A DNA stretch of 64,000 nucleotides from the NCBI RefSeq assembly GCF_021295395.1, contig NZ_JAIWOU010000001.1, positions 2,175,001 to 2,239,000 on the forward strand, written 5' to 3'. Shown one piece after another: positions 1 to 64,000 of the stretch (position 1 is the first letter of the stretch; every line of letters starts with the position of its first letter). The position numbers and the translations under genes were made by a program. This DNA is from Komagataeibacter sp. FNDCR2. Lineage in GTDB: Bacteria > Pseudomonadota > Alphaproteobacteria > Acetobacterales > Acetobacteraceae. The notes below the pieces were generated by a model. The model saw nothing but the letters and a program-made list of their open reading frames with translations, did not search any database and was not told where the DNA came from.

Positions 1-1159
1 GCAGGGTGTTGACGAGTGCTTCCAGATCCCCGCCCCCCGCGCGCGCGGCCACAAGCGCGCAGATCATGGGCAGGACGGAATCGCGTGTCGGCAGGGCGGC
101 CAGCGTGCGCCCGTCGCGTTCCACGTCGCTGGCCAGAAGGAAGCCGCCATTGGCCTCGAAACCGACCGAGGGCACGTCCCCCGCCTGTGCGGCCTCCGTC
201 ATGGCGGCCACGACGAAGGGGGAGCCGATGCGGGTGCGGTGGACGGTTTTCGCGAACCCGGCCTGTTCCAGCGCCGTGTTGCTGCTGACCGGCGTGGTGA
301 CGGCGGCAGCGCCCAGCGCACGGGCGGCAAGGATGCCCAGCACGTCCCCGCGCAGCCAGTTCCCGGCCCGGTCGGCCAGAAGCGGGCGGTCGGAATCCCC
401 ATCGGTTGTCACGATGGCGTCCAGCGTGCCATCGGCGGCCCATTCGCGGGCAAGGGCCGTGTCTTCAGGCCGCACGGCTTCGGTATCGACGGGCGTGAAA
501 CTGTCCGTCCGGCCCAGCGGCACGGCCCTGCCGCCCAGCGCCTCGATGATTTCAACCAGCACGTCCCGCCCCACGGCGGAATGCTGGTAGACGCCCAGCG
601 TCAGGCCCGACAGGGCGTCGGGGCCAAAGAAATCGCGGTACCGCGCCACGAAGGCGGAACCGACATCCGTGACATCGGGCAACGCCACCGGGATCACGAG
701 CGTACCCGTGGCGTCGAAGCACCCATCGGGGAGGGTGACATCGCATTCGCGCATCGCGGCTTCATCGGATTTGAGGAATTCGCCGTGCGCGCGGTTGAAT
801 TTGATGCCGTTGCGGTCCGCCGGGATATGGCTGCCCGTCACCATGAGCGAGGGGATCCCGCGCGAGAAAGCATGCAGGCAGAGCGCGGGCGTGGGAACGA
901 AACCACAAAAAACCGGCTCCCCCTTCATATACCGGATGGCGGCCACGCAGGCGCGGATGATGCGCGGCGTACTGGGGCGCAGGTCGCCCGCTATGGCGAC
1001 CTGCGTGCCGGGGGCGAATTCCCCAAGCTGCGCGAGATGTTTGAGATAGCCCACCGTATAGGCGAAGCAGACCGAATCCTTCATTGCGCTGACAAGGCCG
1101 CGCGCGCCGCTGGTTCCAAAGGCCACGCCTGACTGCTGCATCCACTGGGCTATTTTCAT
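1..1159 (-). CDS. Phosphomannomutase/phosphoglucomutase family protein (3' end outside window)
   Basis: Alpha-D-phosphohexomutase that probably interconverts mannose- or glucose-6-P and -1-P to supply sugar nucleotides for the polysaccharide genes next door. Translating the complement from the ATG at 1157-1159 gives 386 codons without a stop up to the window edge, so the C-terminus is missing. The N-terminal FGTSGARG (residues 14-21) is the family start motif. TGSHIP (108-113) carries the phosphoserine (S110), in the GSHIP rather than SHNP form. DGDSDR (253-258) is the Mg-binding loop, and FEANGG further on matches the sugar-specificity loop. It is divergent from the kpsC-like gene across a 390-base spacer. 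Substrate preference (mannose or glucose) cannot be read from sequence alone. Confidence 0.88.
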   Translation of the reverse strand, partial: MKIAQWMQQSGVAFGTSGARGLVSAMKDSVCFAYTVGYLKHLAQLGEFAPGTQVAIAGDLRPSTPRIIRACVAAIRYMKGEPVFCGFVPTPALCLHAFSRGIPSLMVTGSHIPADRNGIKFNRAHGEFLKSDEAAMRECDVTLPDGCFDATGTLVIPVALPDVTDVGSAFVARYRDFFGPDALSGLTLGVYQHSAVGRDVLVEIIEALGGRAVPLGRTDSFTPVDTEAVRPEDTALAREWAADGTLDAIVTTDGDSDRPLLADRAGNWLRGDVLGILAARALGAAAVTTPVSSNTALEQAGFAKTVHRTRIGSPFVVAAMTEAAQAGDVPSVGFEANGGFLLASDVERDGRTLAALPTRDSVLPMICALVAARAGGGDLEALVNTL

Positions 1160-1548
1160 GGGATTTTTTTTCTCGCAATTCTGCTGTTGTTCAAAACGGG
1201 CATTTTCCGGAGTCTCCCGCAACGGGCGCCCGTGGGGAACCAACAGGAAAGGCAGGGCAGGGTTGTGGGAGGGGGCGGGATATTTCTTCAGGGCTGTTAA
1301 GCCATCATTAAGCAAATTCAATTATGTGCAGTAGTTCGCAATATATTGCCACAAATTCTTATCGGTATTACCTGCCGCGCTCTCCTCTGGGGGCTTTCAA
1401 ACAGCCCCTTAACAGTGGCGTTGATGCTGTATTTTCACGTTCAGGGCTGCCGGGTCGTCCTGCACCCCATGCAAAAAAAAGCAGGGGGCGCACCCTTCTC
1501 TTTTCGTTCATGACGAACATATAATAAAACGGATTTTACCCGGACGAC
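1160..1548. other. Divergent intergenic region between hexomutase and kpsC-like genes
   Basis: No convincing gene is seen in these 389 bases. The region is AT-rich compared with its flanks and must hold promoters for both directions. It contains a hairpin at 1389-1409 (GGGGGCT / AGCCCC with a G-T closing pair, 7-base loop) and, near the right end, a consensus-like -10 box listed separately. The sequence GTTC-N5-GAAC at 1506-1518, just upstream of that box, is a possible operator but is too short to be sure. Confidence 0.5.
1520..1525 (+). promoter_or_regulatory. Candidate -10 box for the kpsC-kpsS-GT4 operon
   Basis: A perfect TATAAT lies 24 bases upstream of the first ATG of the kpsC-like gene. 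The -35 region at 16-18 bp spacing is poor (TCTCTT-like), so an activator or a different -35 is likely. If used, the leader would be only about 17 nt. Confidence 0.4.
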
Positions 1549-3372
1549 ATGATCACGGAACAGTCGTGCCGGCAGGTCGGAAGGCAGGCAGACGCGCCGG
1601 ATGGAACGAAATTATTGAGAACTGCCGATGGACTTCCCTTATTAAGATCTCCCCCGATACGGGAGCGGATGCCCGCCCTCTCCACCATCCGCGCCGATGA
1701 CACGATAACCGATCCGGCACGGCCTGACCCGGACTGGTTGGAAATTGCCGATCTGGTTGTCAAAAAGCGTATCGGCGGGGCTTTCTGGCATCCCCCGGCG
1801 CCCCTGACGCGCCCGGTAGTGGTATGTGATGGCGGGAGACACGCGGGCGGCGGGCAGAAGGCGCTGGGGAAACTGCTGTCATGGGTGCTGCGGCATCATG
1901 CGGCAGCCGAGATCGTGCTGGTCGCGCCGCACCCGCATGGCTGTGCTGTCGGCATGGCGCGGCGGCGGGGCGTGGCGGTGGTGTCCGCGCGCACCGATCC
2001 GCATACGCTGCTGGATGGCGCGGCGCGGATTTATGGTACGGGCCTGTCGGATCTGGCTGATCTGGGGGCGCTGCGGGGCCTTGCGGTCATGCGGCATGAT
2101 GGGTCGGATCATCCCCCCCTGCCGTGGACCCGGGCCGATGCCAGCCGCAGGCTGGTTGCAGGTACCGACTACATCAACCCCTATACGCGCGGGGCAATGG
2201 GGTGTCGCGACGCCATTGCGGTTCTTGATCTGTGGCGGCGGACCATCCTGTCCAACCGGCGGATTGCCGCATGCGCCGGTATGTCGCTGTGGAAACGCCG
2301 CCGTATTGCGGAACTGTTTGCAACCGCGCCGGGGTATCCCCCGTTTATCCGTCGTCCGGCGGCCCTTTGGCGGTTGGCGTCACGCATGGGCGGGGCCCAT
2401 GCACGGGGGGTGGCCGTATGGGCAACACGCATGCCGCAGGGACTTGAGGAAATGGCATGCCAGGCGGGACTTGAAATCTGGCGCGTGGAAGACGGGTTCA
2501 TCCGTTCCGTGGGCCTGGGCAGCGGGCTGCAGGTGCCGTGCTCGATCTTTCTGGACCGTAGGGGCATCTATTACGACCCCTCCCGTCCCAGCGACCTGGA
2601 ACATATTCTGGCCACCCATTCCTTTGACGCGGAACTGCGCGGGCGTGCGCGCGCACTGATCGCGCGCATTGTCGCCGGTGGCATTTCCAAATACGGCGTG
2701 GATACGGGCGGGGACGCCCCTGTGGGCCTGCCGGGCCGGATGCCCGGCCAGCGTGTCATTCTGGTGCCCGGACAGGTCAGCGACGACATGTCCGTCCGGT
2801 TGGGGGGTGGGCGCATTGCCAGCAACCTCGACCTGCTGCGTGCGGTGCGATCCCAAAATATCGACGCATTCATAATCTACCGTCCCCATCCTGATGTCGA
2901 TGCGGGCCATCGCGCCGGGGCGCTGGATGAGTCGGAAGTGGGGGAATACGTGGATCAGATCAGCCGGGGGGGAGCAATCTCCACCCTTCTGTCGCGGGTG
3001 GATGAAGTCCATACCCTGACATCCCTTACGGGATTCGAGGCGCTGCTTCGTGGCCTGCGTGTCGTGACCTATGGCGCGCCATTTTATGCCGGGTGGGGCC
3101 TGACCACGGATTTCGGCCCGGTGCCCCGTTCACGGCGCTATCGCAGCCTTGCACTGGAGGAACTTGTGGCGGGCACGCTCCTCCTCTATCCGTCCTATAT
3201 TGATCCTGTTACCCGACTGCCATGTGAACCTGAAATGCTGATTGACAGAATTCAAGATATACGGTTGTGGCGTCCCACTTTTTTAATGAGGGTTCGCGAA
3301 ATGCAGGGTCGCGCCAGATGCTGGCTTGGCCGCGCGGGAACGCGTGGCGTCAAAGACGTGAAGAAAGGCTAG
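1549..3372 (+). CDS. kpsC: KpsC-like capsule polysaccharide (beta-Kdo linker) transferase
   Basis: Cytoplasmic glycosyltransferase predicted to build the poly-beta-Kdo linker that joins ABC-transporter-exported capsule chains to a lysophospholipid anchor. Key motifs of the C-terminal KpsC module are all present: EDGFIRS (314-320), VILVPGQV (403-410), YRPHPDV (444-450), LTSLTGFEALLRG (490-502) and FYAGWGLT just after. At 607 aa it is shorter than classical two-module KpsC (about 675 aa). The region before residue 230 keeps an INPYT element (209-213), which normally ends the first module, but no first EDGF motif is present. The first module therefore looks trimmed or diverged. The start is uncertain: ATG 1549 has a weak ribosome site, and an in-frame ATG at 1669 follows GGGAG very closely. 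A KpsS-like gene follows after 6 bases. Confidence 0.85.
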   Translation: MITEQSCRQVGRQADAPDGTKLLRTADGLPLLRSPPIRERMPALSTIRADDTITDPARPDPDWLEIADLVVKKRIGGAFWHPPAPLTRPVVVCDGGRHAGGGQKALGKLLSWVLRHHAAAEIVLVAPHPHGCAVGMARRRGVAVVSARTDPHTLLDGAARIYGTGLSDLADLGALRGLAVMRHDGSDHPPLPWTRADASRRLVAGTDYINPYTRGAMGCRDAIAVLDLWRRTILSNRRIAACAGMSLWKRRRIAELFATAPGYPPFIRRPAALWRLASRMGGAHARGVAVWATRMPQGLEEMACQAGLEIWRVEDGFIRSVGLGSGLQVPCSIFLDRRGIYYDPSRPSDLEHILATHSFDAELRGRARALIARIVAGGISKYGVDTGGDAPVGLPGRMPGQRVILVPGQVSDDMSVRLGGGRIASNLDLLRAVRSQNIDAFIIYRPHPDVDAGHRAGALDESEVGEYVDQISRGGAISTLLSRVDEVHTLTSLTGFEALLRGLRVVTYGAPFYAGWGLTTDFGPVPRSRRYRSLALEELVAGTLLLYPSYIDPVTRLPCEPEMLIDRIQDIRLWRPTFLMRVREMQGRARCWLGRAGTRGVKDVKKG

Positions 3373-3378
3373 ACCCTG

Positions 3379-4737
3379 ATGCACGATCCTCGCACCAGGC
3401 CACAGCCCGCCACCAGGCGGTTTCTCCTGCTTCAGGGCCTGATGGGACCATTCTTCCGCCGGGTCGGCAAGGGCCTGCGCAAGGCGGGATATGAAGTCTA
3501 CAAGATCAACTTCAATGGTGGCGACCAGCTTTTCTGGCGTCTGCCGAACGGGATCGATTACACGGGGGATGGCGAACATTGGCCCGCCTTCCTGGCTGAT
3601 GTGATCGAGCGGCACGATATTACCGATGTCATGCTGTTTGGTGATTGTCGGCCCATGCACCGCGCGGCCATCGCCCTGTGCGGCCACCGGCACATTCCCG
3701 TACATGTATTTGAGGAAGGTTACATCCGCCCCGACTGGGTGACACTGGAAATCGGGGGTGTTAACGGCCATTCGACACTCCCCCGGGACCCTGAATGGTA
3801 CCGGGAGGAAGCCGCCCGCCTGCCGCCCGTGCCCGAGCACCGGCCGGTTCCCTCATCCTTCCGGCGCAGGGCGCTGGAAGCGGTCGCCTATAACGCGGCG
3901 GATATCCTGAGCCGCTGGTACTTCTGCAAATGGAAGGACTATCGCCCCTGGCATCCATGGGCGGAAGGTATTGGCTGGCTGAAACGCCTGCGTAACCGCA
4001 AGACGGCGGAAAGCCGGACGCAGGCCGTCATGGAAACCATTGCCGACAGCGCGCGGCCGTACATGATATTCCCGCTGCAACTGGATGCGGATGCGCAGGT
4101 ACGCCTGCATTCCAATTTCGCGGGCATGGAACCCGCCATCCGGCATGTGATCCGGTCCTTTGCCGGTCATGCGCCTGCCGGGACCGTCCTGTTGATCAAG
4201 GAACATCCGCTGGATAACGGGCTGCGGGACTGGCGCGGGCTGGTCGGGGACATCGCACGCGAATATGGGGTGGACCAGCGTGTCTACTACATTGAAACGG
4301 GCGATATTGCCCTGCTGGTGCAGAAAGCGCGGGGCGTGGTCACCATCAACAGCACCACGGGCACGCTGGCGCTGGCATCGGGCATACCGGTCCTGGCGTT
4401 GGGCGAGGCGGTCTATAACATTCCCCAGATTACCGATCAGGTCGATCTGGACACCTTCTGGGTGAACCCGACACCGCCCGACAGGGCGACATACGATGCC
4501 TTCCGCCGTGTCCTGATCGACCGTTGCCTGATCGCGGGGGGGTTCTTTTCCGAAGAGGGGCAGAACCAGCTTGTGGCGGGGGTTCTCAGGCGGCTGAGTA
4601 AAATCACGGTCCCGGAACGGATCATTCCGGTGGCGAAGGCGCCGGACAGGGGCCAGGCGCTGCCAACCGTGCGTGTGCCGACAAAACCGGCCTCCTATAT
4701 CGTGCAGTCAAGCGTTGTTACGCACGATAAGGTCTGA
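3379..4737 (+). CDS. kpsS: KpsS-like capsule polysaccharide biosynthesis protein
   Basis: Predicted partner of KpsC that places the first beta-Kdo on the lipid acceptor of a capsule anchor. Motifs typical of the family are LLLQG (16-20) with GPFF (23-26), INFNGGD (43-49), FEEGYIRPDW (111-120), KEHPL (274-278) and NSTTG (324-328). At 452 aa it is near the usual size. Start ATG 3379 is 6 bases after the kpsC stop and the next gene begins 6 bases after its own stop, so the three form one transcription unit. Together with KpsC this points to a lipid-anchored, ABC-exported capsule; acceptor and sugar identity are inferred from the family. Confidence 0.85.
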   Translation: MHDPRTRPQPATRRFLLLQGLMGPFFRRVGKGLRKAGYEVYKINFNGGDQLFWRLPNGIDYTGDGEHWPAFLADVIERHDITDVMLFGDCRPMHRAAIALCGHRHIPVHVFEEGYIRPDWVTLEIGGVNGHSTLPRDPEWYREEAARLPPVPEHRPVPSSFRRRALEAVAYNAADILSRWYFCKWKDYRPWHPWAEGIGWLKRLRNRKTAESRTQAVMETIADSARPYMIFPLQLDADAQVRLHSNFAGMEPAIRHVIRSFAGHAPAGTVLLIKEHPLDNGLRDWRGLVGDIAREYGVDQRVYYIETGDIALLVQKARGVVTINSTTGTLALASGIPVLALGEAVYNIPQITDQVDLDTFWVNPTPPDRATYDAFRRVLIDRCLIAGGFFSEEGQNQLVAGVLRRLSKITVPERIIPVAKAPDRGQALPTVRVPTKPASYIVQSSVVTHDKV

Positions 4738-4743
4738 CATATC

Positions 4744-5967
4744 GTGCCCTTGTGTTCTCCGCCCATGTTCATGGATATCTCGCGCCTGCTTTCACGGGCA
4801 GGCAATCCGGTTCCCACGGGTATCGACCGGGTGGAAATGGAATATGTCCAGTACCTGCTGGATCATGCGGCGGAGCGCACGACATTTGTCGCGATGCATC
4901 CGTTCGGTCATATCGGTGTGCTGGAGCATGACGAGGTCATCACCTTCATCGAACAGACCGCGGCCCTGTGGGATGGAAGGGAGACATGCCCCCATAAGGC
5001 GACATGGAACGCCAGACGCCTGGTATTCACCCGCACCCTCATGTCGCGTCGCACGCTCCCGTCGGGTGGCGTCTATCTGCTGCTGTCGCATCACCATCTG
5101 AACCGTCCTGACGCCATAGCCCGGTTCATACGTCGCCATGGGGCGGTATTCGTGCCCATGATCCATGATCTGATCCCGTTGGAATTTCCCGAATATGCGC
5201 GGCCGGCCGAACCGGCGCGGCATCTGCGCCGCATTGCCACGGTCACCGCGCTGGCGGATGGCGTGATCGTACCCTCAAAAGTCGTGGCGGACTCCCTTGC
5301 GCCGTTCATTGCCCGTTCGGGACGCAACATAACGGTTACGGTCATACCCCATGGCCTGCACCTGCATGCGCTACAGCCAGCCGCCAATACCGCGCCCGCG
5401 CGACGGGAGCGCCCCTATTTCGTGTCCCTGGGCACCATAGAGCCCCGTAAGAACCATCTCCTGTTGCTCAATATCTGGCGTGATCTCGTGCATGAAATGG
5501 GTGACGCCGCGCCGCAGCTCATACTTGTGGGGCGACGGGGCTGGGAAAATGAAAATGTTCTCGACATGCTCGACCGCTGCCCTGCGTTGCGTGGGCATGT
5601 CATTGAACATAATGACCTGTCGGATCTTCAGGTCGTAACCCTGTTGCAGCATGCGCAGGGGCTGCTTTTTCCTTCGTTCGCGGAAGGGTTCGGTCTGCCC
5701 TTGGCTGAATCCCTCAGCCTTGGCGTGCCGTGTATCTGCAGTGACCTGCCCGTTTTCCGGGAAATCGCGGGTCAGGCCGTAACCTATCTGGAACCTGTGG
5801 ATGGTCCGGGGTGGCGGTCCGCCATATTGGCGCATATGCCACAGGCACGGCCGCGCAGGCTCGATCAGGCCGAAATCGCGGCGCTGGGCTTTGCGGACTG
5901 GCCTGGCCAGGTGGCGAAGGGCATTGCGTTTGCCGGTACCATCGCGGCCCGGCACGGGCGGCCATAG
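4744..5967 (+). CDS. GT4-type glycosyltransferase
   Basis: GT-B fold glycosyltransferase of 407 aa with the usual C-terminal donor-binding half: GTIEPRKN (230-237), a later ILVGRRGW strand, and SFAEGFGLPLAES (311-323) holding the nucleotide-sugar glutamates. Likely adds a sugar to the capsule repeat made with the upstream kpsC/kpsS-like proteins. GTG 4744 is 6 bases after the kpsS stop; an ATG at 4765 is an alternative. A histidine-rich stretch (SHHHLN) sits before an IHDLIPLEFPEY motif typical of this subgroup. Donor and acceptor cannot be predicted. Confidence 0.85.
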   Translation: MPLCSPPMFMDISRLLSRAGNPVPTGIDRVEMEYVQYLLDHAAERTTFVAMHPFGHIGVLEHDEVITFIEQTAALWDGRETCPHKATWNARRLVFTRTLMSRRTLPSGGVYLLLSHHHLNRPDAIARFIRRHGAVFVPMIHDLIPLEFPEYARPAEPARHLRRIATVTALADGVIVPSKVVADSLAPFIARSGRNITVTVIPHGLHLHALQPAANTAPARRERPYFVSLGTIEPRKNHLLLLNIWRDLVHEMGDAAPQLILVGRRGWENENVLDMLDRCPALRGHVIEHNDLSDLQVVTLLQHAQGLLFPSFAEGFGLPLAESLSLGVPCICSDLPVFREIAGQAVTYLEPVDGPGWRSAILAHMPQARPRRLDQAEIAALGFADWPGQVAKGIAFAGTIAARHGRP

Positions 5968-6061
5968 CGGGCGGAATCTGTGTCTGTCCCGCGCGTCATT
6001 TTGGAAAAACAATAAAAACGGCCAGTTAATGATCTACCCGTCCTGAACCGGGCCGGGACCG

Positions 6062-7378
6062 TTATCTGGCCATGTACGCCGCGGTGATGCCCGGGCTTAC
6101 GATGGTGCTCAGAAGATTGAAGAATTTATTGAAGTTATTTATTTTTGCGTTGGCAATGTAGATCAGGTCACTGTTCCGCATTGGGAAATCCTGCGCCAGG
6201 AAAAAATTCGCAGGGTTCATCATGTCCAACTGATAGACGACAGGTACGGTGGCCTGTCCCGCATCCACCGGAACATTCAGTTTCTGGGCAATGTTCCGGT
6301 CTTCAAACCGGAACAGATAAACGGCATTCGGGTCGGCACGGCTGTCCGATGGCCCCCCCACACGGGCCAGACCTTCCGCAAGGCTCAGGTCGGGTGTGGA
6401 AAAGGGGACTTCCGATATTTTGTCGCTTGCCCCGAATACGGTAAAATTACGTGGCATGTACAAAAGCTGCACCCTGTCGCCTGACTGAAGCAGGATATTC
6501 TGTTCGGGCGTATCTTCCACAATTTTCAGGGGTGCCTGTACGATCCTGTCATTGCGGGTCAACTGTACCAGGGTGTCCTCGGCCGGGTGGGTCGCCCCAC
6601 CGGACAGCGCGACGATATCCAGAACCCTTTCCTTGTTGGGGGTCAGCGGCACACGGCCCGAACGTGTGACTTCCCCATAGATGATGACGGAATTGGTCTG
6701 GTCGCTCGTGGTGCGGACAACGACCTGCGGCGCACGGGAAATTTTCGTCATTCCCGCACGGATGCGGTCTGCGATCTGGGTGGTTGTCAGGCCGGAAACA
6801 TGGAACTGGCCAATATAGGGCAGCACGATATTTCCGGCGGCATTGACCTCCACCGGCGGCAGGGCCGTGGCCATGGCGCCCGATGTCGGTGCCCCCCCGA
6901 TCCCGGTTGATGTGGTCAGATCCTGCGAAGAACTGGTGCTGTGCGACTCATTGCCGCCGTTGAAAAGACCGTTCCCCACTTCATAGATGGAGATCTGCAG
7001 GTCATCTCCAGGGCCGATCTGGTCATTCTGGCTGGGAGTGGAAGGGGTTGATTCGAGGGACGCCAGCGTGGGTGGCTGCTCCTGGTGCAGTAAAGTAACC
7101 AGCTCGGGCGTTATCGGAATAATGCGGAAACCCACCGTATTCTTTTTGGGGTTCTTCTGCTGGTCGGTAATCTGGGACTGCACCGGACCGCTGCTGGGAA
7201 GCGTGTTGCACCCTGCCTGCAGTACAAGAAGGGGCAATCCCAGAATCATGGCCCACCGGCCTGCGCAGGCCGACGGCCTGCCGGCCGAATCTTTTTCCTG
7301 CCCGGATGTGACAACAGTTTTCCCGCAACTGGAAAGAACACGGCAAAGCATCGACAGGGCAGGGATCTGGGCTGACAT
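6062..7378 (-). CDS. Polysaccharide export protein, OPX (Wza/KpsD-like) family
   Basis: Outer-membrane polysaccharide export protein that would form the exit channel for a capsule or exopolysaccharide. From the upstream-most ATG it is 438 aa. A hydrophobic segment (about 44-56) ends in QAGC with Cys57 as possible lipidation site, but -3 is Gln rather than the usual Leu, so lipoprotein status is uncertain. The polysaccharide-export domain starts at IGPGDDLQISIYE (121-133) and continues past NIVLPYIGQF; SLBB-type segments follow (LTPNKERVLDIVALSGG and the VFGASDKI region). Serine/threonine-rich low complexity lies near 140-165. It is convergent with the GT4 gene 94 bases away. It could serve the KpsT ATPase upstream or another locus. 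Confidence 0.85.
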   Translation of the reverse strand: MSAQIPALSMLCRVLSSCGKTVVTSGQEKDSAGRPSACAGRWAMILGLPLLVLQAGCNTLPSSGPVQSQITDQQKNPKKNTVGFRIIPITPELVTLLHQEQPPTLASLESTPSTPSQNDQIGPGDDLQISIYEVGNGLFNGGNESHSTSSSQDLTTSTGIGGAPTSGAMATALPPVEVNAAGNIVLPYIGQFHVSGLTTTQIADRIRAGMTKISRAPQVVVRTTSDQTNSVIIYGEVTRSGRVPLTPNKERVLDIVALSGGATHPAEDTLVQLTRNDRIVQAPLKIVEDTPEQNILLQSGDRVQLLYMPRNFTVFGASDKISEVPFSTPDLSLAEGLARVGGPSDSRADPNAVYLFRFEDRNIAQKLNVPVDAGQATVPVVYQLDMMNPANFFLAQDFPMRNSDLIYIANAKINNFNKFFNLLSTIVSPGITAAYMAR

Positions 7379-7615
7379 TCTGGTAAAATGGTTTCTTCTG
7401 ACTGTTGCGGGGGCATCAAGTTGAAAGCAGGATATCCAGACGGATAACCCCCTTCAGGTTTACTATGCGGGCCCCAGATGATCAACTGGAACCGAACCAA
7501 GGGCAACAGATAAACCAAAGATATAATTGGCCTACATAAGGACGCGTTACATCCCGGTGCCGGATTTACTTTTGAACAGGATTAAAAAGTTGTGTTCATG
7601 CTTTTTAGGAGGGAA

Positions 7616-8269
7616 CTATTGGTAAAGAACCTGCGATGCGGCAATGGCCTCTTCCACCGTGTCATAAAACGTCAGGTGACCATCACGTAAAATGGCGCCT
7701 GTATCACAGTAGTCACGCAGCGTATTAGGGTCATGCGAAACCATGACAAGACTGCCGTGCTGGCGACGCTCAAGCAGGGCGTCACGGCACTGCGTCCGGA
7801 AGGACTGATCGCCTACGGCCGTGACCTCATCCACCAGATAACAGTCGAATTTGATGGCAAGCGAAACCGCAAAGGCCAGACGTGACAACATACCTGAGGA
7901 ATATGTCTTTATCGGGACATGGAAATAATGGCCCAGACGTGCAAAGTCGTTGACATAATAAAGCATTTCATCAATAGGCCGACCGTAGATGCGCGCGATG
8001 AACCGCGTGTTGTCCGATCCGGTCAGGCTGCCCTGAAACGCGCCACCAAACCCCAATGGCCATGAGACGGACATTTCCCGGGTGATCGTGCCGCTGGTCG
8101 GATATTCAATGCCTGCGATCATACGGGTCAGGGTTGATTTCCCCGCGCCGTTCACGCCCACCACGCCAATCGCCTGGCCCCGCTCGATTGTAAAGGACTG
8201 ATGATCCAGCACGCATTTGTTGATACCACGGGCATGATAGACTTTGGTGACATTATCAAATCTGATCAT
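7616..8269 (-). CDS. kpsT: KpsT-like polysaccharide export ABC transporter, ATP-binding protein
   Basis: ATPase subunit of a capsule/O-antigen ABC exporter at the inner membrane, 217 aa. Walker A is GVNGAGKST (38-46), the signature is SSGM (124-127), Walker B is CYLVDE (143-148) and the switch histidine lies in VSHD (177-180). Length and the short C-terminus match KpsT (no Wzt-type carbohydrate-binding tail). The cognate permease KpsM is expected next to it but is not found in either direction in this window; KpsE is also missing. It lies in an AT-rich patch, 125 bases from a small ORF. Confidence 0.9.
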   Translation of the reverse strand: MIRFDNVTKVYHARGINKCVLDHQSFTIERGQAIGVVGVNGAGKSTLTRMIAGIEYPTSGTITREMSVSWPLGFGGAFQGSLTGSDNTRFIARIYGRPIDEMLYYVNDFARLGHYFHVPIKTYSSGMLSRLAFAVSLAIKFDCYLVDEVTAVGDQSFRTQCRDALLERRQHGSLVMVSHDPNTLRDYCDTGAILRDGHLTFYDTVEEAIAASQVLYQ

Positions 8270-8394
8270 GCGGGTATTCTACGATTTTCGCGCCAGCTTG
8301 ACGACAGGAATTTACGCGGTCGGTCATGTTAAAACCGACAGGTGCGGATCCACGCGAAGTGCAGCCGCATTATGGATTCCCGGCCATTATTTCA

Positions 8395-8598
8395 TCAGCA
8401 TGTTCCGACAGGGCATATCGGTCTGGGGGGATAAAGTTTTTCTGTTTTCAGTGCCCTGTCGATATATTCCTGTTTTCTAATGGTGTGTTTCAGGTAATAA
8501 TCCCGATATTCGTCTGGCACTTTCGGGTGCAATGCACAGACGAACGCGGATATATCGAATATAAATAATATTATTGAAATGATGGTATATTTTTTCAT
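8395..8598 (-). CDS. Small predicted secreted or membrane-anchored protein
   Basis: 67 aa, function unknown. Its ATG follows directly after the TAG of the upstream membrane glycosyltransferase gene (stop 8599-8601, start 8596-8598), an arrangement typical of coupled translation. Residues 1-22 form a lysine-led hydrophobic segment that could be a signal peptide or single membrane helix. The rest is charged and tyrosine-rich and ends in a proline-cysteine motif (PRPICPVGTC). AT-rich codon use matches the neighbouring glycosyltransferase. No catalytic motif is visible. Confidence 0.5.
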   Translation of the reverse strand: MKKYTIISIILFIFDISAFVCALHPKVPDEYRDYYLKHTIRKQEYIDRALKTEKLYPPRPICPVGTC

Positions 8599-9741
8599 CT
8601 AGATAAGTAAAATATTCCTGTGGAACCACAATTCGATTACGACGATATGCAGGATGAACAGAATCGTCAAGATTTTAGATTGTGTCTTCATGGGTTTGGA
8701 AAGCACGAGAAAAGCCAGGAATTCCATCATGAGCGGATTAGAAAACGCATAGCGTTCAATGGACTGCAAACCCGTGGACGCTGCGATGAACATGATGGGC
8801 AGGAGGATAAGGGCGCTGAGATCCCATTTCATCCGGATCATTCGGTATGAAAAATAGCATGCCCCAATAAAAAAGATGAAAAATTCAATCCTGTGGTTAT
8901 GTCTCTGTTTTATATCATGAATAATACCAAGGGGGAGGAACCTGAAATGCCTGTTCCATGTTGCCTCCACATGAGAAAATGCAAAACCGTCGCCTGTTAC
9001 ATGTAAAAGATAGAATACAAAGATGGAAAGACCCGCCCCGGCAGCGGAAAGAAGCAGGGCACTTTCCTGAAGGGGGGAGACAAGTTTTTTCCATGTGGAA
9101 GAAATGTTTTTCATATCCATCTGTCGGCCGGTCCACCACCCGGCGATCAGTGAAGCGGCAACAAAGCCGGTAGGGCGGGAAAGACTGAGCAGGAAACACA
9201 AAAAGGCTGCCCATGGAACGGCGTTACGCTGGAGGGCGATAAGGATGGAGATTAGGAGAATGCCAAAAACACCCTCTGAATACTGGGCGGTGTACCAGAC
9301 ATTGAATGGATATATGACACAGAAAAGGGCAAAGCCGGTTCTATCGACACCAATGCCGCGCCCGGTCATTTCCCTGTGGCACAGATAGATAAGCACGGGC
9401 CACAACACAAGGTTGAGATCCAGTTCCGCCCATAGGGTACTGATATGGAATACGGCCTGTATGATATGGGACAATGCGGGATAAAGCGGGAAAAAAGGCC
9501 AGTTGGCCTTGGCCATTTCCCGCGGATCATGAAGAACGGGAAGGGGGGAATACCCGTGTTTGGCAATATCCAGATACCAGATACAATCCCATTGGCATGT
9601 ACTATTTGCCACGGATGTGTGGGGAGGCGTAAGGATATAATACAGCAGGAAGTTCAGGGAGCATAGAAAACATATAAATATGAAAAATATCAGGTTATTA
9701 TTGTTAACTAATGTTCTGAATTTTTCAAAACCATACTTCAT
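8599..9741 (-). CDS. Multi-spanning GT-C glycosyltransferase (PIG-V/mannosyltransferase-like)
   Basis: 380 aa integral membrane protein with about nine hydrophobic helices. The N-terminal loop motif QWDCIWYLDIAKHGY (50-64), followed by NWPFFPLYP, a YSEG motif, SRPTG and a late ERYAFSN, matches the pattern of PIG-V-like and related GT-C enzymes that use polyprenyl-phosphate sugars outside the membrane. The upstream GtrB-like gene, 33 bases away, would supply the polyprenyl-phosphate sugar, so the pair probably decorates a periplasmic or surface glycan. Base composition is much more AT-rich than the genome background, suggesting recent acquisition. Confidence 0.75.
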   Translation of the reverse strand: MKYGFEKFRTLVNNNNLIFFIFICFLCSLNFLLYYILTPPHTSVANSTCQWDCIWYLDIAKHGYSPLPVLHDPREMAKANWPFFPLYPALSHIIQAVFHISTLWAELDLNLVLWPVLIYLCHREMTGRGIGVDRTGFALFCVIYPFNVWYTAQYSEGVFGILLISILIALQRNAVPWAAFLCFLLSLSRPTGFVAASLIAGWWTGRQMDMKNISSTWKKLVSPLQESALLLSAAGAGLSIFVFYLLHVTGDGFAFSHVEATWNRHFRFLPLGIIHDIKQRHNHRIEFFIFFIGACYFSYRMIRMKWDLSALILLPIMFIAASTGLQSIERYAFSNPLMMEFLAFLVLSKPMKTQSKILTILFILHIVVIELWFHRNILLI

Positions 9742-9774
9742 AATTTATTCTCATATAAATAATTTTTAGAGTAT

Positions 9775-10773
9775 CTATTTATATTTTTGTGTCAATGTGA
9801 GTATTCTGCTGTGGAAACCCTCTTTCTCCTCGATATGAAACCGGGGGCGCTGCTTGGTTTCCAGATAGATTTTGCCGATATATTCTCCAATAATCCCAAG
9901 GCTCAGCATCTGGATTCCGCCAATAAAGAAAATGGCGACGATAACGGATGCCCATCCCTGTATCGGGTTTCCGGCTATTTTATTTATCAAAACCACGACA
10001 ATCGCCAGCACGGACATAAAACTGATACAGAAACCACCCAGCGTGATCAGCCTGAGTGGCGTGACGGTCATGGACGTGATGCCCTCCAGCGCCAGCGCGA
10101 TCATTTTATGAAGGGGGTATTTGGAAACTCCCGCCGTACGCTCCCTGCGGTCGTAATGAACTTCCGTTGAGGGAAAACCGATAAGCGGGATCAGGCCGCG
10201 AATATAAATGTTCCGTTCCCGGTATTCCAGCAGCGCATCCCGGGCACGGCTGCTTAACAGGCGGAAATCGGCATGATTGAAGACCTGCCGGACCCCCATC
10301 GCGGTCATGAGCCGATAGAACATTTCCGCCGTTATGCGCTTGAAAGCCGTATCCGCCTGCCGACACGACCGGACACCGTAAACAACATCATGCCCGCCCA
10401 GATAGGCGCGCACCATTTTTTCTATGGCGGCAGTGTCATCCTGCAGGTCGGCATCGATACTGACGATAATATCCGCCCCATCCGCATGGGCCAGACCGCT
10501 TAACAGGGCAGCCTGGTGCCCCTTGTTGCAGGACAGTTTGAGACCGCGGACATAAGCATGCCGCGTAACGGCAGTATTGATCTGTGCCCATGTATCGTCG
10601 CGGCTGCCGTCATCCACGAATAACAGGTAGCTTTCCGGGCTTATCAGGCCGCCCTCAACCATGGTGCGCAGGCAGTTTCCCAGTTCCGTCAGGCAGACAG
10701 GAAATATCTCTGATTCGTTGTAACAGGGTACAACAATGGCAAGACACGGGGCGGGACAGGGCTGCACGTTCAT
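9775..10773 (-). CDS. GtrB-like polyprenyl-phosphate glycosyltransferase (GT2)
   Basis: Transfers a sugar from a nucleotide donor to undecaprenyl phosphate on the cytoplasmic face. GT2 fold: IVVPCYNES (13-21), FVDDGSRDD (52-60), SIDADLQDD (105-113). Two C-terminal transmembrane helices (about 236-260 and 270-295) are followed by a short tail with GEYIGKIYLETKQRP, a common end of this subfamily. At 332 aa the length is standard. The next gene downstream is a GT-C enzyme that could use the product. A GtrA-type flippase is not seen nearby. Confidence 0.88.
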   Translation of the reverse strand: MNVQPCPAPCLAIVVPCYNESEIFPVCLTELGNCLRTMVEGGLISPESYLLFVDDGSRDDTWAQINTAVTRHAYVRGLKLSCNKGHQAALLSGLAHADGADIIVSIDADLQDDTAAIEKMVRAYLGGHDVVYGVRSCRQADTAFKRITAEMFYRLMTAMGVRQVFNHADFRLLSSRARDALLEYRERNIYIRGLIPLIGFPSTEVHYDRRERTAGVSKYPLHKMIALALEGITSMTVTPLRLITLGGFCISFMSVLAIVVVLINKIAGNPIQGWASVIVAIFFIGGIQMLSLGIIGEYIGKIYLETKQRPRFHIEEKEGFHSRILTLTQKYK

Positions 10774-11039
10774 ACGGTATATCTATACGGCCAGATTATT
10801 GGATACTGATCGAAAAGGGTTTTATAATATAATGATAATATACTGAAACGTCAAAAAAGAGGCAGACCAGTTCCGAAGCCGGTTCTATATGTTTTACATG
10901 AACATGATTGTCATTCTCTGCATAAAACTACCGACATACATGAATATCTTCCGCAAATATTTTCACCCGGAAGTTTTTTAAAAAAAGATTTACCAAAAAA
11001 TTTCTTATGATCCGCAAAATGCGTCCTGGTCAGGTTGTT

Positions 11040-11080
11040 CCAGACACCCTTCTGTCATGCCTGCATAAAGGGATGTCTGG
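11040..11080. repeat. Long inverted repeat downstream of metH
   Basis: CCAGACA followed by CCCTT pairs with AAGGG-A-TGTCTGG: a 12-bp stem with one bulged A and a 16-base loop. No U tract follows on either strand. It may be a transcript-end structure for metH or a protein-binding site. Confidence 0.45.
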
Positions 11081-11126
11081 CCGCAAACACGGCCCTGCTG
11101 GCGGCGGACGGGGCGGAACAAGCCAT

Positions 11127-11147
11127 GGGGGGCGTAGCGTGCCCCCC
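11127..11147. terminator. GC hairpin at the metH 3' end
   Basis: GGGGGGC and GCCCCCC pair perfectly over 7 bp with a 7-base loop, 26 bases after the metH stop. No U tract is present, so it could be a 3' stabilising or Rho-assisted structure rather than a classical terminator. Confidence 0.45.
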
Positions 11148-11172
11148 GTCATGATGCCCCGCCCGATGCCGC

Positions 11173-14100
11173 TCAGATCGAGAAATACTTGGCCCGCGGG
11201 TTGAAAATAACAAGCGCCGAAGTGGACTGTTCGGGGTGAAGCTGGAACCCGTCGGTCAGGGAAACGCCGATTTTCTCCGCATCCAGCAGCTTCAGGATCG
11301 GTTCCTGTTCCTCCAGCCGGGGGCAGGCGGGATAGCCGAACGAATAGCGCGACCCGCGATAGCCCTGCTGGAGCAGCCTGGCCATGTCGCGGTCATCCTC
11401 GGCGGCAAAGCCCATTTCGGCACGGATGCGCTTATGGGTATATTCCGCCATGGCCTCCGCCATCTCGACCGAAAGGCCATGCAGGTAGAGGTAGTCCTTG
11501 TAACGGTCCGCCTCGAACCACTCACGCGCCTTGTCGGATGCATCCTGCCCGACGGTCACCACCTGCAGCCCGATCACATCACGCTCGGCGTCGTCAATAT
11601 CGCGCACGAAGTCGGCTATGCAGGCCCCATCCTCACGCGGCTGGCGGGGCAGGGTGAAGCGCGCGGCCTCCGTCGTGCCGTCTTCGCCAAACAGCACGAG
11701 GTCATTGCCCTCGCCCGCGGCCTTCCAGTAGCCGTAGCTGGCGCGGGGATGCAGGATATCATATTCCGTGCACAGCGCCAGCATGCGGCGCAGGACCGGA
11801 CGCAGTTCCTGGCGTGCCCAGACCATGAAGTCCTCAAGCGAGCGGCCCTGCTTACGGAAGCCCCACTGGAACTGGTACAGCGAGCGTTCGTTCAGGAACG
11901 GCAGCACCGCTTCCGGTGTCGCTTCCAGCATCCGTGGCCCCCAGAAGGGCGGGTTCAGCACGGGTTCATCAGCCGTCATGCGCTCCCGGCGCGCACGGGC
12001 CTGGGCCACATCCACGGGGCCGAAGCCACGATTGGCCGCGTCCTCGATATCCTGCGCCCGGTTGTCGCGCCGGGTCTTGCCCGCGCGGCGCGACTGGATG
12101 GCGGTCAGATAGGCGTCGAATTCGCCCTGCACCACCTTGTCCATAAGCGACAGGCCATCGAACGCATCCCGCGCATAGGCCACGCGCCCGCTTTCGCCAT
12201 AGGCCGCCGTGCAGTCTTCTTCCACATAATTGCGTGTCAGCGCGGCCCCCCCCAGCATGACGGGCGCCTCGATGCCCTGACGGTGCATTTCCTCCAGGTT
12301 TTCGCGCATGATGACGGTGGACTTGACCAGCAGCCCGGACATGCCGATCGCGTCGGCCTTGTGCTCACGCGCCGCCGCGATCATGTCCGCCACCGGCACC
12401 TTGATGCCAAGGTTGATGACCCGGTAGCCGTTATTGGTCAGGATGATATCGACAAGGTTCTTGCCGATGTCATGCACGTCCCCCTTCACGGTGGCCAGCA
12501 CCATGGTGCCACGCGCCTGCCCCTCGGTCCGTTCCATGTGCGGCTCAAGCCAGGCGACGGCGGTCTTCATCGTCTCGGCGGACTGGAGCACGAAGGGCAA
12601 CTGCATCTTGCCCGCGCCAAACAGTTCGCCCACCACCTTCATGCCATCCAGCAGCACGGTGTTGATGATGTCGAGCGGCGGCATCTCCTTCATCGCTTCC
12701 GCCAGGTCCGCCTCCAGCCCCTTGCGGTCGCCATCGACAATGCGGTCCTTCAGGCGTTCGGGCGCGGTCTCGGCACGTGATTTCTTGACCGCGTCGGCCG
12801 CCTTGCGGTCCGCGAAGATTTCCAGCATGCGCTGGAGCGGGTCATAGCCCTCGCTCCGGCGGTCGAAGATCAGGTCTTCGGCCACCTTCACTTCCTCGGC
12901 CGCGATCAGGTGCAGCGGGCGGATTTTCGAGACATGCACGATCGCCGCCGTCATGCCCGCGCGCACCGCGTGGTCCAGGAAGACCGAGTTCAGCACCGCG
13001 CGCGCCGCCGGGTTCAGCCCGAACGAGATGTTGGACAGCCCCAGCACGATCTGGATGTCCGGGAAGCGTTCGCGGATCAGGCGTATGCCTTCCAGCGTCC
13101 ATTCCCCCAGCTTGCGGTCATCTTCCGTGCCGGTGCCGATGGTGAACGTCAGCGGGTCGATCATCAGGTCGGACTGGGGCAGGCCGTGCTTTTCACACGC
13201 GAACTCGACCAGCCTTGTCGCGATGCGCAGCTTGTCTTCCGCAGTCTTGGCCATGCCCGTTTCATCAATGGTCAGCGCAATGACGGCGGCCCCGAATTTG
13301 CGCGCCAGCAGCATGCGCTCATTGGCTATGGCCTCCCCATCCTCGAAATTGATGGAGTTGATGATGGGCTTGCCCCCGTGGCGCTTCAGCGCGGCCTCGA
13401 TAACCGGGGTTTCGGTGGAATCAATGACCAGCGGCGCATTGACCGAGGAGGTGAAGCGGGTCACGACCTCGTTCATCTCCTTCATTTCGTCACGGCCGAC
13501 GAAGGCCGTGCAGATATCCAGCGCGTTCGAGCCTTCGGCCGCCTGTTCGCGCCCCAGCGCGACGCAGCCGTCCCAGTCGCCCGCTTCCTGCAACTGCCGC
13601 CATTTTTTCGAGCCGTTGGCGTTGCAGCGTTCCCCGATGGAGAAATAGCTGTTTTCCTGCCGCAGCGGCATCTGTGAATACAGGCTGGCCACCCCCGGAA
13701 CCCATACCGGCCTGCGGGGTACCGGGGCGGGGCGGATGCGGCCCGTGCCTTCGGCGCGCTTGCGCAGCATCTGGTCCAGCGCCTGCGTATGCGGGGTGGA
13801 CGTGCCACAGCAGCCGCCAATCAGGTTCAGCCCGTCCTCGGTAATGAAGCGCTCGACCCAGCTTGCCATTTCTCCCGGCGTCAGCGGGTAGTGGGTCTTG
13901 CCGTTGATCAGCTCGGGCAGGCCCGCATTGGGCTGCACCGAGATCAGGCCGGGCCAGTTCTCGCTCAGCCAGCGCACGTGCTCGGCCATTTCCTGCGGGC
14001 CGGTGGCGCAGTTCAGGCCCATGAGCGGCACGTCCAGCGCGTTGATGACCGTGGCCGCCGCCGCGATGTCGGGACCGACGAGCAGCGTGCCGGTCGTCTC

Positions 14101-14682
14101 GACCGTGACCTGCACGAAAATGGGGGTATCCGTGCCCATCTCGGCGCGGGCGATCTTGGCGCCGTTGACGGCGGCCTTGATCTGGAGCGTGTCCTGGCAG
14201 GTCTCGATCAGCAGGCAGTCCACGCCGCCTTCAATCAGGCCACGGCACTGTTCGGTCAGGCCCGCCTCGAGCGTGTCATAGTCGATATTGCCCAGCGAGG
14301 GCAGCTTGGTGCCCGGCCCGATGGAGCCGACCACGTAGCGGTGCCGCCCGTCGGAAAAACTTTCCGCCGCTTCGCGCGCCAGATGGGCGGCGGTGCGGTT
14401 GATCTCACGCGCGCGGTCGGCCAGCCCGAACTCACCCAGCGTGATGGGCGTGCCGCCAAAGCTGTTGGTTTCCACCATGTCCGCCCCGGCCTCGAAATAG
14501 CCACGGTGGATCTCGCGCACCAGTTCGGGGCGGGAGAGGTTCAGGATCTCGGTGCAGTTTTCCTGCCCCCAGTAATCGCGTTCAACCTCCAGATCCAGAA
14601 GCTGCACGCGTGAGCCCATGCCGCCATCACACAGCAGAACCTGATCACGAAGGGCATCAAGAAGATGGGGACGAGTGGTCAT
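11173..14682 (-). CDS. metH: Cobalamin-dependent methionine synthase
   Basis: Transfers a methyl group from 5-methyltetrahydrofolate via cobalamin to homocysteine. All four modules are in one 1169-aa chain. The homocysteine domain has DGGMGS near the start and zinc ligands Cys225, Cys291 and Cys292 (GGCCGTS, 289-295). The pterin domain begins at YFSIGERCNANGSKKW. The cobalamin cap and Rossmann domain hold DVHDIGKN (735-742) with the axial His737. The C-terminal reactivation (SAM-binding) domain includes a YPACP motif near 1120. Start ATG 14680-14682. It is divergent from the small GCxCC gene across 187 bases, in which no recognisable cobalamin or SAM riboswitch was found. Confidence 0.97.
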   Translation of the reverse strand: MTTRPHLLDALRDQVLLCDGGMGSRVQLLDLEVERDYWGQENCTEILNLSRPELVREIHRGYFEAGADMVETNSFGGTPITLGEFGLADRAREINRTAAHLAREAAESFSDGRHRYVVGSIGPGTKLPSLGNIDYDTLEAGLTEQCRGLIEGGVDCLLIETCQDTLQIKAAVNGAKIARAEMGTDTPIFVQVTVETTGTLLVGPDIAAAATVINALDVPLMGLNCATGPQEMAEHVRWLSENWPGLISVQPNAGLPELINGKTHYPLTPGEMASWVERFITEDGLNLIGGCCGTSTPHTQALDQMLRKRAEGTGRIRPAPVPRRPVWVPGVASLYSQMPLRQENSYFSIGERCNANGSKKWRQLQEAGDWDGCVALGREQAAEGSNALDICTAFVGRDEMKEMNEVVTRFTSSVNAPLVIDSTETPVIEAALKRHGGKPIINSINFEDGEAIANERMLLARKFGAAVIALTIDETGMAKTAEDKLRIATRLVEFACEKHGLPQSDLMIDPLTFTIGTGTEDDRKLGEWTLEGIRLIRERFPDIQIVLGLSNISFGLNPAARAVLNSVFLDHAVRAGMTAAIVHVSKIRPLHLIAAEEVKVAEDLIFDRRSEGYDPLQRMLEIFADRKAADAVKKSRAETAPERLKDRIVDGDRKGLEADLAEAMKEMPPLDIINTVLLDGMKVVGELFGAGKMQLPFVLQSAETMKTAVAWLEPHMERTEGQARGTMVLATVKGDVHDIGKNLVDIILTNNGYRVINLGIKVPVADMIAAAREHKADAIGMSGLLVKSTVIMRENLEEMHRQGIEAPVMLGGAALTRNYVEEDCTAAYGESGRVAYARDAFDGLSLMDKVVQGEFDAYLTAIQSRRAGKTRRDNRAQDIEDAANRGFGPVDVAQARARRERMTADEPVLNPPFWGPRMLEATPEAVLPFLNERSLYQFQWGFRKQGRSLEDFMVWARQELRPVLRRMLALCTEYDILHPRASYGYWKAAGEGNDLVLFGEDGTTEAARFTLPRQPREDGACIADFVRDIDDAERDVIGLQVVTVGQDASDKAREWFEADRYKDYLYLHGLSVEMAEAMAEYTHKRIRAEMGFAAEDDRDMARLLQQGYRGSRYSFGYPACPRLEEQEPILKLLDAEKIGVSLTDGFQLHPEQSTSALVIFNPRAKYFSI

Positions 14683-14869
14683 TGTTATCCTGAAATCTCA
14701 TGGCGGGGCCAAGATACCGTGCAGGGCCGCGTTTTCGGCCCGTATATCCGGCTGTTCTTGCCCAGGGTATGTCTGGTACTCTTTATTCCCCCAACTTCCA
14801 GCCGGTGTCCAGTATCATTGCCCGGGGGGAAGGAGCGTCGCGGCCCCGACCCGCTGAACGGAGAATGTC

Positions 14870-15235
14870 ATGACCGCCGACGGGCGCATCCCCCTGGAAT
14901 TCCTGACCACCACGACCGGGCTGGCCCCGCGCCCCGACACCCTGCTGGTGACAGGCGCCGACATGCCTCCCCCCCCCGGGTGGGCCGGGTTGGTCGTGGT
15001 GCCCGCCCGGGCCGCCACCGCGTTCGGGCACGGAACGGGCTGCCAGTGCTGCACGGGGCGGGGTGGAACGGTTGCGGCGACACTGGGCGACATTTTCCGC
15101 CAGCGCGCCACCGGCGGGCTGGAATGGTTCACGCGCGTGGCCGTGCTGCCGCCCGTGGGGCAGGCGCGGGCCTGGCGCGCGGCGCTGGAGGGGGATGTGC
15201 TGGTCAGCGCGCGCTTCGCCCTGCCCGCCGCCTGA
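14870..15235 (+). CDS. Small GCxCC-motif protein (CobW/COG0523-like fragment)
   Basis: 121 aa. A GGAG ribosome site lies 7 bases before ATG 14870, so translation is credible. The centre reads GHGTGCQCCTGRGGTVAATL, close to the metal-binding GCxCC loop of COG0523 GTPases together with the helix after it, and the following DIFRQRATGGLEWFTRVAV matches the next helix and strand of that fold. The GTPase P-loop (GxxGxGKT) is absent from the N-terminus and the usual C-terminal domain is missing. It may be a degenerate paralogue or a stand-alone metal-handling protein. It is divergent from metH. Family assignment rests on my motif reading. Confidence 0.6.
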   Translation: MTADGRIPLEFLTTTTGLAPRPDTLLVTGADMPPPPGWAGLVVVPARAATAFGHGTGCQCCTGRGGTVAATLGDIFRQRATGGLEWFTRVAVLPPVGQARAWRAALEGDVLVSARFALPAA

Positions 15236-15333
15236 TCGGAACCGAAAAACACGCCCGTTAAGGAACCCTTCAGCTTTCTGCCCCTAGGCTTGGCGGCCAT
15301 AAGGAACGAAAAGCCGCAAGGCAGAGGGGTGCC

Positions 15334-17547
15334 GTGGGCCATACAGACCACTCAGCGGACCCGGCCGCCAGCGGGCACGGGGCCGCACGGCGCGCGCCGG
15401 AACTGATCCGCCTGCAGGCGGTGCTGCGCGCGGCGCGTTTTCATGGCATCGACCTTGACGTGCATGATTTTGCCGGCGCGCCGGATGAAAGCGTGCCCTC
15501 CATTCCGGCACTCATACGCTGGGTGGAGGAAAATGGCGGCACCGCCCGTGGCATGCACCTGCAATGGCGCGCGCTGGTGCGCATGCGCGACATGCCGCCG
15601 GTCGTGCTGATGTTCGCCGATGGGTCGGCGGGGCTCATGGTCGGCGCGGATGAGGCGACGGGCGTGGTCTGGCTGGCCGATCCGTTCGCCAGTCCCGACG
15701 CGCCGCCGGTCGCGGTCAATGAACTGCGCCTGCGCGATGTCTGGACGGGGGCCGTGCTGCTGGTGCGCGCGGGGCATCAGGGCGCGGCACCCGAACCGCC
15801 GGTCGATTTCGCATGGCTGCGCGGACTGGTGCTGGGGGAGCGGCGGCTGCTGCGCGATGTGATCATCGCGTCCATGGTCATAAGTGTCCTGGCCGTTTTC
15901 CCGCCGCTTATCGTCATGCAGGTGATTGACCGGGTGGTGAATTTCCACTCCATGGCCACGCTCATTTCCCTGACCGGGCTGGTCGGGGTCATGGCGTTTT
16001 ATGAAATCCTGCTGACCCATGCCCGGCGCGAGATCACGCTGGTGCTGACCACACGGCTCGATACGCGCATCTCGCTGGCGGTGTTCGACCGGCTTCTCGC
16101 CCTGCCGCTGGAGTTTTTCGAACGTGAGCAGGCGGGCAACGTGATCGGCCGGGTCGGGGCCATCTACCGGGTGCGGCAGTTCCTGACCGGGCGGCTGCTC
16201 AATACCTTTCTGGACCTGTTCACGCTGCTGGTGGTGCTGCCGTTCCTGTTCTGGCTCAGCCTGCCGCTGGCGTGGATGACGCTGGCGGCGGCGGGGCTGA
16301 TCGGGGTGGTGATCGTCGTGGCGATGCCCGCCATGGCGCGGCTCGTGGCCCGGCAGGTACGCGCCGAGATGGACCGCAGCGCCGCCCTGCACGAAACGGT
16401 CGCCGGTATCCGCACGGTCAAGACGCTGGCGCTGGAGCCGGTGCGCCGGGAGGTGTGGGATGAAAAGACCGCCAGCGTCGTCACCGCCTCGCTGGATGCG
16501 GGGCGCATGGGCAACTGGGTGGCCACCGCCGTCATGCCGCTGGACCTGTTCATCAATCGCGGCATCATTCTGGTCGGGGCCTACCTGGCCATTACCGCCA
16601 CGACTTCGGGCCTGGAGGCGGGCGCGCTCATGGCGTTCGCGATGCTGGGCGGGCGTGTCGCCGCCCCGCTGGTCAGCATGGCGCGGCTGATCGACGATTT
16701 GAACGAGGTCCGCAGCGCCCTGGCCGAGGCAGGCTCCGTGCTCAACCGCCCGACCGAGACCCGCGCCCTTACGACCGGCCTGCGCCCGCCCATTCGGGGT
16801 GCGCTGTCCTTTTCGGATGTCGGCTTCACCTATCCCGGCGCACCAGGCCCCGCCCTGTCGGATGTCACGTTTCGCGTGCCCGCTGGCGCGATGCTGGGGC
16901 TGGTCGGGCGCAGTGGCTCGGGCAAGTCCACCATCACCCGGCTGCTGCAGGGCGTGAGCCGTGGCTATACCGGGCACCTCCGGCTTGATGGCGTGGATCT
17001 GCGTGAAATCAACCTGACCTACCTGCGCCGTTCGTGCGGGGTTGTGTTGCAGGACAATTTCCTGTTTCGCGGCACCATCCGTGACAACATCATCGCCGGC
17101 CGGCCCGGCCTGACGCTGGAAGACGTGGTGCGCGCCGCCCGCCTCGCGGGGGCCGAGGAATTCATCGAGCGCATGCCCGCAGGCTACGATACATGGATCG
17201 AGGAAGGTTCGACCAACATATCGGGCGGGCAGCGCCAGCGCCTTGCGATCGCGCGCGCGGTGATTTCCGACCCGAGGCTCCTGATCCTTGATGAAGCCAC
17301 CTCCGCCCTCGATCCGGAAAGCGAGGCCGTGGTCAACGCCAATCTGCGCCATCTTGCCCATGGGCGGACCATGGTGATCGTGTCGCACCGTCTCGCCTCG
17401 CTGGTGGATTGCAGCCAGATCTGCGTACTGGACCGGGGGCGTGTCGTCGATATCGGCACGCATGGCGAGCTTCTGGCGCGGTGCGGTCTCTACCGCACCC
17501 TGTGGATGCAGCAGAACCGTTTCACGGACAGGGGGGACGCGGCATGA
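15334..17547 (+). CDS. Type I secretion ABC transporter/permease (HlyB-like)
   Basis: Inner-membrane ATPase of a type I secretion system, 737 aa. Residues about 22-145 resemble the peptidase-like domain of HlyB, but neither the catalytic Cys nor His is present, so it should bind rather than cleave substrate. The membrane domain covers about 165-450 with six helices. The ATPase domain has Walker A GRSGSGKST (525-533), signature SGGQ (630-633) and Walker B with D-loop LILDEATSALD (650-660), then IVSHRL. GTG 15334 is preceded by AGAGGGG. The stop overlaps the start of the adaptor gene (ATGA). First gene of a six-gene operon with glycosyltransferases. The substrate is unknown. Confidence 0.92.
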   Translation: MGHTDHSADPAASGHGAARRAPELIRLQAVLRAARFHGIDLDVHDFAGAPDESVPSIPALIRWVEENGGTARGMHLQWRALVRMRDMPPVVLMFADGSAGLMVGADEATGVVWLADPFASPDAPPVAVNELRLRDVWTGAVLLVRAGHQGAAPEPPVDFAWLRGLVLGERRLLRDVIIASMVISVLAVFPPLIVMQVIDRVVNFHSMATLISLTGLVGVMAFYEILLTHARREITLVLTTRLDTRISLAVFDRLLALPLEFFEREQAGNVIGRVGAIYRVRQFLTGRLLNTFLDLFTLLVVLPFLFWLSLPLAWMTLAAAGLIGVVIVVAMPAMARLVARQVRAEMDRSAALHETVAGIRTVKTLALEPVRREVWDEKTASVVTASLDAGRMGNWVATAVMPLDLFINRGIILVGAYLAITATTSGLEAGALMAFAMLGGRVAAPLVSMARLIDDLNEVRSALAEAGSVLNRPTETRALTTGLRPPIRGALSFSDVGFTYPGAPGPALSDVTFRVPAGAMLGLVGRSGSGKSTITRLLQGVSRGYTGHLRLDGVDLREINLTYLRRSCGVVLQDNFLFRGTIRDNIIAGRPGLTLEDVVRAARLAGAEEFIERMPAGYDTWIEEGSTNISGGQRQRLAIARAVISDPRLLILDEATSALDPESEAVVNANLRHLAHGRTMVIVSHRLASLVDCSQICVLDRGRVVDIGTHGELLARCGLYRTLWMQQNRFTDRGDAA

Positions 17548-18998
17548 GCGCGCAGGATCATGACCTGTCCCCGGTTCCAAATCCGCAGGGCGCGGCCACG
17601 GGGGAGATGTCCGTCGTGCCGCCAGCGGGGGGGCAGGCCCCGGCTGAGCTGCCGCCCGCGCTGCTGGCCTTCTATTCGCCCAGCGCGGCGCTGATCGAAC
17701 TGCCGCCATCGGACGCGGCGCGCTACGTGATCTGGATTGTCGGCGCGCTGGTCGCGGCGGCGCTGGCGGTGATGACGTTCCTCCCGCTGGACAGGGTGGT
17801 CAGCGTCAACGGCAGGCTGAGCCCGTTTGACGACACGATGGTCCTCCAGCCGCTGGAAACCGCGATCATCCGCTCCATCGACGTGCATGAGGGCGACCGG
17901 GTGCGCAAGGGGCAGGTGCTGGCCCGCCTCGACCCGACCATGACTGACGCGGATGTCACCAACCTGCGCCGGCAGGTCATGGCCTACCGCGCGGAAGTCG
18001 CCCGCCGCATGGCGGAGGCGACCGGCCAGCCCTACGTGGCGGATATGAAAGACCCCGCTTCCGTGCAGGAGGCGGCGGCCTATCTGCGCCGGCAGGCGGA
18101 ATACAACGCCCAGATGGCCAGCTATGACCGCCAGATCGCGGGGCTGGAAAGTGAGTTGCAGGGCCATGAGGCGAGTGCCGCGATGTATGCCGCCCGTGTC
18201 CGTGTCGCGCGGGATGTGCAGGATATGCGCGTGCGCCTTCAGCATGAGCAGGTGGGCAGCCGCCTGTCCACGCTGGCGGCGCAGGATACCCTGATGGAGG
18301 TGGTGCGCGCGCAGGTCTCCGCCCGGCATGAGGCCGACAGCACCCGCGCCCGGCTCGATGCCATGAAGGCCCAGCGCGATGGGTACGCCAGCAACTGGCA
18401 CGCCACGGTGTACCAGGATCTCGCGCTGGCCCAGCACCGGCTGGCCGATGCCGATGGCGGCTACAGCAAGGCCATGCTGCATCATGACCTGATCGTCATG
18501 CGCGCCGGGCGCGACGCGGTGGTACTCAGCATCGCGCACCTGTCCACCGGGTCCGTCATACAGGCGGCCTCACCCCTCATGACGCTGGTGCCGCTGGGCG
18601 GTCATCTGGATGTGGAGGCCAGCCTGCGGGGCGTGGATGCGGGTTATGTGCGCGTGGGCGACCGGGCCTTGCTGAAATTCGCGGCCTTTCCCTACACCCA
18701 GTACGGTGGGGCCGAGGCCAGCGTGCGTGTCATCAGCGCCGATTCGTTCGATACCCGCTCTGCCCCGGGGGCGGAAGCGGCCCAGCAGGGCGGTGATGGC
18801 GCGCTCGACCCGCAGGCGGCCTATTACCGCGTGCGCCTGTCCATTGACCGTTACACCCTGCATGGGGTGCCGCCTTTCTTCCAGCCGCAGCCGGGCATGC
18901 CGGTGGAAGCCGACATCCATGTCGGGCGGCGGACCATGATGCAGTACCTGCTCAACCGCCTGCTGCCCGCCGTGACCGACGGCATGCGCGAACCCTGA
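17544..18998 (+). CDS. HlyD-family type I secretion membrane fusion protein
   Basis: Periplasmic adaptor that would link the upstream ABC transporter to an outer-membrane TolC channel. ATG 17544 overlaps the ABC stop by four bases, giving 484 aa. A single transmembrane helix lies near 65-85 after a proline-rich cytosolic tail. Then come a first lipoyl half (LQPLETAIIRSIDVHEGDRV), a long alanine/arginine-rich coiled-coil hairpin (about 140-310), the second half with HHDLIVMRAGRDAVVL, and a C-terminal beta-barrel. No TolC-like gene is in the window. Confidence 0.9.
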   Translation: MSAQDHDLSPVPNPQGAATGEMSVVPPAGGQAPAELPPALLAFYSPSAALIELPPSDAARYVIWIVGALVAAALAVMTFLPLDRVVSVNGRLSPFDDTMVLQPLETAIIRSIDVHEGDRVRKGQVLARLDPTMTDADVTNLRRQVMAYRAEVARRMAEATGQPYVADMKDPASVQEAAAYLRRQAEYNAQMASYDRQIAGLESELQGHEASAAMYAARVRVARDVQDMRVRLQHEQVGSRLSTLAAQDTLMEVVRAQVSARHEADSTRARLDAMKAQRDGYASNWHATVYQDLALAQHRLADADGGYSKAMLHHDLIVMRAGRDAVVLSIAHLSTGSVIQAASPLMTLVPLGGHLDVEASLRGVDAGYVRVGDRALLKFAAFPYTQYGGAEASVRVISADSFDTRSAPGAEAAQQGGDGALDPQAAYYRVRLSIDRYTLHGVPPFFQPQPGMPVEADIHVGRRTMMQYLLNRLLPAVTDGMREP

Positions 18999-19012
18999 GC
19001 GGGCGGCGTCCG

Positions 19013-20779
19013 GTGCGCGGGCTTCTGTCCGGTCTGGTGGGGGGGCTGTCCCCCATTGCCCGTTTCCGCCGCGCGTGCCGCCTGCTGGAACACGAAACGC
19101 GCGCGGCGCAGGGTTTCGCCCTGCTGGGCGTGCTGGCGCGCGACGGCATGGTGGCGGCGCAGTATCAGGTGGCGCGCGCCTATCTGGAAGGGACCGGCGT
19201 GCCCCGCAGCCCCCTTGAGGGCGTGCGCTGGATGCACGCGGCCGCCAGCGCGGGCCATGCGGAGGCCGGTTTTTCCCTTGCCCTCATGCTGCTGCTCGAC
19301 CCGCCGCACCGGCGCGGGGCCGATGGCCTGCTGCCCGTGGCGCTGCCCGCCGGGCTGGAGCAGTGGCCCGACCCGCTCGCGGCCATGGGCTGGGCACGTC
19401 GCGCCGCGCAGGCCGGCCTGCCGGAGGCACAGGCCCTGTATGGCTATCTGCTGGCCACGGGTCCGGACTGCGCGCGCGACCCGCAGGCGGCAGGGGCATG
19501 GTGCGCGCGGGCGGCGCGGGCGGGATGCCCGCAGGGTGATCTGGGTCTGGCGGTAGTACATCTTGCAGCCGGTGGCGACGTGCCGGGCGCCGATCCCGAT
19601 GCGGTGGCCGCCCTGGTCCGTGCGGCGGAACATGGCCTGCCCACGGCGCAGTACATGCTTGGCCTGCTGCATGAACGGGGCTGGGGCGTGTTGCCCGATG
19701 GCGCGCGGGCGGCGCAGTGGTACGCGCGCGCCGCCGAACGGGGCGTGCGCCCCGCGCAGGCGCGTTATGGCGCGCTGCTGCTACAGGGAAAAACGGGGGC
19801 CGCGCGCGATGTCATGGCCGCCGAGACATGGCTGCGCCGCGCGGCGCTGGCGGGGGACCGGGAGGCCGCGACCCTGCTGGGGGATCTGCATGTTCATGGC
19901 GAAGCCGCCATTCCCGGCGACCATGAGGCCGTGAAATGGTATCGCATGGCGGCGGAGCAGGACCACGCCATGGCCTGCCACATGCTGGCGCTGCTGTATG
20001 TGGCCGGGCGCGGTGTCGCCGCCGATGCCGCGCAGGCCCGCATCTGGCTGGAACGTGCCGCCGCATTGGGGAATGTCGCGGCCATGACGGATCTGGCCGC
20101 AACATTCCCGGCCGCAACATTTCCGGCACAGGGGCCGGGAAATGGGGTCGTCGGTGCCCCGGTCGTTGATTTCGCGCCAGCGGCGCGGGCGGGTGACCCG
20201 GTCGCGGCGTTCAACCTTGCCGTCAGCCTGCATGCGGGCGTGGGGTGCGCGCCCCAGCCGGGGCAGGCGGTGGTGTGGATGGAACGCGCGGCCCGTGCCG
20301 GTGTGGTCAATGCCCAGTACTGGCTGGGGCGCATGCTTCTGGGCGGCGGGGGCATGCAGGCCGATCCGGCGCGCGCGCGGTACTGGCTGGAACTGGCGGC
20401 GCGCCATGGCCTGCCGGAAGCCTGTCTGGTCGCGGCCCAGCTCAGGCTGGATGGGCGGGGCGGCCCGCGAGACCATGCGGGCGCGCTGGCGCTCTATCAC
20501 CACGCGGCCCGCGCGGGGCGGGTGGAAGCCATGTTTTCTCTTGGCGCGATGTATGGCGGGGGGCACGACATAGCGCCCGACCGCGCACGGGCGCTGCACT
20601 GGTTCCGTCTGGGCGCGGAGCGTGGCCATGCGCTGTCGCGGCTTATGCTCGGGCGGTATCTGGCCCGTGGCCTGGCGGGTACGGTGGATGTCCCGCAGGC
20701 TCGCTACTGGTTCGGGCAGGCGGCGGCACAGGGTGTGGACGCGGCGCGGGCGGAACTGGAGCATATGGATGCGGGATAG
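19013..20779 (+). CDS. Sel1-repeat (TPR-like) protein
   Basis: 588 aa built almost wholly of Sel1-like helical repeats of about 36 residues, seen as recurring A-x-x-x-LG-x-(L/M)-x-x-x-G-x-G-V and A-x-x-W-(Y/F/L)-x-x-A-A-x-x-G units; I count at least eleven. A protein-interaction scaffold without catalytic residues. It has no clear signal peptide. It starts at GTG 19013, 14 bases after the hlyD stop, and overlaps the next glycosyltransferase by 11 bases, so it belongs to the secretion/glycosylation operon. Possible roles are adaptor, substrate receptor or assembly factor for the glycosyltransferases; this is inference. Confidence 0.85.
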   Translation: MRGLLSGLVGGLSPIARFRRACRLLEHETRAAQGFALLGVLARDGMVAAQYQVARAYLEGTGVPRSPLEGVRWMHAAASAGHAEAGFSLALMLLLDPPHRRGADGLLPVALPAGLEQWPDPLAAMGWARRAAQAGLPEAQALYGYLLATGPDCARDPQAAGAWCARAARAGCPQGDLGLAVVHLAAGGDVPGADPDAVAALVRAAEHGLPTAQYMLGLLHERGWGVLPDGARAAQWYARAAERGVRPAQARYGALLLQGKTGAARDVMAAETWLRRAALAGDREAATLLGDLHVHGEAAIPGDHEAVKWYRMAAEQDHAMACHMLALLYVAGRGVAADAAQARIWLERAAALGNVAAMTDLAATFPAATFPAQGPGNGVVGAPVVDFAPAARAGDPVAAFNLAVSLHAGVGCAPQPGQAVVWMERAARAGVVNAQYWLGRMLLGGGGMQADPARARYWLELAARHGLPEACLVAAQLRLDGRGGPRDHAGALALYHHAARAGRVEAMFSLGAMYGGGHDIAPDRARALHWFRLGAERGHALSRLMLGRYLARGLAGTVDVPQARYWFGQAAAQGVDAARAELEHMDAG

Positions 20780-23711
20780 GCCGCCTCCTGATCCCCCCGC
20801 GCCACCCATTGCCATGCCCGGCGCGGACATGGCGGCGGCCATGCGGCATGCGCACGATCTCGCGGCACGGGGGCAGCCCGCGCTGGCCCTGGCGTGGATG
20901 GAACGCGCGGCGCGGCTGGCCCCGGCGGATGGCGCGGTGCGGTACGCACTGGCGGCGGCCCGTCTGGGGGCTGGTGATGGCGTGGGGGCGGCCCGCGCGG
21001 TGGAAACGGTTCTGGCGTCGCAGCCTTTTCGTGCGGGGGCGCGGCTGCTGGTGCTGGCCTGCTGCATGGCGGGCGCATGGGCGCGCGCGGCCGTGGCGCT
21101 TGAGCATTTCCTGCGCGTGTACGGATTTGATCCGGCCCTGCGCCTTCCCGCGGATCTGGTCTGTCGGCACATGGCGCTGCCCGGCTGGTGCGCGCTGGAT
21201 CCGGATGGCGGATTGCATTGGGGTGGCCTGCCTGATGGAAACCGGCCGGAGGTCAGGCTGGATGGGCGGAAGATCCGGTCTCCTGATCCTGCCCGCAGGA
21301 CCCTGACCCTGCCGCAGCACTGGCGGCGGGCGCGTGACATTATGGTGGTGCATAATGGCATGCCCCTGCTGGGCAGCCAGCCGGACCCGGCGGCGTTATG
21401 TTGCCTGATGGGGGCCGTCTGGCCCGATGTGCAGGGAATCACGGGCTGGATTTTCATGCCCGCGCAACCGGATCGCCGCCCCGAACTCCATGTGGAAGAT
21501 GCATATGGCAGGCGACCGCTGGCCCTGTCCGCTACGGTGCGCGAGGGCGTCCATGGCCCCGGCCTGCCCGTATGGGGGTTTGGCGTGAACTGGGCTGATC
21601 TCGCACCCCATGGCGCCGTGCGCGTCGTCATGGCGGATGGGCGGGATCTGACCGGATCCCCCCTGCCGGTGCGCCTGCCGCGCGCGCGCCGGGTGTTTCC
21701 CGTCGCGCCTGCGCGCGGGGCCGCGCCCGCGCGCGCGCCGCGACGGGCGGCCTGCTGCTGGGTGGTCATTCCGGTCTATGCCGACCGGGCGCGCACGCTC
21801 GCCTGTCTGGACAGCGTGCGCCAGAGCCTGCCGTCACCTGTGGGCGGCGTGACGGTACAGGTCATGGTGGTGGATGACGCCACGCCCGATCCCCTGCTGG
21901 CCCGCGCGCTGGATGACCGCGCCGCCCAGGGGAGCATCATGCTGCGGCGGCACGCGGCCAATGGCGGCTATCCGGCGGCGGTCAATACGGCGCTGGCTGA
22001 TGCGCGGGGCATGGATGTCGTCCTGCTCAACAGCGATACGCTGGTCGCGCCGGGCTGGCTGGAGGAGTTGCGGCGCGTGGCCTATGCGCGCGCCGATACG
22101 GGCACGGTCTCACCCCTTTCCAATGACGCCTCGATCCTGACATGGCCGGATCCGGCCCGGCCGCGACCGCTGGCCGGGGGGGTGGAGGCGGTGCGCCACC
22201 TCATGGCCGCGGCCCTGCGCGCCAATGGCGGGCGGGATGTGGACATTCCCACCGCCCATGGCTTCTGCATGCTGATCCGCCATGACTGCCTGCGCCAGAC
22301 CGGCGCGTTCCGCCCGGAACTGTTTGGCCGGGGGTATGGGGAGGAAAATGATTTTTCCATGCGCGCCCGGCTGGCGGGCTGGCGGCACCGGGCGGCGCCG
22401 GGCGTGTTCGTGGGGCATGTGGGGAGCGTTTCCTTCGGGTGGAGGCGCGCGGCATTGCAGCAGCGCAACCTGTGGGTGCTGAACCGGCTCTTTCCCGGTT
22501 ATGACGCGCTGGTGCGGGCGCATGTCGGGGCCGACCCGCTGGCGGCGGCGCGCCAGCGGCTGTCCCTGCTGGTCTGGCGGGGGGCGGGAGTGCGCGCGGG
22601 ACTGCACGGCGCGGTGCTGCTGGTCACCCATGCCGAGGCGGGCGGGGTCGGTCGGGTCGTCGCCCGGCGCGCGGAAATGTGGCGGGCACGGGGGCTGCTG
22701 CCGGTCGTGCTGGCACCCGCGCCCGGCGGGTTCGTGCTGAGCGATGGCACGCGGGAAGGAGACTGCCCGCCGCTCTCCCTCCGGTGGCCTGAATATGGCC
22801 CCGTGCTTGTCGCGCTGCTGCGCGCGCTGGGGCTGGCGCGCATCGAGGTTCACCACCATCTGGGCCATGGCGGCCGGGTGCGCGAACTGTGCGACCGGCT
22901 GGGCCGCGAATTCGGGGTGCCGTATGACCGCCATGTGCATGACTATGCGGGCATCTGCCCGCGTATCACGCTGGTCGGCCCGGCGGGCCGGTATTGTGGC
23001 GAGCCGGATATGGCGGGGTGCCGGGCCTGTATCCATACGCTGGGCGCGCTGGGGGATGAGGCGGATGTCGGCCGCCTGCGCCGCGATACGGCCCGCGACC
23101 TTGCCCGCGCGCGGCGCGTGGTCGTGCCCAGTGCCGATGTGGCGCGCAGGCTGGGGCGGTACTTCCCCGCTATTTCCTATGACATACAGCCACTGGAAGA
23201 TGACCGCCCCGATCAGGGCCTGACCTGTTTCGCTGCCGCCGGGGATGAGTTGCCCGCCTCCGGCCTGCCGCCGCCCACGGGGCGGTGCCGGGTGGTCGTG
23301 GCCGGGGCGATCGGCCCGGAAAAGGGGCATGGCGTCCTGCTGGCCGCCGCGCGTGACGCCACGGCGCGCGACCTGCCGCTGGAGTTCATGGTGGTCGGGC
23401 ATACATGTGATGACGCGCCCCTGCTGGAAACCGGGCGTGTCTTCATCACCGGCCCGTACGAGGCGGATGACGCGGTGACCCTTCTGCGCGGCTGTGCGGG
23501 GCAGGTCGGTTTCGTGCCCTCGGTCTGTCCCGAGACATGGTGTTTCACCCTCACCCTGCTGTGGCGGGCGGGGCTGCGCAGTGTGGCTTTCGACCTGGGC
23601 GCGCCCGCCGCGCGCATCCGCGCGACGGGACGCGGCTGGTGTGTCCCGCCCGGACTGCCCGTTCACCAATTGAATACGTTTTTGCTGTCTTATGCCCGGG
23701 CCCGTTCATGA
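20769..23711 (+). CDS. Three-part glycosyltransferase: TPR-like N-terminus, GT2, GT4-like
   Basis: 980 aa from ATG 20769, which overlaps the Sel1 gene by 11 bases; an upstream in-frame extension to 20622 is unlikely. Residues about 15-115 are alanine-rich helical TPR-like repeats. A beta-rich linker region follows. A GT2 domain begins at CWVVIPVYADR, has MVVDDAT, VVLLNSDTLV and a GRGYGEENDFSMRARLAGW acceptor-site motif. The C-terminal part begins at LLVTHAEAGGVGRVV and has a GT-B fold with VVVAGAIGPEKGHG and a VCPETWCFTL motif in place of the usual E-x7-E. It could add two sugars in sequence to one acceptor. Such fusions are typical of surface glycan or glycoprotein loci. Confidence 0.85.
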   Translation: MRDRPPPDPPAPPIAMPGADMAAAMRHAHDLAARGQPALALAWMERAARLAPADGAVRYALAAARLGAGDGVGAARAVETVLASQPFRAGARLLVLACCMAGAWARAAVALEHFLRVYGFDPALRLPADLVCRHMALPGWCALDPDGGLHWGGLPDGNRPEVRLDGRKIRSPDPARRTLTLPQHWRRARDIMVVHNGMPLLGSQPDPAALCCLMGAVWPDVQGITGWIFMPAQPDRRPELHVEDAYGRRPLALSATVREGVHGPGLPVWGFGVNWADLAPHGAVRVVMADGRDLTGSPLPVRLPRARRVFPVAPARGAAPARAPRRAACCWVVIPVYADRARTLACLDSVRQSLPSPVGGVTVQVMVVDDATPDPLLARALDDRAAQGSIMLRRHAANGGYPAAVNTALADARGMDVVLLNSDTLVAPGWLEELRRVAYARADTGTVSPLSNDASILTWPDPARPRPLAGGVEAVRHLMAAALRANGGRDVDIPTAHGFCMLIRHDCLRQTGAFRPELFGRGYGEENDFSMRARLAGWRHRAAPGVFVGHVGSVSFGWRRAALQQRNLWVLNRLFPGYDALVRAHVGADPLAAARQRLSLLVWRGAGVRAGLHGAVLLVTHAEAGGVGRVVARRAEMWRARGLLPVVLAPAPGGFVLSDGTREGDCPPLSLRWPEYGPVLVALLRALGLARIEVHHHLGHGGRVRELCDRLGREFGVPYDRHVHDYAGICPRITLVGPAGRYCGEPDMAGCRACIHTLGALGDEADVGRLRRDTARDLARARRVVVPSADVARRLGRYFPAISYDIQPLEDDRPDQGLTCFAAAGDELPASGLPPPTGRCRVVVAGAIGPEKGHGVLLAAARDATARDLPLEFMVVGHTCDDAPLLETGRVFITGPYEADDAVTLLRGCAGQVGFVPSVCPETWCFTLTLLWRAGLRSVAFDLGAPAARIRATGRGWCVPPGLPVHQLNTFLLSYARARS

Positions 23712-23796
23712 CCACAGGAAAGAGGCCCGTCTTGCTTCCCATTTCTCAGGCCGGTCAGCATTTTCCCTTTTCCTTCTGTCCGGGAAGGGAAGGATA

Positions 23797-24789
23797 ATGG
23801 GAATTCAGCCCACCCCCCTCCCCGCCGGGCAGGCAGGCACGATACAGGCCAGCGCCCGGCTTATCCGGCTGGAGGCCGGTACGTACTGCATCTTTCACGC
23901 CCCGGCCCCGGTGGTCGCCGCCGTGGGGGGCGTATCGGGCATGCGGATCAGCGTGCCGCCGGGCATGGCGCATGTGCGGATCAGCACATTTGATGCGGAA
24001 GGCTGGATCGGCGCGCGGGACGGGGCCGCGCTGGTACGGGTGCCCGACGATGGGGGGGCGGTACTGGTCACCACCTATCGTGACGGGACGGAAGGCCGTG
24101 ACCTGCCGGGGGTGCAGGTGGTGCGCCTGTCCGGTCCCGCCCCGCGCGTGGACAACCCGGTACCCGCGCCGCCGGGCGCCGAACCCGTGGTTGTGGAAGA
24201 GGAAGGCGGCATGACCGCCCATATCCAGCGCCGGGGCGACGTAAAGGCCGCACTGGGGGAATGGATGGGGGAGCGTGGCAGCGGCCAGTGGGTGGAGGGA
24301 TTCGCCATTGTGCCCCCGGACGGCATCGCCGCGTGCGATCTGGAATATCAGGCCATACTGGGTCAGGACTGGTTCTCCCCCTGGGTGGAGGGCGGGGCGT
24401 ATTGCGGCAGCCGGGGCATGGCCCTGCCGGTGCTGGGGCTGCGCGTCCGGCTGAAAGGGGAGGCCGCCCGGACATTGCAGTGCCATGTCGAGGCCGGTTT
24501 TACCGATGGGACCCGCCTTGGGCCGGTGGAAGACGCCCCGGTCATGACCCCGGCCCTGACCCCGCTCGAGGCCTTCCGCATTCACATCCGGCCCCGCGCC
24601 ATCGACCAGACCCCGCCCCCTGCGGCCCCGGCGGAAGACGTAGTGCTGGCGGCCACCCCACCTGCCACGCGCGCGCGGCGGCCCCGGCGGGCCATCCCCG
24701 CCCGTACGGCATCGCCACAGGGCAAAACCGCGCGGAACGTGGCCGATGGCCCCCGGCCATGGTGGCGGCGCAAACCCGCGCAATCGTAA
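23797..24789 (+). CDS. Uncharacterised protein with ChW-like tryptophan pattern
   Basis: 330 aa, unknown. A strong ribosome site (AAGGGAAGGA) precedes ATG 23797. No signal peptide is seen. The N-terminal 120 residues look like beta strands (GTYCIFHAP, MRISVPPGMAHVRI, ALVRVPDDGGAVLVTT). Residues about 145-235 contain HIQRRGDV, SGQWVEGFAI, LEYQAILGQDWFSPWVEGG, YCGSRGMALPVLGLRVRL. This resembles the order of Trp and Gly in ChW (clostridial hydrophobic W) repeats, by eye only. The C-terminal 50 residues are Pro/Arg-rich and basic. It lies between two glycosyltransferase genes in a type I secretion operon, so it may be the exported substrate or a glycan-binding partner. Confidence 0.65.
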   Translation: MGIQPTPLPAGQAGTIQASARLIRLEAGTYCIFHAPAPVVAAVGGVSGMRISVPPGMAHVRISTFDAEGWIGARDGAALVRVPDDGGAVLVTTYRDGTEGRDLPGVQVVRLSGPAPRVDNPVPAPPGAEPVVVEEEGGMTAHIQRRGDVKAALGEWMGERGSGQWVEGFAIVPPDGIAACDLEYQAILGQDWFSPWVEGGAYCGSRGMALPVLGLRVRLKGEAARTLQCHVEAGFTDGTRLGPVEDAPVMTPALTPLEAFRIHIRPRAIDQTPPPAAPAEDVVLAATPPATRARRPRRAIPARTASPQGKTARNVADGPRPWWRRKPAQS

Positions 24790-24808
24790 CGGGACGGAGG
24801 AGGGATGG

Positions 24809-26062
24809 ATGAAATACCTGTTCGTACACCAGAATTTTCCGGGCCAGTTCGTGCATCTCCTGCGCGACCTGCATGCGCGGGGCGGAAACGAGGTTGTTTT
24901 CATAAGTGAAACAGGGCGCATGCAGATGCCCGGCGTGCGGCGGGTCTGCTACAGCCTGCCACCGGCGGCGCGCGTTGACGCCCCGGCCCCCGTGGGGGAA
25001 CTGGCCCGTGGCATGCAGCGCGCGGCGGAGGTGGCGCGCGCGGCGCGCACGCTGCGCGGGCTGGGATATGTGCCCGACATCATCATCGGCCACCATGGCT
25101 GGGGGGAGATGCTGGAACTGGCCGATGTGTACCCCGATGTGCCGATGCTGGGATATTACGAATTCTTCTACCACCCCACCGGCCTCGATGTCGGGTTCGA
25201 CCCGGAATTCGCGCCGCCAGCCAGTGTGGCGCCCCTGGTGCGCGCGCGTAACAGCCTGAACCTGCTGGCCCTCGCGGGGCCGGGATGGGGGCATACGCCC
25301 ACCCGCTTCCAGCGCGATACCTATCCCGACTGGGCACGCGGGCGTCTGACCCTGATGCCGGAGGGTGTGGATCTGGAAAAATGCGCGCCCGCGCCCCATG
25401 CCCGCATGCAGCCTTTCACCCTGGGCGATATTCATGTCCGGCCGGGTGAAAAACTGGTGACCTATGTCGCGCGCGATCTGGAACCCTATCGTGGGTTCCA
25501 TGTCTTCATGCGTGCGCTGCCCCGTATCCTGCGCGCGCGACCGGATGCGCGGGTGATCATGGTGGGGGGGGACGGGGTCAGTTATGGCGGTCGCGCACCC
25601 GCCGGCGCGACATGGCGGCAGCATATGCTGGCGGAACTGGGGGGTGTGCTGGATCTGTCGCGGGTCCATTTCGCGGGCCGGGTGGATCATGGCGGTTTCC
25701 GCCGCCTGCTCCAGCGGTCGGACGCGCATGTGTACCTGACATATCCGTTCGTGGCGTCATGGTCCCTGCGTGAGGCCATGGCCTGTGGCTGCGCCATTGT
25801 GGGGAGCCGGACCCCGCCGGTGGAGGAGTTCGTGCAAGATGGCCGCACCGCGCGGCTGGTACCCTTCCTTGAACCCGGGCGCATAGCCGATGGCGTGCTG
25901 GAACTGCTGGAAGACAGGCGTCTGGCGCGCCGCCTGCGCGCGCAGGCGCGCGCCCGGGCGGAAGACAGTCTGGACATGCGGACCTATATGGCGCGCTATC
26001 ACTCGCTGATCGGCCAGCTTGTCGCCTGCGGGGGGCGTCCCGCCCTGTCGGAAGTGGCCTGA
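24809..26062 (+). CDS. GT4-type glycosyltransferase
   Basis: 417 aa from ATG 24809, 19 bases after the previous stop with GGAGGAGGG upstream. GT-B fold: N-terminal YLFVHQNFPGQF (glycine-poor acceptor loop typical of this subgroup), a central LMPEGVDLEK motif, VTYVARDLEPYRGFHVFMRA (start of donor domain), VIMVGGDG and a final AHVYLTYPFVASWSLREAMA where the GT4 E-x7-E is reduced. Last gene of the six-gene secretion/glycosylation operon and convergent with ppa. Donor and acceptor are unknown. Confidence 0.85.
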   Translation: MKYLFVHQNFPGQFVHLLRDLHARGGNEVVFISETGRMQMPGVRRVCYSLPPAARVDAPAPVGELARGMQRAAEVARAARTLRGLGYVPDIIIGHHGWGEMLELADVYPDVPMLGYYEFFYHPTGLDVGFDPEFAPPASVAPLVRARNSLNLLALAGPGWGHTPTRFQRDTYPDWARGRLTLMPEGVDLEKCAPAPHARMQPFTLGDIHVRPGEKLVTYVARDLEPYRGFHVFMRALPRILRARPDARVIMVGGDGVSYGGRAPAGATWRQHMLAELGGVLDLSRVHFAGRVDHGGFRRLLQRSDAHVYLTYPFVASWSLREAMACGCAIVGSRTPPVEEFVQDGRTARLVPFLEPGRIADGVLELLEDRRLARRLRAQARARAEDSLDMRTYMARYHSLIGQLVACGGRPALSEVA

Positions 26063-26087
26063 CCGCCGGGCCATGCGGACCCGGCGG
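26063..26087. terminator. Hairpin between convergent GT4 and ppa genes
   Basis: CCGCCGGG pairs with CCCGGCGG (8 bp, 9-base loop) directly after the GT4 stop and 15 bases from the ppa stop. It could serve both strands; no U tract is present. Confidence 0.5.
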
Positions 26088-26101
26088 CGGCGTGCAGTTG
26101 T

Positions 26102-26629
26102 TTATTTGGCCGCTACGGCCTTGACGGATTCAAGGATCGCCTCTCCGGCGGCCTTCTTGTCCGCCCAGCCGGAAACCTTGACCCACTTGCCCTTTTCCAG
26201 ATCCTTGTAGCGGGTGAAGAAATGCTCGATTTCCTGCAGCACGATCTCGGGCAGGTCTTCGAGCTTTTCCACCTTGGAATAATAGGGATGCACCTTGTCG
26301 TGCGGGACGCAGATGATCTTTTCGTCCTGCCCGCTCTCGTCTTCCATCTTCAGCATGCCGATGGGGCGCGCGCGCACCACGCAGCCCGGCACCACGGCGG
26401 CGGGCATCAGGACCAGCGCATCGGTCGGGTCGCCATCGGCGGCCAGCGTGTTGGGGATGAAACCATAGGCGGCCGGATAGACCATGGGCGTGAACAGGAT
26501 GCGATCCACCACCACCGCGCCGCTGTCCTTGTCGATTTCGTATTTGACGCCGGAACCCTGCGGAATTTCAATCACGACATTGATGTCGTTGGGCACGTCC
26601 TTGCCGGCTGGAATCTTCGATACGTCCAT
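26102..26629 (-). CDS. ppa: Inorganic pyrophosphatase
   Basis: Hydrolyses pyrophosphate to phosphate in the cytosol and so drives biosynthetic reactions. 175 aa, the normal size of family I enzymes. Visible motifs are [16 protein letters not shown], the signature [10 protein letters not shown] with the metal-binding aspartates, and a later VPHDKVHP. Start ATG 26627-26629 has AGGAGG about 9 bases upstream; an in-frame extension to 26722 lacks family similarity. Confidence 0.95.
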
Positions 26630-26887
26630 TATGTCAGGCCTCCTGCCGCCTGTCCTGTTCGTTATGTGCCGCGACGTCGGCCGCCCCGGCGTGATCTGAC
26701 GGGGTGACCGTATAGCCCGCACCGATTTGTGCGCAAGTCATGTTCTGTGGCGGCCGGGCCCGCATGCGCCCGATCATGAACGTGGCGCCGGTGCGCGCCA
26801 GTGCGCGGGGCGTGGAAAAAATGTAGGGAAAAGCATGCATGGACCTTGCCAAATCCTTCCACATGCGCGAGATCAGGGGCTGCCTGC

Positions 26888-26961
26888 GCGCCCGTAGCTC
26901 AATTGGTTAGAGCGGGCCGCTCATAACGGCTTGGTTGCGGGTTCAAGTCCTGCCGGGCGCA
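26888..26961 (+). tRNA. tRNA with anticodon CAT, probably tRNA-Ile2 (lysidine-modified)
   Basis: 74 nt cloverleaf: acceptor GCGCCCG/CGGGCGC, D arm TAGCTC...GAGC, anticodon stem GGCCG/CGGCT with loop CTCATAA, variable TGGTT, T stem GCGGG/CCTGC, discriminator A. CCA is not encoded. It is not the initiator, because 1-72 is a G-C pair and the anticodon stem lacks three G-C pairs. The C4-G69 and C5-G68 pairs, the CTTGGT variable region and GGTTCAAGTCC look like tRNA-Ile(CAT) of E. coli rather than elongator Met, so TilS modification is expected. Elongator Met remains possible. Confidence 0.85.
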
Positions 26962-27063
26962 GGCTTTCTAGCATGCGGCACTGTAGCCCGGCGCGCGCCG
27001 CGTCCGTGCGGGCCGCGCGCGTGATCTGCCACTTTATCCCTCAGTTATCAGGAGCCGACCGTC

Positions 27064-28743
<1,680 letters not shown>

Positions 28744-28816
28744 TTCCATTTGCCACCCGGCCCGTTATCTGCCTCAATAACCGCAGGTCGTAATTCCTGC
28801 CGTGACGGAGGCAGCC

Positions 28817-29347
28817 ATGGGTGGCAGATACCGCATACAGACAGGCCGACTACAGCTTGATCCGGTCTCCTGGGGGGATCTGGAAGATATTGTCCGGCTC
28901 AAGGCCAGCGCCACCGTAACGGGGCGGCTGGCGGGCGGTGTGTGCAACCGTGTCCTGAGCGAGCGGGACATGACGACCGATCTCATGACATGGGGGCGGG
29001 AAGGCGTGGGCATGTTCGCCGTGCGCCAGCAGGGCCGGTTTATCGGTCTGGCGGGCGTGCAGCCATCCACCGTCTCGCCTGACTGTCACGAGCTGCATTT
29101 TTCCATTTTCCCGCATGAACACGAAACCGGGCTTTCACGCGAGGCCACCAGTCTGGCGCTGGCCTTCGCGCATGAAGGCGGGGTCAGGCGGGCCATTTCC
29201 TATGTAAGGGAAAGCGATATTGTAGGCCGTCAGGTTTTTGGCGGCGCGGGAATGAGCGTGTGCGACACGCCGCCAGAGGCGCATGGACCCGATATCCTGC
29301 TTTACCAGAGCCTGCGTCCCGCGGCGAAGCCCATGTCGCTGCATTAA
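28817..29347 (+). CDS. GNAT-family N-acetyltransferase
   Basis: 176 aa from ATG 28817, with GGAGG 6 bases upstream (an in-frame GTG at 28802 lies before that ribosome site). RimJ/L-type layout: TGRLQLDPVSWGDLEDIVRL at the start, RFIGLAGVQ, HFSIFPHEHETGLSREATSL in the acetyl-CoA region and a final IVGRQVFGGAGM helix. Substrate unknown. It stands alone downstream of ettA. Confidence 0.75.
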   Translation: MGGRYRIQTGRLQLDPVSWGDLEDIVRLKASATVTGRLAGGVCNRVLSERDMTTDLMTWGREGVGMFAVRQQGRFIGLAGVQPSTVSPDCHELHFSIFPHEHETGLSREATSLALAFAHEGGVRRAISYVRESDIVGRQVFGGAGMSVCDTPPEAHGPDILLYQSLRPAAKPMSLH

Positions 29348-29367
29348 GGACTGTTTCAAAACAGTCC
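29348..29367. repeat. Palindrome directly after the GNAT stop
   Basis: GGACTGTTT-CA-AAACAGTCC: 9-bp arms around 2 bases, starting at the base after the stop codon. About 30 bases on, CCTTTTT-TC-AAAAAGG (29398-29413) gives a second short palindrome. Both lie in an AT-rich 180-base spacer and look like a non-coding repeat element. Confidence 0.5.
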
Positions 29368-29495
29368 ATTAATAGGAATAAAGGTTTCCAGGTGCCGCCT
29401 TTTTTCAAAAAGGCAGCGTTCCCTGTAGCTTTCCGGGAAAAAACATCTTTGAAATTTTCAGGCTGTTCTGTCGGCCCGAGGGAAACCGGGACAAG

Positions 29496-29521
29496 GCCCG
29501 CACCATGACCGGGGTGCGGGC
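29496..29521. terminator. Hairpin downstream of mlaC
   Basis: GCCCGCACC pairs with GGTGCGGGC (9 bp, 8-base loop), 8 bases from the mlaC stop. No U tract follows. Confidence 0.5.
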
Positions 29522-29529
29522 GTTGCGGT

Positions 29530-30147
29530 TCAGTGGTGGTTGGCGATCTGCTTGTCGAGCGCGCGCAGGAGCACATCCACATTGCCGCCATTACGCGCGA
29601 TGAAGGAGCCGTAGTCCTGCCGCTGGGTCAGGCGCAGGCTGGCGCCTTCGCCCACCACGTCCACCACCTTCGGGCCGCCACTGCTCGTGCTGATGATCCA
29701 CTGCGTGTCCGCGCCAGGCTGGCCGGGACGGTTGATGACGGTGGACACCGCCGTGTCATCGCCCGACGGCACGCTCGTGCCGACCACGAAGGTCACGCCA
29801 CGGTAATCCCCGATCTTGTCGGTAATGGCGTTGACCAGCACGTCATGGAACAGCTTGAGGTAGCGGGCCTGCTGCTCGGGGGTGGCGATGCGCCAGTAAC
29901 GGCCAAGGCAGAAGCGGGCGATGGCGTCCACATCGACATACTGGTTGAGCAGGGGCAGGATGTCCTGCTTCTTCTTTTCCAGCGGCTGGTCGCTGTTGAC
30001 GATATTGACCAGCTTGTTGCCGAACATGCTGACAAAGGAACGGGCCTGCGTAAGGGCATCAACCGCCCATGCCGGGGCAACGGGCAGGGCGGCAGCGCAT
30101 GTTGCCAGCAGGGCCAGTGCGTGGCGACGGGGGAAGGGTGTCTGCAT
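29530..30147 (-). CDS. mlaC: MlaC-family phospholipid-binding periplasmic protein
   Basis: Periplasmic shuttle of the Mla system that carries phospholipids between the MlaA outer-membrane complex and the MlaFEDB transporter. 205 aa with a signal peptide (PRRHALALLATCAAALPVAPAWA; the RR could suggest Tat). The Ttg2D/MlaC pattern is visible in LLNQYVDVDAIARFCLGRYW and FHDVLVNAITDKIGDY, then KVVDVVGEGASLRLTQRQDY. It lies 20 bases downstream of mlaA in the same operon. MlaD/E/F are not in this window. Confidence 0.9.
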   Translation of the reverse strand: MQTPFPRRHALALLATCAAALPVAPAWAVDALTQARSFVSMFGNKLVNIVNSDQPLEKKKQDILPLLNQYVDVDAIARFCLGRYWRIATPEQQARYLKLFHDVLVNAITDKIGDYRGVTFVVGTSVPSGDDTAVSTVINRPGQPGADTQWIISTSSGGPKVVDVVGEGASLRLTQRQDYGSFIARNGGNVDVLLRALDKQIANHH

Positions 30148-30167
30148 CGCTATGTCCCTTTTTCCGG

Positions 30168-30986
30168 TTATCTGTTTGAGTACCAGTCAGGCACGGTGGC
30201 CCGGCGGTCGTTCTTGATGTTTTCCGCTATCGCCTTGCGCTGCTGCTGGTAGGCGCTGCGGATGGTGGCGTAGGGATCGAGCGAATCCTTCATCACCTGG
30301 TCCAGCGCATCGACATTGGTGGCCATGCCGTTGATGGTGCCCATGATGTTATAGGCCCAGTTGAAGGTCAGCAGCCCATAGCCACGCGGCACGTAGTTCC
30401 ATGGTGACAGCCCGACATCAATACCGTAACCCACGCCGTCACGGAAGGAGGACGGCCCCAGCACCGGCAGGAACAGGTACGGCCCCGACGGCACGCCCCA
30501 TGTCGCCAGCGTCAGCCCGGCGTCATTGTCATGATGCGTGTAGCCGGCGTAATTCGCCACATCGATCAGCCCGCCGATGCCCGCCGTCATGTTGATGCAC
30601 CAGCGCACGAAGGCGTCACCCGCGCGGCGCGGCTTGCCAGCCCCCACGTCGTTAAAGAACACGACCGGCTCGTTCATGGTCTGGTACAGGCTGCCGAACG
30701 AATTGCGCAGCGGGCGCGGCACGGCCCAGATATAGGCCTTGGCCACCGGGCGCAGGGTATATTTATTGGCCCACATGGTCAGGCCGAACGCCTTGCGGTT
30801 CAGCTTCTCGTATTTGTCGTTGGCTTCCTTGTATTCAGCCAGTGCGTCCGGGTCGGTGGGGGGCGGGGCCGCGCAGGCGGCAAGTCCGAGCAGGCCAAGC
30901 GTCACCCCCACGACACGAAGCGCCGAGCGGCGTAGGGACGGGAACGGGCGGGACGACCAAGAATTCGATCCTGTCTCTGCGCGCAT
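30168..30986 (-). CDS. mlaA: MlaA (VacJ) outer-membrane lipoprotein
   Basis: Removes mislocalised phospholipids from the outer leaflet and hands them to MlaC. From ATG 30984-30986 it is 272 aa; an open frame continues 100 codons upstream but shows no family similarity. A signal peptide ends in the lipobox LAAC. The mature part has the family pattern YEKLNRKAFGLTMWANKY, RNSFGSLYQTMNEPVVFFND and GPSSFRDGVGYGIDV. It forms an operon with mlaC. Confidence 0.93.
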   Translation of the reverse strand: MRAETGSNSWSSRPFPSLRRSALRVVGVTLGLLGLAACAAPPPTDPDALAEYKEANDKYEKLNRKAFGLTMWANKYTLRPVAKAYIWAVPRPLRNSFGSLYQTMNEPVVFFNDVGAGKPRRAGDAFVRWCINMTAGIGGLIDVANYAGYTHHDNDAGLTLATWGVPSGPYLFLPVLGPSSFRDGVGYGIDVGLSPWNYVPRGYGLLTFNWAYNIMGTINGMATNVDALDQVMKDSLDPYATIRSAYQQQRKAIAENIKNDRRATVPDWYSNR

Positions 30987-31040
30987 GCTCGTTTCCGCTT
31001 CCTCTGTCTTCGCTTCTTCCGCCGTGGTGGCATGGCGGAA

Positions 31041-31068
31041 TGGCCCAATGCGTTTGGCCCAATGCGTT
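31041..31068. repeat. Perfect 14-base tandem repeat
   Basis: TGGCCCAATGCGTT occurs twice back to back, 55 bases upstream of the mlaA start. It could be a doubled regulator site or a slippage duplication. Confidence 0.6.
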
Positions 31069-31114
31069 TGCAAGAATCCTGAACCGGGCGATAAGCCCTT
31101 TCTTGCGTCACTCT

Positions 31115-31147
31115 CTAGCATGGGATTGCCGTTGTGCAATCCGCTAG
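31115..31147. repeat. Bulged 12-bp inverted repeat upstream of mlaA
   Basis: CTAGC-ATG-GGATTGC pairs with GCAATCC-GCTAG: 12 bp in total with a 3-base bulge on one side and a 6-base loop. It sits 129 bases upstream of mlaA. Confidence 0.45.
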
Positions 31148-31339
31148 CCACCTGATGGACATATATTGTGCCTGCATTGCAGCGCGCACATGGGCGCAAA
31201 TCCGCCGCTGGCAGGGGGCATGCGGCGGGGGCGCTGGCGGAATTGCCGCGTGAAGTGTGACGTAAAATCCACAGCCATCCGCGCATGTTTCCCGCGCGGC
31301 GACCGTGGCATCACAGTTTATTGAAGGTGCGGCCGGGGT

Positions 31340-32290
31340 TCAGGATACAAGACGGGGCGCGATTTCGGGGAACATGTCAGCCAGTTCCCGGATCTCGCGC
31401 CTGGACAGGCCCAGAGCCGCCGCATCCACCTGCTGGCCGCCCATGGCCGCGCGCAGCGCGCGCAGCGCGGGGCCGGACAGCAGCACAGCGTCGCGCATGT
31501 AATCGGTAAAGGCCTCGAATGTCAGCGGGGCCCATTTCTCCACGATCCGCAGGATGGCGTCGGCATAGGCGCGGATTTCGTACTGGGCGTGGCTGTCGGC
31601 GCGCAGGCGCAGGAAGTGCAGCAGGTTCCACAGGTTAATCTGCCAGTAGAACTGCGTCATGATGTTGACCGGCAGGTTCATGCGCGCCAGTTCACGGGCT
31701 ACGGACGGGCGTGATGGATCGCGGGTCTGGCCGTTTTCATCCTCGTTCAGCAGGTCCATGTAATGGTCGTAGCAGCGCGAGGCGTCGTCACGCAGGATGT
31801 CGAGCACCTGCTGCGCCTGTTCGGGCGGCAGGCTGTCGGCGCGTCCCTGCTTGTTGCTGCTGGACTGGGCGGCGATATCCTCCGGCCGGGGAAAGTAGAA
31901 TTCCTTTTCCAGCACCGAATAGCGGGCCGAGTACTCGTTGATGCTGGCGGTGCGGTGGCGGAACCACTGGCGGGTGACGAAAATGGGCGCGCGCACGTGC
32001 AGTTTCAGCACCGCCAGTTCGAACGGGCTGGTGTGGCGGTGGCGCATGAGGTAGCGGATCAGCCCCCGGTCATCGGACGTGCTGCGCGTGCCCTTGCCGT
32101 AGGAAACGCGCGCGCCCTGCACGATGCCGCTGTCACCGCCCATGTAATCGACCGCGCGCACGAAGCCGGTCTCCAGCACGGGGATGGGGGAATACAGCAC
32201 GTCTTCCACCGCGGGTACGACAAGGCGACGTGTCTGCGCCCAGCCGGCGCGGGCCGCCTCGATTGCCGATTTCTGCTCACTGGAAAACAT
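31340..32290 (-). CDS. thyX: Flavin-dependent thymidylate synthase
   Basis: Makes dTMP from dUMP using FAD, NADPH and methylenetetrahydrofolate. With ATG 32288-32290 (AGGA just upstream) it is 316 aa. The diagnostic RHR-x7-S motif is present as RHRTASINEYS (111-121). VDYMGGDSGIVQGARVSYGK, MRHRHTSPFE and NLWNLLHFLRLR are also typical. An ATG at 32320 would add ten residues. The frame is open far upstream, but that part overlaps the ssrA promoter and tmRNA gene and is not coding. Confidence 0.93.
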   Translation of the reverse strand: MFSSEQKSAIEAARAGWAQTRRLVVPAVEDVLYSPIPVLETGFVRAVDYMGGDSGIVQGARVSYGKGTRSTSDDRGLIRYLMRHRHTSPFELAVLKLHVRAPIFVTRQWFRHRTASINEYSARYSVLEKEFYFPRPEDIAAQSSSNKQGRADSLPPEQAQQVLDILRDDASRCYDHYMDLLNEDENGQTRDPSRPSVARELARMNLPVNIMTQFYWQINLWNLLHFLRLRADSHAQYEIRAYADAILRIVEKWAPLTFEAFTDYMRDAVLLSGPALRALRAAMGGQQVDAAALGLSRREIRELADMFPEIAPRLVS

Positions 32291-32519
32291 GTGTCCTACC
32301 GCCCCGTCTATGTCGATCATAACAAAGGATGGGGGCCATACCATACCGCCATGCCCTGTCCTAGTCATGTTGTTCCGGTCCGTGTTTCGCGGCGCCATCA
32401 TGGCGCATGGGGTGGGCGCGGGCCAGCGGTTTTGCATGCCGGGCGGCACGGGCGCAAACGGATTCCCGGGCTGGTTCGGGGCGTCGCGCCATCGTCGTGT
32501 TCCCGCCCGGCCATACCCC

Positions 32520-32547
32520 TTGCCATATGCCGTGGCGCTCCCTATGT
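32520..32547 (+). promoter_or_regulatory. Candidate sigma-70 promoter of ssrA
   Basis: TTGCCA (32520-32525), 16-base spacer, CTATGT (32542-32547). A start near 32554 would place the 5' end just before the first hairpin of the acceptor RNA (GGGGC-TT-GCCCC). Confidence 0.45.
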
Positions 32548-32552
32548 TCGGA

Positions 32553-32850
32553 AGTGCAGGAGGGGCTTGCCCCTTGGCTATGGCGATAAACGGCGCGTGG
32601 AATAAGTGTTGTGGACCCGGGGGCGGTACCCGGCGTCTCCACCAATTTCCCCCCCGATGGGGAACATGGGGACGAAACAGGCTCGACACGCATGGTAAAG
32701 ACCCGCCTTTTGCCCGGCATTGTACCACCGTTATCGGGCTAAATCACAAGTGCCAACGATAACTCTGAGGTGCTCGCTGTCGCTGCATAAGCGATAAGCG
32801 CGGTTCGGGAGGGCACCGGGCAACAGAAGCCCTCCCACTTACATTTTCTT
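32553..32850 (+). ncRNA. ssrA: tmRNA, circularly permuted two-piece form
   Basis: Rescues stalled ribosomes and tags their products. The tRNA 3' half lies upstream: T arm CCGGG/CCCGG, acceptor strand CGTCTCC and encoded ACCA ending at 32644. After a 23-base spacer the coding piece begins at 32668 with GGGGACG, which pairs with CGTCTCC over 7 bp, followed by the D-loop-like GAAACAGGCTCGACA. CACGC (32687-32691) pairs with GCGTG (32595-32599) to join the pieces (helix 2). The tag frame 32752-32790 reads ANDNSEVLAVAA and a TAA located in a small hairpin. A GGGAGGGC/GCCCTCCC stem (32807-32836) and a T-rich stretch end the gene. The outer ends are estimates. Confidence 0.93.
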
Positions 32851-33052
32851 CGTGTATCTGTCCTTCATGTCGCGGCGGGCGCGGGTGGCGCACTATCCGC
32901 TTCGTGAAGAAATGCATCGTGGCTGTGGCTTGCCATGGGGGCGGGTTTGACGCACAGCTTGCTCCTGTGGCACGGCGTGGTCCGAACCCGCATGTCTGCA
33001 AAAATCCGCTCCGGTCGTGAACGCCCGGGCGGATCTTACGGAGAAGTCCGAA

Positions 33053-33640
33053 ATGTCCGATGATCATGACGAGGAAAACGGTTTTGACGCCGCCCTCCCC
33101 GACAGCCTCATGCCCTATGATTCCTGGATCGAGGAGTCATACCGTCAGGTCATGCTGCACGCGCTGGATTACGCGGTCGAACATGGCCTGCCGGGCGATC
33201 ATCATTTCTACCTGACATTCCGGACCGACTGGCCGGGCGTGGAAATGCCCGGACACCTGCGCGCCCAGTACCCGCACGAGATCACCATTGTCCTGCAGCA
33301 CCAGTTCTGGGGCCTGAAGGTGGACCGTGCGCACGCGGTCATATCGGTCGGGCTGTCGTTCGGGGGCATTCCCTCCACGCTGGTCATTCCCGTGGCGGCC
33401 ATTTCCGCCTTTGCCGATCCGCATATCCGCCTTGCCCTGCGCTTTACCGTGCCCGAGCAGCCGCCCGTGGCCGCCGCGCCGGAAAACGTGGTGCCGGTGC
33501 AGATACCGGAGGCGGAAGCCACGGCCGACGCCCCCGCCGCCGATGAGACCCGCGCGGAAGGGGAGGCCGAAAAGGGCGAAGGTTCGCAGGTCGTCAGTCT
33601 CGCCGCCTTCCGCAAGCGTGGGCCGGGGGGACCGGGCTGA
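33053..33640 (+). CDS. sspB: SspB-type ClpXP adaptor (alphaproteobacterial form)
   Basis: Binds ssrA-tagged proteins and delivers them to ClpXP. 195 aa from ATG 33053, with GGAG 9 bases upstream (GTG 33017 is in frame but less likely). The core has the SspB pattern: RQVMLHALDYAVEHGLPGDHHFYLTF, HEITIVLQHQFW and SFGGIPSTLVIPVAAISAFADP. An acidic, alanine-rich linker follows. The end, VVSLAAFRKRG, is a likely ClpX-docking tail. The gene lies 200 bases downstream of ssrA on the same strand, so tag and adaptor are neighbours. Confidence 0.9.
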   Translation: MSDDHDEENGFDAALPDSLMPYDSWIEESYRQVMLHALDYAVEHGLPGDHHFYLTFRTDWPGVEMPGHLRAQYPHEITIVLQHQFWGLKVDRAHAVISVGLSFGGIPSTLVIPVAAISAFADPHIRLALRFTVPEQPPVAAAPENVVPVQIPEAEATADAPAADETRAEGEAEKGEGSQVVSLAAFRKRGPGGPG

Positions 33641-33651
33641 GCCACATTTCC

Positions 33652-33669
33652 CATCCGGTGGCCCGGATG
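33652..33669 (+). terminator. Hairpin after sspB
   Basis: CATCCGG-TGGC-CCGGATG, 7-bp stem and 4-base loop, 12 bases after the sspB stop. No U tract follows, so it may be a weak terminator. Confidence 0.4.
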
Positions 33670-33741
33670 CACCGGGCGCGCCTTGATACCTGAACGCCGC
33701 CACCTGGAACCAATCCGGGGGAAAAGGCAGGAGACCGTCCG

Positions 33742-35394
33742 TTGAATGTATCCGCACCCACGCGCAAGCCATTTGTCTATGGCCCGCTCTTTCCATTGCA
33801 TGATGAAACGACCCCGTGGAAGAAACTGGAGATCGAGGGGATTACCACCTCGGTCCTTGGTGGGCGCACGGTGGTCCATGTCCGCCCCGAGGCCCTGACC
33901 GCGCTGGCCGCGCGCGCCTTCAACGACGTGGCGCACCTGCTGCGCCCGGCGCACCTGGCGCAGTTGGCCAGTATCCTCAAGGATCCCGAAGCCTCCGAGA
34001 ACGACCGCTTCGTGGCGATGGACCTGCTCAAGAACGCCTGTATCGCCGCGGGCGGCGTGCTGCCGATGTGCCAGGATACCGGCACGGCCATCGTCTATGG
34101 CAAGAAGGGCCAGCGCGTATGGGTTGACGGGAACGAGGAGGAAGCCTTCTCACGCGGGGTGTACGACACCTATACCGGCACCTCGCTGCGCTATTCGCAG
34201 ATGGCCCCGGTCTCCATGTTCGAGGAAGTGAACACCGGCACCAACCTGCCGGTGCAGTTCCACATCTCCGCCACGCCGGGTGACTACCATGCCGAGCAGA
34301 TGGATCTCATGTTCATCGCCAAGGGCGGCGGGTCGGCGAACAAGACCTTCCTGTTCCAGGAAACGCGCGCCCTGCTGTCCGACAAGGCCAGCCTGCTGAA
34401 ATGGCTGGATGGCAAGATCCGCACGCTGGGCACGTCGGCCTGCCCGCCCTACCATCTCGCGGTGGTGATTGGCGGCATGTCGGCCGAGCAGAATCTGGAA
34501 ACCGTCAAGCTCGCCTCCACCCACTGGCTCGACAGCCTGCCCACCGAAGGCAGCCCGCTGGGCCACGCCTTCCGTGACCTGGAGATGGAGAAGGAAGTCC
34601 ACAAACTGACCCAGAAGATGGGCATCGGCGCGCAGTTTGGCGGCAAGTATTTCTGCCACGACGTGCGTGTTGTGCGCCTGCCGCGCCATGGGGCGTCGCT
34701 GCCGGTCGGCATCGGGGTTTCGTGTTCGGCGGACCGGCAGGTGAAGGCGCGCATCACCGCCGATGGTGTCTTTCTGGAACAGCTTGAGGCCGATCCGGCG
34801 CGCTTCCTGCCCGAAACGACGGATACCGACCTTGAGGGCGAGGCGGTCCAGATCGACCTGAACCAGCCGATGGACGAGATCCGGCGCAAGCTGTCGCAGT
34901 ATCCGGTGCGCACGCGGCTGTCACTGACCGGCACGATGGTCGTCGCGCGCGACATCGCGCACGCCAAGTTCCGCGAGCGGCTGGAAAAGGGCGAGGGACT
35001 GCCCCAGTACCTCAAGGACCACCCCGTCTATTACGCAGGCCCGGCCAAGACGCCCGAGGGCATGCCCACCGGCTCCTTCGGGCCGACCACGGCGGGCCGT
35101 ATGGACAGCTATGTCGCCATGTTGCAGAAGGCGGGCGGTTCCTATGTCATGCTGGCCAAGGGCAACCGCTCGCGTGCGGTGCGCGAGGCGTGCAAGGAAT
35201 ATGGCGGCTTCTATCTCGGTTCCGTGGGTGGCCCCGCAGCCCGTCTCGCGCAGGATTGCATCCGCAAGGTCGAGGTGCTGGAATACCCCGAACTGGGCAT
35301 GGAAGCGGTATGGAAGATTGAGGTCGAGAATTTCCCCGCCTTTATCGTGATCGACGACAAGGGTAATGATTTTTACGAAGGCCTGACCGGCTGA
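33742..35394 (+). CDS. fumA: Class I fumarate hydratase (4Fe-4S)
   Basis: Interconverts fumarate and malate in the TCA cycle. 550 aa, matching single-chain class I fumarases with alpha and beta domains fused. Candidate cluster cysteines lie in [18 protein letters not shown] and IGVSCSAD. The C-terminal beta domain shows [30 protein letters not shown] and AKGNRS. The start is TTG 33742 with AGGAG about 9 bases upstream. Oxygen-sensitive clusters are notable in an aerobic organism. A single gene, with a hairpin after it. Confidence 0.93.
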
Positions 35395-35415
35395 ACGTGA
35401 CCCGTTACGGGTCCG

Positions 35416-35438
35416 TCCGGCCCATCCATCGGGCCGGA
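35416..35438 (+). terminator. Hairpin after fumarase gene
   Basis: TCCGGCCC pairs with GGGCCGGA (8 bp, 7-base loop) 21 bases after the stop. There is no U tract, and it lies 6 bases before the ribosome site of the next gene, so partial read-through is possible. Confidence 0.45.
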
Positions 35439-35461
35439 CACACCGGAGGTTTGTGAGCGCC

Positions 35462-35854
35462 ATGCGTTTTACCGTCGATCGTCTTGACCATCTTGTGGTG
35501 AGTGTGCGTGACCTGGAGGTCTCGGCTTCATGGTTCCAGCGCGTGCTGGGCATGGAGCGGGAGGAATATGGCCGCAACAACCGCACGGCGCTGAAATTCG
35601 GCGGGCAGAAAATCAACCTCCGCCCCCATGGGGCCGAAGGGTGGGTCACGGCGGAAGACGCGCTGCCCGGCACGAACGACCTGTGCTTCATCACCGCCGT
35701 CAGCAGCGGCGATGTGATCGAACATCTTGAAAAATGCGGCGTGCAGGTGACCGAGGGGCCGGTGGCCCGCCTTGGCGCGCTGGGGCCGGTCACATCGGTC
35801 TACTGCCACGACCCCGATGGCAACCTGATCGAGATCGCGTCCTATCAGGGTTAG
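35462..35854 (+). CDS. VOC (glyoxalase/dioxygenase-fold) family protein
   Basis: 130 aa from ATG 35462; a GTG at 35453 also fits but lies only 3 bases after the GGAGG ribosome site. One vicinal-oxygen-chelate domain: VDRLDHLVVSVRDLEVSASWFQRVLGM at the start with a metal His, NDLCFIT in the middle, and VYCHDPDGNLIEIAS near the end with the metal Glu. Close in layout to small virulence-type or fosfomycin-resistance-like VOC proteins. Substrate unknown. Confidence 0.85.
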   Translation: MRFTVDRLDHLVVSVRDLEVSASWFQRVLGMEREEYGRNNRTALKFGGQKINLRPHGAEGWVTAEDALPGTNDLCFITAVSSGDVIEHLEKCGVQVTEGPVARLGALGPVTSVYCHDPDGNLIEIASYQG

Positions 35855-35921
35855 GGGCGCGACAAGGAAAGTTTGCGGGTACCGCCTTTAAAACCGTCTT
35901 TTGGCTGGCGGATACTCCCTG

Positions 35922-35962
35922 CGCCATCCGTCCCATGACCGGGGCGGGTGGCGTTTTCGTTT
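35922..35962 (+). terminator. Rho-independent terminator after VOC gene
   Basis: A 13-bp stem (CGCCATCCGTCCC with GGGGCGGGTGGCG, two G-U pairs), 6-base loop and a TTTTCGTTT tail. A strong terminator for plus-strand transcription, 67 bases after the stop. Confidence 0.8.
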
Positions 35963-35972
35963 CAGGGCCAGG

Positions 35973-36467
35973 TTATTTCGGCTTTTTGCCGTAAACCGCC
36001 GTCAGCGTGGCGGAGCCGAGGCTGTGCTGGTTGATGACAAAACCCACCATGGCGCCGGACGCGTCGCTGGGCAGTTCGATCCGTTCGATGTCCAGCGCGT
36101 GGATGGTGAAGATGTAGTGGTGCTCCGGCCCCGGCGGGGGGGCGGCGCCGCCATACACGTTCCCGCCGAAATCGGTGCGGGTCATCTCGGCGGGTTCGGG
36201 CAGGCTGTTGTCGCCCGATCCGGCCCCGGCGGGCAGGGAGGACACGGTGGCGGGAATGTTGATCACCACCCAGTGCCACCAGCCCGACCCGGTCGGCGCA
36301 TCGGGATCGTAGAGCGTGATGGCGAAGCTCCTGGTACCCTCGGGCGGGTCCTGCCACGCCAGCGGGGGCGAGATGTTGCCGCCGGAATAGCCCATTCCAT
36401 CAAATACCTGCGCTTCGGGCAGGCGGTCGCCTTCGTGGAAGGAGCGGCTTGTCAGTGTAAAGGTCAT
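35973..36467 (-). CDS. YbhB/YbcL (PEBP, Raf kinase inhibitor-like) protein
   Basis: 164 aa cytosolic protein of the phosphatidylethanolamine-binding fold. Visible family motifs are GGNISPPLAW, LYDPDAPTGSGWWHWVVINIP (ligand-pocket Asp, Pro and His), FGGNVYGGAAPPPGPEHHY and HALD. The bacterial role is unsettled. Convergent with the VOC gene across a terminator; the small unknown gene 31 bases upstream could be co-transcribed. Confidence 0.9.
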   Translation of the reverse strand: MTFTLTSRSFHEGDRLPEAQVFDGMGYSGGNISPPLAWQDPPEGTRSFAITLYDPDAPTGSGWWHWVVINIPATVSSLPAGAGSGDNSLPEPAEMTRTDFGGNVYGGAAPPPGPEHHYIFTIHALDIERIELPSDASGAMVGFVINQHSLGSATLTAVYGKKPK

Positions 36468-36498
36468 ATCGGTTTCCTGTTTTCCGCGTGGGGGCGGT

Positions 36499-36726
36499 TT
36501 ACCAGTTCTGGCTGATCAGCCAGAATTCCTCCGATGTCAGGGTAATGGCCTGGTCGCCATTCTTGCTTTCGGCGGCGGCGCGGGCCAGCGCTTCGATCCG
36601 CTGGATCATGAGCGTCTTGCGCTGGTGGACTTCGTTACGGTCCTGTTCATCAACCGCTTCCAGAACATGCAGGGCCGTCTTGCAGGCCTTGGTAATGCGT
36701 ACGGCATCAAGTGCGGCATAGGACAT
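36499..36726 (-). CDS. Small uncharacterised helical protein
   Basis: 75 aa from ATG 36724-36726, with GGAAG upstream; a longer frame to 36783 is less likely. No known motif. It is predicted to be mostly alpha-helical with a charged centre (DEQDRNEVHQRK) and ends in EEFWLISQNW. It lies 31 bases upstream of the PEBP gene on the same strand and is divergent from queA. Codon use looks native, so it is probably real. Confidence 0.6.
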   Translation of the reverse strand: MSYAALDAVRITKACKTALHVLEAVDEQDRNEVHQRKTLMIQRIEALARAAAESKNGDQAITLTSEEFWLISQNW

Positions 36727-36906
36727 GTGGTGTCTTCCTTGGCTGTGGAATGGAAAATTCCCCTGCGGGAATCGCGTCCGCATTCTGGCTTCCCCTTCCG
36801 CTTCTGTCCAATATCACCCTGCATGGCGGCCACCGCGCGGGGACGTGGCGGGGAAAGGTGAGAGTTCGGGCTGGCAAGTGCCGTGCGGATTCCGTAAAGG
36901 AGCCGC

Positions 36907-37965
36907 ATGACGGATCTGGTTTCTGATTTTGATTTCGCGCTTCCCCCCGAACGGATCGCCGACCACCCGGCCCGCCCGCGTGACAGCGCGCGCCTGCTTG
37001 ACGTGCCGGTGGAAGGCCCGTTCATGGACCGCCATGTGCGCGACCTGCCGGGCTGCCTGCGCGCGGGTGATATTCTGGTGGCCAATGATACGGCGGTGAT
37101 CCCGGCGCAGCTCGCGGCCATGCGCGGGGCGGCGAAAATCGGCATCACGCTGGACCGTATCCTGCCCGATGGCACATGGCACGCACTGGCCCGCAACGCC
37201 CGCCGCCTGCGCCCCGGTGATACGCTGACCTTCGGGCACAACCCGGTGACGGCACAGGTCGTAAGCCGGGGGGAGGCAGGCGACATCACCCTGCGCTTCA
37301 GCGCGGAGGGGGCGGCGTTCGACCAGTTCCTGCATGATGCGGGCCGTCTCGCGCTGCCGCCCTATATCGCCCGCCCCGATGGCCCGACGGAAGCAGACCG
37401 CAAGGATTACAGCACCATCTTCGCCCAGCATCGCGGGGCGGTGGCCGCCCCCACGGCGGGGCTGCATTTCACGCCGGATCTGCTGGCCGCGCTTGATCAG
37501 GCCGGGGTGATCCGCCAGACCCTGACGCTGCATGTGGGGGCGGGCACGTTCCTGCCCATGCGCAGCGAACAGATTTCCGCCCACCACATGCATGCCGAAC
37601 GCGGCACGATTTCCCCCCATGCGGCGGAACGCATCAACGCCGCGCGCGCGGCGGGGGGGCGGGTGGTGGCCGTGGGCACCACCTCGCTGCGTCTTTTGGA
37701 AAGTGCGACGGATGAGGAAGGCCGCGTGCACCCCTTCCATGGCGAGACGGCCATTTTCATCCGGCCCGGCTACCGTTTCCGCGCGGTGGACATGCTGCTG
37801 ACCAATTTTCACCTGCCGCGTTCGACGCTGTTCATGCTGGTCTGCGCCTTTGGCGGCCCGCGCCGCATGAAGGCGGCCTATGACCACGCCATCGCCAGCG
37901 GCTACCGTTTCTATTCCTATGGCGATGCCTGCCTGCTGCATCGCGCCGAGGGAGACCTGCCATGA
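36907..37965 (+). CDS. queA: S-adenosylmethionine:tRNA ribosyltransferase-isomerase
   Basis: Converts preQ1 in tRNA to epoxyqueuosine using the ribosyl part of SAM. 352 aa, standard length. Conserved blocks: [66 protein letters not shown] and [24 protein letters not shown] precedes ATG 36907. The last four bases overlap the tgt start (ATGA), giving a queA-tgt-queG operon. Confidence 0.96.
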
Positions 37966-39122
37966 CCTCTTTCCGCTGGCGCGCCGAAGCGCGCGCGGGC
38001 CATGCCCGTGCCGGCTGGCTCGATACCGCCCATGGCAGCGTGCCGACCCCGACCTTCATGCCCGTGGGCACGGTGGGCACCGTCAAGGCCATGACGATGG
38101 ACAACGTGCGCGCCACGGGCGCGGGCATCGTGCTGGGCAATACCTATCACCTCATGCTCCGGCCGGGGGCGGAGCGGGTGCGCGAACTGGGCGGCCTGCA
38201 TCGTTTCATGGACTGGCCCGGCCCGATCCTGACGGATTCGGGCGGGTTCCAGGTCATGTCGCTCGGTCCGCTGCGCAAGCTCGATCAGGATGGCGTGACC
38301 TTCCGCTCGCATATCGACGGCTCGAAACACCGGCTGACCCCCGAACGCTCGACCGGCATCCAGCACGCGCTCGACGCCACCATCAGCATGTGTTTTGACG
38401 AATGTCCCGCCCTGCCCGCGCCACCGGACGTGATCGCGAACTCCATGCGCATGTCCATGCGCTGGGCCGAGCGGTGCCGCGACGCCTTCATCCAGCGCCC
38501 CGGCTATGCGCAGTACGGCATCATACAGGGCGGCACCGAGCCGGAACTGCGCGCCGAGAGCGTAAAGGCGCTGACCGGGATCGGGTTCGAGGGCTATGCC
38601 ATCGGTGGCCTCGCGGTGGGGGAGGGGCAGGAACTCATGTTCTCCACCCTTGATGTAACCGTGCCGCTGATCCCCGATGCCAGCCCCCGCTACCTCATGG
38701 GTGTCGGCACGCCCGATGACCTGCTGGGCGGGGTGGAGCGCGGGGTCGACATGTTCGACTGCGTCATGCCCACGCGGGCGGGGCGCACGGCGCGCGCCTA
38801 TACCGAGCGGGGCACGCTCAACCTGCGCAACGCGCGCCATGCCAACGATTCGCGGCCGATTTCGCCCCATTGCGACTGCCTGGCCTGTTCGCGCCACAGC
38901 CGCGCCTACCTGCACCACCTGTTCCGCACGAACGAGATCCTCGGCCCCATGCTGCTGACATGGCATAACCTGGCCTATTACCAGCGTCTCATGCGCGGGA
39001 TGCGCGGCGCGATCGTGGACGGGTCGTTTACAGCCCATGCCAGCCACCTGCGCGCGCAATGGGCGATGGATGACTGGAGTGGTGATGAAATGCCCTTTCC
39101 CGACATTCCATCGGTCGCCTGA
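37962..39122 (+). CDS. tgt: tRNA-guanine(34) transglycosylase
   Basis: Exchanges G34 of GUN-anticodon tRNAs for preQ1. 386 aa. [10 protein letters not shown] holds Asp92 (general base), [11 protein letters not shown] holds the nucleophile Asp266, and the zinc site is formed by CDCLAC and a following histidine (YLHHLF). It overlaps queA upstream and queG downstream (TGATG), so the three queuosine steps are translationally coupled. Confidence 0.96.
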
Positions 39123-40204
39123 TGGCCCGCCCGCCCGCATCATCCCCCGCTGAAGGCGCCCGGCTTGCCGCGGCGATAGCGGGTCATGCGCGGGCGCTGG
39201 GGTTCGACGCGGTGGGCTTTGCCCCCGCACGGCTGGATGATGCGGAACGCGCCCGTCTTGCCGCCTTTGTGGAGAACGGGTTCGCGGGGGGCATGGGCTG
39301 GATGGCGCAGCGCATGGAGCAGCGCGGCGACCCGCGCGGCCTGTGGCCCGAGGTGCGCAGCGTGATCGCCCTTGGCGTGACCTACGCGCCCGAAGGCGAT
39401 GCGCTGGCCACCACCCGCCTGCCCGATGCGGGCAATATTTCGGTTTACGCCCGTAACCGGGATTATCATGACGTGGTCAAGGGCATGCTCAAGCATCTGG
39501 CCCAGTTCGTGGTCAATGAAGGGCGGCGGCAGGGGATGGATGGCCCGGAGGTGAAGGTGTTTGTCGATACCGCCCCGGTCATGGAAAAACCGCTGGCGCG
39601 GAACGCCGGTCTGGGCTGGCAGGGCAAGCATACCGGCCTTGTCTCGCGCCAGCACGGAAGCTGGCTGTTCCTGGGGGAGGTCTATACCACGCTGGACCTG
39701 CCGCAATCCGCGCCTTCGGGCGGGGGGTGCGGCAGTTGCACCCGCTGTCTTGACGCCTGCCCCACCGGGGCGTTTCCCGCCCCCGGCGTCATGGATGCGC
39801 GGCGGTGCATTTCCTATCTCACGATCGAAAACCGCGATCCGATTCCGGTGGAGCTGCGCCCTGCCATGGGCAACCGCATCTATGGCTGTGACGACTGCCT
39901 GGCCGTGTGCCCGTGGAACCGCTTCGCCACGGCCACGCACCACATGAAACTTGCCGCGCGCGACGACCTGCGCGCGCCTGCGCTGGCTGAACTGGCGGCG
40001 CTGGATGACGTGAGCTTCCGCGCCCGGTTTTCCGGCTCGCCCATCAAGCGGATCGGGCGCGGGCGCTTCGTGCGCAACGTGGCGGTGGCCATGGGTAACA
40101 GCGCGCGCGCCGAGCTGCGCCCGGTGGCCATGGCCCTGTGCGCCGATGCCGACCCCGTGGTGGCGGAAGCCGCGCAATGGGCGGTGGGCAGGCTGCCCGC
40201 GTGA
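39122..40204 (+). CDS. queG: Epoxyqueuosine reductase
   Basis: Cobalamin- and Fe-S-dependent enzyme that reduces epoxyqueuosine to queuosine in tRNA. 360 aa. Two 4Fe-4S sets: Cys203, 206, 209, 213 ([12 protein letters not shown]) and Cys256, 259, 263 (CDDCLAVCP) followed by PWN. N-terminal [19 protein letters not shown] and [19 protein letters not shown] are family hallmarks. It shares one base with the tgt stop and overlaps the ribbon-helix-helix gene by 4 bases. Confidence 0.95.
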
Positions 40205-40500
40205 ACGACCATAATGCCCTGCCGCTGCCCGCGCAGCGCGGCGCGCGGCCCTTGCGCAAGCGCAGCCTCAACCTGTCGGGCCACCGTACCAGCGTGGCGC
40301 TGGAGCCGGAATTCTGGCACGCGCTGGACCTGATCGCGCATAAACGCGGGCTGACGCTGGTGGGGCTGGTCGGGCGCATCGACGCCACCCGCCCGCCGGA
40401 CCGCCCGCTGGCCTCCGCCCTGCGGGTGGAAGCCTTGCGCGAATGGATGCCAGCAATGCCGCAAATGCCTGATGGCGGCAGGGAAGATCGGTTGGGTTAA
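40201..40500 (+). CDS. Ribbon-helix-helix domain protein
   Basis: 99 aa starting at GTG 40201, whose bases overlap the queG stop (GTGA). The centre, [30 protein letters not shown] read in two parts, is the RHH_4 pattern common in alphaproteobacteria: a basic beta strand ([15 protein letters not shown]) then two helices ([17 protein letters not shown]). May bind DNA as a dimer, but its targets are unknown and several RHH_4 proteins have no tested function. Co-transcribed with the queuosine genes. Confidence 0.8.
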
Positions 40501-40526
40501 GCCTGTATCCGTGCTAGCATCGGGGC

Positions 40527-41342
40527 ATGGCGATATGGGGCAAGATTTTTGGTGGCGTTGCGGGGTTCGCGGTCGGCGGCCCCATGGGGGCGGTCGTCGG
40601 CACCGCGCTGGGCCACGCGGCGGATAACGGTTCCCTGCTGGAAACGCCGGTGGGTGGCTGGACCGACCGCTGGGGCCCACGGCTGAATGCCGACCCCAAT
40701 GGCGCGGCCACCTTCATCGCGGCCAAGATGGCGGCCGTGATGGGCAAGCGCGACCAGATGTACGGGCTGGTCGTCATTATCCTGTCCGCCAAGATGGCGA
40801 AGTGCGATGGCCCGGTGAACCGCGCCGAAATCGACGCCTTCAAGCGCCGCTTCCACCTTCCGCCCGAGAACATGAAGGAAGTGGGCCGCCTGTTCGATAA
40901 CGCCCGCCAGCGCACGGATGACTACCGGGCCTTCGCGACCGAACTGGGCCGCGCCTTCGCCGGGCGCACCGCCATGCTGGAGGAGGCCCTGGCCTCGCTG
41001 TTCGTGATCGCCCGCGCGGATGGGGAGATCAACGCGCGTGAGGAATCATTCCTGCGCGGCGTGCACAAGGCGTTCGGCCTCAGCCCCGGTGCGTGGGACC
41101 GCGCGCGTGACGGCGGCGCACGCCCCGGCGTGAGCGAGGTGGATGCCTATACCGTGCTGGGCGTCTCGCGTGACGTGAGTGATGAGGAAGTGCGCATCGT
41201 CTGGCGTCGCCTTGTGCGCGAACACCACCCCGACATCATGACCGCGCGCGGGGCCTCCGCCGCCGAACAGGCGCGCGGCGCCGCGCGTATCGCCCGCATC
41301 AACGCGGCATGGGACCGGATCAAGCGCGACCGCAGGCTCTGA
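40527..41342 (+). CDS. TerB/DjlA-like protein with C-terminal J domain
   Basis: 271 aa. The N-terminus has a glycine-rich stretch (GGVAGFAVGGPMGAVVGTALG) that could form one membrane segment as in DjlA. A TerB-like helical domain follows (about 60-200; MAKCDGPVNRAEIDAFKRRF and FVIARADGEINAREESFLR are the two acidic repeats). A J domain ends the chain with DAYTVLGVSRDVSDEEVRIVWR and the essential HPD in REHHPD. A co-chaperone for DnaK is likely. It starts 26 bases after the RHH gene. Confidence 0.87.
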   Translation: MAIWGKIFGGVAGFAVGGPMGAVVGTALGHAADNGSLLETPVGGWTDRWGPRLNADPNGAATFIAAKMAAVMGKRDQMYGLVVIILSAKMAKCDGPVNRAEIDAFKRRFHLPPENMKEVGRLFDNARQRTDDYRAFATELGRAFAGRTAMLEEALASLFVIARADGEINAREESFLRGVHKAFGLSPGAWDRARDGGARPGVSEVDAYTVLGVSRDVSDEEVRIVWRRLVREHHPDIMTARGASAAEQARGAARIARINAAWDRIKRDRRL

Positions 41343-41353
41343 TGGGGGCGTAA

Positions 41354-41398
41354 CGGGGGCTGGCTGGCCCCCGCGCCACGGCGGGGAATGACCCCGCC
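41354..41398. terminator. Two GC hairpins between convergent djlA-like and mrp genes
   Basis: CGGGGGC/GCCCCCG with a 6-base loop (41354-41373) and GGCGGGG/CCCCGCC with a 5-base loop (41380-41398). They fill most of the 73-base gap and could end transcripts from both sides; no U tracts are present. Confidence 0.5.
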
Positions 41399-41415
41399 AT
41401 GCCCGGCCGGACGGA

Positions 41416-42546
41416 TCAGCGGGCGTTTTTCTTCTGCTCCAGCACGCGGCGCACGGTCGCGCCCACCGTATGGGCCAGGCCGCGATAGGCCTGCCCCGCC
41501 GGGCTGTCGGGCGCGGCGATCACGATGGGCGCGCCTTCGTCCGCGCTGGCGCGGATATCGGCCAGAAGCGGGATTTCACCCAGGAACGGCACCTTCATCT
41601 TCTCCGCTTCCGCCCGCGCGCCGCCATGGCCGAACAGTTCGGTGCGGTGGTTGCAGTTGGGGCAGCAGAAATAGGACATGTTCTCCACGATCCCCAGCAC
41701 CGGCACGTTCATCTTCTCGAACATGGTAATGCCGCGCCGTGCGTCCAGCAGCGCGATGTCCTGTGGCGTGGAGACGATGATGGCGCCCGCCAGCGCGGTT
41801 TTCTGCGCCAGTGTCAACTGCGCATCCCCCGTGCCGGGCGGCATGTCCACCACCAGCACATCCAGCGCGCCCCATTCGACATCGCCCAGCAACTGGTTGA
41901 TGGCCCCCATCACCATCGGCCCGCGCCAGATCATGGCCTCGGTCTCGTCCACCAGCATGCCGATCGACATGGCGCTGATGCCCCATTTGCGTGGCGGGAT
42001 CAGGTGACCATCCGCCACTTCGGGCCGCGCGTTCAGGCCCATCATGCGCGGCAGGGAAGGGCCGTGGATATCCGCGTCCAGCAGCCCGACCTTCAGCCCC
42101 TCAAGCCCCAGCCCCACCGCCAGGTTCACGGCCGTAGTCGATTTACCGACCCCCCCCTTGCCCGACGCCACGGCAATGACCACGCCCACCTGCGGGGGGA
42201 GCGGGCCGGTCGCGGCTTTCGGTGCGCCGCCCAGGTTGAGCGGACGATGCCCGCCGGATGCCGGCGGGGCCGCGGGGGCCGGCGCGGGCGCGGGGCGGTG
42301 CGCGGTCAGGATGACGCTGGCCCCGGAGCAGCCGGGAACCGCCGCCATAAGGGCACGTTCCAGTTCGGGCAGCAGCGGCTGCAGATCCGCCGCGCGCGCG
42401 CGGTCCGTCGCGATGGCGACGTGAAGCACCCCGTCACGCACCATGAAGGCGTCCAGACTGCCCAGTTTGGCTACATTGGTGGATTTATCTGCCGTATGGA
42501 CCTGTTGCAGCACGGTCTCGATGGTTGTCCTGTCGGGGTTGGTCAT
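41416..42546 (-). CDS. mrp: Mrp/ApbC-family Fe-S cluster carrier ATPase
   Basis: Cytosolic P-loop protein that carries and transfers 4Fe-4S clusters. 376 aa. An N-terminal MIP18-like domain (1-85) is followed by a Pro/Ala linker and the ATPase domain: deviant Walker A GKGGVGKST (129-137), LLDADIHGPSLPRM, VVDMPPGTGDAQLT and the cluster-binding CPNC in YFCCPNCNH. Divergent from opgC. Confidence 0.95.
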   Translation of the reverse strand: MTNPDRTTIETVLQQVHTADKSTNVAKLGSLDAFMVRDGVLHVAIATDRARAADLQPLLPELERALMAAVPGCSGASVILTAHRPAPAPAPAAPPASGGHRPLNLGGAPKAATGPLPPQVGVVIAVASGKGGVGKSTTAVNLAVGLGLEGLKVGLLDADIHGPSLPRMMGLNARPEVADGHLIPPRKWGISAMSIGMLVDETEAMIWRGPMVMGAINQLLGDVEWGALDVLVVDMPPGTGDAQLTLAQKTALAGAIIVSTPQDIALLDARRGITMFEKMNVPVLGIVENMSYFCCPNCNHRTELFGHGGARAEAEKMKVPFLGEIPLLADIRASADEGAPIVIAAPDSPAGQAYRGLAHTVGATVRRVLEQKKNAR

Positions 42547-42570
42547 GGTGGTGCGTTTCCTGCTCTGTCG

Positions 42571-42597
42571 CCCCTGCGGGTATAAAAGGAGCAGGGG
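42571..42597. promoter_or_regulatory. Inverted repeat around a TATAAA box upstream of mrp and opgC
   Basis: CCCCTGC (42571-42577) and GCAGGGG (42591-42597) flank GGGTATAAAAGGA. It lies 25 bases from the mrp start and 168 from opgC. Its symmetry around a -10-like sequence suggests an operator, or an mRNA hairpin. Confidence 0.35.
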
Positions 42598-42764
42598 AGT
42601 GTGGTCGAGTCATGAAACCGTGGTGCGGGCGCGTCCGGGCATGCGCCGCATGCGCGCCGTCCCTGCGGCGGGAGAATGGCGCCCGGCCCGGTTTGCTGCT
42701 TTACGCTTCTCCGTTGCATGGTGTGAATGGCTATCATGCGCGCATTCAGGCAGGCAGGGACATA

Positions 42765-43925
42765 ATGGGCAATTCCACTCCACAGGCCGCGTCCCATCAC
42801 CGGCGGGACCACAGGGTTGACGCCCTGCGTGGGGTGGCGCTGCTCATGATGTGCATCGACCATATTCCGCAAGATGTGCTTAACCGCTTCACCATGCGCA
42901 ATATCGGCTTTGCCGACGCGGCGGAGGTGTTCGTGCTGCTGGCGGGCTATGCCTCCTGGCTGGCCTACGGGCGGGCCTTTGGCACCCGGCCCGTGCCCAC
43001 GGTCCTGCTGCGCATCGGGCGGCGGTGCTGGCAGCTTTATGTGTACCAGATCGTGCTGGTTGTGGTCTGTGTCTCCACCATTCGCATATGGCGGCATTTC
43101 TGGCCCGTGCCGGTCGATTTCCTTGAACCCGAACTGGCGCATGGGCTGGATTCGGTCTGGCGGGTGCTCTCGCTGGTGGCGTTGCCGGGCAACCTGAACA
43201 TCCTGCCGCTCTATATCGTGCTGCTGCTGGGCTTTGCGCCGCTATACGCGCTGCTGCGCGGGGTGGGGACCGCCGTGGTGCTGGGCCTGAGCGGGGCCGT
43301 GTGGCTGGTGGTCAATGTCGACCCCCGGCTCAACTTTCCCAACTGGCTTGATCCGGATGGCTGGTTTTTCGATCCGCTGGCGTGGCAGTTCCTGTTCGTG
43401 CTGGGGGTTTGCGCCGCGCGCGTGGCGGGGCGGCATGACGGCAGCCTGCCGCGCTCGTACGTGCTGGCGGCGGCGTGCGGGCTGTACCTGGTGTTTTCCG
43501 CCGTGCAGTCCTTTCCATGGATGGACTGGGGCTTTGCCGACCTGCGGCCCGTGACCATGGGGGTGCCCGACAAGATGATCCTCTCGCCCTGGCGGCTGCT
43601 GGACGTGCTGGCGCTGTTCTATCTTGTCCAGTCCTCCACGCGGGCGACGGGGCTGGCCGCGACGCGCGCCGGCCAGTTCATGGCGCTGTTCGGGCGGCAC
43701 TCCTTGGAAATCTTCACCATGGGCACCATAGTGGATCTGTATGGCCGCCTGGTGCTGACCAGCTTCGGCACGGGGTTCGTGATGCAGGTGGCGGTCAATG
43801 CGACAGGCTTCGGCGTGCTGCTGGCCGTTGCCCGCATCCGGGAGCGCCAGCGCAACGCGGCCCGTGGCGCGGCACGGGGCGGGCAGGGCAACCTTGCGCC
43901 GCCCGCCCCCTTATGCAGGAACTGA
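42765..43925 (+). CDS. opgC: OpgC-family periplasmic glucan acyltransferase
   Basis: Inner-membrane protein predicted to add succinyl groups to osmoregulated periplasmic glucans. From ATG 42765 it is 386 aa. About ten hydrophobic helices. Family motifs are RDHRVDALRGVALLMMCIDHIP at the N-terminus, NIGFADAAEVFVLLAGYAS, and LALFYLV plus FGRHSLEIFTMGT near the end. Two related genes, opgG/D and opgH, lie about 5.3 kb downstream, which supports the assignment. The upstream open frame to 42525 is not family-like. Confidence 0.88.
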   Translation: MGNSTPQAASHHRRDHRVDALRGVALLMMCIDHIPQDVLNRFTMRNIGFADAAEVFVLLAGYASWLAYGRAFGTRPVPTVLLRIGRRCWQLYVYQIVLVVVCVSTIRIWRHFWPVPVDFLEPELAHGLDSVWRVLSLVALPGNLNILPLYIVLLLGFAPLYALLRGVGTAVVLGLSGAVWLVVNVDPRLNFPNWLDPDGWFFDPLAWQFLFVLGVCAARVAGRHDGSLPRSYVLAAACGLYLVFSAVQSFPWMDWGFADLRPVTMGVPDKMILSPWRLLDVLALFYLVQSSTRATGLAATRAGQFMALFGRHSLEIFTMGTIVDLYGRLVLTSFGTGFVMQVAVNATGFGVLLAVARIRERQRNAARGAARGGQGNLAPPAPLCRN

Positions 43926-43992
43926 GGCCGTGATTTCCGCGCCGGTCAAGGGCATGGTATAGCTGTCCACCCGATCCCGTTCAGCAGGATAT

Positions 43993-45552
43993 ATGCACCC
44001 CATGTCCTTTCGTGCCGCTGTCTTTTCCCGGTCCTGCCTTGCCCTGGGGCTGCTCGCGACCCCTGGTGCATACACCGCCGCCCATGCGCAGGAGCCCGCC
44101 CCCACGGCCCCCCTGCGCCTGCCGGGCGAGGGACGCAACATGCCCGACAGCTTCGCCGACCTGGCGGCGAAGCTGCTGCCCGCCGTGGTCAACGTCTCCA
44201 CCACCGAGATGGTCCGCCCCGGCGATGACGAGGAGGAGGGCGGCGATGACGGCGACAGCACGCCGCAGGTGCCCAATTTTCCCGAAGGTTCGCCGTTCGA
44301 GAAATTCTTCCATGATTTCATGAACCGTCAGGATTCACCCAACGCGCCGCCGCGCAAGATGCAGGCGCTGGGTTCGGGCTTCATCATCGACCCGTCGGGC
44401 GTGATCGTGACGAACAACCACGTCGTGCGCCATGCCGACCAGATTACCGTCACGCTGCAGGACAATACCGTGCTCAAGGCGCGGCTGCTCGGGCATGATG
44501 ACCGTACCGACCTTGCGGTGCTGAAGGTGGACAGCCCCAGGCCACTGCCCGCCGTGCCGTTCGGGGATAGCGACCATGCGCGGGTGGGGGACTGGGTGCT
44601 GGCCATCGGCAACCCGTTCGGCCTCTCGGGCACGGTGACGGCGGGGATCATTTCCTCACGCGGGCGCAATATCGAGCAGGGACCGTATGACGATTTCATC
44701 CAGACGGACGCCCCCATCAACAAGGGCAATTCCGGCGGCCCGCTGTTCAACCTGAAGGGTGAGGTCATCGGCATCAACACCGCCATCTTCTCGCCTTCGG
44801 GCGGGTCGATCGGTATCGGGTTCTCCATCCCCTCGGCCGAGGCGCAGGGCATTATCGAACAGCTCCGCCACCACGGCACCGTGACGCGCGGGTGGATCGG
44901 GGTGCGTATCCAGGACGTGACGCAGGAAATTGCCGAGGGCCTGGGCATGCAGGGCGCCCATGGCGCGCTGATCGCGGGGGTGGAGCCGAAGGGACCGGCG
45001 GACATGGCCCATCTCCAGACCGGGGATGTGATCCGGAGCCTGAACGGCAAGGATATCGACGGCCGCGCGCTGCCCCGTCTGGTGGCCGAGCTTGCGGGTG
45101 GCAGCGTGGCGCATCTGGGGATCTGGCGCAAGGGCCAGCAGATGGAGGTTCCCATCACCATCGGCGCCCTGCCCGATGAAAAGACCGACAAGGCCGAGGG
45201 CGGCCACGCCCCCGCCCATGAACCGGCGCAGAACAGCGTGGCGATTACCGGCATGGGTTTCACGGTGGGTGAGATCGATGACATCGCGCGCCAGAAATAC
45301 AACATGGCCGAAGGGCAGAAGGGCGTGCTGGTGACCGGCGTGACCGAGGACAGCCCGGCCGCCGAACGCGGGCTGCGCCCCGGTGACGTGATAACCGAGG
45401 TGCAGCAGTCCGCCGTCGGCACGCCAGCCGACCTGCGCCGCCAGATCGACGCCGCGCGCGCGCGCCACGGCCGGACCGTCCTGTTCCTGGTGCAGAATGC
45501 CGATGGCCTGCGCTGGGTGCCCTTTCCCCTGCCCGATGGCGCCGGGCACTGA
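43993..45552 (+). CDS. degP: DegP/Do-family periplasmic serine protease
   Basis: Envelope quality-control protease and chaperone. 519 aa with a signal peptide ending near AHAQE. The catalytic triad is His143 (TNNHVV), Asp173 (RTDLAVL) and Ser247 (GNSGGP). Two PDZ domains follow (RGWIGVRIQDVTQEIAEGLG and the VGEIDDIARQKYNM region with VTGVTEDSPAAERGLRPGDV). A long acidic loop (DDEEEGGDDGD, about 76-90) precedes the protease core. Single gene; a FUSC gene starts 5 bases after its stop. Confidence 0.95.
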   Translation: MHPMSFRAAVFSRSCLALGLLATPGAYTAAHAQEPAPTAPLRLPGEGRNMPDSFADLAAKLLPAVVNVSTTEMVRPGDDEEEGGDDGDSTPQVPNFPEGSPFEKFFHDFMNRQDSPNAPPRKMQALGSGFIIDPSGVIVTNNHVVRHADQITVTLQDNTVLKARLLGHDDRTDLAVLKVDSPRPLPAVPFGDSDHARVGDWVLAIGNPFGLSGTVTAGIISSRGRNIEQGPYDDFIQTDAPINKGNSGGPLFNLKGEVIGINTAIFSPSGGSIGIGFSIPSAEAQGIIEQLRHHGTVTRGWIGVRIQDVTQEIAEGLGMQGAHGALIAGVEPKGPADMAHLQTGDVIRSLNGKDIDGRALPRLVAELAGGSVAHLGIWRKGQQMEVPITIGALPDEKTDKAEGGHAPAHEPAQNSVAITGMGFTVGEIDDIARQKYNMAEGQKGVLVTGVTEDSPAAERGLRPGDVITEVQQSAVGTPADLRRQIDAARARHGRTVLFLVQNADGLRWVPFPLPDGAGH

Positions 45553-45557
45553 CCCGC

Positions 45558-46673
45558 ATGGGGGCGCGCCTGCGGGTCATGCTGCGTTCCATCATGCGCA
45601 AGGGCACGTGGCGGCAGGTCGTGCGGATGAATGTCTCGCTCGTGCTGTCCGGCATCGTCGCCACGCTCATCCATCTTGAAGAGCCGGTCTGGGCGCTGAT
45701 CACATCGGTCATCGTCATTACCCAGACCCGGCTGACCCAGACGCTTTCCACCGGGCGTGAGCAGATTGTCGGCACCCTGATCGGGGCGGCGGCGGGCATG
45801 TCCGCCATCGCGCTGGAACAGTGGTATGGCCTTTCGCTGGCTATGGTGTTCTGGGTCATGCTCATGCCGCTGGCGGTTGTCGTGGCGCTGCGGCCCAAGA
45901 TGCGGGTCGCGATCGTGACCCTGATGGTCGTGCTGCTGTTTCCCGCCACCGGCGCGCCCTTTTCGCGCCCGCTGCAACGGATCGCCTCGATCATGACCGG
46001 GGTCGTGGTGTCGTTCGCGGTCTCGTTCTTCGTGCTGCGCAACGAGGCGCGGCGCGAAGTGCTGGCGGACTCCGCCAGCCTGCTGCGCGGTCTGGCCGAC
46101 CTGCTGGGCAGCGCGCTGCGCCCGCATCCCGATTATGACACGCTGGCCACGGCGGATGTGACGTGCCGGTCGCTGTTGCAGGACATCAATGACGGCGTGC
46201 AGGAAGCGGAGGTGGAGCACCCCGGCGCGCTTGCCCGGCATGACCCGCTGGTGGCGCGCCTGCCGGGGCTTTTGCGTCGGATCCGTTCGGATGCTATCTT
46301 CATCGCGCGCGCGGCGGTGGAGGGCGAAACCGCCCGCATGGGTGACATGCTCGGTCATGAACGCGACATGGTGGTCCTGCTTTTGGGCCAGATGGCCGAT
46401 CGCTGCGATGCGACCGCCGCCACCCGCCGGGGCCACGCGCTGGGCAGTGAGGGCATGCGTGACATGCTGGACCGCCTGGAGCGGACGGGGGAACACTGGA
46501 CGCCTGTCATGCGTTTCGCCGTAGGGCTGCTGCATGCCGACATGCGGCTTGCCGTGCGTAATATCTGGTCAGACGGGCGGACCGATGATGGTCCGTTCCC
46601 GCTTTCGGGGCACCCGCTTCTGGCTGAAGTTTCCTTCGGGCCGGTCAGTGCCGACAGGGCAGACAAGGGATAG
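45558..46673 (+). CDS. FUSC-family (aromatic acid exporter-like) membrane protein
   Basis: 371 aa. The N-terminal third has about six hydrophobic helices with the family pattern RMNVSLVLSGIVATLIHLEEPVWALITSVIV, here split as a helix, LEEP-x-WA and a helix, then REQIVGTLIGAAAGM. The C-terminal half is a soluble helical domain. Probably exports organic acids or related compounds, by analogy to AaeB/YccS. It begins 5 bases after degP, so co-expression is likely. Confidence 0.82.
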   Translation: MGARLRVMLRSIMRKGTWRQVVRMNVSLVLSGIVATLIHLEEPVWALITSVIVITQTRLTQTLSTGREQIVGTLIGAAAGMSAIALEQWYGLSLAMVFWVMLMPLAVVVALRPKMRVAIVTLMVVLLFPATGAPFSRPLQRIASIMTGVVVSFAVSFFVLRNEARREVLADSASLLRGLADLLGSALRPHPDYDTLATADVTCRSLLQDINDGVQEAEVEHPGALARHDPLVARLPGLLRRIRSDAIFIARAAVEGETARMGDMLGHERDMVVLLLGQMADRCDATAATRRGHALGSEGMRDMLDRLERTGEHWTPVMRFAVGLLHADMRLAVRNIWSDGRTDDGPFPLSGHPLLAEVSFGPVSADRADKG

Positions 46674-46715
46674 GGCCGGCCTGCGCAGATACATACAAGG
46701 AGTTCGAAAGACACC

Positions 46716-48179
46716 ATGCTGAATGAAACAACCCTGAAGCATCTTCCCGCCGGCGTGCAGGCGCCACATTACCAACCGGGGGAAGTGGGGCGCGGGATCG
46801 TTCATTTTGGTGTGGGCAATTTTTTCCGCGCGCATGAAGCCTGGTATGTGGACAAATGCCTCGCCCTGCCCGGACAGTCGGAATGGGGGATCGTGGGCGT
46901 GGGCCTGAGCGGTGGCGCGCGCAGCGAGGCCAAGGCCCACGCCTTCCAGCAGCAGGACTGCCTGTATTCCCTGACCGAAGTCACGGCCGATGGCGTGCGC
47001 ACGGTGTCCGTGATCGGGGCCCTGCGTGAATATCTGCTGGCCCCCGCCAACCCCGATGCGGTGCTGGCCCGCCTTGTCGACCCGAAGACACGCATCGTCA
47101 GCATGACGATAACGGAGGGTGGCTACAATATTGACGAGGAAACCGGGCGTTTCAGGCTCGATACCCCGGCCATCCGCGCCGATCTGGACAACCCCCGCCA
47201 GCCCGCCACCGTGTTCGGCTACGTGGTCGAGGCCCTGCGCCGCAGGCGGGCGGCGGGCACGGGACCGTTTACCGTCCTGTCATGCGACAACCTGCGCAGC
47301 AATGGCCATGTCGCGCATGAAGCCTTTGTGGGGTACGCCCGCGCGCTGGATGCGGACCTGGCGGCGTGGATCGAGGCCAATGTCACCTTTCCCTGCTCCA
47401 TGGTGGACCGCATCACCCCCGGCGTGGACGCGGCGACATGCAGGGCGCTGAACGAAGCCAGCGGGCTGGACGATGAACTGCCCGTGCTGGCGGAAGATTT
47501 CAGCCAGTGGGTGCTGGAGGACAAATTCTGCAACGGCCGCCCCGCGCTGGAAAAGGTCGGGGTGGAGTTCGTGCAGGACGTTGCGGGCTATGAGCAGGTG
47601 AAGGTGCGCATGCTCAACGCGGCGCATATCCTGCTGGGCTCGGCCGGGCTGCTGCTGGGCTATCGCTACGCCCATGAAACGGTGGAGGACGCGGATCTGG
47701 AGCGTCTGGCCAATGCCTACTGGACACAGGACGCGATGCCCCAGATCGACGCCCCGGCGGGTGTGGATCTCGATGCCTACCGCAGGCGTCTGCTCAGCCG
47801 GTTTTCCAACCCGGCGGTCGCGGATACGCTGCTGCGCATATGCAGTGATGGCGCATCCAAGGTCCGGGTCTTCTGGACCGATACCGTGCGCCGGTCGCTG
47901 GCCAGCGGCCACCCGCTTGACCGGATTGCCTTCGGCATCGCCGCCTATCTGGAAATGCTGCGTGGGCGCGACGAGAAGGGGCAGGCCTATACCCCCATCG
48001 AACCGACGCTGGATGCGGATGAACTGGCGCTGGCCCGTGCCGATGACCTGTCGGCCGGTCTGGCGCTGTCCGCGTTCGATGGCTGGCGCGACATGGACAC
48101 CACGGCGCTTGACGCGGCGGTCATCGCCGCGCGCCGCTCCATCCGCGCGCGCGGGCTGCGCGCCAGCCTTCCGGCGTAA
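46716..48179 (+). CDS. mtlK: Mannitol 2-dehydrogenase-type long-chain polyol dehydrogenase
   Basis: Oxidises mannitol to fructose (or the reverse) with NAD(P). 487 aa, the normal size of the family. N-terminal nucleotide-binding motif GIVHFGVGNFFRAHEAWYVD, then SMTITEGGYN, SCDNLRSNG, SMVDRITP, EDFSQWVLEDKF and catalytic-region KVRMLNAAHILLG with its lysine and histidine. An AAGGAG ribosome site precedes ATG 46716. A polyol-type MFS carrier lies 6 kb downstream. Confidence 0.93.
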   Translation: MLNETTLKHLPAGVQAPHYQPGEVGRGIVHFGVGNFFRAHEAWYVDKCLALPGQSEWGIVGVGLSGGARSEAKAHAFQQQDCLYSLTEVTADGVRTVSVIGALREYLLAPANPDAVLARLVDPKTRIVSMTITEGGYNIDEETGRFRLDTPAIRADLDNPRQPATVFGYVVEALRRRRAAGTGPFTVLSCDNLRSNGHVAHEAFVGYARALDADLAAWIEANVTFPCSMVDRITPGVDAATCRALNEASGLDDELPVLAEDFSQWVLEDKFCNGRPALEKVGVEFVQDVAGYEQVKVRMLNAAHILLGSAGLLLGYRYAHETVEDADLERLANAYWTQDAMPQIDAPAGVDLDAYRRRLLSRFSNPAVADTLLRICSDGASKVRVFWTDTVRRSLASGHPLDRIAFGIAAYLEMLRGRDEKGQAYTPIEPTLDADELALARADDLSAGLALSAFDGWRDMDTTALDAAVIAARRSIRARGLRASLPA

Positions 48180-48191
48180 TCCTTGCCGGGG

Positions 48192-48740
48192 TCAGGGGGC
48201 AGGGGAAATGGCGCGGCGCATCGGGCAGGCATCCGCGCCATAACTCCGCGTGACCTGTGGCGGTATGTCGGCCATGGGCGTGAAGCCCAGATGCGCCCAG
48301 ACCGCCCGCGCGCCCTCGGCCGCCATAAGGGCAAGCCATGATATGCCCTGCCGCCGGGCCTGCGCCGCCATGAGCCCGAGTGCCGCATGCGTATCGCCCC
48401 GCCCGCGCAGGGAGGGCAGGATGGCGATGTCATGCAGGTACCAGCAATCCGCCGCCTCGGGCAGGCGGCGCAGGTATGTATCCAGTGCGGGGGGTGAGGC
48501 CATGCGCCAGGGGTGGCTCAATACGTACCCCCCCACACCGCCGGTGGGGCCGGGCAGGATCAGGCAGCCCGGCGGGCACAGGCTGTGGCGTTCCTCCAGT
48601 ATGGCGGGCCGTTCCGGACAGGCGGGGTGCAGGCGTTCGGCCAGCGCGCTTACGGCGGGCAGATCCCGTGCCTCCATGGGACGCCACCGGCCATGGATCG
48701 GGGCCGCCATGGGTGCGACCGGATGGTCGGAATGGGTCAT
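48192..48740 (-). CDS. GNAT-family N-acetyltransferase
   Basis: 182 aa from ATG 48738-48740, with GGAAGGGAAG upstream; the frame stays open to 48953 but without family likeness. The acetyl-CoA core is ADCWYLHDIAILPSLRGRGD, with the P-loop-like RGRGDTHAALGL, then WAHLGFTPM. Substrate unknown. Divergent from the ModE-like gene. Confidence 0.75.
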   Translation of the reverse strand: MTHSDHPVAPMAAPIHGRWRPMEARDLPAVSALAERLHPACPERPAILEERHSLCPPGCLILPGPTGGVGGYVLSHPWRMASPPALDTYLRRLPEAADCWYLHDIAILPSLRGRGDTHAALGLMAAQARRQGISWLALMAAEGARAVWAHLGFTPMADIPPQVTRSYGADACPMRRAISPAP

Positions 48741-48822
48741 GATTTGAAACTTCCCTTCCAGAAGAAGCCGTTTCCGGTAAAAACGACCAGTGGTATAGCT
48801 GCTGGCGGGAGTAAGAAGAACC

Positions 48823-49167
48823 ATGACTGAAATGCGGCTGACGTTGCGGCTCGACGCGAATGGCACCCCCCTGCTTGGGCACGGCAAGATCCGGCTGCTT
48901 GAACAGATCGGCCGGACGGGCTCCATTTCAGCCGCGGCGCGGGTGATGGGCATGTCCTACCGCCGGGCCTGGCTGCTGGTCGAGGCCATGAACACCGCCT
49001 TCACGCAGCCGCTGGTCTCCGCGCGGCCCGGCGGCGGCGGCGGCGCCGGGCTTTCGCCCCAGGGGGAAGCCGTGCTGCGCCTGTACCGTGAAATCGAGGA
49101 CGCGGCCCGTGACGCGACCCGTGCCCCGCTTGAGGCATTGGGGGCGATGTGCGCGCCCGCGCCGTGA
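48823..49167 (+). CDS. ModE N-terminal-type winged-helix regulator
   Basis: 114 aa, DNA-binding domain only. The segment LLEQIGRTGSISAAARVMGM followed by SYRRAWLLVEAMN is the helix-turn-helix of ModE/LysR-like molybdate regulators. Five consecutive glycines interrupt the wing loop. The molybdate-binding Mop domains of full ModE are absent, so it may sense nothing itself or act through a partner. AGAAGAACC precedes ATG 48823. No mod transport genes are seen nearby. Confidence 0.8.
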   Translation: MTEMRLTLRLDANGTPLLGHGKIRLLEQIGRTGSISAAARVMGMSYRRAWLLVEAMNTAFTQPLVSARPGGGGGAGLSPQGEAVLRLYREIEDAARDATRAPLEALGAMCAPAP

Positions 49168-49260
49168 AAAAGCCATGAGTGTGATGATCACACTCATACC
49201 AGCACCTGCCTGGCCAGAACAGGAAGCCAGAACAAGAAGAATGAACCGGAGTTCAGCGCA

Positions 49261-50784
49261 GTGTTACGACGTGATTTCATGAAAGCGGGAACCGCCCTTT
49301 CCGCCCTGGCCCTGTCGGGCATGGGCGCGATACGGCCCGCCAGGGCGACCCAGAGCAGTAATTTCGATTCCACGACAGTACGCACCCTGGCGCACCAGCT
49401 TTCGCAGCAGGCCTATCAGGCCCCGTCGCAGACCCTGCCCTCCGCCCTGCGCAACCTGAATTTCGATCAGTACAACTCCATGTCCTTCCGCTCGGAACAG
49501 GCATTGTGGCATGGGGAGAATCTGGGTTTCGATGTCGAGTTCTTTCCGCGCGGCTATCTGTACGCGCCCCGCATCGACATGCATGAAGTCATTGATGGGC
49601 AGTCGCGCCCCATTACCTTCAGCCCGGACATGTTCGACTACGGAGATCCCGCCCTGCGGGTGAATGATGATATCGGCTTTGCGGGCCTGCGCCTGCGCGC
49701 GCCGATCAATACACCCGGTGTCATGGAGGAATTCTGCGTCTTCCTGGGCGCATCCTATTTCCGCGCCGTGGCGAAGGGGCAGAATTACGGCCTGTCGGCA
49801 CGCGGCTTCGCGAATGGCACGGGGGATCCGGCGGGGGAGGAGTTCGCCCTGTTCCGCGCCTTCTGGCTGGAAAAGCCCAAGGCGGGGGTGGATAGCGTCG
49901 TGGTGCATGCGCTGCTTGACAGTCCCTCCCTTGCCGGGGCGTTCCGCTTTACCATCCGGCCGGGCGAGACCACGGTGTTCGATGTCCAGTCCTATCTCTA
50001 CCCGCGCAAGGCCATTGCGGAATCCGGCATCGCGCCGCTGACGGGCATGTTCTATTTCGATGCCAACGACCGCACCCGCGTCGATGACTGGCGGCCCGCC
50101 GCCCATGACAGCGAGGGACTTTCGATGTGGACAGGCAGCGGCCAGCAGTTGTGGCGGCCGCTGCGCAACCCGCGTGACCTGCAGTTCTCGGCCTTCAGCG
50201 ATGTCAGGCCGCATGGCTTCGGTCTCATGCAGCGCAAGCGCTCCTTTGCCGATTTCGAGGATGTGGCCCTGAATTATGAAAAGCGTCCCTCGCTCTGGAT
50301 CGAACCGATCGGGGACTGGGGCATGGGCGCGGTCGATCTGGTGGAAATTCCCACACCCAACGAGGTGAACGACAATATCGTCTCCTTCTGGCGCCCCCAG
50401 CAGCCGCTGGACCAGGGGCGCGAATATATCTTCACCTATCGCATGTACTGGGGCTGGGACACGCCGTGGCCCACGAAGCTCGCCCGCGTGGCCGCCACGC
50501 GCGTGGGGGAATCGACGGATGATTCGCATACCCGGTTCTTTGACCTCGACTTCGTGGGCGCGCCATTCCAGAACCTGCCGGACAAGCCGCATTTCCACCT
50601 GCAATGCCGGACTTCGGCGGGTGAAATCCGCAATGTGGTGGTCGAGCCGGTACCCGCCATCCATGGCTGGCGCAGCACGTTCGAATTCGCCCCGGGTGAT
50701 GCCAAGGTGGCGGAACTGAACTGCGTGCTGGCCGATGATAACGGCCCCGTATCGGAAGAATGGGTCTATCGATGGACGCCGTAG
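49261..50784 (+). CDS. opgG: Periplasmic glucan biosynthesis protein OpgG/OpgD
   Basis: Acts in the periplasm to shape or branch beta-glucan chains made by OpgH. 507 aa from GTG 49261. The N-terminus LRRDFMKAGTALSALALSG ends in ARA and is a twin-arginine (Tat) signal, more like OpgD than OpgG. The body has family motifs: LNFDQYNSMSFRSEQALWHGE in two parts, FFPRGYLY, YFRAVAKGQNYGLSARGFA, YFDANDR and RPHGFGLMQRKRSF. The start of opgH overlaps its end, so both form one operon. Confidence 0.93.
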   Translation: MLRRDFMKAGTALSALALSGMGAIRPARATQSSNFDSTTVRTLAHQLSQQAYQAPSQTLPSALRNLNFDQYNSMSFRSEQALWHGENLGFDVEFFPRGYLYAPRIDMHEVIDGQSRPITFSPDMFDYGDPALRVNDDIGFAGLRLRAPINTPGVMEEFCVFLGASYFRAVAKGQNYGLSARGFANGTGDPAGEEFALFRAFWLEKPKAGVDSVVVHALLDSPSLAGAFRFTIRPGETTVFDVQSYLYPRKAIAESGIAPLTGMFYFDANDRTRVDDWRPAAHDSEGLSMWTGSGQQLWRPLRNPRDLQFSAFSDVRPHGFGLMQRKRSFADFEDVALNYEKRPSLWIEPIGDWGMGAVDLVEIPTPNEVNDNIVSFWRPQQPLDQGREYIFTYRMYWGWDTPWPTKLARVAATRVGESTDDSHTRFFDLDFVGAPFQNLPDKPHFHLQCRTSAGEIRNVVVEPVPAIHGWRSTFEFAPGDAKVAELNCVLADDNGPVSEEWVYRWTP

Positions 50785-52949
50785 GCGGCCTGACATCATC
50801 GGGGCCGCCCACGCGCGGCCCGTCCACCCTGCTGCCGCAAGGCTGGTCCGCCCTGCCGCCCCCGGCGCCGCTGGACATGCCTGTCCATCCGCTGGCCGAT
50901 GCGCCGGACCTGCATGGGCGCGGGCCGGTCATGCCCACCCAGTGGCGCCTGATCGGGCTGCGGCGCCTTTTGGTCATTGGCGGCGCGGTGGCCATGACCG
51001 GGCTTGCCGGGTACGAAATGGACCTTGTGTTCAACGCCGTGCAGCGTTCCGTGGCCGGCATGGTCATGCTGGTGCTGTTTGTCGTGCTGTTTTTGTGGAT
51101 CGCGCTGGCCTTTACCTCCGCCATCGCGGGGTTCGGGTCGATGCTGGCGCATGGCGGGCTGGGGCTGGGCATTACGCGCACCGGGCCGCTGCCGCGCCTG
51201 TCCAGCCGCACGGCGCTGCTGATGCCCACCTATAACGAGGATCCGGGCCGGGTCATGGCCGGGCTGCGCGCCACCATCGACAGCCTGACCGCCACGTTGC
51301 AGGAACGCGCGTTCGATGTGTTCATCCTGTCCGATACGACCGACCCGGACATATGGGTAGCCGAAGAGGCCGCGTACATGGCCCTGTGCCGCGCGACGGG
51401 CTGGGGCGGGCGGCTGTTCTATCGCCGCCGCGCGGTCAATACCGACCGCAAGGCGGGCAATATCGCCCAATGGGTGCGTGCCTACGGCGCGGCCTACCAG
51501 CAGATGATCACGCTTGATGCCGACAGCGTCATGGCGGGCGACGTGATCGTGCGGCTGACGGCGGCCATGGAGCGCAACCCCGGCGTGGGGCTGATCCAGT
51601 CCCTGCCGGTCATTGTGAACGGATCGACCCTGTTCGCGCGCATGCAGCAGTTCGCGGGCCGCGTCTATGGTCCCCTGATCGCCCACGGCATTGCCTGGTG
51701 GCATGGGTCGGAAGGCAATTACTGGGGGCATAACGCCATCATCCGCACCAAGGCGTTTGCCGAACAGGCGGGACTGCCCCACCTGCCCGGCCGCAAGCCG
51801 TTCGGTGGCGCGATCATGAGCCATGACTTCGTGGAGGCCGCCCTTATGCGCCGGGGGGGCTGGGCCATCCACATGGTGCCTGCCCTGAGCGGATCGTATG
51901 AGGAAAGCCCCCCGTCACTGACCGATATCGCCATCCGTGACCGGCGCTGGTGCCAGGGCAACCTGCAGCATGCGAAGGTGATTTCCGCCAACGGCCTGCA
52001 CTGGGTCAGCCGCATGCACATGCTCATGGGCATCGGCTCCTACGTCACCGCGCCGCTGTGGCTGATCTTCCTGCTGGTCGGGATCGTGGTGTCCCTGCAA
52101 ACCCGCTTCTACAAACCCGAATATTTTGGCGACACCAAGCTGCTCTACCCCCACTGGCCCCATGTGGATCCGGTACAGGCGGAATACATGTTCCTGGGTA
52201 CCATGGTGGTGCTGCTGGCCCCCAAGATACTGGCGTACATCCTGCTGCTGATCGATGGCCCGCTGCGGCGGGGATGTGGCGGGGCCATCGCCGCCGCCGC
52301 CTCCATCATGGTGGAAACGGTCGTGGGCGGGCTGATGGCCCCGATCGCCATGCTGATCCAGACCGGGGGCGTCATTTCCATCCTGATGGGGCGCGATTCG
52401 GGCTGGAACGCGCAGCGGCGCGACGCGGGCAGCCTCCAGATCATGCATAATGTGCGGCTGTACATGGTGCATACCCTTATGGGCATGGCACTGGCCGCGG
52501 CGGCATGGAGCGTCTCGCTCCCGCTGTTCTTGTGGATGCTGCCGGTAACGCTCGGCCTGGTCTGCGCCATTCCCCTGACGGCGCTGACCGGCAGTACGGC
52601 GGTGGGGCAGGCGTTCCGGCGTGCCCACCTTCTGTTGATACCCGAGGAAACAGCCCCGCCCCCCGTGCTGAAGGAAGCCGTGACCTATATGGGCCGCATG
52701 GCGGGCCAGCCGGTGCCCGAAGCCATTGCCGCGCTGCGCGCGCGCGCCGAACTGCTCAGGGTGCATGAAATCCTGCTGCCGCCGCCCCGCCACCGGGGGG
52801 ATCCGATCAACCCCGCCCTTCTGGTCGGCCTGCTGAAGGTGCGCGAGGCCCCGGATCTGGCCACGGCGGTGCGTGAACTCGACCGTGCGGAAAAATCAGC
52901 CGTGCTGGGCAATGCAGAAGGGCTGCATCTTCTGGCGCAACTGCCCTGA
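50772..52949 (+). CDS. opgH: Glucans biosynthesis glucosyltransferase H
   Basis: Inner-membrane GT2 enzyme that makes and probably extrudes the linear beta-1,2-glucan backbone from UDP-glucose. 725 aa from ATG 50772, overlapping opgG by 13 bases; ATG 50760 is an alternative. Membrane helices lie near the N-terminus (about 60-115) and at the C-terminus. GT2 motifs: LLMPTYNEDP, FILSDTTDPDIW, ITLDADSVMAG and RDRRWCQGNLQH (the QxxRW-type site). Shorter at the N-terminus than the E. coli protein, as is usual in alphaproteobacteria. Confidence 0.95.
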   Translation: MDAVGGLTSSGPPTRGPSTLLPQGWSALPPPAPLDMPVHPLADAPDLHGRGPVMPTQWRLIGLRRLLVIGGAVAMTGLAGYEMDLVFNAVQRSVAGMVMLVLFVVLFLWIALAFTSAIAGFGSMLAHGGLGLGITRTGPLPRLSSRTALLMPTYNEDPGRVMAGLRATIDSLTATLQERAFDVFILSDTTDPDIWVAEEAAYMALCRATGWGGRLFYRRRAVNTDRKAGNIAQWVRAYGAAYQQMITLDADSVMAGDVIVRLTAAMERNPGVGLIQSLPVIVNGSTLFARMQQFAGRVYGPLIAHGIAWWHGSEGNYWGHNAIIRTKAFAEQAGLPHLPGRKPFGGAIMSHDFVEAALMRRGGWAIHMVPALSGSYEESPPSLTDIAIRDRRWCQGNLQHAKVISANGLHWVSRMHMLMGIGSYVTAPLWLIFLLVGIVVSLQTRFYKPEYFGDTKLLYPHWPHVDPVQAEYMFLGTMVVLLAPKILAYILLLIDGPLRRGCGGAIAAAASIMVETVVGGLMAPIAMLIQTGGVISILMGRDSGWNAQRRDAGSLQIMHNVRLYMVHTLMGMALAAAAWSVSLPLFLWMLPVTLGLVCAIPLTALTGSTAVGQAFRRAHLLLIPEETAPPPVLKEAVTYMGRMAGQPVPEAIAALRARAELLRVHEILLPPPRHRGDPINPALLVGLLKVREAPDLATAVRELDRAEKSAVLGNAEGLHLLAQLP

Positions 52950-52969
52950 ACGGGGCGCGCAGGGGCCTG

Positions 52970-53425
52970 TCAGTCGCCTGATGTGCCCTGCGGGGCGGAA
53001 ATGGCTTCCTCCCCCTCATCACCGCCATCGATGGACATGACCGCGTCCAGCGCGTCACACAGCTTTTTCTGGTTCGGGCTGGCAAGGCTGCCGGGTGCTT
53101 CGCATACCTTGGCCGCATCCGGCACGCAGGATTCGGTTGCGTCCTCATAGTCGGATGTCATGACGTCATGCGCCAGCGACAGGTTGGGGTTATGCGCGTT
53201 CTCGCCCGCCTCATCGATGAATTTTTCCATCTTGTGCAGGTCTTCGAGTTTGTCGAGGCAGGCCTGGCTGGCCAGGTTGGGCTTGAGGCGCAGCACCCCC
53301 AGCGCGCGCTGCACCTTCTGCACGACCAGACTCTGGCCGTGGGCGGGGGGGCAGGGCAGCAGGGAAGCGCAGAGCAGTAACGCGACCGGCAATGCGGCAA
53401 GGCGTGAAGGCAGCTTGATGTTCAC
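52970..53425 (-). CDS. Uncharacterised secreted protein with four cysteines
   Basis: 151 aa. A signal peptide (KLPSRLAALPVALLLCASLLP) ends near AHGQS. The mature part is helical and acidic, with four cysteines (ASQACLDK, ATESCVPD, AKVCEAP, KKLCDAL) that could form two disulphides, and ends in an acidic tail. No family recognised. Convergent with opgH 20 bases away. Its upstream side is a long non-coding AT-rich region. Confidence 0.7.
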   Translation of the reverse strand: MNIKLPSRLAALPVALLLCASLLPCPPAHGQSLVVQKVQRALGVLRLKPNLASQACLDKLEDLHKMEKFIDEAGENAHNPNLSLAHDVMTSDYEDATESCVPDAAKVCEAPGSLASPNQKKLCDALDAVMSIDGGDEGEEAISAPQGTSGD

Positions 53426-54141
53426 CGTGACCGTTCCGTTTGTCCATATCCCGGTATGGGGTGCAGGGCGCCCGCCGTACTGGCGGGGGCCTGGCGTGAC
53501 TATGGCAGGAACCCGCCGGTTGGGAAAGATGGATCGGCCCCGCCCCGTGCCGCGCTGAAACAGGCTTCGGAATATATTGATATAATAAGGGGAAAATCGG
53601 AATCGTGGCGAAAATTCGAGAATTCTCTTACATTCTTGGGACTTTTTTAGTATAGATTGCTCCCACTGAATATATTTTTTGTGTTTTCGCGGAGGTTGGA
53701 AACTATCGGGTCACTGTGAAATCGTTCGGAACTGCAACGATTTCGTATATCTGACTGATTTATGGTCTTTCCAGCGTGAGAGATCACATGATCGTGCCCA
53801 TTTTTCGGTACGATTTTGTGTTTTTTCATCAGGTTGTTATTGCAATGCGTGCCATGTGGCGCGTTTTCCTGCTGGATTGATGGCGTCTGCCGGTAACGCG
53901 TATGGGGAAAAACAGGCCCGCCAGCATGTTGCGCTGGCGTTCTGGCGCGGATGCCCGCGCCGTCCGGCCCCTCTGCTGTAACCGGTCCGGGTGACTGCAC
54001 GCCCGAACTTGTGAAACTGAGGTTCCGCACTGGTGTTTCCGGCTAACCGGATCAGGCGGACGCAGCCTGCATCGACGCTCCGCAATGAGGTGGAGCCCCT
54101 CGTCTTCGTGTCGGCTGCCTGTGAAAGAGGAGAATCTCCCC
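53426..54141. other. Long AT-rich non-coding region upstream of MFS carrier
   Basis: About 715 bases without a credible gene; all short frames have poor codon use. The middle (53,560-53,870) is strongly AT-rich against a GC-rich background and contains a perfect inverted repeat at 53718-53744. It probably carries regulatory sites for the MFS gene and the secreted-protein gene. The last 150 bases are GC-rich and may form the MFS leader. Confidence 0.5.
53718..53744. promoter_or_regulatory. Perfect 9-bp inverted repeat in the AT-rich region
   Basis: GAAATCGTT (53718-53726) and AACGATTTC (53736-53744) around a 9-base centre: an 18-base two-fold spacing between half-site centres, typical of a dimeric regulator. 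It could also form an RNA hairpin. Confidence 0.45.
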
Positions 54142-55458
54142 TTGAAACAGACAGACAATCTGTCCGAATCAACGTCCTTTGCTGACCGGCTGGGCATTCC
54201 CGCCCCCCTGTTCTGGGGGTTTGTGGGGCTGCTGTTCTTCATGATCGGTGACGGGGTCGAGGCTGGCTATCTGGCCCCCTACCTTGAGGGGCATGGCGTT
54301 TCATCGCGGGATACCGCGCTTTTGTTCACCATTTACGGTGTGACCGTTTCCCTGTCCTCATGGGCGTCGGGGCCCTTGTCGGATCTGTGGGGGCCCAAGC
54401 GGGTCATGTGGATCGGGCTTGGCATCTGGGCGCTGTTCGAGGTGATGTTCCTGACCTTCGGCGTGGCGGTCAACAGCTACCCGATCATGCTGGCCGCCTA
54501 CACCATGCGTGGTTTCGGCTACCCGCTGTTCACCTACGGCTTTCTGGTCTGGATCGCGGCGGCGACACCGCCGCGCCAGCTCGGCTCGGCGGCGGGGTGG
54601 TTCTGGTTCGCCTTTTCCGGCGGCCTGCCCACGCTGGGTTCGCTGTTCGCCAGCTTCGCCATTCCGGTGATAGGCGAGATGGCCACGTTCTGGTCCTCGC
54701 TGGGGCTGGTCATGTTCGGCGGGCTGCTTGCGCTGCTGATGACGCATGAGCCGACCGGCACGAAGCGCCTTGCCCGTCCCGGCACGCCTGTCGGTACGAT
54801 CTTCTTCAGCTCCATCAGCATCCTGTGGCGTGAACCCAAGACGTTGATCGCCATGCTGGTGCGCACCATCAACACCTCGTCGGAATATGCGTTCCTCGTG
54901 ATCATGCCGGCGTTCTTTACCAAGGTGATCGGGTTCTCGCTGTCGCAGTGGCTCCAGCTCCTGTCGATCATTTTCCTGGCGAACATCCTGGTCAACCTCG
55001 TATCGGGCATGACGGCGGACCGGCTTGGCCATCGGGCCGTGGTGGCGATTGGCGGCGGTGTGGGCGCGGCCCTTACCGTGCCGATGTTCTATTACGTGCC
55101 GATGATGTTCCCCGGCAACTTCACCATCGCGGCCATCATGGGCGCGGTGTATGGCGCGACGATCGCCGCTTTCGTGCCGCTGTCGGGTCTCGTGCCGCAG
55201 ATCTGCCCCAAGGAAAAGGCCGCCGCGCTGTCCGCCCTCGGGCTGGGGGCTGGCGCCAGCACATGGGTTGGTCCGGCGATCGTGACATGGTTTGAATCAT
55301 GGCACGGGATTGAAGGGATCATCTGGATCTTCTCGGGCCTGTATGTGGCGTCCGCCCTCATGACCCTGGTGCTGACCATCTCGCCCGAAGCCCGCCGCCA
55401 TCTGGACGAAGCCGCGCTGCGTGGCGACATTGCCGAGGAACTGACCGTCGGCCACTGA
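54142..55458 (+). CDS. MFS transporter, polyol permease (RbtT/DalT/CsbX-like)
   Basis: 438 aa, twelve predicted helices. The start is TTG 54142 with AGGAG 9 bases upstream; the frame is open to 54085. The first helix LFWGFVGLLFFMIGDGVEAGYLAPYL (read as two pieces around IGDGVEAGY) is the pattern I associate with ribitol/arabinitol/mannitol carriers. The MFS loop motif GPLSDLWGPKRV is clear, and a second, MTADRLGHRAV, is seen in the other half. The mannitol dehydrogenase gene is 6 kb away. Followed by a strong terminator. Confidence 0.82.
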   Translation: MKQTDNLSESTSFADRLGIPAPLFWGFVGLLFFMIGDGVEAGYLAPYLEGHGVSSRDTALLFTIYGVTVSLSSWASGPLSDLWGPKRVMWIGLGIWALFEVMFLTFGVAVNSYPIMLAAYTMRGFGYPLFTYGFLVWIAAATPPRQLGSAAGWFWFAFSGGLPTLGSLFASFAIPVIGEMATFWSSLGLVMFGGLLALLMTHEPTGTKRLARPGTPVGTIFFSSISILWREPKTLIAMLVRTINTSSEYAFLVIMPAFFTKVIGFSLSQWLQLLSIIFLANILVNLVSGMTADRLGHRAVVAIGGGVGAALTVPMFYYVPMMFPGNFTIAAIMGAVYGATIAAFVPLSGLVPQICPKEKAAALSALGLGAGASTWVGPAIVTWFESWHGIEGIIWIFSGLYVASALMTLVLTISPEARRHLDEAALRGDIAEELTVGH

Positions 55459-55487
55459 TGGTCCTTTCGCTTCCGTCCGAATCTGCA

Positions 55488-55517
55488 AAAGGCCCGCTGT
55501 TTCAGCGGGCCTTTTTC
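55488..55517 (+). terminator. Rho-independent terminator of the MFS gene
   Basis: AAAGGCCCGCT pairs with AGCGGGCCTTT (11 bp, 5-base loop) followed by TTC. It is 29 bases after the stop. The A tract on the other side could make it work in both directions. Confidence 0.9.
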
Positions 55518-55592
55518 TTTGGCAGGCTGTTTGAAAAGCCAGTTCGGGAAGCGCCGCCTTCGCGCCGTGCGGCCCATGCGGGTCGCATGAAA

Positions 55593-55630
55593 AAAGGCCG
55601 GGGCTGCACCAGCACCCGGCCTTTCGTTTT
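55593..55630 (-). terminator. Rho-independent terminator of the small coiled-coil gene
   Basis: AAAGGCCGGG pairs with CCCGGCCTTT, with an inner GCTG/CAGC step and a 3-base loop. On the minus strand it is followed by a run of T; on the plus strand by CGTTTTTTT, so it is bidirectional. Confidence 0.85.
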
Positions 55631-55632
55631 TT

Positions 55633-55923
55633 TCAGATCCCGCGTTCGGGCCGCCTGCGTGGCGTACGCGGCTGCCCGGTGCCGGTCGTGCCGGCGCTGC
55701 CCGAGGGGGGGCGACGCTTCCCGTCGGCTTTCAGGGCGGGGGCGGCGGTGATTTCGCTTTCAAGCTGGCGGATGCGTTTTTGCACGCTTTCGCGCAGGGC
55801 GGGGGATGTATGCGATTTCATGGTCGCCAGCGTTTCGCGCAGGTCGCGTAGCTGCTTCTGCTTTTCAGCAAGCGAGCGGCGGATCGGCTGGTTGTCGGAC
55901 ATCTGTCCGTGGAATGCGCGCAT
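55633..55923 (-). CDS. Small basic coiled-coil protein
   Basis: 96 aa, unknown. Residues 15-60 form a charged helix (SLAEKQKQLRDLRETLATMK and ESVQKRIRQLESEI) likely to be a coiled coil; the rest is a disordered Pro/Arg/Gly-rich basic tail (PRTPRRRPERG). ATG 55921-55923 has AGGA upstream, and an internal Met8 is possible. Its own strong terminator supports a real transcript. The basic tail suggests nucleic-acid binding, which is a guess. Confidence 0.6.
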   Translation of the reverse strand: MRAFHGQMSDNQPIRRSLAEKQKQLRDLRETLATMKSHTSPALRESVQKRIRQLESEITAAPALKADGKRRPPSGSAGTTGTGQPRTPRRRPERGI

Positions 55924-56055
55924 GATAGGTATCCTGTGGACCTCGGGTCCAGGAAATGAGTTGCCAATTAACCGTGTGGTGGAAAGACGTGCGGCACGTA
56001 CTGAACCCGTGCCCGCCGGTCAGGGCGGAGTGGACGGGCGTGGTATGTGATGAAC

Positions 56056-56076
56056 CGGGGGCGGTGTCAGCCCCCG
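56056..56076. terminator. Hairpin enclosing the hisC stop codon
   Basis: CGGGGGC pairs with GCCCCCG (7 bp) and the hisC stop (complement of TCA at 56067-56069) sits in the 7-base loop. No U tract. Confidence 0.4.
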
Positions 56077-57137
56077 TCCTGCGCAAGCACTTCGGCCAGC
56101 CCCGTTACCAGGGCCTGACATTCGGCGTCCGTGCCAATGGTGATCCGTAGCCATTGCGCGATGCGCGGGGTCCGGAAATGACGCACGATGATGGCCCGTT
56201 CCCGCAGGGCGGATGCCAGATATGCGCCGTCATGGTCCGGATGCCGGGCAAATACGAAATTCGCCTGTGAGGGCAGAACCACGAACCCCATCTTCCCCAG
56301 GCTGTCTGTCAGCCTGTCGCGTGAGTTTATGATCTTCGCGCGGGTGTTTGCAAGCCATTCCCGATCCTCGATCGCGGCAATGGCCCCGGCCTGCGCCAGC
56401 CGGTCCAGCGGATAGGAGTTGAAGCTGTCCTTCACGCGGGTCAGCGCCGCGATCAGGTCGGGCTGGCCAATGGCGTAGCCCACCCGCAGCCCCGCCAGCG
56501 CGCTGGATTTGGACAGGGTGCGCACCACCAGCAGGTTGGGATGCCGGGCGACCAGCGCAACCGCCGTTTCCGCGCCGAAATCGACATAGGCCTCGTCAAT
56601 CACCACGACCGCGTCCGGGTGGTCGGCAAGCAGGGTACGGATTTCAGACAGCGGCAGCGCCATGCCGGTCGGGGCGTTGGGGTTGGGGATGATGATGCCG
56701 CCACACGGCCTGCGGTAGGCGGCAATGTCGATGCGCATGCCCTCGTCCAGCGCCACCGTCTCGTGCCGGATGCCGTACAGCCCGCAATAGACCGGGTAGA
56801 AGCTGTAGCTGATGTCGGGGAACAGCAGGGGGGCCTCGTGGTTGAGCAGCCCCTGGAAGGCATGGGCCAGCACTTCATCCGAGCCATTGCCGACGAAGAC
56901 ATGGTCGGCGGGCACGTCATGCGCGTGCGCGATGGCGGCGCACAGCGCATGGGCCGTGGGGTCGGGATAGAGGCGCAGCGTATCGTCCGTCGCGGCCCGG
57001 ATGGCGTCGAGCGCCCTGGGTGAGGGGCCGTACGGGCATTCATTGGTGTTGAGCTTGATCAGGTTGGCCAGTCTGGGCTGTTCCCCCGGCACATACGGGG
57101 TCAGGTGGTGGACGACAGGGCTCCAGAAACGGCTCAT
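56067..57137 (-). CDS. hisC: Histidinol-phosphate aminotransferase
   Basis: PLP enzyme of histidine synthesis; may also transaminate aromatic precursors. 356 aa from ATG 57135-57137. [13 protein letters not shown] is the N-terminal signature, [11 protein letters not shown] binds cofactor phosphate, [14 protein letters not shown] and [10 protein letters not shown] follow, and the PLP lysine is Lys210 in [17 protein letters not shown]-terminal [11 protein letters not shown] ends the fold. No other his genes are adjacent. Confidence 0.93.
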
Positions 57138-57238
57138 CAGGGAAAATTCCAGATTGATCGGGGTATGAACGAAGGCGCGCCGCCCGCCATATGGCACGGG
57201 CGGCGCGAGAGGGATCGGGGGGAAGGACGGGCGCGTGT

Positions 57239-57787
57239 TCAGCCCTGTACGGAGGCTTTCGTATGCTCCATCGCGGCCAGCAGGGCGGTATTGCCCTGGC
57301 GTGTGGCGAAGATGCGCGCGCTGATTCCCTCGCCATCACACAGGTCGGGATCAGCCCCGCGTTCCAGCAGGAAGGTGACCATGGGGTCGCGGTTGAACAT
57401 CGCCGCGAAAATCAGCGGCGTGCGGCCGATATGGTTGGGCACGTCAATGCCCGCGCCATGTTCGAGCAGGATACGCGCGCATGGCAGGTCCCCCTTGAAG
57501 GCGACACCGGCCAGCGCGGTCGATCCCTTTTCATCGCGCAGGTCCGGCTTCGCCCCGGCGGCCAGCAGGGCGCGCACGGTTTCGGCATGGCCGTTATAGG
57601 CCGCGAGGATCAGCGCGGTATGGCCCTTGTCGTTACGGATGTCGGGATCGAGGCCCGCTTTTACGAATTCGGTCACAAGGTCGGTCTGCCCATCGCGCGC
57701 GGCGGACAGGAACAGGGCCTCGATTTCCGCGTTGCTGAAGGATTCGGGGGCTGCGGCCGGGTCGCCGCTGGCGGTTGTGTTGGTCAT
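57239..57787 (-). CDS. Ankyrin-repeat protein
   Basis: 182 aa with about four ankyrin repeats, from [21 protein letters not shown] through [40 protein letters not shown] and [20 protein letters not shown], to a last short repeat with [14 protein letters not shown]. No signal peptide or enzymatic domain. A cytosolic protein-binding module of unknown partner. It is 100 bases upstream of hisC. Confidence 0.88.
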
Positions 57788-57848
57788 ATGCCTGCCTAGC
57801 TGGTCGGTTTACGCAAAATGGGGGCCTGCCCCTGCGGGAGCGGTCGCA

Positions 57849-58910
57849 TCATAAGACGGTTCGGCTGAAAAGAACATCGGGCAATCCCGGGTCGTCCGCG
57901 GGTGGCCATGGCATGTCGCGACATTCCCCATGCGCCATCACATCCATGGTCCGTGCCGCAAGCCCCGCCGCGCGCACGGCGGCGCGCAGGCGCTGGACAG
58001 GTTCGTCCATCGGTTCGTCCGTCAGGCGGAACGTGCCGAAATGCATGCCAATTCCCTGCCGCGCGCCCAGTTCGCGCAGGCCGGTCAGGGCTTCCTCCGG
58101 CGTGGTGTGCACGCTGGCCATGAGCGCGCGCGGCGCATAGGCCCCGATGGGCAGCAGTGCGATGTCCGGCGCGCCCAGCCGCGCGCGGATCAGGGACCAG
58201 TGGCGGCCATGGGCCGTATCACCAGCGAAGAAAAGCTGGTGGCCCGCCGCGTCGCGCAGCATGAACCCGCCCCACAGGCTCGTGTTGCGGTCAAAGGGCG
58301 TGCGGGCGGCCCCATGGCGGGCCGGGGTGCAGGTCACCCGCAACCCGTCCGTGCCGACGGTCTGCCACCAGTCCAGCTCCATGATGCGGCGCAGCCCGGT
58401 CCGACGCAGGAATCGGGCGTTTTCCAGCGGGACGACCACCAGCGGGTCATCGCCCCGCCGCGCCAGCGCGCGGAGCGTGGGCAGGTCCATATGGTCGTAA
58501 TGGGCGTGGGAAATCAGCACGATATCAACCGGCGGCAGGTCGGCCAGCGCCCGCCCCGGCGCCCGCACCCGTTTCGGCCCCATGAACGGTAAGGGCGAGC
58601 AGCGTTGCGAGAAGATCGGGTCGGTCAGGATGCTCAGCACCGTGCCATCGGGCCGGGGCAGGCGGATCAGGAACGTGCTGTGCCCGATAAAGGTGATCTG
58701 CACGGTATTGTGTACCGGCATGGCATGGGGGTCGCCTGTGGGGGGCGGGTTCTCAACCCATCGTGGCCAGTCCGATGGGGGCCGGGTCCACTGCCATTCC
58801 ACAATGGCCCGCCACCGCATCCGCCCCGGTGGCGCGGTTTCGGGGCGGATGGCGGGCGGATTGAAAAAGCGTGTGCCATCCGTGTGATCGCTGGCGGGTA
58901 ACAGCGGCAT
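57849..58910 (-). CDS. Metallo-beta-lactamase-fold hydrolase (UlaG/NAPE-PLD-like)
   Basis: 353 aa. The metal motif is SHAHYDHMDL (HxHxDH), with IGHSTFLIRL before it, FAGDTAHGRHW (metal Asp), and a late GMHFGTFRLTDEP carrying the final histidine. The N-terminal DGTRFFNP is typical of the NAPE-phospholipase-D-like branch. No signal peptide. Substrate unknown; phosphoester or lactone hydrolysis is possible. Confidence 0.88.
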   Translation of the reverse strand: MPLLPASDHTDGTRFFNPPAIRPETAPPGRMRWRAIVEWQWTRPPSDWPRWVENPPPTGDPHAMPVHNTVQITFIGHSTFLIRLPRPDGTVLSILTDPIFSQRCSPLPFMGPKRVRAPGRALADLPPVDIVLISHAHYDHMDLPTLRALARRGDDPLVVVPLENARFLRRTGLRRIMELDWWQTVGTDGLRVTCTPARHGAARTPFDRNTSLWGGFMLRDAAGHQLFFAGDTAHGRHWSLIRARLGAPDIALLPIGAYAPRALMASVHTTPEEALTGLRELGARQGIGMHFGTFRLTDEPMDEPVQRLRAAVRAAGLAARTMDVMAHGECRDMPWPPADDPGLPDVLFSRTVL

Positions 58911-59337
58911 GCACGAGCTCCGTGACCTTGCGTGTCGTAATCCGACAGGAGAGGGATGGGGCAGGGTTGTGTCAAATTCCGGGCCATCGGCGCATCACCC
59001 TGCAACCGGCCCGGTACGACTGCGCTGGTACAGGGTACAGGCCGGGCCTGGGGCCGCCCGGCGGATGGCGCTGGTAACGGCTTGATGAGATGGCTTGTTC
59101 CGTCCCCAAGGTCGTGAGAAGGTGCGTGCTGACAAAGCCTTTTGACCTTGCGACCCCGTTCTGCCCCGCCCGCAGGGCAGGCGCGTACGGGCGGTATGGA
59201 AAGAAAAAGAAGATAAGGTTGTCTGGCCCATGTCTCTGGCCTGATCGGGGCTGGACATAACCATGGCTGTAAGGAGGCCGGTTTTCATGCGTTCCCTGTT
59301 TACATCTCCCCCGATGGCGCCAGAAGGAGGCGGCAGC
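58911..59337. other. Leader and promoter region of transketolase, with alternative hairpins
   Basis: 427 bases without a gene. At 59161-59194 two hairpins compete for the same bases: CTGCCC/GGGCAG (59161-59180) and CCGCCCG/CGGGCGG (59166-59194), followed by an A-rich stretch. Two ribosome sites (AAGGAGG) follow, one before an in-frame ATG at 59287 and one before ATG 59338. This could be a regulated leader. Confidence 0.4.
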
Positions 59338-61398
59338 ATGCCCACCAATATCGATACGCTGTGCATCAACACCATCCGCACGCTATCCATGGATGCGGTG
59401 CAGAAAGCGAATTCGGGCCATCCGGGTACCGCCATGGCGCTTGCCCCCGTGGCCTATACGCTGTGGCGCGATGTGCTGAACTACGATCCGGCCGACCCGC
59501 TATGGCCCAACCGCGACCGTTTCGTGCTTTCCATCGGGCACGCATCCATGCTGCTGTACTCGCTGATCTACCTTGCCGGTATCCGTGATGTGCGCCCCGG
59601 CAACCCCCCGGCGAACCGCCCGGCGCTGACGCTGGAGGATCTCGAACAGTTCCGTCAGCTTGACTCGCTCACCCCCGGCCACCCGGAATACCATCACACC
59701 GCCGGGGTCGAGACCACTACCGGCCCGCTGGGTCAGGGCTGCGGCAATTCGGTGGGCATGGCCATTGCCGAGAAGTGGCTGGCCGAACGCTACAACCGCC
59801 CCGGGTTCAGCCTGTTCGACCATCACATCTATACGCTGTGCGGTGATGGCGACAACATGGAGGGGATCTCCAGCGAGGCCGCGTCCATCGCGGGGCACCT
59901 GAAGCTGGGCAACCTGACGTGGATCTATGACAGCAACCAGATCTCCATCGAAGGCTCGACCAGGATCGCCTTTACCGAGAGCGTGCACAAACGCTTCGAG
60001 GCCTATGGCTGGCATGTCCTTGAACTCAAGGACGCCAACGATACCGGGGATTTCCGCCGCCTGCTGGCCGAGGCGAAGGCCGAGACCTCCCGCCCGACGC
60101 TGATCATCGTGCACTCCATCATCGGCTGGGGTGCGCCGCACCTTGCCGGCACGGCGGAGGCCCATGGCTCCCCGCTGGGGGTGGAGGAAATCCGCGAGAC
60201 CAAGAAATTCTACGGCTGGCCGGAAGACAAGAGCTTCTACGTTCCCGACGGCGTGCCCGAACACTTCCAGCAGGGACTGGCCCCGCGCGGCGCCGCCGCC
60301 AGCAAGGCGTGGAACGAGCTGTTCGCCGCCTACCGCGCCAAATTCCCCGATGAGGCGAAGCAACTCGACCATATCTTCGCGGGCACCCTGCCCGAAGGCT
60401 GGGACGCGGATATTCCCGTATTCGACGCGGACGCCAAGGGTGTGGCCTCACGCGCGAGTTCGGGCAAGGTGCTCAATGTCATCGCGAAGAATTACCCGTG
60501 GATGATCGGCGGCTCGGCCGATCTGTCGCCTTCGACCAAGACGCACCTGACTTTCGACGGCGCGGGCGACTTCCAGCCGCCGCAGTGGGGGGGCACCTAT
60601 GGCGGGCGCAACCTGCATTTCGGCGTGCGCGAACACGCCATGGGGTCGATCAGCAACGGTCTCGCGCTGTATGGGCTGCGGCCCTACTGCTCGGGCTTCC
60701 TGATCTTCTCCGATTACATGAAGCCGCCCATCCGCCTCTCGTCGCTCATGAAGCTGCCGGTGACCTATGTCTTCACCCATGACTCGATCGGCGTGGGCGA
60801 GGACGGCCCGACCCACCAGCCCATCGAGCAGCTTGCCCAGCTTCGCGCCACGCCGGGCGTGACCGTGCTGCGCCCCGCCGACGCCAACGAGGTGGCGGAA
60901 GCCTGGCGCACCCTGATCCAGCTTACGGATCGCCCCAGCGTGCTGGCGCTGAGCCGGCAGAACCTGCCCACCATCTGCCGCAAGACCTATGCGCCAGCGA
61001 CAGGTCTGGCAAAAGGGGCCTATATCCTTGCGGATACGGACGGGCGGCCCGATGTTATCCTCATGGCAACGGGCAGCGAAGTCGGACTTATCATCAAGGC
61101 GGCGGAAAAGCTGAAGGCGGACGGCATCAAGGTGCGGCTTGTCTCCATGCCGTCATGGGATCTGTTCGAGGCCCAGCCCAAATCCTATCGTGACAGCGTG
61201 CTGCCGCCGGATGTGAGTGCGCGCGTGGCGGTGGAACAGGCCGCGCAGCTTGGCTGGGACCGCTACACCGGCCTGGCGGGCGAGACGATTGTCATGCACG
61301 GCTTTGGCGCCTCCGCCCCGGCGGAGAAGCTGGAAGTCAAATTCGGCTTCACGGTCGAGGCCGTGGTGGCCGCCGCCCGCAGGCAGGCCGGAAAATAA
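59338..61398 (+). CDS. tkt: Transketolase
   Basis: Thiamine-diphosphate enzyme moving two-carbon units in the pentose phosphate pathway, the main sugar route in acetic acid bacteria. 686 aa from ATG 59338 with AAGGAGG upstream; ATG 59287 would add 17 residues and also has a good site. Motifs: DAVQKANSGHPGTAMALAP, HHTAGVETTTGPLGQG, LCGDGDNMEGISSE (ThDP motif), SADLSPSTKT, FGVREHAMGSISNG and THDSIGVGEDGPTHQP. It lies directly upstream of tal-pgi. Confidence 0.96.
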   Translation: MPTNIDTLCINTIRTLSMDAVQKANSGHPGTAMALAPVAYTLWRDVLNYDPADPLWPNRDRFVLSIGHASMLLYSLIYLAGIRDVRPGNPPANRPALTLEDLEQFRQLDSLTPGHPEYHHTAGVETTTGPLGQGCGNSVGMAIAEKWLAERYNRPGFSLFDHHIYTLCGDGDNMEGISSEAASIAGHLKLGNLTWIYDSNQISIEGSTRIAFTESVHKRFEAYGWHVLELKDANDTGDFRRLLAEAKAETSRPTLIIVHSIIGWGAPHLAGTAEAHGSPLGVEEIRETKKFYGWPEDKSFYVPDGVPEHFQQGLAPRGAAASKAWNELFAAYRAKFPDEAKQLDHIFAGTLPEGWDADIPVFDADAKGVASRASSGKVLNVIAKNYPWMIGGSADLSPSTKTHLTFDGAGDFQPPQWGGTYGGRNLHFGVREHAMGSISNGLALYGLRPYCSGFLIFSDYMKPPIRLSSLMKLPVTYVFTHDSIGVGEDGPTHQPIEQLAQLRATPGVTVLRPADANEVAEAWRTLIQLTDRPSVLALSRQNLPTICRKTYAPATGLAKGAYILADTDGRPDVILMATGSEVGLIIKAAEKLKADGIKVRLVSMPSWDLFEAQPKSYRDSVLPPDVSARVAVEQAAQLGWDRYTGLAGETIVMHGFGASAPAEKLEVKFGFTVEAVVAAARRQAGK

Positions 61399-61413
61399 AA
61401 AAGGGGATCGGGG

Positions 61414-61438
61414 CAGGCAGGGCTTTCGGTCCTGCCTG
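61414..61438 (+). terminator. Hairpin between tkt and tal-pgi
   Basis: CAGGCAGG pairs with CCTGCCTG (8 bp, 9-base loop), 15 bases after the tkt stop. It lacks a U run, so it could attenuate rather than end read-through into tal-pgi. Confidence 0.45.
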
Positions 61439-61506
61439 TTCGGGTTCCGGGGAATGTCAGGCGGCGTGGACAGCCCGCGCCGCCGGGAAGCAAAGGAAGC
61501 ACAGCC

Positions 61507-64000
61507 ATGAGTGCGACAGCCATGAATGCGCGTGAATCTGGTGAAGAAAACCCGTTGAAGGAACTGGCCCGCTACGGCCAGTCCCCCTGGCTGGATTTTA
61601 TCCAGCGGTCCTATACCGAAAATGGCAGCCTGAAAAAACTGGTGGATGAGGACGGCCTGAAGGGGGTGACCTCCAACCCCGCCATCTTCCAGAAAGCCAT
61701 GGGGCAGGGCACGGATTACGATGCGCAGATCCGCTCCGTGCTGGAACACCGGATTGTCGATGCCGGTACGCTGTACGAACTGCTGGCCATTGACGATATC
61801 CGCGCCGCCGCGAAGGTGCTGTATCCCGTCTATGAACAGACGAAAGGCGTGGACGGCTATGTCAGCCTCGAGGTCTCGCCCTATCTGGCGCGTGACACCA
61901 GCGGCACGCTGACCGAGGCCCGCCGCCTGTGGAAGGCGGTCGATGCCCGCAACCTCATGATCAAGATTCCCGGCACGGACGAAGGCGTGCCCGCCATCCG
62001 CGCCGCCATTGGTGACGGGCTGAGCATCAACGTCACCCTGCTGTTCTCGTTCGATGCGTATAAAAAGGTGCTGGAAGCCTACATCGCCGGGCTGGAGGAC
62101 CGTCTGGGCCGTGGCGAAAGTGTCGCGGGCATCGCCAGCGTCGCCTCCTTCTTCGTCAGTCGCATCGACGTGAAGATCGACAAGGAAATCGACGGTCGCG
62201 TCGCCGCCGGGGACAAGGAGACGCCCACCCTCAAGGCCCTGCGTGGCAAGGTGGCCATCGCCAACGCCAAGATGGCGTATGAATACTGGAAAAACGTCAC
62301 CGCCAGCGCGCGGTGGAAAAAACTGGCCGATGCCGGGGCCATGCCGCAGCGCCTGCTCTGGGCCAGCACCGGCACGAAGGACAAGTCCTTCAGCGACGTG
62401 CTGTACGTGGATGGGCTGATCGGCCCCGAGACGGTCAACACCATCCCCCCCGCCACCTTCGACGCCTTCCGCGACCATGGCAAGGTGGCCGAGACCCTGA
62501 CGCAGGACCTGCCCGGCGCGCGCAAGGTGCTGGCGGAAGCCGAGCGTCTTGGCCTTGACCTGGCCGGTGTGACGAAAACGCTGGTGGATGAGGGCGTTGC
62601 ATCCTTCGCCGATGCGTTTGACGACCTGCTGGGGTCCGTCGCGGCCAAGCAGGCGGCGTTCCTTGGCAGGAAGGTCACGTCCACCGCCCTCAGTCTGCCC
62701 GCCGATCTGGACAGGGCGGTCAAGGCGGAGCAGGAGGAATGGCGCAAGGCAGGCAAGGTCCGCCGCCTGTGGCAGCACGACGCCACCCTATGGACCGGCA
62801 AGGACGAGGCAAGCTGGCTGAAATGGCTGGACATTACCGATGACCAGATCGCCGCCCTGTCGAAGTTCGAGGAATTCCAGGCCGAGGTGAAGGCGCGCGG
62901 CTTCCAGCATGCGCTTTTGCTGGGCATGGGCGGATCCAGCCTCGGCCCGGAAGTGTTGGCCCAGACATTCGGCAGGCATGAAGGCTTCCCGCACCTCCAT
63001 GTGCTGGACAGCACGGACCCGCAGCAGGTGCGTGCGTTCCAGGACAGGATCGATATTTCCAAGACCCTGTTCATCGTCTCGTCCAAGTCGGGCGGCACGC
63101 TGGAGCCGAACATCCTCAAGGCCTATTTCTTCGACCAGGCGAAAAAGGTGCTGGGTGACAAGGTGGGATCCCACTTCATCACCGTGACCGACCCCGGCTC
63201 CCACATGGAAGACGTGGCGAAGAAGGACGGGTTCTGGAAAATTTTCTACGGTGAAAAGCAGATCGGTGGCCGGTATTCCGTGCTGTCCGATTTCGGGCTG
63301 GTGCCCGCCGCCGTGGCGGGCCTGCCGCTGAAGCTGCTGCTCGAATCCGCGCAGCGTGGGGAAAAGTCCTGCGCCGCCTCGGTCCCGCCCGTGCAGAATC
63401 CCGGCGTGGTGCTGGGCAGTGTGCTGGGTGTCGCCGCGCGTGATTTCGGTCGCGACAAGGTGACCATCATCGCCTCCCCCGGCATTTACGACATGGGGGC
63501 GTGGCTGGAGCAGTTGCTGGCGGAATCGACGGGCAAGGACGGCAAGGGCCTGATCCCCATCGATGACGAGACGATCGGCAAGCCCGATGTGTATGGCAAG
63601 GACCGCGTCTTCGCCTATCTGCGCCTGGCCGAGGATCCCTGCCCCCGTCAGGACGCGGCCTTCGCCGCCCTGGCCGAGGCGGGCGAGCCGGTCGTGACCA
63701 TTGAACTGCATGAGCGCCGCCAGGTGCTGGAAGAGTTTTTCCGCTGGGAGTTCGCCACGGCGGTGGCCGGTTCGATCATCGGCATCAACGCCTTCAACCA
63801 GCCCGATGTCGAGGCCTCGAAGATCGAGACCAAGAAGATCACCAACGCCTATAACGAAACCGGCAGGCTGCCGCCGTACGAGCCGTTCGCCAAGGACGCG
63901 CCCTTCGCCTTCTACGCCGACCCCAAAAACGCGCAGGCGCTGGGTGCGGGCCAGACGGCGGAAGCGATCCTCAAGGCGCATTTCGCCCGCGCCGGGGCGG
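61507..64000 (+). CDS. tal-pgi: Bifunctional transaldolase/glucose-6-phosphate isomerase (3' end outside)
   Basis: Fusion enzyme; at least 831 codons are present with no stop before the edge. The transaldolase half (about 15-375) has WLDFIQRSY, GVTSNPAIFQKAM, the Schiff-base Lys153 in LMIKIPGTDEG, and VASFFVSRID. The isomerase half begins near residue 435 with LLLGMGGSSLGPEV, then FIVSSKSGGTLEPN, SVLSDFGLVP and FRWEFATAVAG. AAGGAAG precedes ATG 61507. With tkt just upstream it links the pentose phosphate pathway to fructose-6-phosphate/glucose-6-phosphate. The fusion is known in acetic acid bacteria. Confidence 0.95.
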   Translation, partial: MSATAMNARESGEENPLKELARYGQSPWLDFIQRSYTENGSLKKLVDEDGLKGVTSNPAIFQKAMGQGTDYDAQIRSVLEHRIVDAGTLYELLAIDDIRAAAKVLYPVYEQTKGVDGYVSLEVSPYLARDTSGTLTEARRLWKAVDARNLMIKIPGTDEGVPAIRAAIGDGLSINVTLLFSFDAYKKVLEAYIAGLEDRLGRGESVAGIASVASFFVSRIDVKIDKEIDGRVAAGDKETPTLKALRGKVAIANAKMAYEYWKNVTASARWKKLADAGAMPQRLLWASTGTKDKSFSDVLYVDGLIGPETVNTIPPATFDAFRDHGKVAETLTQDLPGARKVLAEAERLGLDLAGVTKTLVDEGVASFADAFDDLLGSVAAKQAAFLGRKVTSTALSLPADLDRAVKAEQEEWRKAGKVRRLWQHDATLWTGKDEASWLKWLDITDDQIAALSKFEEFQAEVKARGFQHALLLGMGGSSLGPEVLAQTFGRHEGFPHLHVLDSTDPQQVRAFQDRIDISKTLFIVSSKSGGTLEPNILKAYFFDQAKKVLGDKVGSHFITVTDPGSHMEDVAKKDGFWKIFYGEKQIGGRYSVLSDFGLVPAAVAGLPLKLLLESAQRGEKSCAASVPPVQNPGVVLGSVLGVAARDFGRDKVTIIASPGIYDMGAWLEQLLAESTGKDGKGLIPIDDETIGKPDVYGKDRVFAYLRLAEDPCPRQDAAFAALAEAGEPVVTIELHERRQVLEEFFRWEFATAVAGSIIGINAFNQPDVEASKIETKKITNAYNETGRLPPYEPFAKDAPFAFYADPKNAQALGAGQTAEAILKAHFARAGA

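What the first reader, a model, noticed from the sequence alone, without database searches (positions are those of the whole stretch)
15334..26062. Type I secretion operon fused to a glycosylation module, with no classical substrate
Six plus-strand genes with overlaps or short gaps (4-base overlap, 14, 11-base overlap, 85, 19) encode an HlyB-like ABC transporter, HlyD adaptor, Sel1 scaffold, a TPR-GT2-GT4 enzyme, an unknown beta-rich protein and a GT4 enzyme. There is no RTX gene, C39-leader peptide or TolC. The tight order suggests one machine that glycosylates and exports a protein or glycan. I do not know of a described system with this exact set.
Basis: partly seen in the sequence, partly recalled or inferred. 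Interest (0 to 1): 0.75.

Follow-up and report, generated by a model that had tools for sequence, protein, structure and literature searches.

The report
Secretion-plus-glycosylation operon with distant cargo
Acetic acid bacteria keep one fixed six-gene block that couples a protein-export pump to sugar-attaching enzymes, and the most likely cargo is a small RTX-like surface protein encoded elsewhere in the genome, which makes this a possible 'glycosylate, then export' machine.

Summary
Six plus-strand genes (15334-26062) encode a HlyB-like ABC exporter, HlyD, a Sel1 protein, a TPR-GT2-GT4 enzyme, a two-domain beta protein (called Unk here) and a GT4, with the spacings stated. The order is intact in 75 of 80 named Acetobacteraceae loci; the other 5 are cut by contig ends. 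Unk matches occur in 104 of 150 sampled family genomes. In another order, pieces recur rearranged: GT2-GT4 fused to Unk, and Unk-methyltransferase-GT4 beside a related ABC/HlyD.
'No classical substrate' holds only for the window. The genome has one RTX-type protein over the Pfam cut-off (478 aa, about 140 kb away) with a typical C-terminal type I signal, and the operon's HlyD is the only match over the T1SS HlyD cut-off in each of 19 Komagataeibacter genomes. That protein family tracks Unk in the family (81/23/5/41) but not in the other order. A member sits next to Unk/GT genes in two other genomes.
Best reading: a T1SS exports this Ser/Thr-rich protein, encoded in trans, probably after glycosylating it. 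Export and glycosylation are inferred, not shown.

The parts
15334..17547 (+). HlyB-type ABC exporter (permease/ATPase) with an N-terminal C39-like region without cysteine
   Evidence: PF00664 98.6 bits, PF00005 105.2 bits, no C39 peptidase match; best TIGR01846 HlyB 511.1 bits (below its 725.55 cut-off); no Cys in residues 1-150; (rows with stops or under 70% length dropped): Walker A, Walker B Asp/Glu and H-loop in 64 of 64 rows, signature in 64 of 64 but for one R-to-K; 53 of 64 rows without any Cys in the first 140 aa
17544..18998 (+). HlyD-type periplasmic adaptor
   Evidence: TIGR01843 311.3 bits (cut-off 208.65); the only match over the cut-off in this genome (33 of 38 first-look candidates scored)
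19013..20779 (+). Sel1-repeat protein, likely scaffold
   Evidence: 10 Sel1 stretches, 225.7 bits
20769..23711 (+). TPR-like helices + beta region + GT2 (GT-A) + GT4 (GT-B) glycosyltransferase
   Evidence: AlphaFold2 model mean pLDDT 87.7; NSD motif residues in 73-75 of 75 rows, GYGEEN residues in 71-75 of 75; the first 12 Foldseek rows are polypeptide GalNAc-transferases (about 300 aligned columns)
23797..24789 (+). Unk: two beta domains, the second ChW-like, and a low-confidence tail rich in basic residues
   Evidence: 36 of 37 members match PF07538 ChW at E<=0.01, the window protein 19.6 bits against cut-off 22; model mean pLDDT 79.5; fused to GT2-GT4 in two genomes of other families
24809..26062 (+). 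GT4 glycosyltransferase of the Glyco_trans_4_3 kind
   Evidence: PF12000 169.8 bits; SWSLREA residues in 74-76 of 76 rows

Best explanation
The operon is a dedicated type I secretion machine with its own glycosylation module. The ABC exporter and HlyD, with a TolC-type channel encoded elsewhere, export a small (about 400-600 aa) RTX-like, Ser/Thr/Asn/Gly-rich beta-roll protein through its C-terminal signal. The cargo gene lies in trans (in this genome at G000:C1:2338894-2340330). Before export, the TPR-GT2-GT4 enzyme, helped by Unk as an acceptor- or glycan-binding subunit, and the GT4 put a short glycan on the cargo in the cytoplasm. The Sel1 protein holds enzymes and exporter together. Supported by sequence evidence: gene identities, conserved cassette, a single T1SS-type HlyD and a single RTX-type cargo candidate in this genome, co-occurrence in the family, a few direct linkages. 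Inferred: export of this cargo by this pump, glycosylation of the cargo, the roles of Sel1 and Unk, the sugar.
For: Order kept in 75 of 80 named loci, 5 cut at contig ends, although flanking genes differ between genera. In another order GT2-GT4 and Unk are one protein followed by a methyltransferase and the GT4, and Unk-methyltransferase-GT4 lies beside an ABC (44% identical) and HlyD in rearranged order (L212, L213). The C39-like region has no Cys, the form a review links especially to RTX cargo (PMC8277102, passages seen). The operon's HlyD is the only TIGR01843 match over the cut-off in each of 19 own-genus genomes; of the six other own ABC_membrane proteins three are best matched by MsbA, two by CydD/CydC, one has no match at E<=1e-100. 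This genome has one RTX-type protein over the cut-off (two short sub-threshold frames besides), with C-terminus GGNTTIGLEDSTRITFVGVTDLKAQNFKT; a homologue is in each of 19 own-genus genomes. Cargo family against Unk in 150 family genomes: 81 both, 23 Unk only, 5 cargo only, 41 neither at cargo E<=1e-20. RTX gene next to the GT2-GT4-Unk fusion in G312; next to Unk, GT2 and GT4 genes in G576; 4.6 kb from a GT2-GT4/Unk/GT4 block in G570, with two nucleotide-sugar genes between. The 16 aligned cargo proteins are 19-27% Ser+Thr with at most one Cys. None of the six genes looks like a lipid-carrier transferase, flippase or polymerase.
Against: No experiment shows secretion or glycosylation. 23 of 104 Unk-positive family genomes lack the cargo family at E<=1e-20, 15 even at 1e-10, among them nearly closed genomes of about 2 Mb (G470, G507, G553). 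At 1e-10 the association is weaker (89/15/25/21). The test is not corrected for relatedness, the cargo profile was seeded mostly from operon-bearing genomes, and a few of the 104 Unk matches cover one domain only (G547, G564). In the order of G312 the two families do not co-occur (5 both, 8 Unk only, 8 cargo only, 22 neither; my tally, cargo at E<=1e-8). No cargo gene was found in the 80 named loci (up to 10 kb each side) or in the 32 unnamed loci around Unk. In G576 and G570, where the RTX gene is near Unk/GT genes, no HlyD or full ABC exporter was found nearby, and G030 has an Unk-GT4 pair alone, so the sugar genes can stand without the pump. G022 has the cargo but no Unk and no HlyD over the cut-off. 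The GalNAc-transferase rows reflect a common GT-A fold. The RTX profile score in G312 carries a large composition bias (154.9 bits, bias 117.1).
Confidence: 0.5

Rival explanations
1. The ABC/HlyD pair exports the distant RTX-like protein, but the GT genes build or trim a cell-surface glycan that the protein binds or is anchored to; the protein itself is not glycosylated.
For: GT2 and GT4 families are common in LPS and exopolysaccharide loci (recalled); among the nearest named models for the GTs are exopolysaccharide enzymes, far below cut-offs. The window has a capsule-export-like cluster at 6062-10773. In G570 nucleotide-sugar genes stand with the RTX and GT genes, which fits a surface glycan as well.
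Against: None of the six genes looks like an initiating transferase, flippase or polymerase; TPR and Sel1 parts suggest protein clients (inference); RTX, Unk, GT2 and GT4 stand together in G576.
Confidence: 0.25
2. The pump exports another, unrecognised protein, and the RTX-like family uses a different route.
For: 15 of 104 Unk-positive family genomes have no cargo-family match at E<=1e-10; in the order of G312 the families do not track each other; no linkage in 80 named loci; G022 has cargo without this HlyD.
Against: In each of 19 Komagataeibacter genomes there is one HlyD over the T1SS cut-off and a cargo homologue; direct linkages of cargo and Unk/GT genes exist in G312 and G576.
Confidence: 0.15
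3. The ABC/HlyD pair exports a glycan or glycolipid made by the GT genes, as glucan exporters do.
For: The ABC also matches glucan and lipid A exporter models, more weakly and below their cut-offs; HlyD-type partners occur in glycolipid export (recalled).
Against: Best family match is HlyB, with a C39-like region, and the adaptor passes the type I HlyD cut-off; RTX genes are linked to the GT set in G312 and G576.
Confidence: 0.07
4. Neighbouring genes with unrelated roles kept together by slow rearrangement.
For: The 80 named loci come from one family, so shared ancestry alone gives much of the order.
Against: Flanks differ between genera while the six stay together, and parts re-associate in new arrangements, including a fusion, in another order.
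Confidence: 0.03

Closest known systems
Type I secretion system of the HlyB/HlyD kind (RTX exporters)
   Same: ABC with Cys-less C39-like region, HlyD-type adaptor, candidate cargo with RTX repeats and C-terminal signal
   Different: Below the HlyB subfamily cut-off; cargo gene unlinked in this genome; no TolC gene in the operon; Sel1, two glycosyltransferase genes and Unk are built in
Accessory Sec export loci of serine-rich repeat adhesins with Gtf glycosyltransferases (recalled)
   Same: Works alike if the reading is right: cytoplasmic glycosylation of a Ser/Thr-rich surface protein coupled to a dedicated exporter
   Different: Exporter is a type I ABC/HlyD, not SecA2/SecY2; enzymes are GT2-GT4 and GT4 proteins; cargo is RTX-like and encoded in trans
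HMW1/HMW2 two-partner secretion with the HMW1C cytoplasmic glycosyltransferase (recalled)
   Same: Cytoplasmic glycosyltransferase paired with a dedicated exporter of an adhesin
   Different: Other exporter type and other glycosyltransferase family
SwmA of swimming Synechococcus WH8102
   Same: Listed among S-layer glycoproteins in a review table (PMC2943079, passages seen); its type I export and GT genes needed for it are recalled only
   Different: Cyanobacterium; no Sel1/Unk cassette known to me

Membership tests
Type I secretion system (HlyB/HlyD) | ABC exporter with intact ATPase motifs | tested here: met
   Walker A, Walker B Asp/Glu and H-loop in 64 of 64 aligned rows; signature too, one row with R-to-K
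Type I secretion system (HlyB/HlyD) | HlyD-type adaptor over the curated cut-off | tested here: met
   TIGR01843 311.3 bits, cut-off 208.65
Type I secretion system (HlyB/HlyD) | ABC over the HlyB subfamily cut-off (TIGR01846) | tested here: not met
   511.1 bits, cut-off 725.55; LssB also below its cut-off. So: a type I exporter by adaptor and layout, not filed as HlyB proper
Type I secretion system (HlyB/HlyD) | Outer-membrane TolC-type channel available | tested here: met
   24 OEP-domain matches in the genome, none in the operon; which one is used is unknown
Type I secretion system (HlyB/HlyD) | Cargo with C-terminal signal and RTX repeats | tested here: inconclusive
   A matching protein exists in the genome but is unlinked; export not tested
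C39 peptidase-containing bacteriocin exporter | Catalytic cysteine in the N-terminal peptidase domain | tested here: not met
   No Cys in residues 1-150; no C39 peptidase match at E<=0.01
ChW (PF07538) | Unk over the Pfam gathering score | tested here: inconclusive
   Window protein 19.6 bits against 22; 36 of 37 members match at E<=0.01, best 2.6e-7
Glycosyltransferase families GT2 and GT4 | Pfam cut-offs and catalytic motifs | tested here: met
   PF00535 50.2 bits (23.3), PF12000 169.8 (25), PF00534 64.5 (26.4); motifs. Exception: the GT4 half of the large enzyme is below its cut-off (PF13692 22.3 against 27)
RTX repeat family (PF00353), cargo candidate | Cargo over the Pfam gathering score | tested here: met
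   26.5 bits against 23 for the window genome's protein; the homologue in G031 has no PF00353 match
Protein O- or N-glycosylation system | Glycan found on the protein | not testable with these tools
   needs mass spectrometry
Accessory Sec glycosylation/export locus | SecA2/SecY2 and Gtf1/Gtf2 | not tested
   resemblance in logic only, recalled

The most novel reading that the evidence does not exclude
A previously undescribed 'glycosylate, then export' type I secretion machine, ancestral in Acetobacteraceae, in which a Sel1/TPR-scaffolded GT2-GT4-Unk complex modifies small RTX-like surface proteins encoded in trans and hands them to a dedicated HlyB/HlyD-type exporter; a type I counterpart of the accessory Sec system.
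Probability: 0.4. Interest if true: 0.8.

Novelty: new variant of a known kind. Interest (0 to 1): 0.6.

Why it matters
Protein glycosylation built into a type I secretion operon is not something I found described in nine library searches, and unlinked cargo is easily missed. Unk, the marker of the set, is matched in 104 of 150 sampled Acetobacteraceae genomes, and the full operon stands in Komagataeibacter, Acetobacter, Gluconobacter, Gluconacetobacter, Bombella and other genera, so it could govern surface properties of bacteria used in food and cellulose making (uses recalled). It names a specific cargo, enzymes and pump, so a few deletions and one mass-spectrometry run in harmless laboratory strains would settle it. 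It also gives a first context for the Unk/ChW-like domain.

Tried and rejected
Substrate inside or beside the operon: a profile search of the ORFs (80 aa or more) in the 80 named loci and 32 unnamed loci found no cargo-family gene there. Cargo by the RTX Pfam family alone: poor guide, since operon-less family genomes hold many RTX repeats (33-129 matches in five of six; the sixth, G022, has 2), so I moved to the full-length cargo family. Viral contigs with Unk: no relative. Structure of Unk: Foldseek had no match at E<=0.001 and VIA-align rows stay under Z 8, mostly on the first domain, so no fold or function is claimed. PDB sequence search with Unk: three rows, best E 0.25. Internal promoters: scan no better than shuffles. 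Regulatory RNA upstream of the ABC gene: none at gathering level in the window. Co-occurrence in the order of G312: no association. Papers: searches gave no paper; 51, 65, 92, 98 none on this system by title and start of abstract; 85 listed 12 papers, none on it by title; 50 led to the SwmA passage. Nine of ten searches used, so 'not in print' means only these searches in this library. On rechecking I found that G570 has the sugar genes without the transporter and mended the text; the odds stay, because this strengthens the sugar-cargo link as much as it weakens the sugar-pump link.
Full report
WHAT IS THERE. The ABC protein has a transmembrane and an ATPase domain and matches the HlyB subfamily best, but below its curated cut-off (511.1 against 725.55 bits). 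Its N-terminal region has no cysteine and no C39 peptidase match. HlyD passes the type I adaptor cut-off. The Sel1 protein has ten repeat stretches. The large enzyme has a TPR-like helical N-terminus, a beta region, a GT-A domain with GT2 motifs and a GT-B domain. The fifth protein, called Unk here, has two beta domains; the second is ChW-like in 36 of 37 aligned members. The sixth is a GT4 with an N-terminal Glyco_trans_4_3 domain.

WHOSE GENOME. The genus is inferred from that.

CONSERVATION. Of 32 loci taken from the window genome and unnamed relatives, 26 (the window's own included) have all six genes in order; three are cut at contig ends (L025, L027, L029), two are extra copies of Unk or a piece of it (L031, L047), and one (L032) has only an Unk-GT4 pair. 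Of 80 named loci, 75 have the full order and the other five begin within 113 bases of a contig end. These 80 are the best of 297 relatives found, so they lean to close ones. MetH and Ppa/EttA flank the operon in Komagataeibacter and some others but not generally. Unk is matched in 104 of 150 family genomes, 72 of 102 genera, a few matches covering one domain only (G547, G564), and in 6 of 385 genomes of a class-wide sample, the window's included; two of those six lie outside the family.

OUTSIDE THE FAMILY. In G281 and G312 the GT2-GT4 enzyme and Unk are one protein, followed by a methyltransferase and the GT4. In the order of G312, 13 of 43 genomes have an Unk match, at least one of them (G446) only as a domain on a Ku-like protein. 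In L212 and L213 Unk-methyltransferase-GT4 lie beside a related ABC and HlyD in different gene order or strand, in L215 beside an ABC cut by the contig, in L216 Unk lies beside HlyD; L213 has a response-regulator gene between GT4 and ABC. This re-association is the best argument for a real functional link.

THE CARGO. In this genome the RTX repeat family has one protein over the cut-off: 478 aa, about 140 kb from the operon, ending in a typical type I C-terminus (domain scan). A homologue is found in each of 19 own-genus genomes. Of the 16 relatives aligned, V4, V6 and G8 near the N-terminus are invariant and the C-terminal signal is shared. They are 385-596 aa, 19-27% Ser+Thr, with at most one Cys. 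In the PDB the profile meets the RTX parts of secreted proteases, lipases, epimerases and toxins; no other Pfam domain was found in the window genome's protein. The operon's HlyD is the only match over the type I cut-off in each of the 19 own-genus genomes (31-33 candidates scored per genome), so by elimination it is the likely exporter.

CO-OCCURRENCE. In 150 family genomes, cargo family at E<=1e-20 against Unk at E<=1e-10: 81 both, 23 Unk only, 5 cargo only, 41 neither; at 1e-10 for cargo 89/15/25/21. Fisher values are but relatedness is not corrected, and the profile was seeded mainly from operon-bearing genomes. In the order of G312 there is no association: 5 both, 8 Unk only, 8 cargo only, 22 neither (my tally).

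LINKAGE. In G312 an RTX gene of this family lies about 200 bases upstream of the GT2-GT4-Unk fusion on the same strand (profile E 2.7e-45 with a large composition bias; 2.8e-37). In G576, a family member, RTX, Unk, a GT2-like and a GT4 gene follow each other on one strand (the GT2 match is weak). In G570 the RTX gene lies 4.6 kb from the GT4 end of a GT2-GT4/Unk/GT4 block, with a nucleotide-sugar dehydratase/epimerase-type gene and a dTDP-4-dehydrorhamnose epimerase-type gene between, a hint of a rhamnose-type sugar. In neither G576 nor G570 did I find HlyD or a full ABC exporter in the stretches taken (about 35 and 30 kb), so there the sugar genes stand with the cargo and without the pump. 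No cargo gene was found in the 80 named loci. The three cases came from rows I inspected by eye in a capped list, so no frequency is claimed.

MECHANISM. The best reading is cytoplasmic glycosylation by GT2-GT4/Unk and GT4, then type I export of an RTX-like protein. None of the six genes looks like a lipid-carrier transferase, flippase or polymerase, which favours direct transfer to protein over surface polysaccharide. Foldseek's first rows for the large enzyme are polypeptide GalNAc-transferases, but this is a common fold and shows no acceptor. A review ties Cys-less C39-like domains especially to RTX cargo (PMC8277102, passages seen). My odds are about 0.75 for export of the RTX-like protein and 0.5 for the whole statement.

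NOVELTY. Parts are known; the fixed combination across a bacterial family, with cargo in trans, is not something I found in nine library searches. I class it as a new variant of a known kind.

Noticed in passing
L224:9092-10657 +, L226:9857-11680 -, L228:3528-5012 + (order of G312; similar ORFs in L225, L229): ChW-like domain of the Unk kind at the C-terminus of Ku-like proteins with proline-rich linkers; in L226 the scan gives both Ku (90.8 bits) and ChW (25.7 bits, cut-off 22). The same domain on a sugar enzyme partner and on a DNA-repair protein is unexplained.
   Followed up: partly
window 14870-15235 +: Small ORF (121 aa, CxCC motif) between MetH and the ABC gene, with a tblastn match in 31 of 80 named loci and 15 of 32 unnamed ones, upstream of the ABC gene in those I compared; no Pfam match. 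Possibly a seventh gene of the cluster.
   Followed up: partly
window 6062-10773 -: Capsule-export-like cluster (Poly_export/SLBB protein, ABC ATPase, GT2, one protein without match) in a stretch of low G+C (46-58%), perhaps acquired.
   Followed up: no
L219:9206-12061, L220:15251-18781, L222:15780-19373: Unk-GT4-Unk tandem arrangements in the order of G312.
   Followed up: no
L031:1807-2790 - and L032:7648-9882 -: A lone second Unk gene next to a redoxin and glnE, and an Unk-GT4 pair without the transporter in another genome.
   Followed up: partly
L259:9240-13108 +: RTX-family gene followed by a nucleotide-sugar dehydratase/epimerase-type gene and a dTDP-4-dehydrorhamnose epimerase-type gene, about 2 kb from the convergent GT4 of a GT2-GT4/Unk/GT4 block that lacks the transporter nearby.
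   Followed up: partly
window 32516-32839 + and 26888-26961 +: Alphaproteobacterial tmRNA (also matching the permuted model) and a tRNA gene.
   Followed up: no
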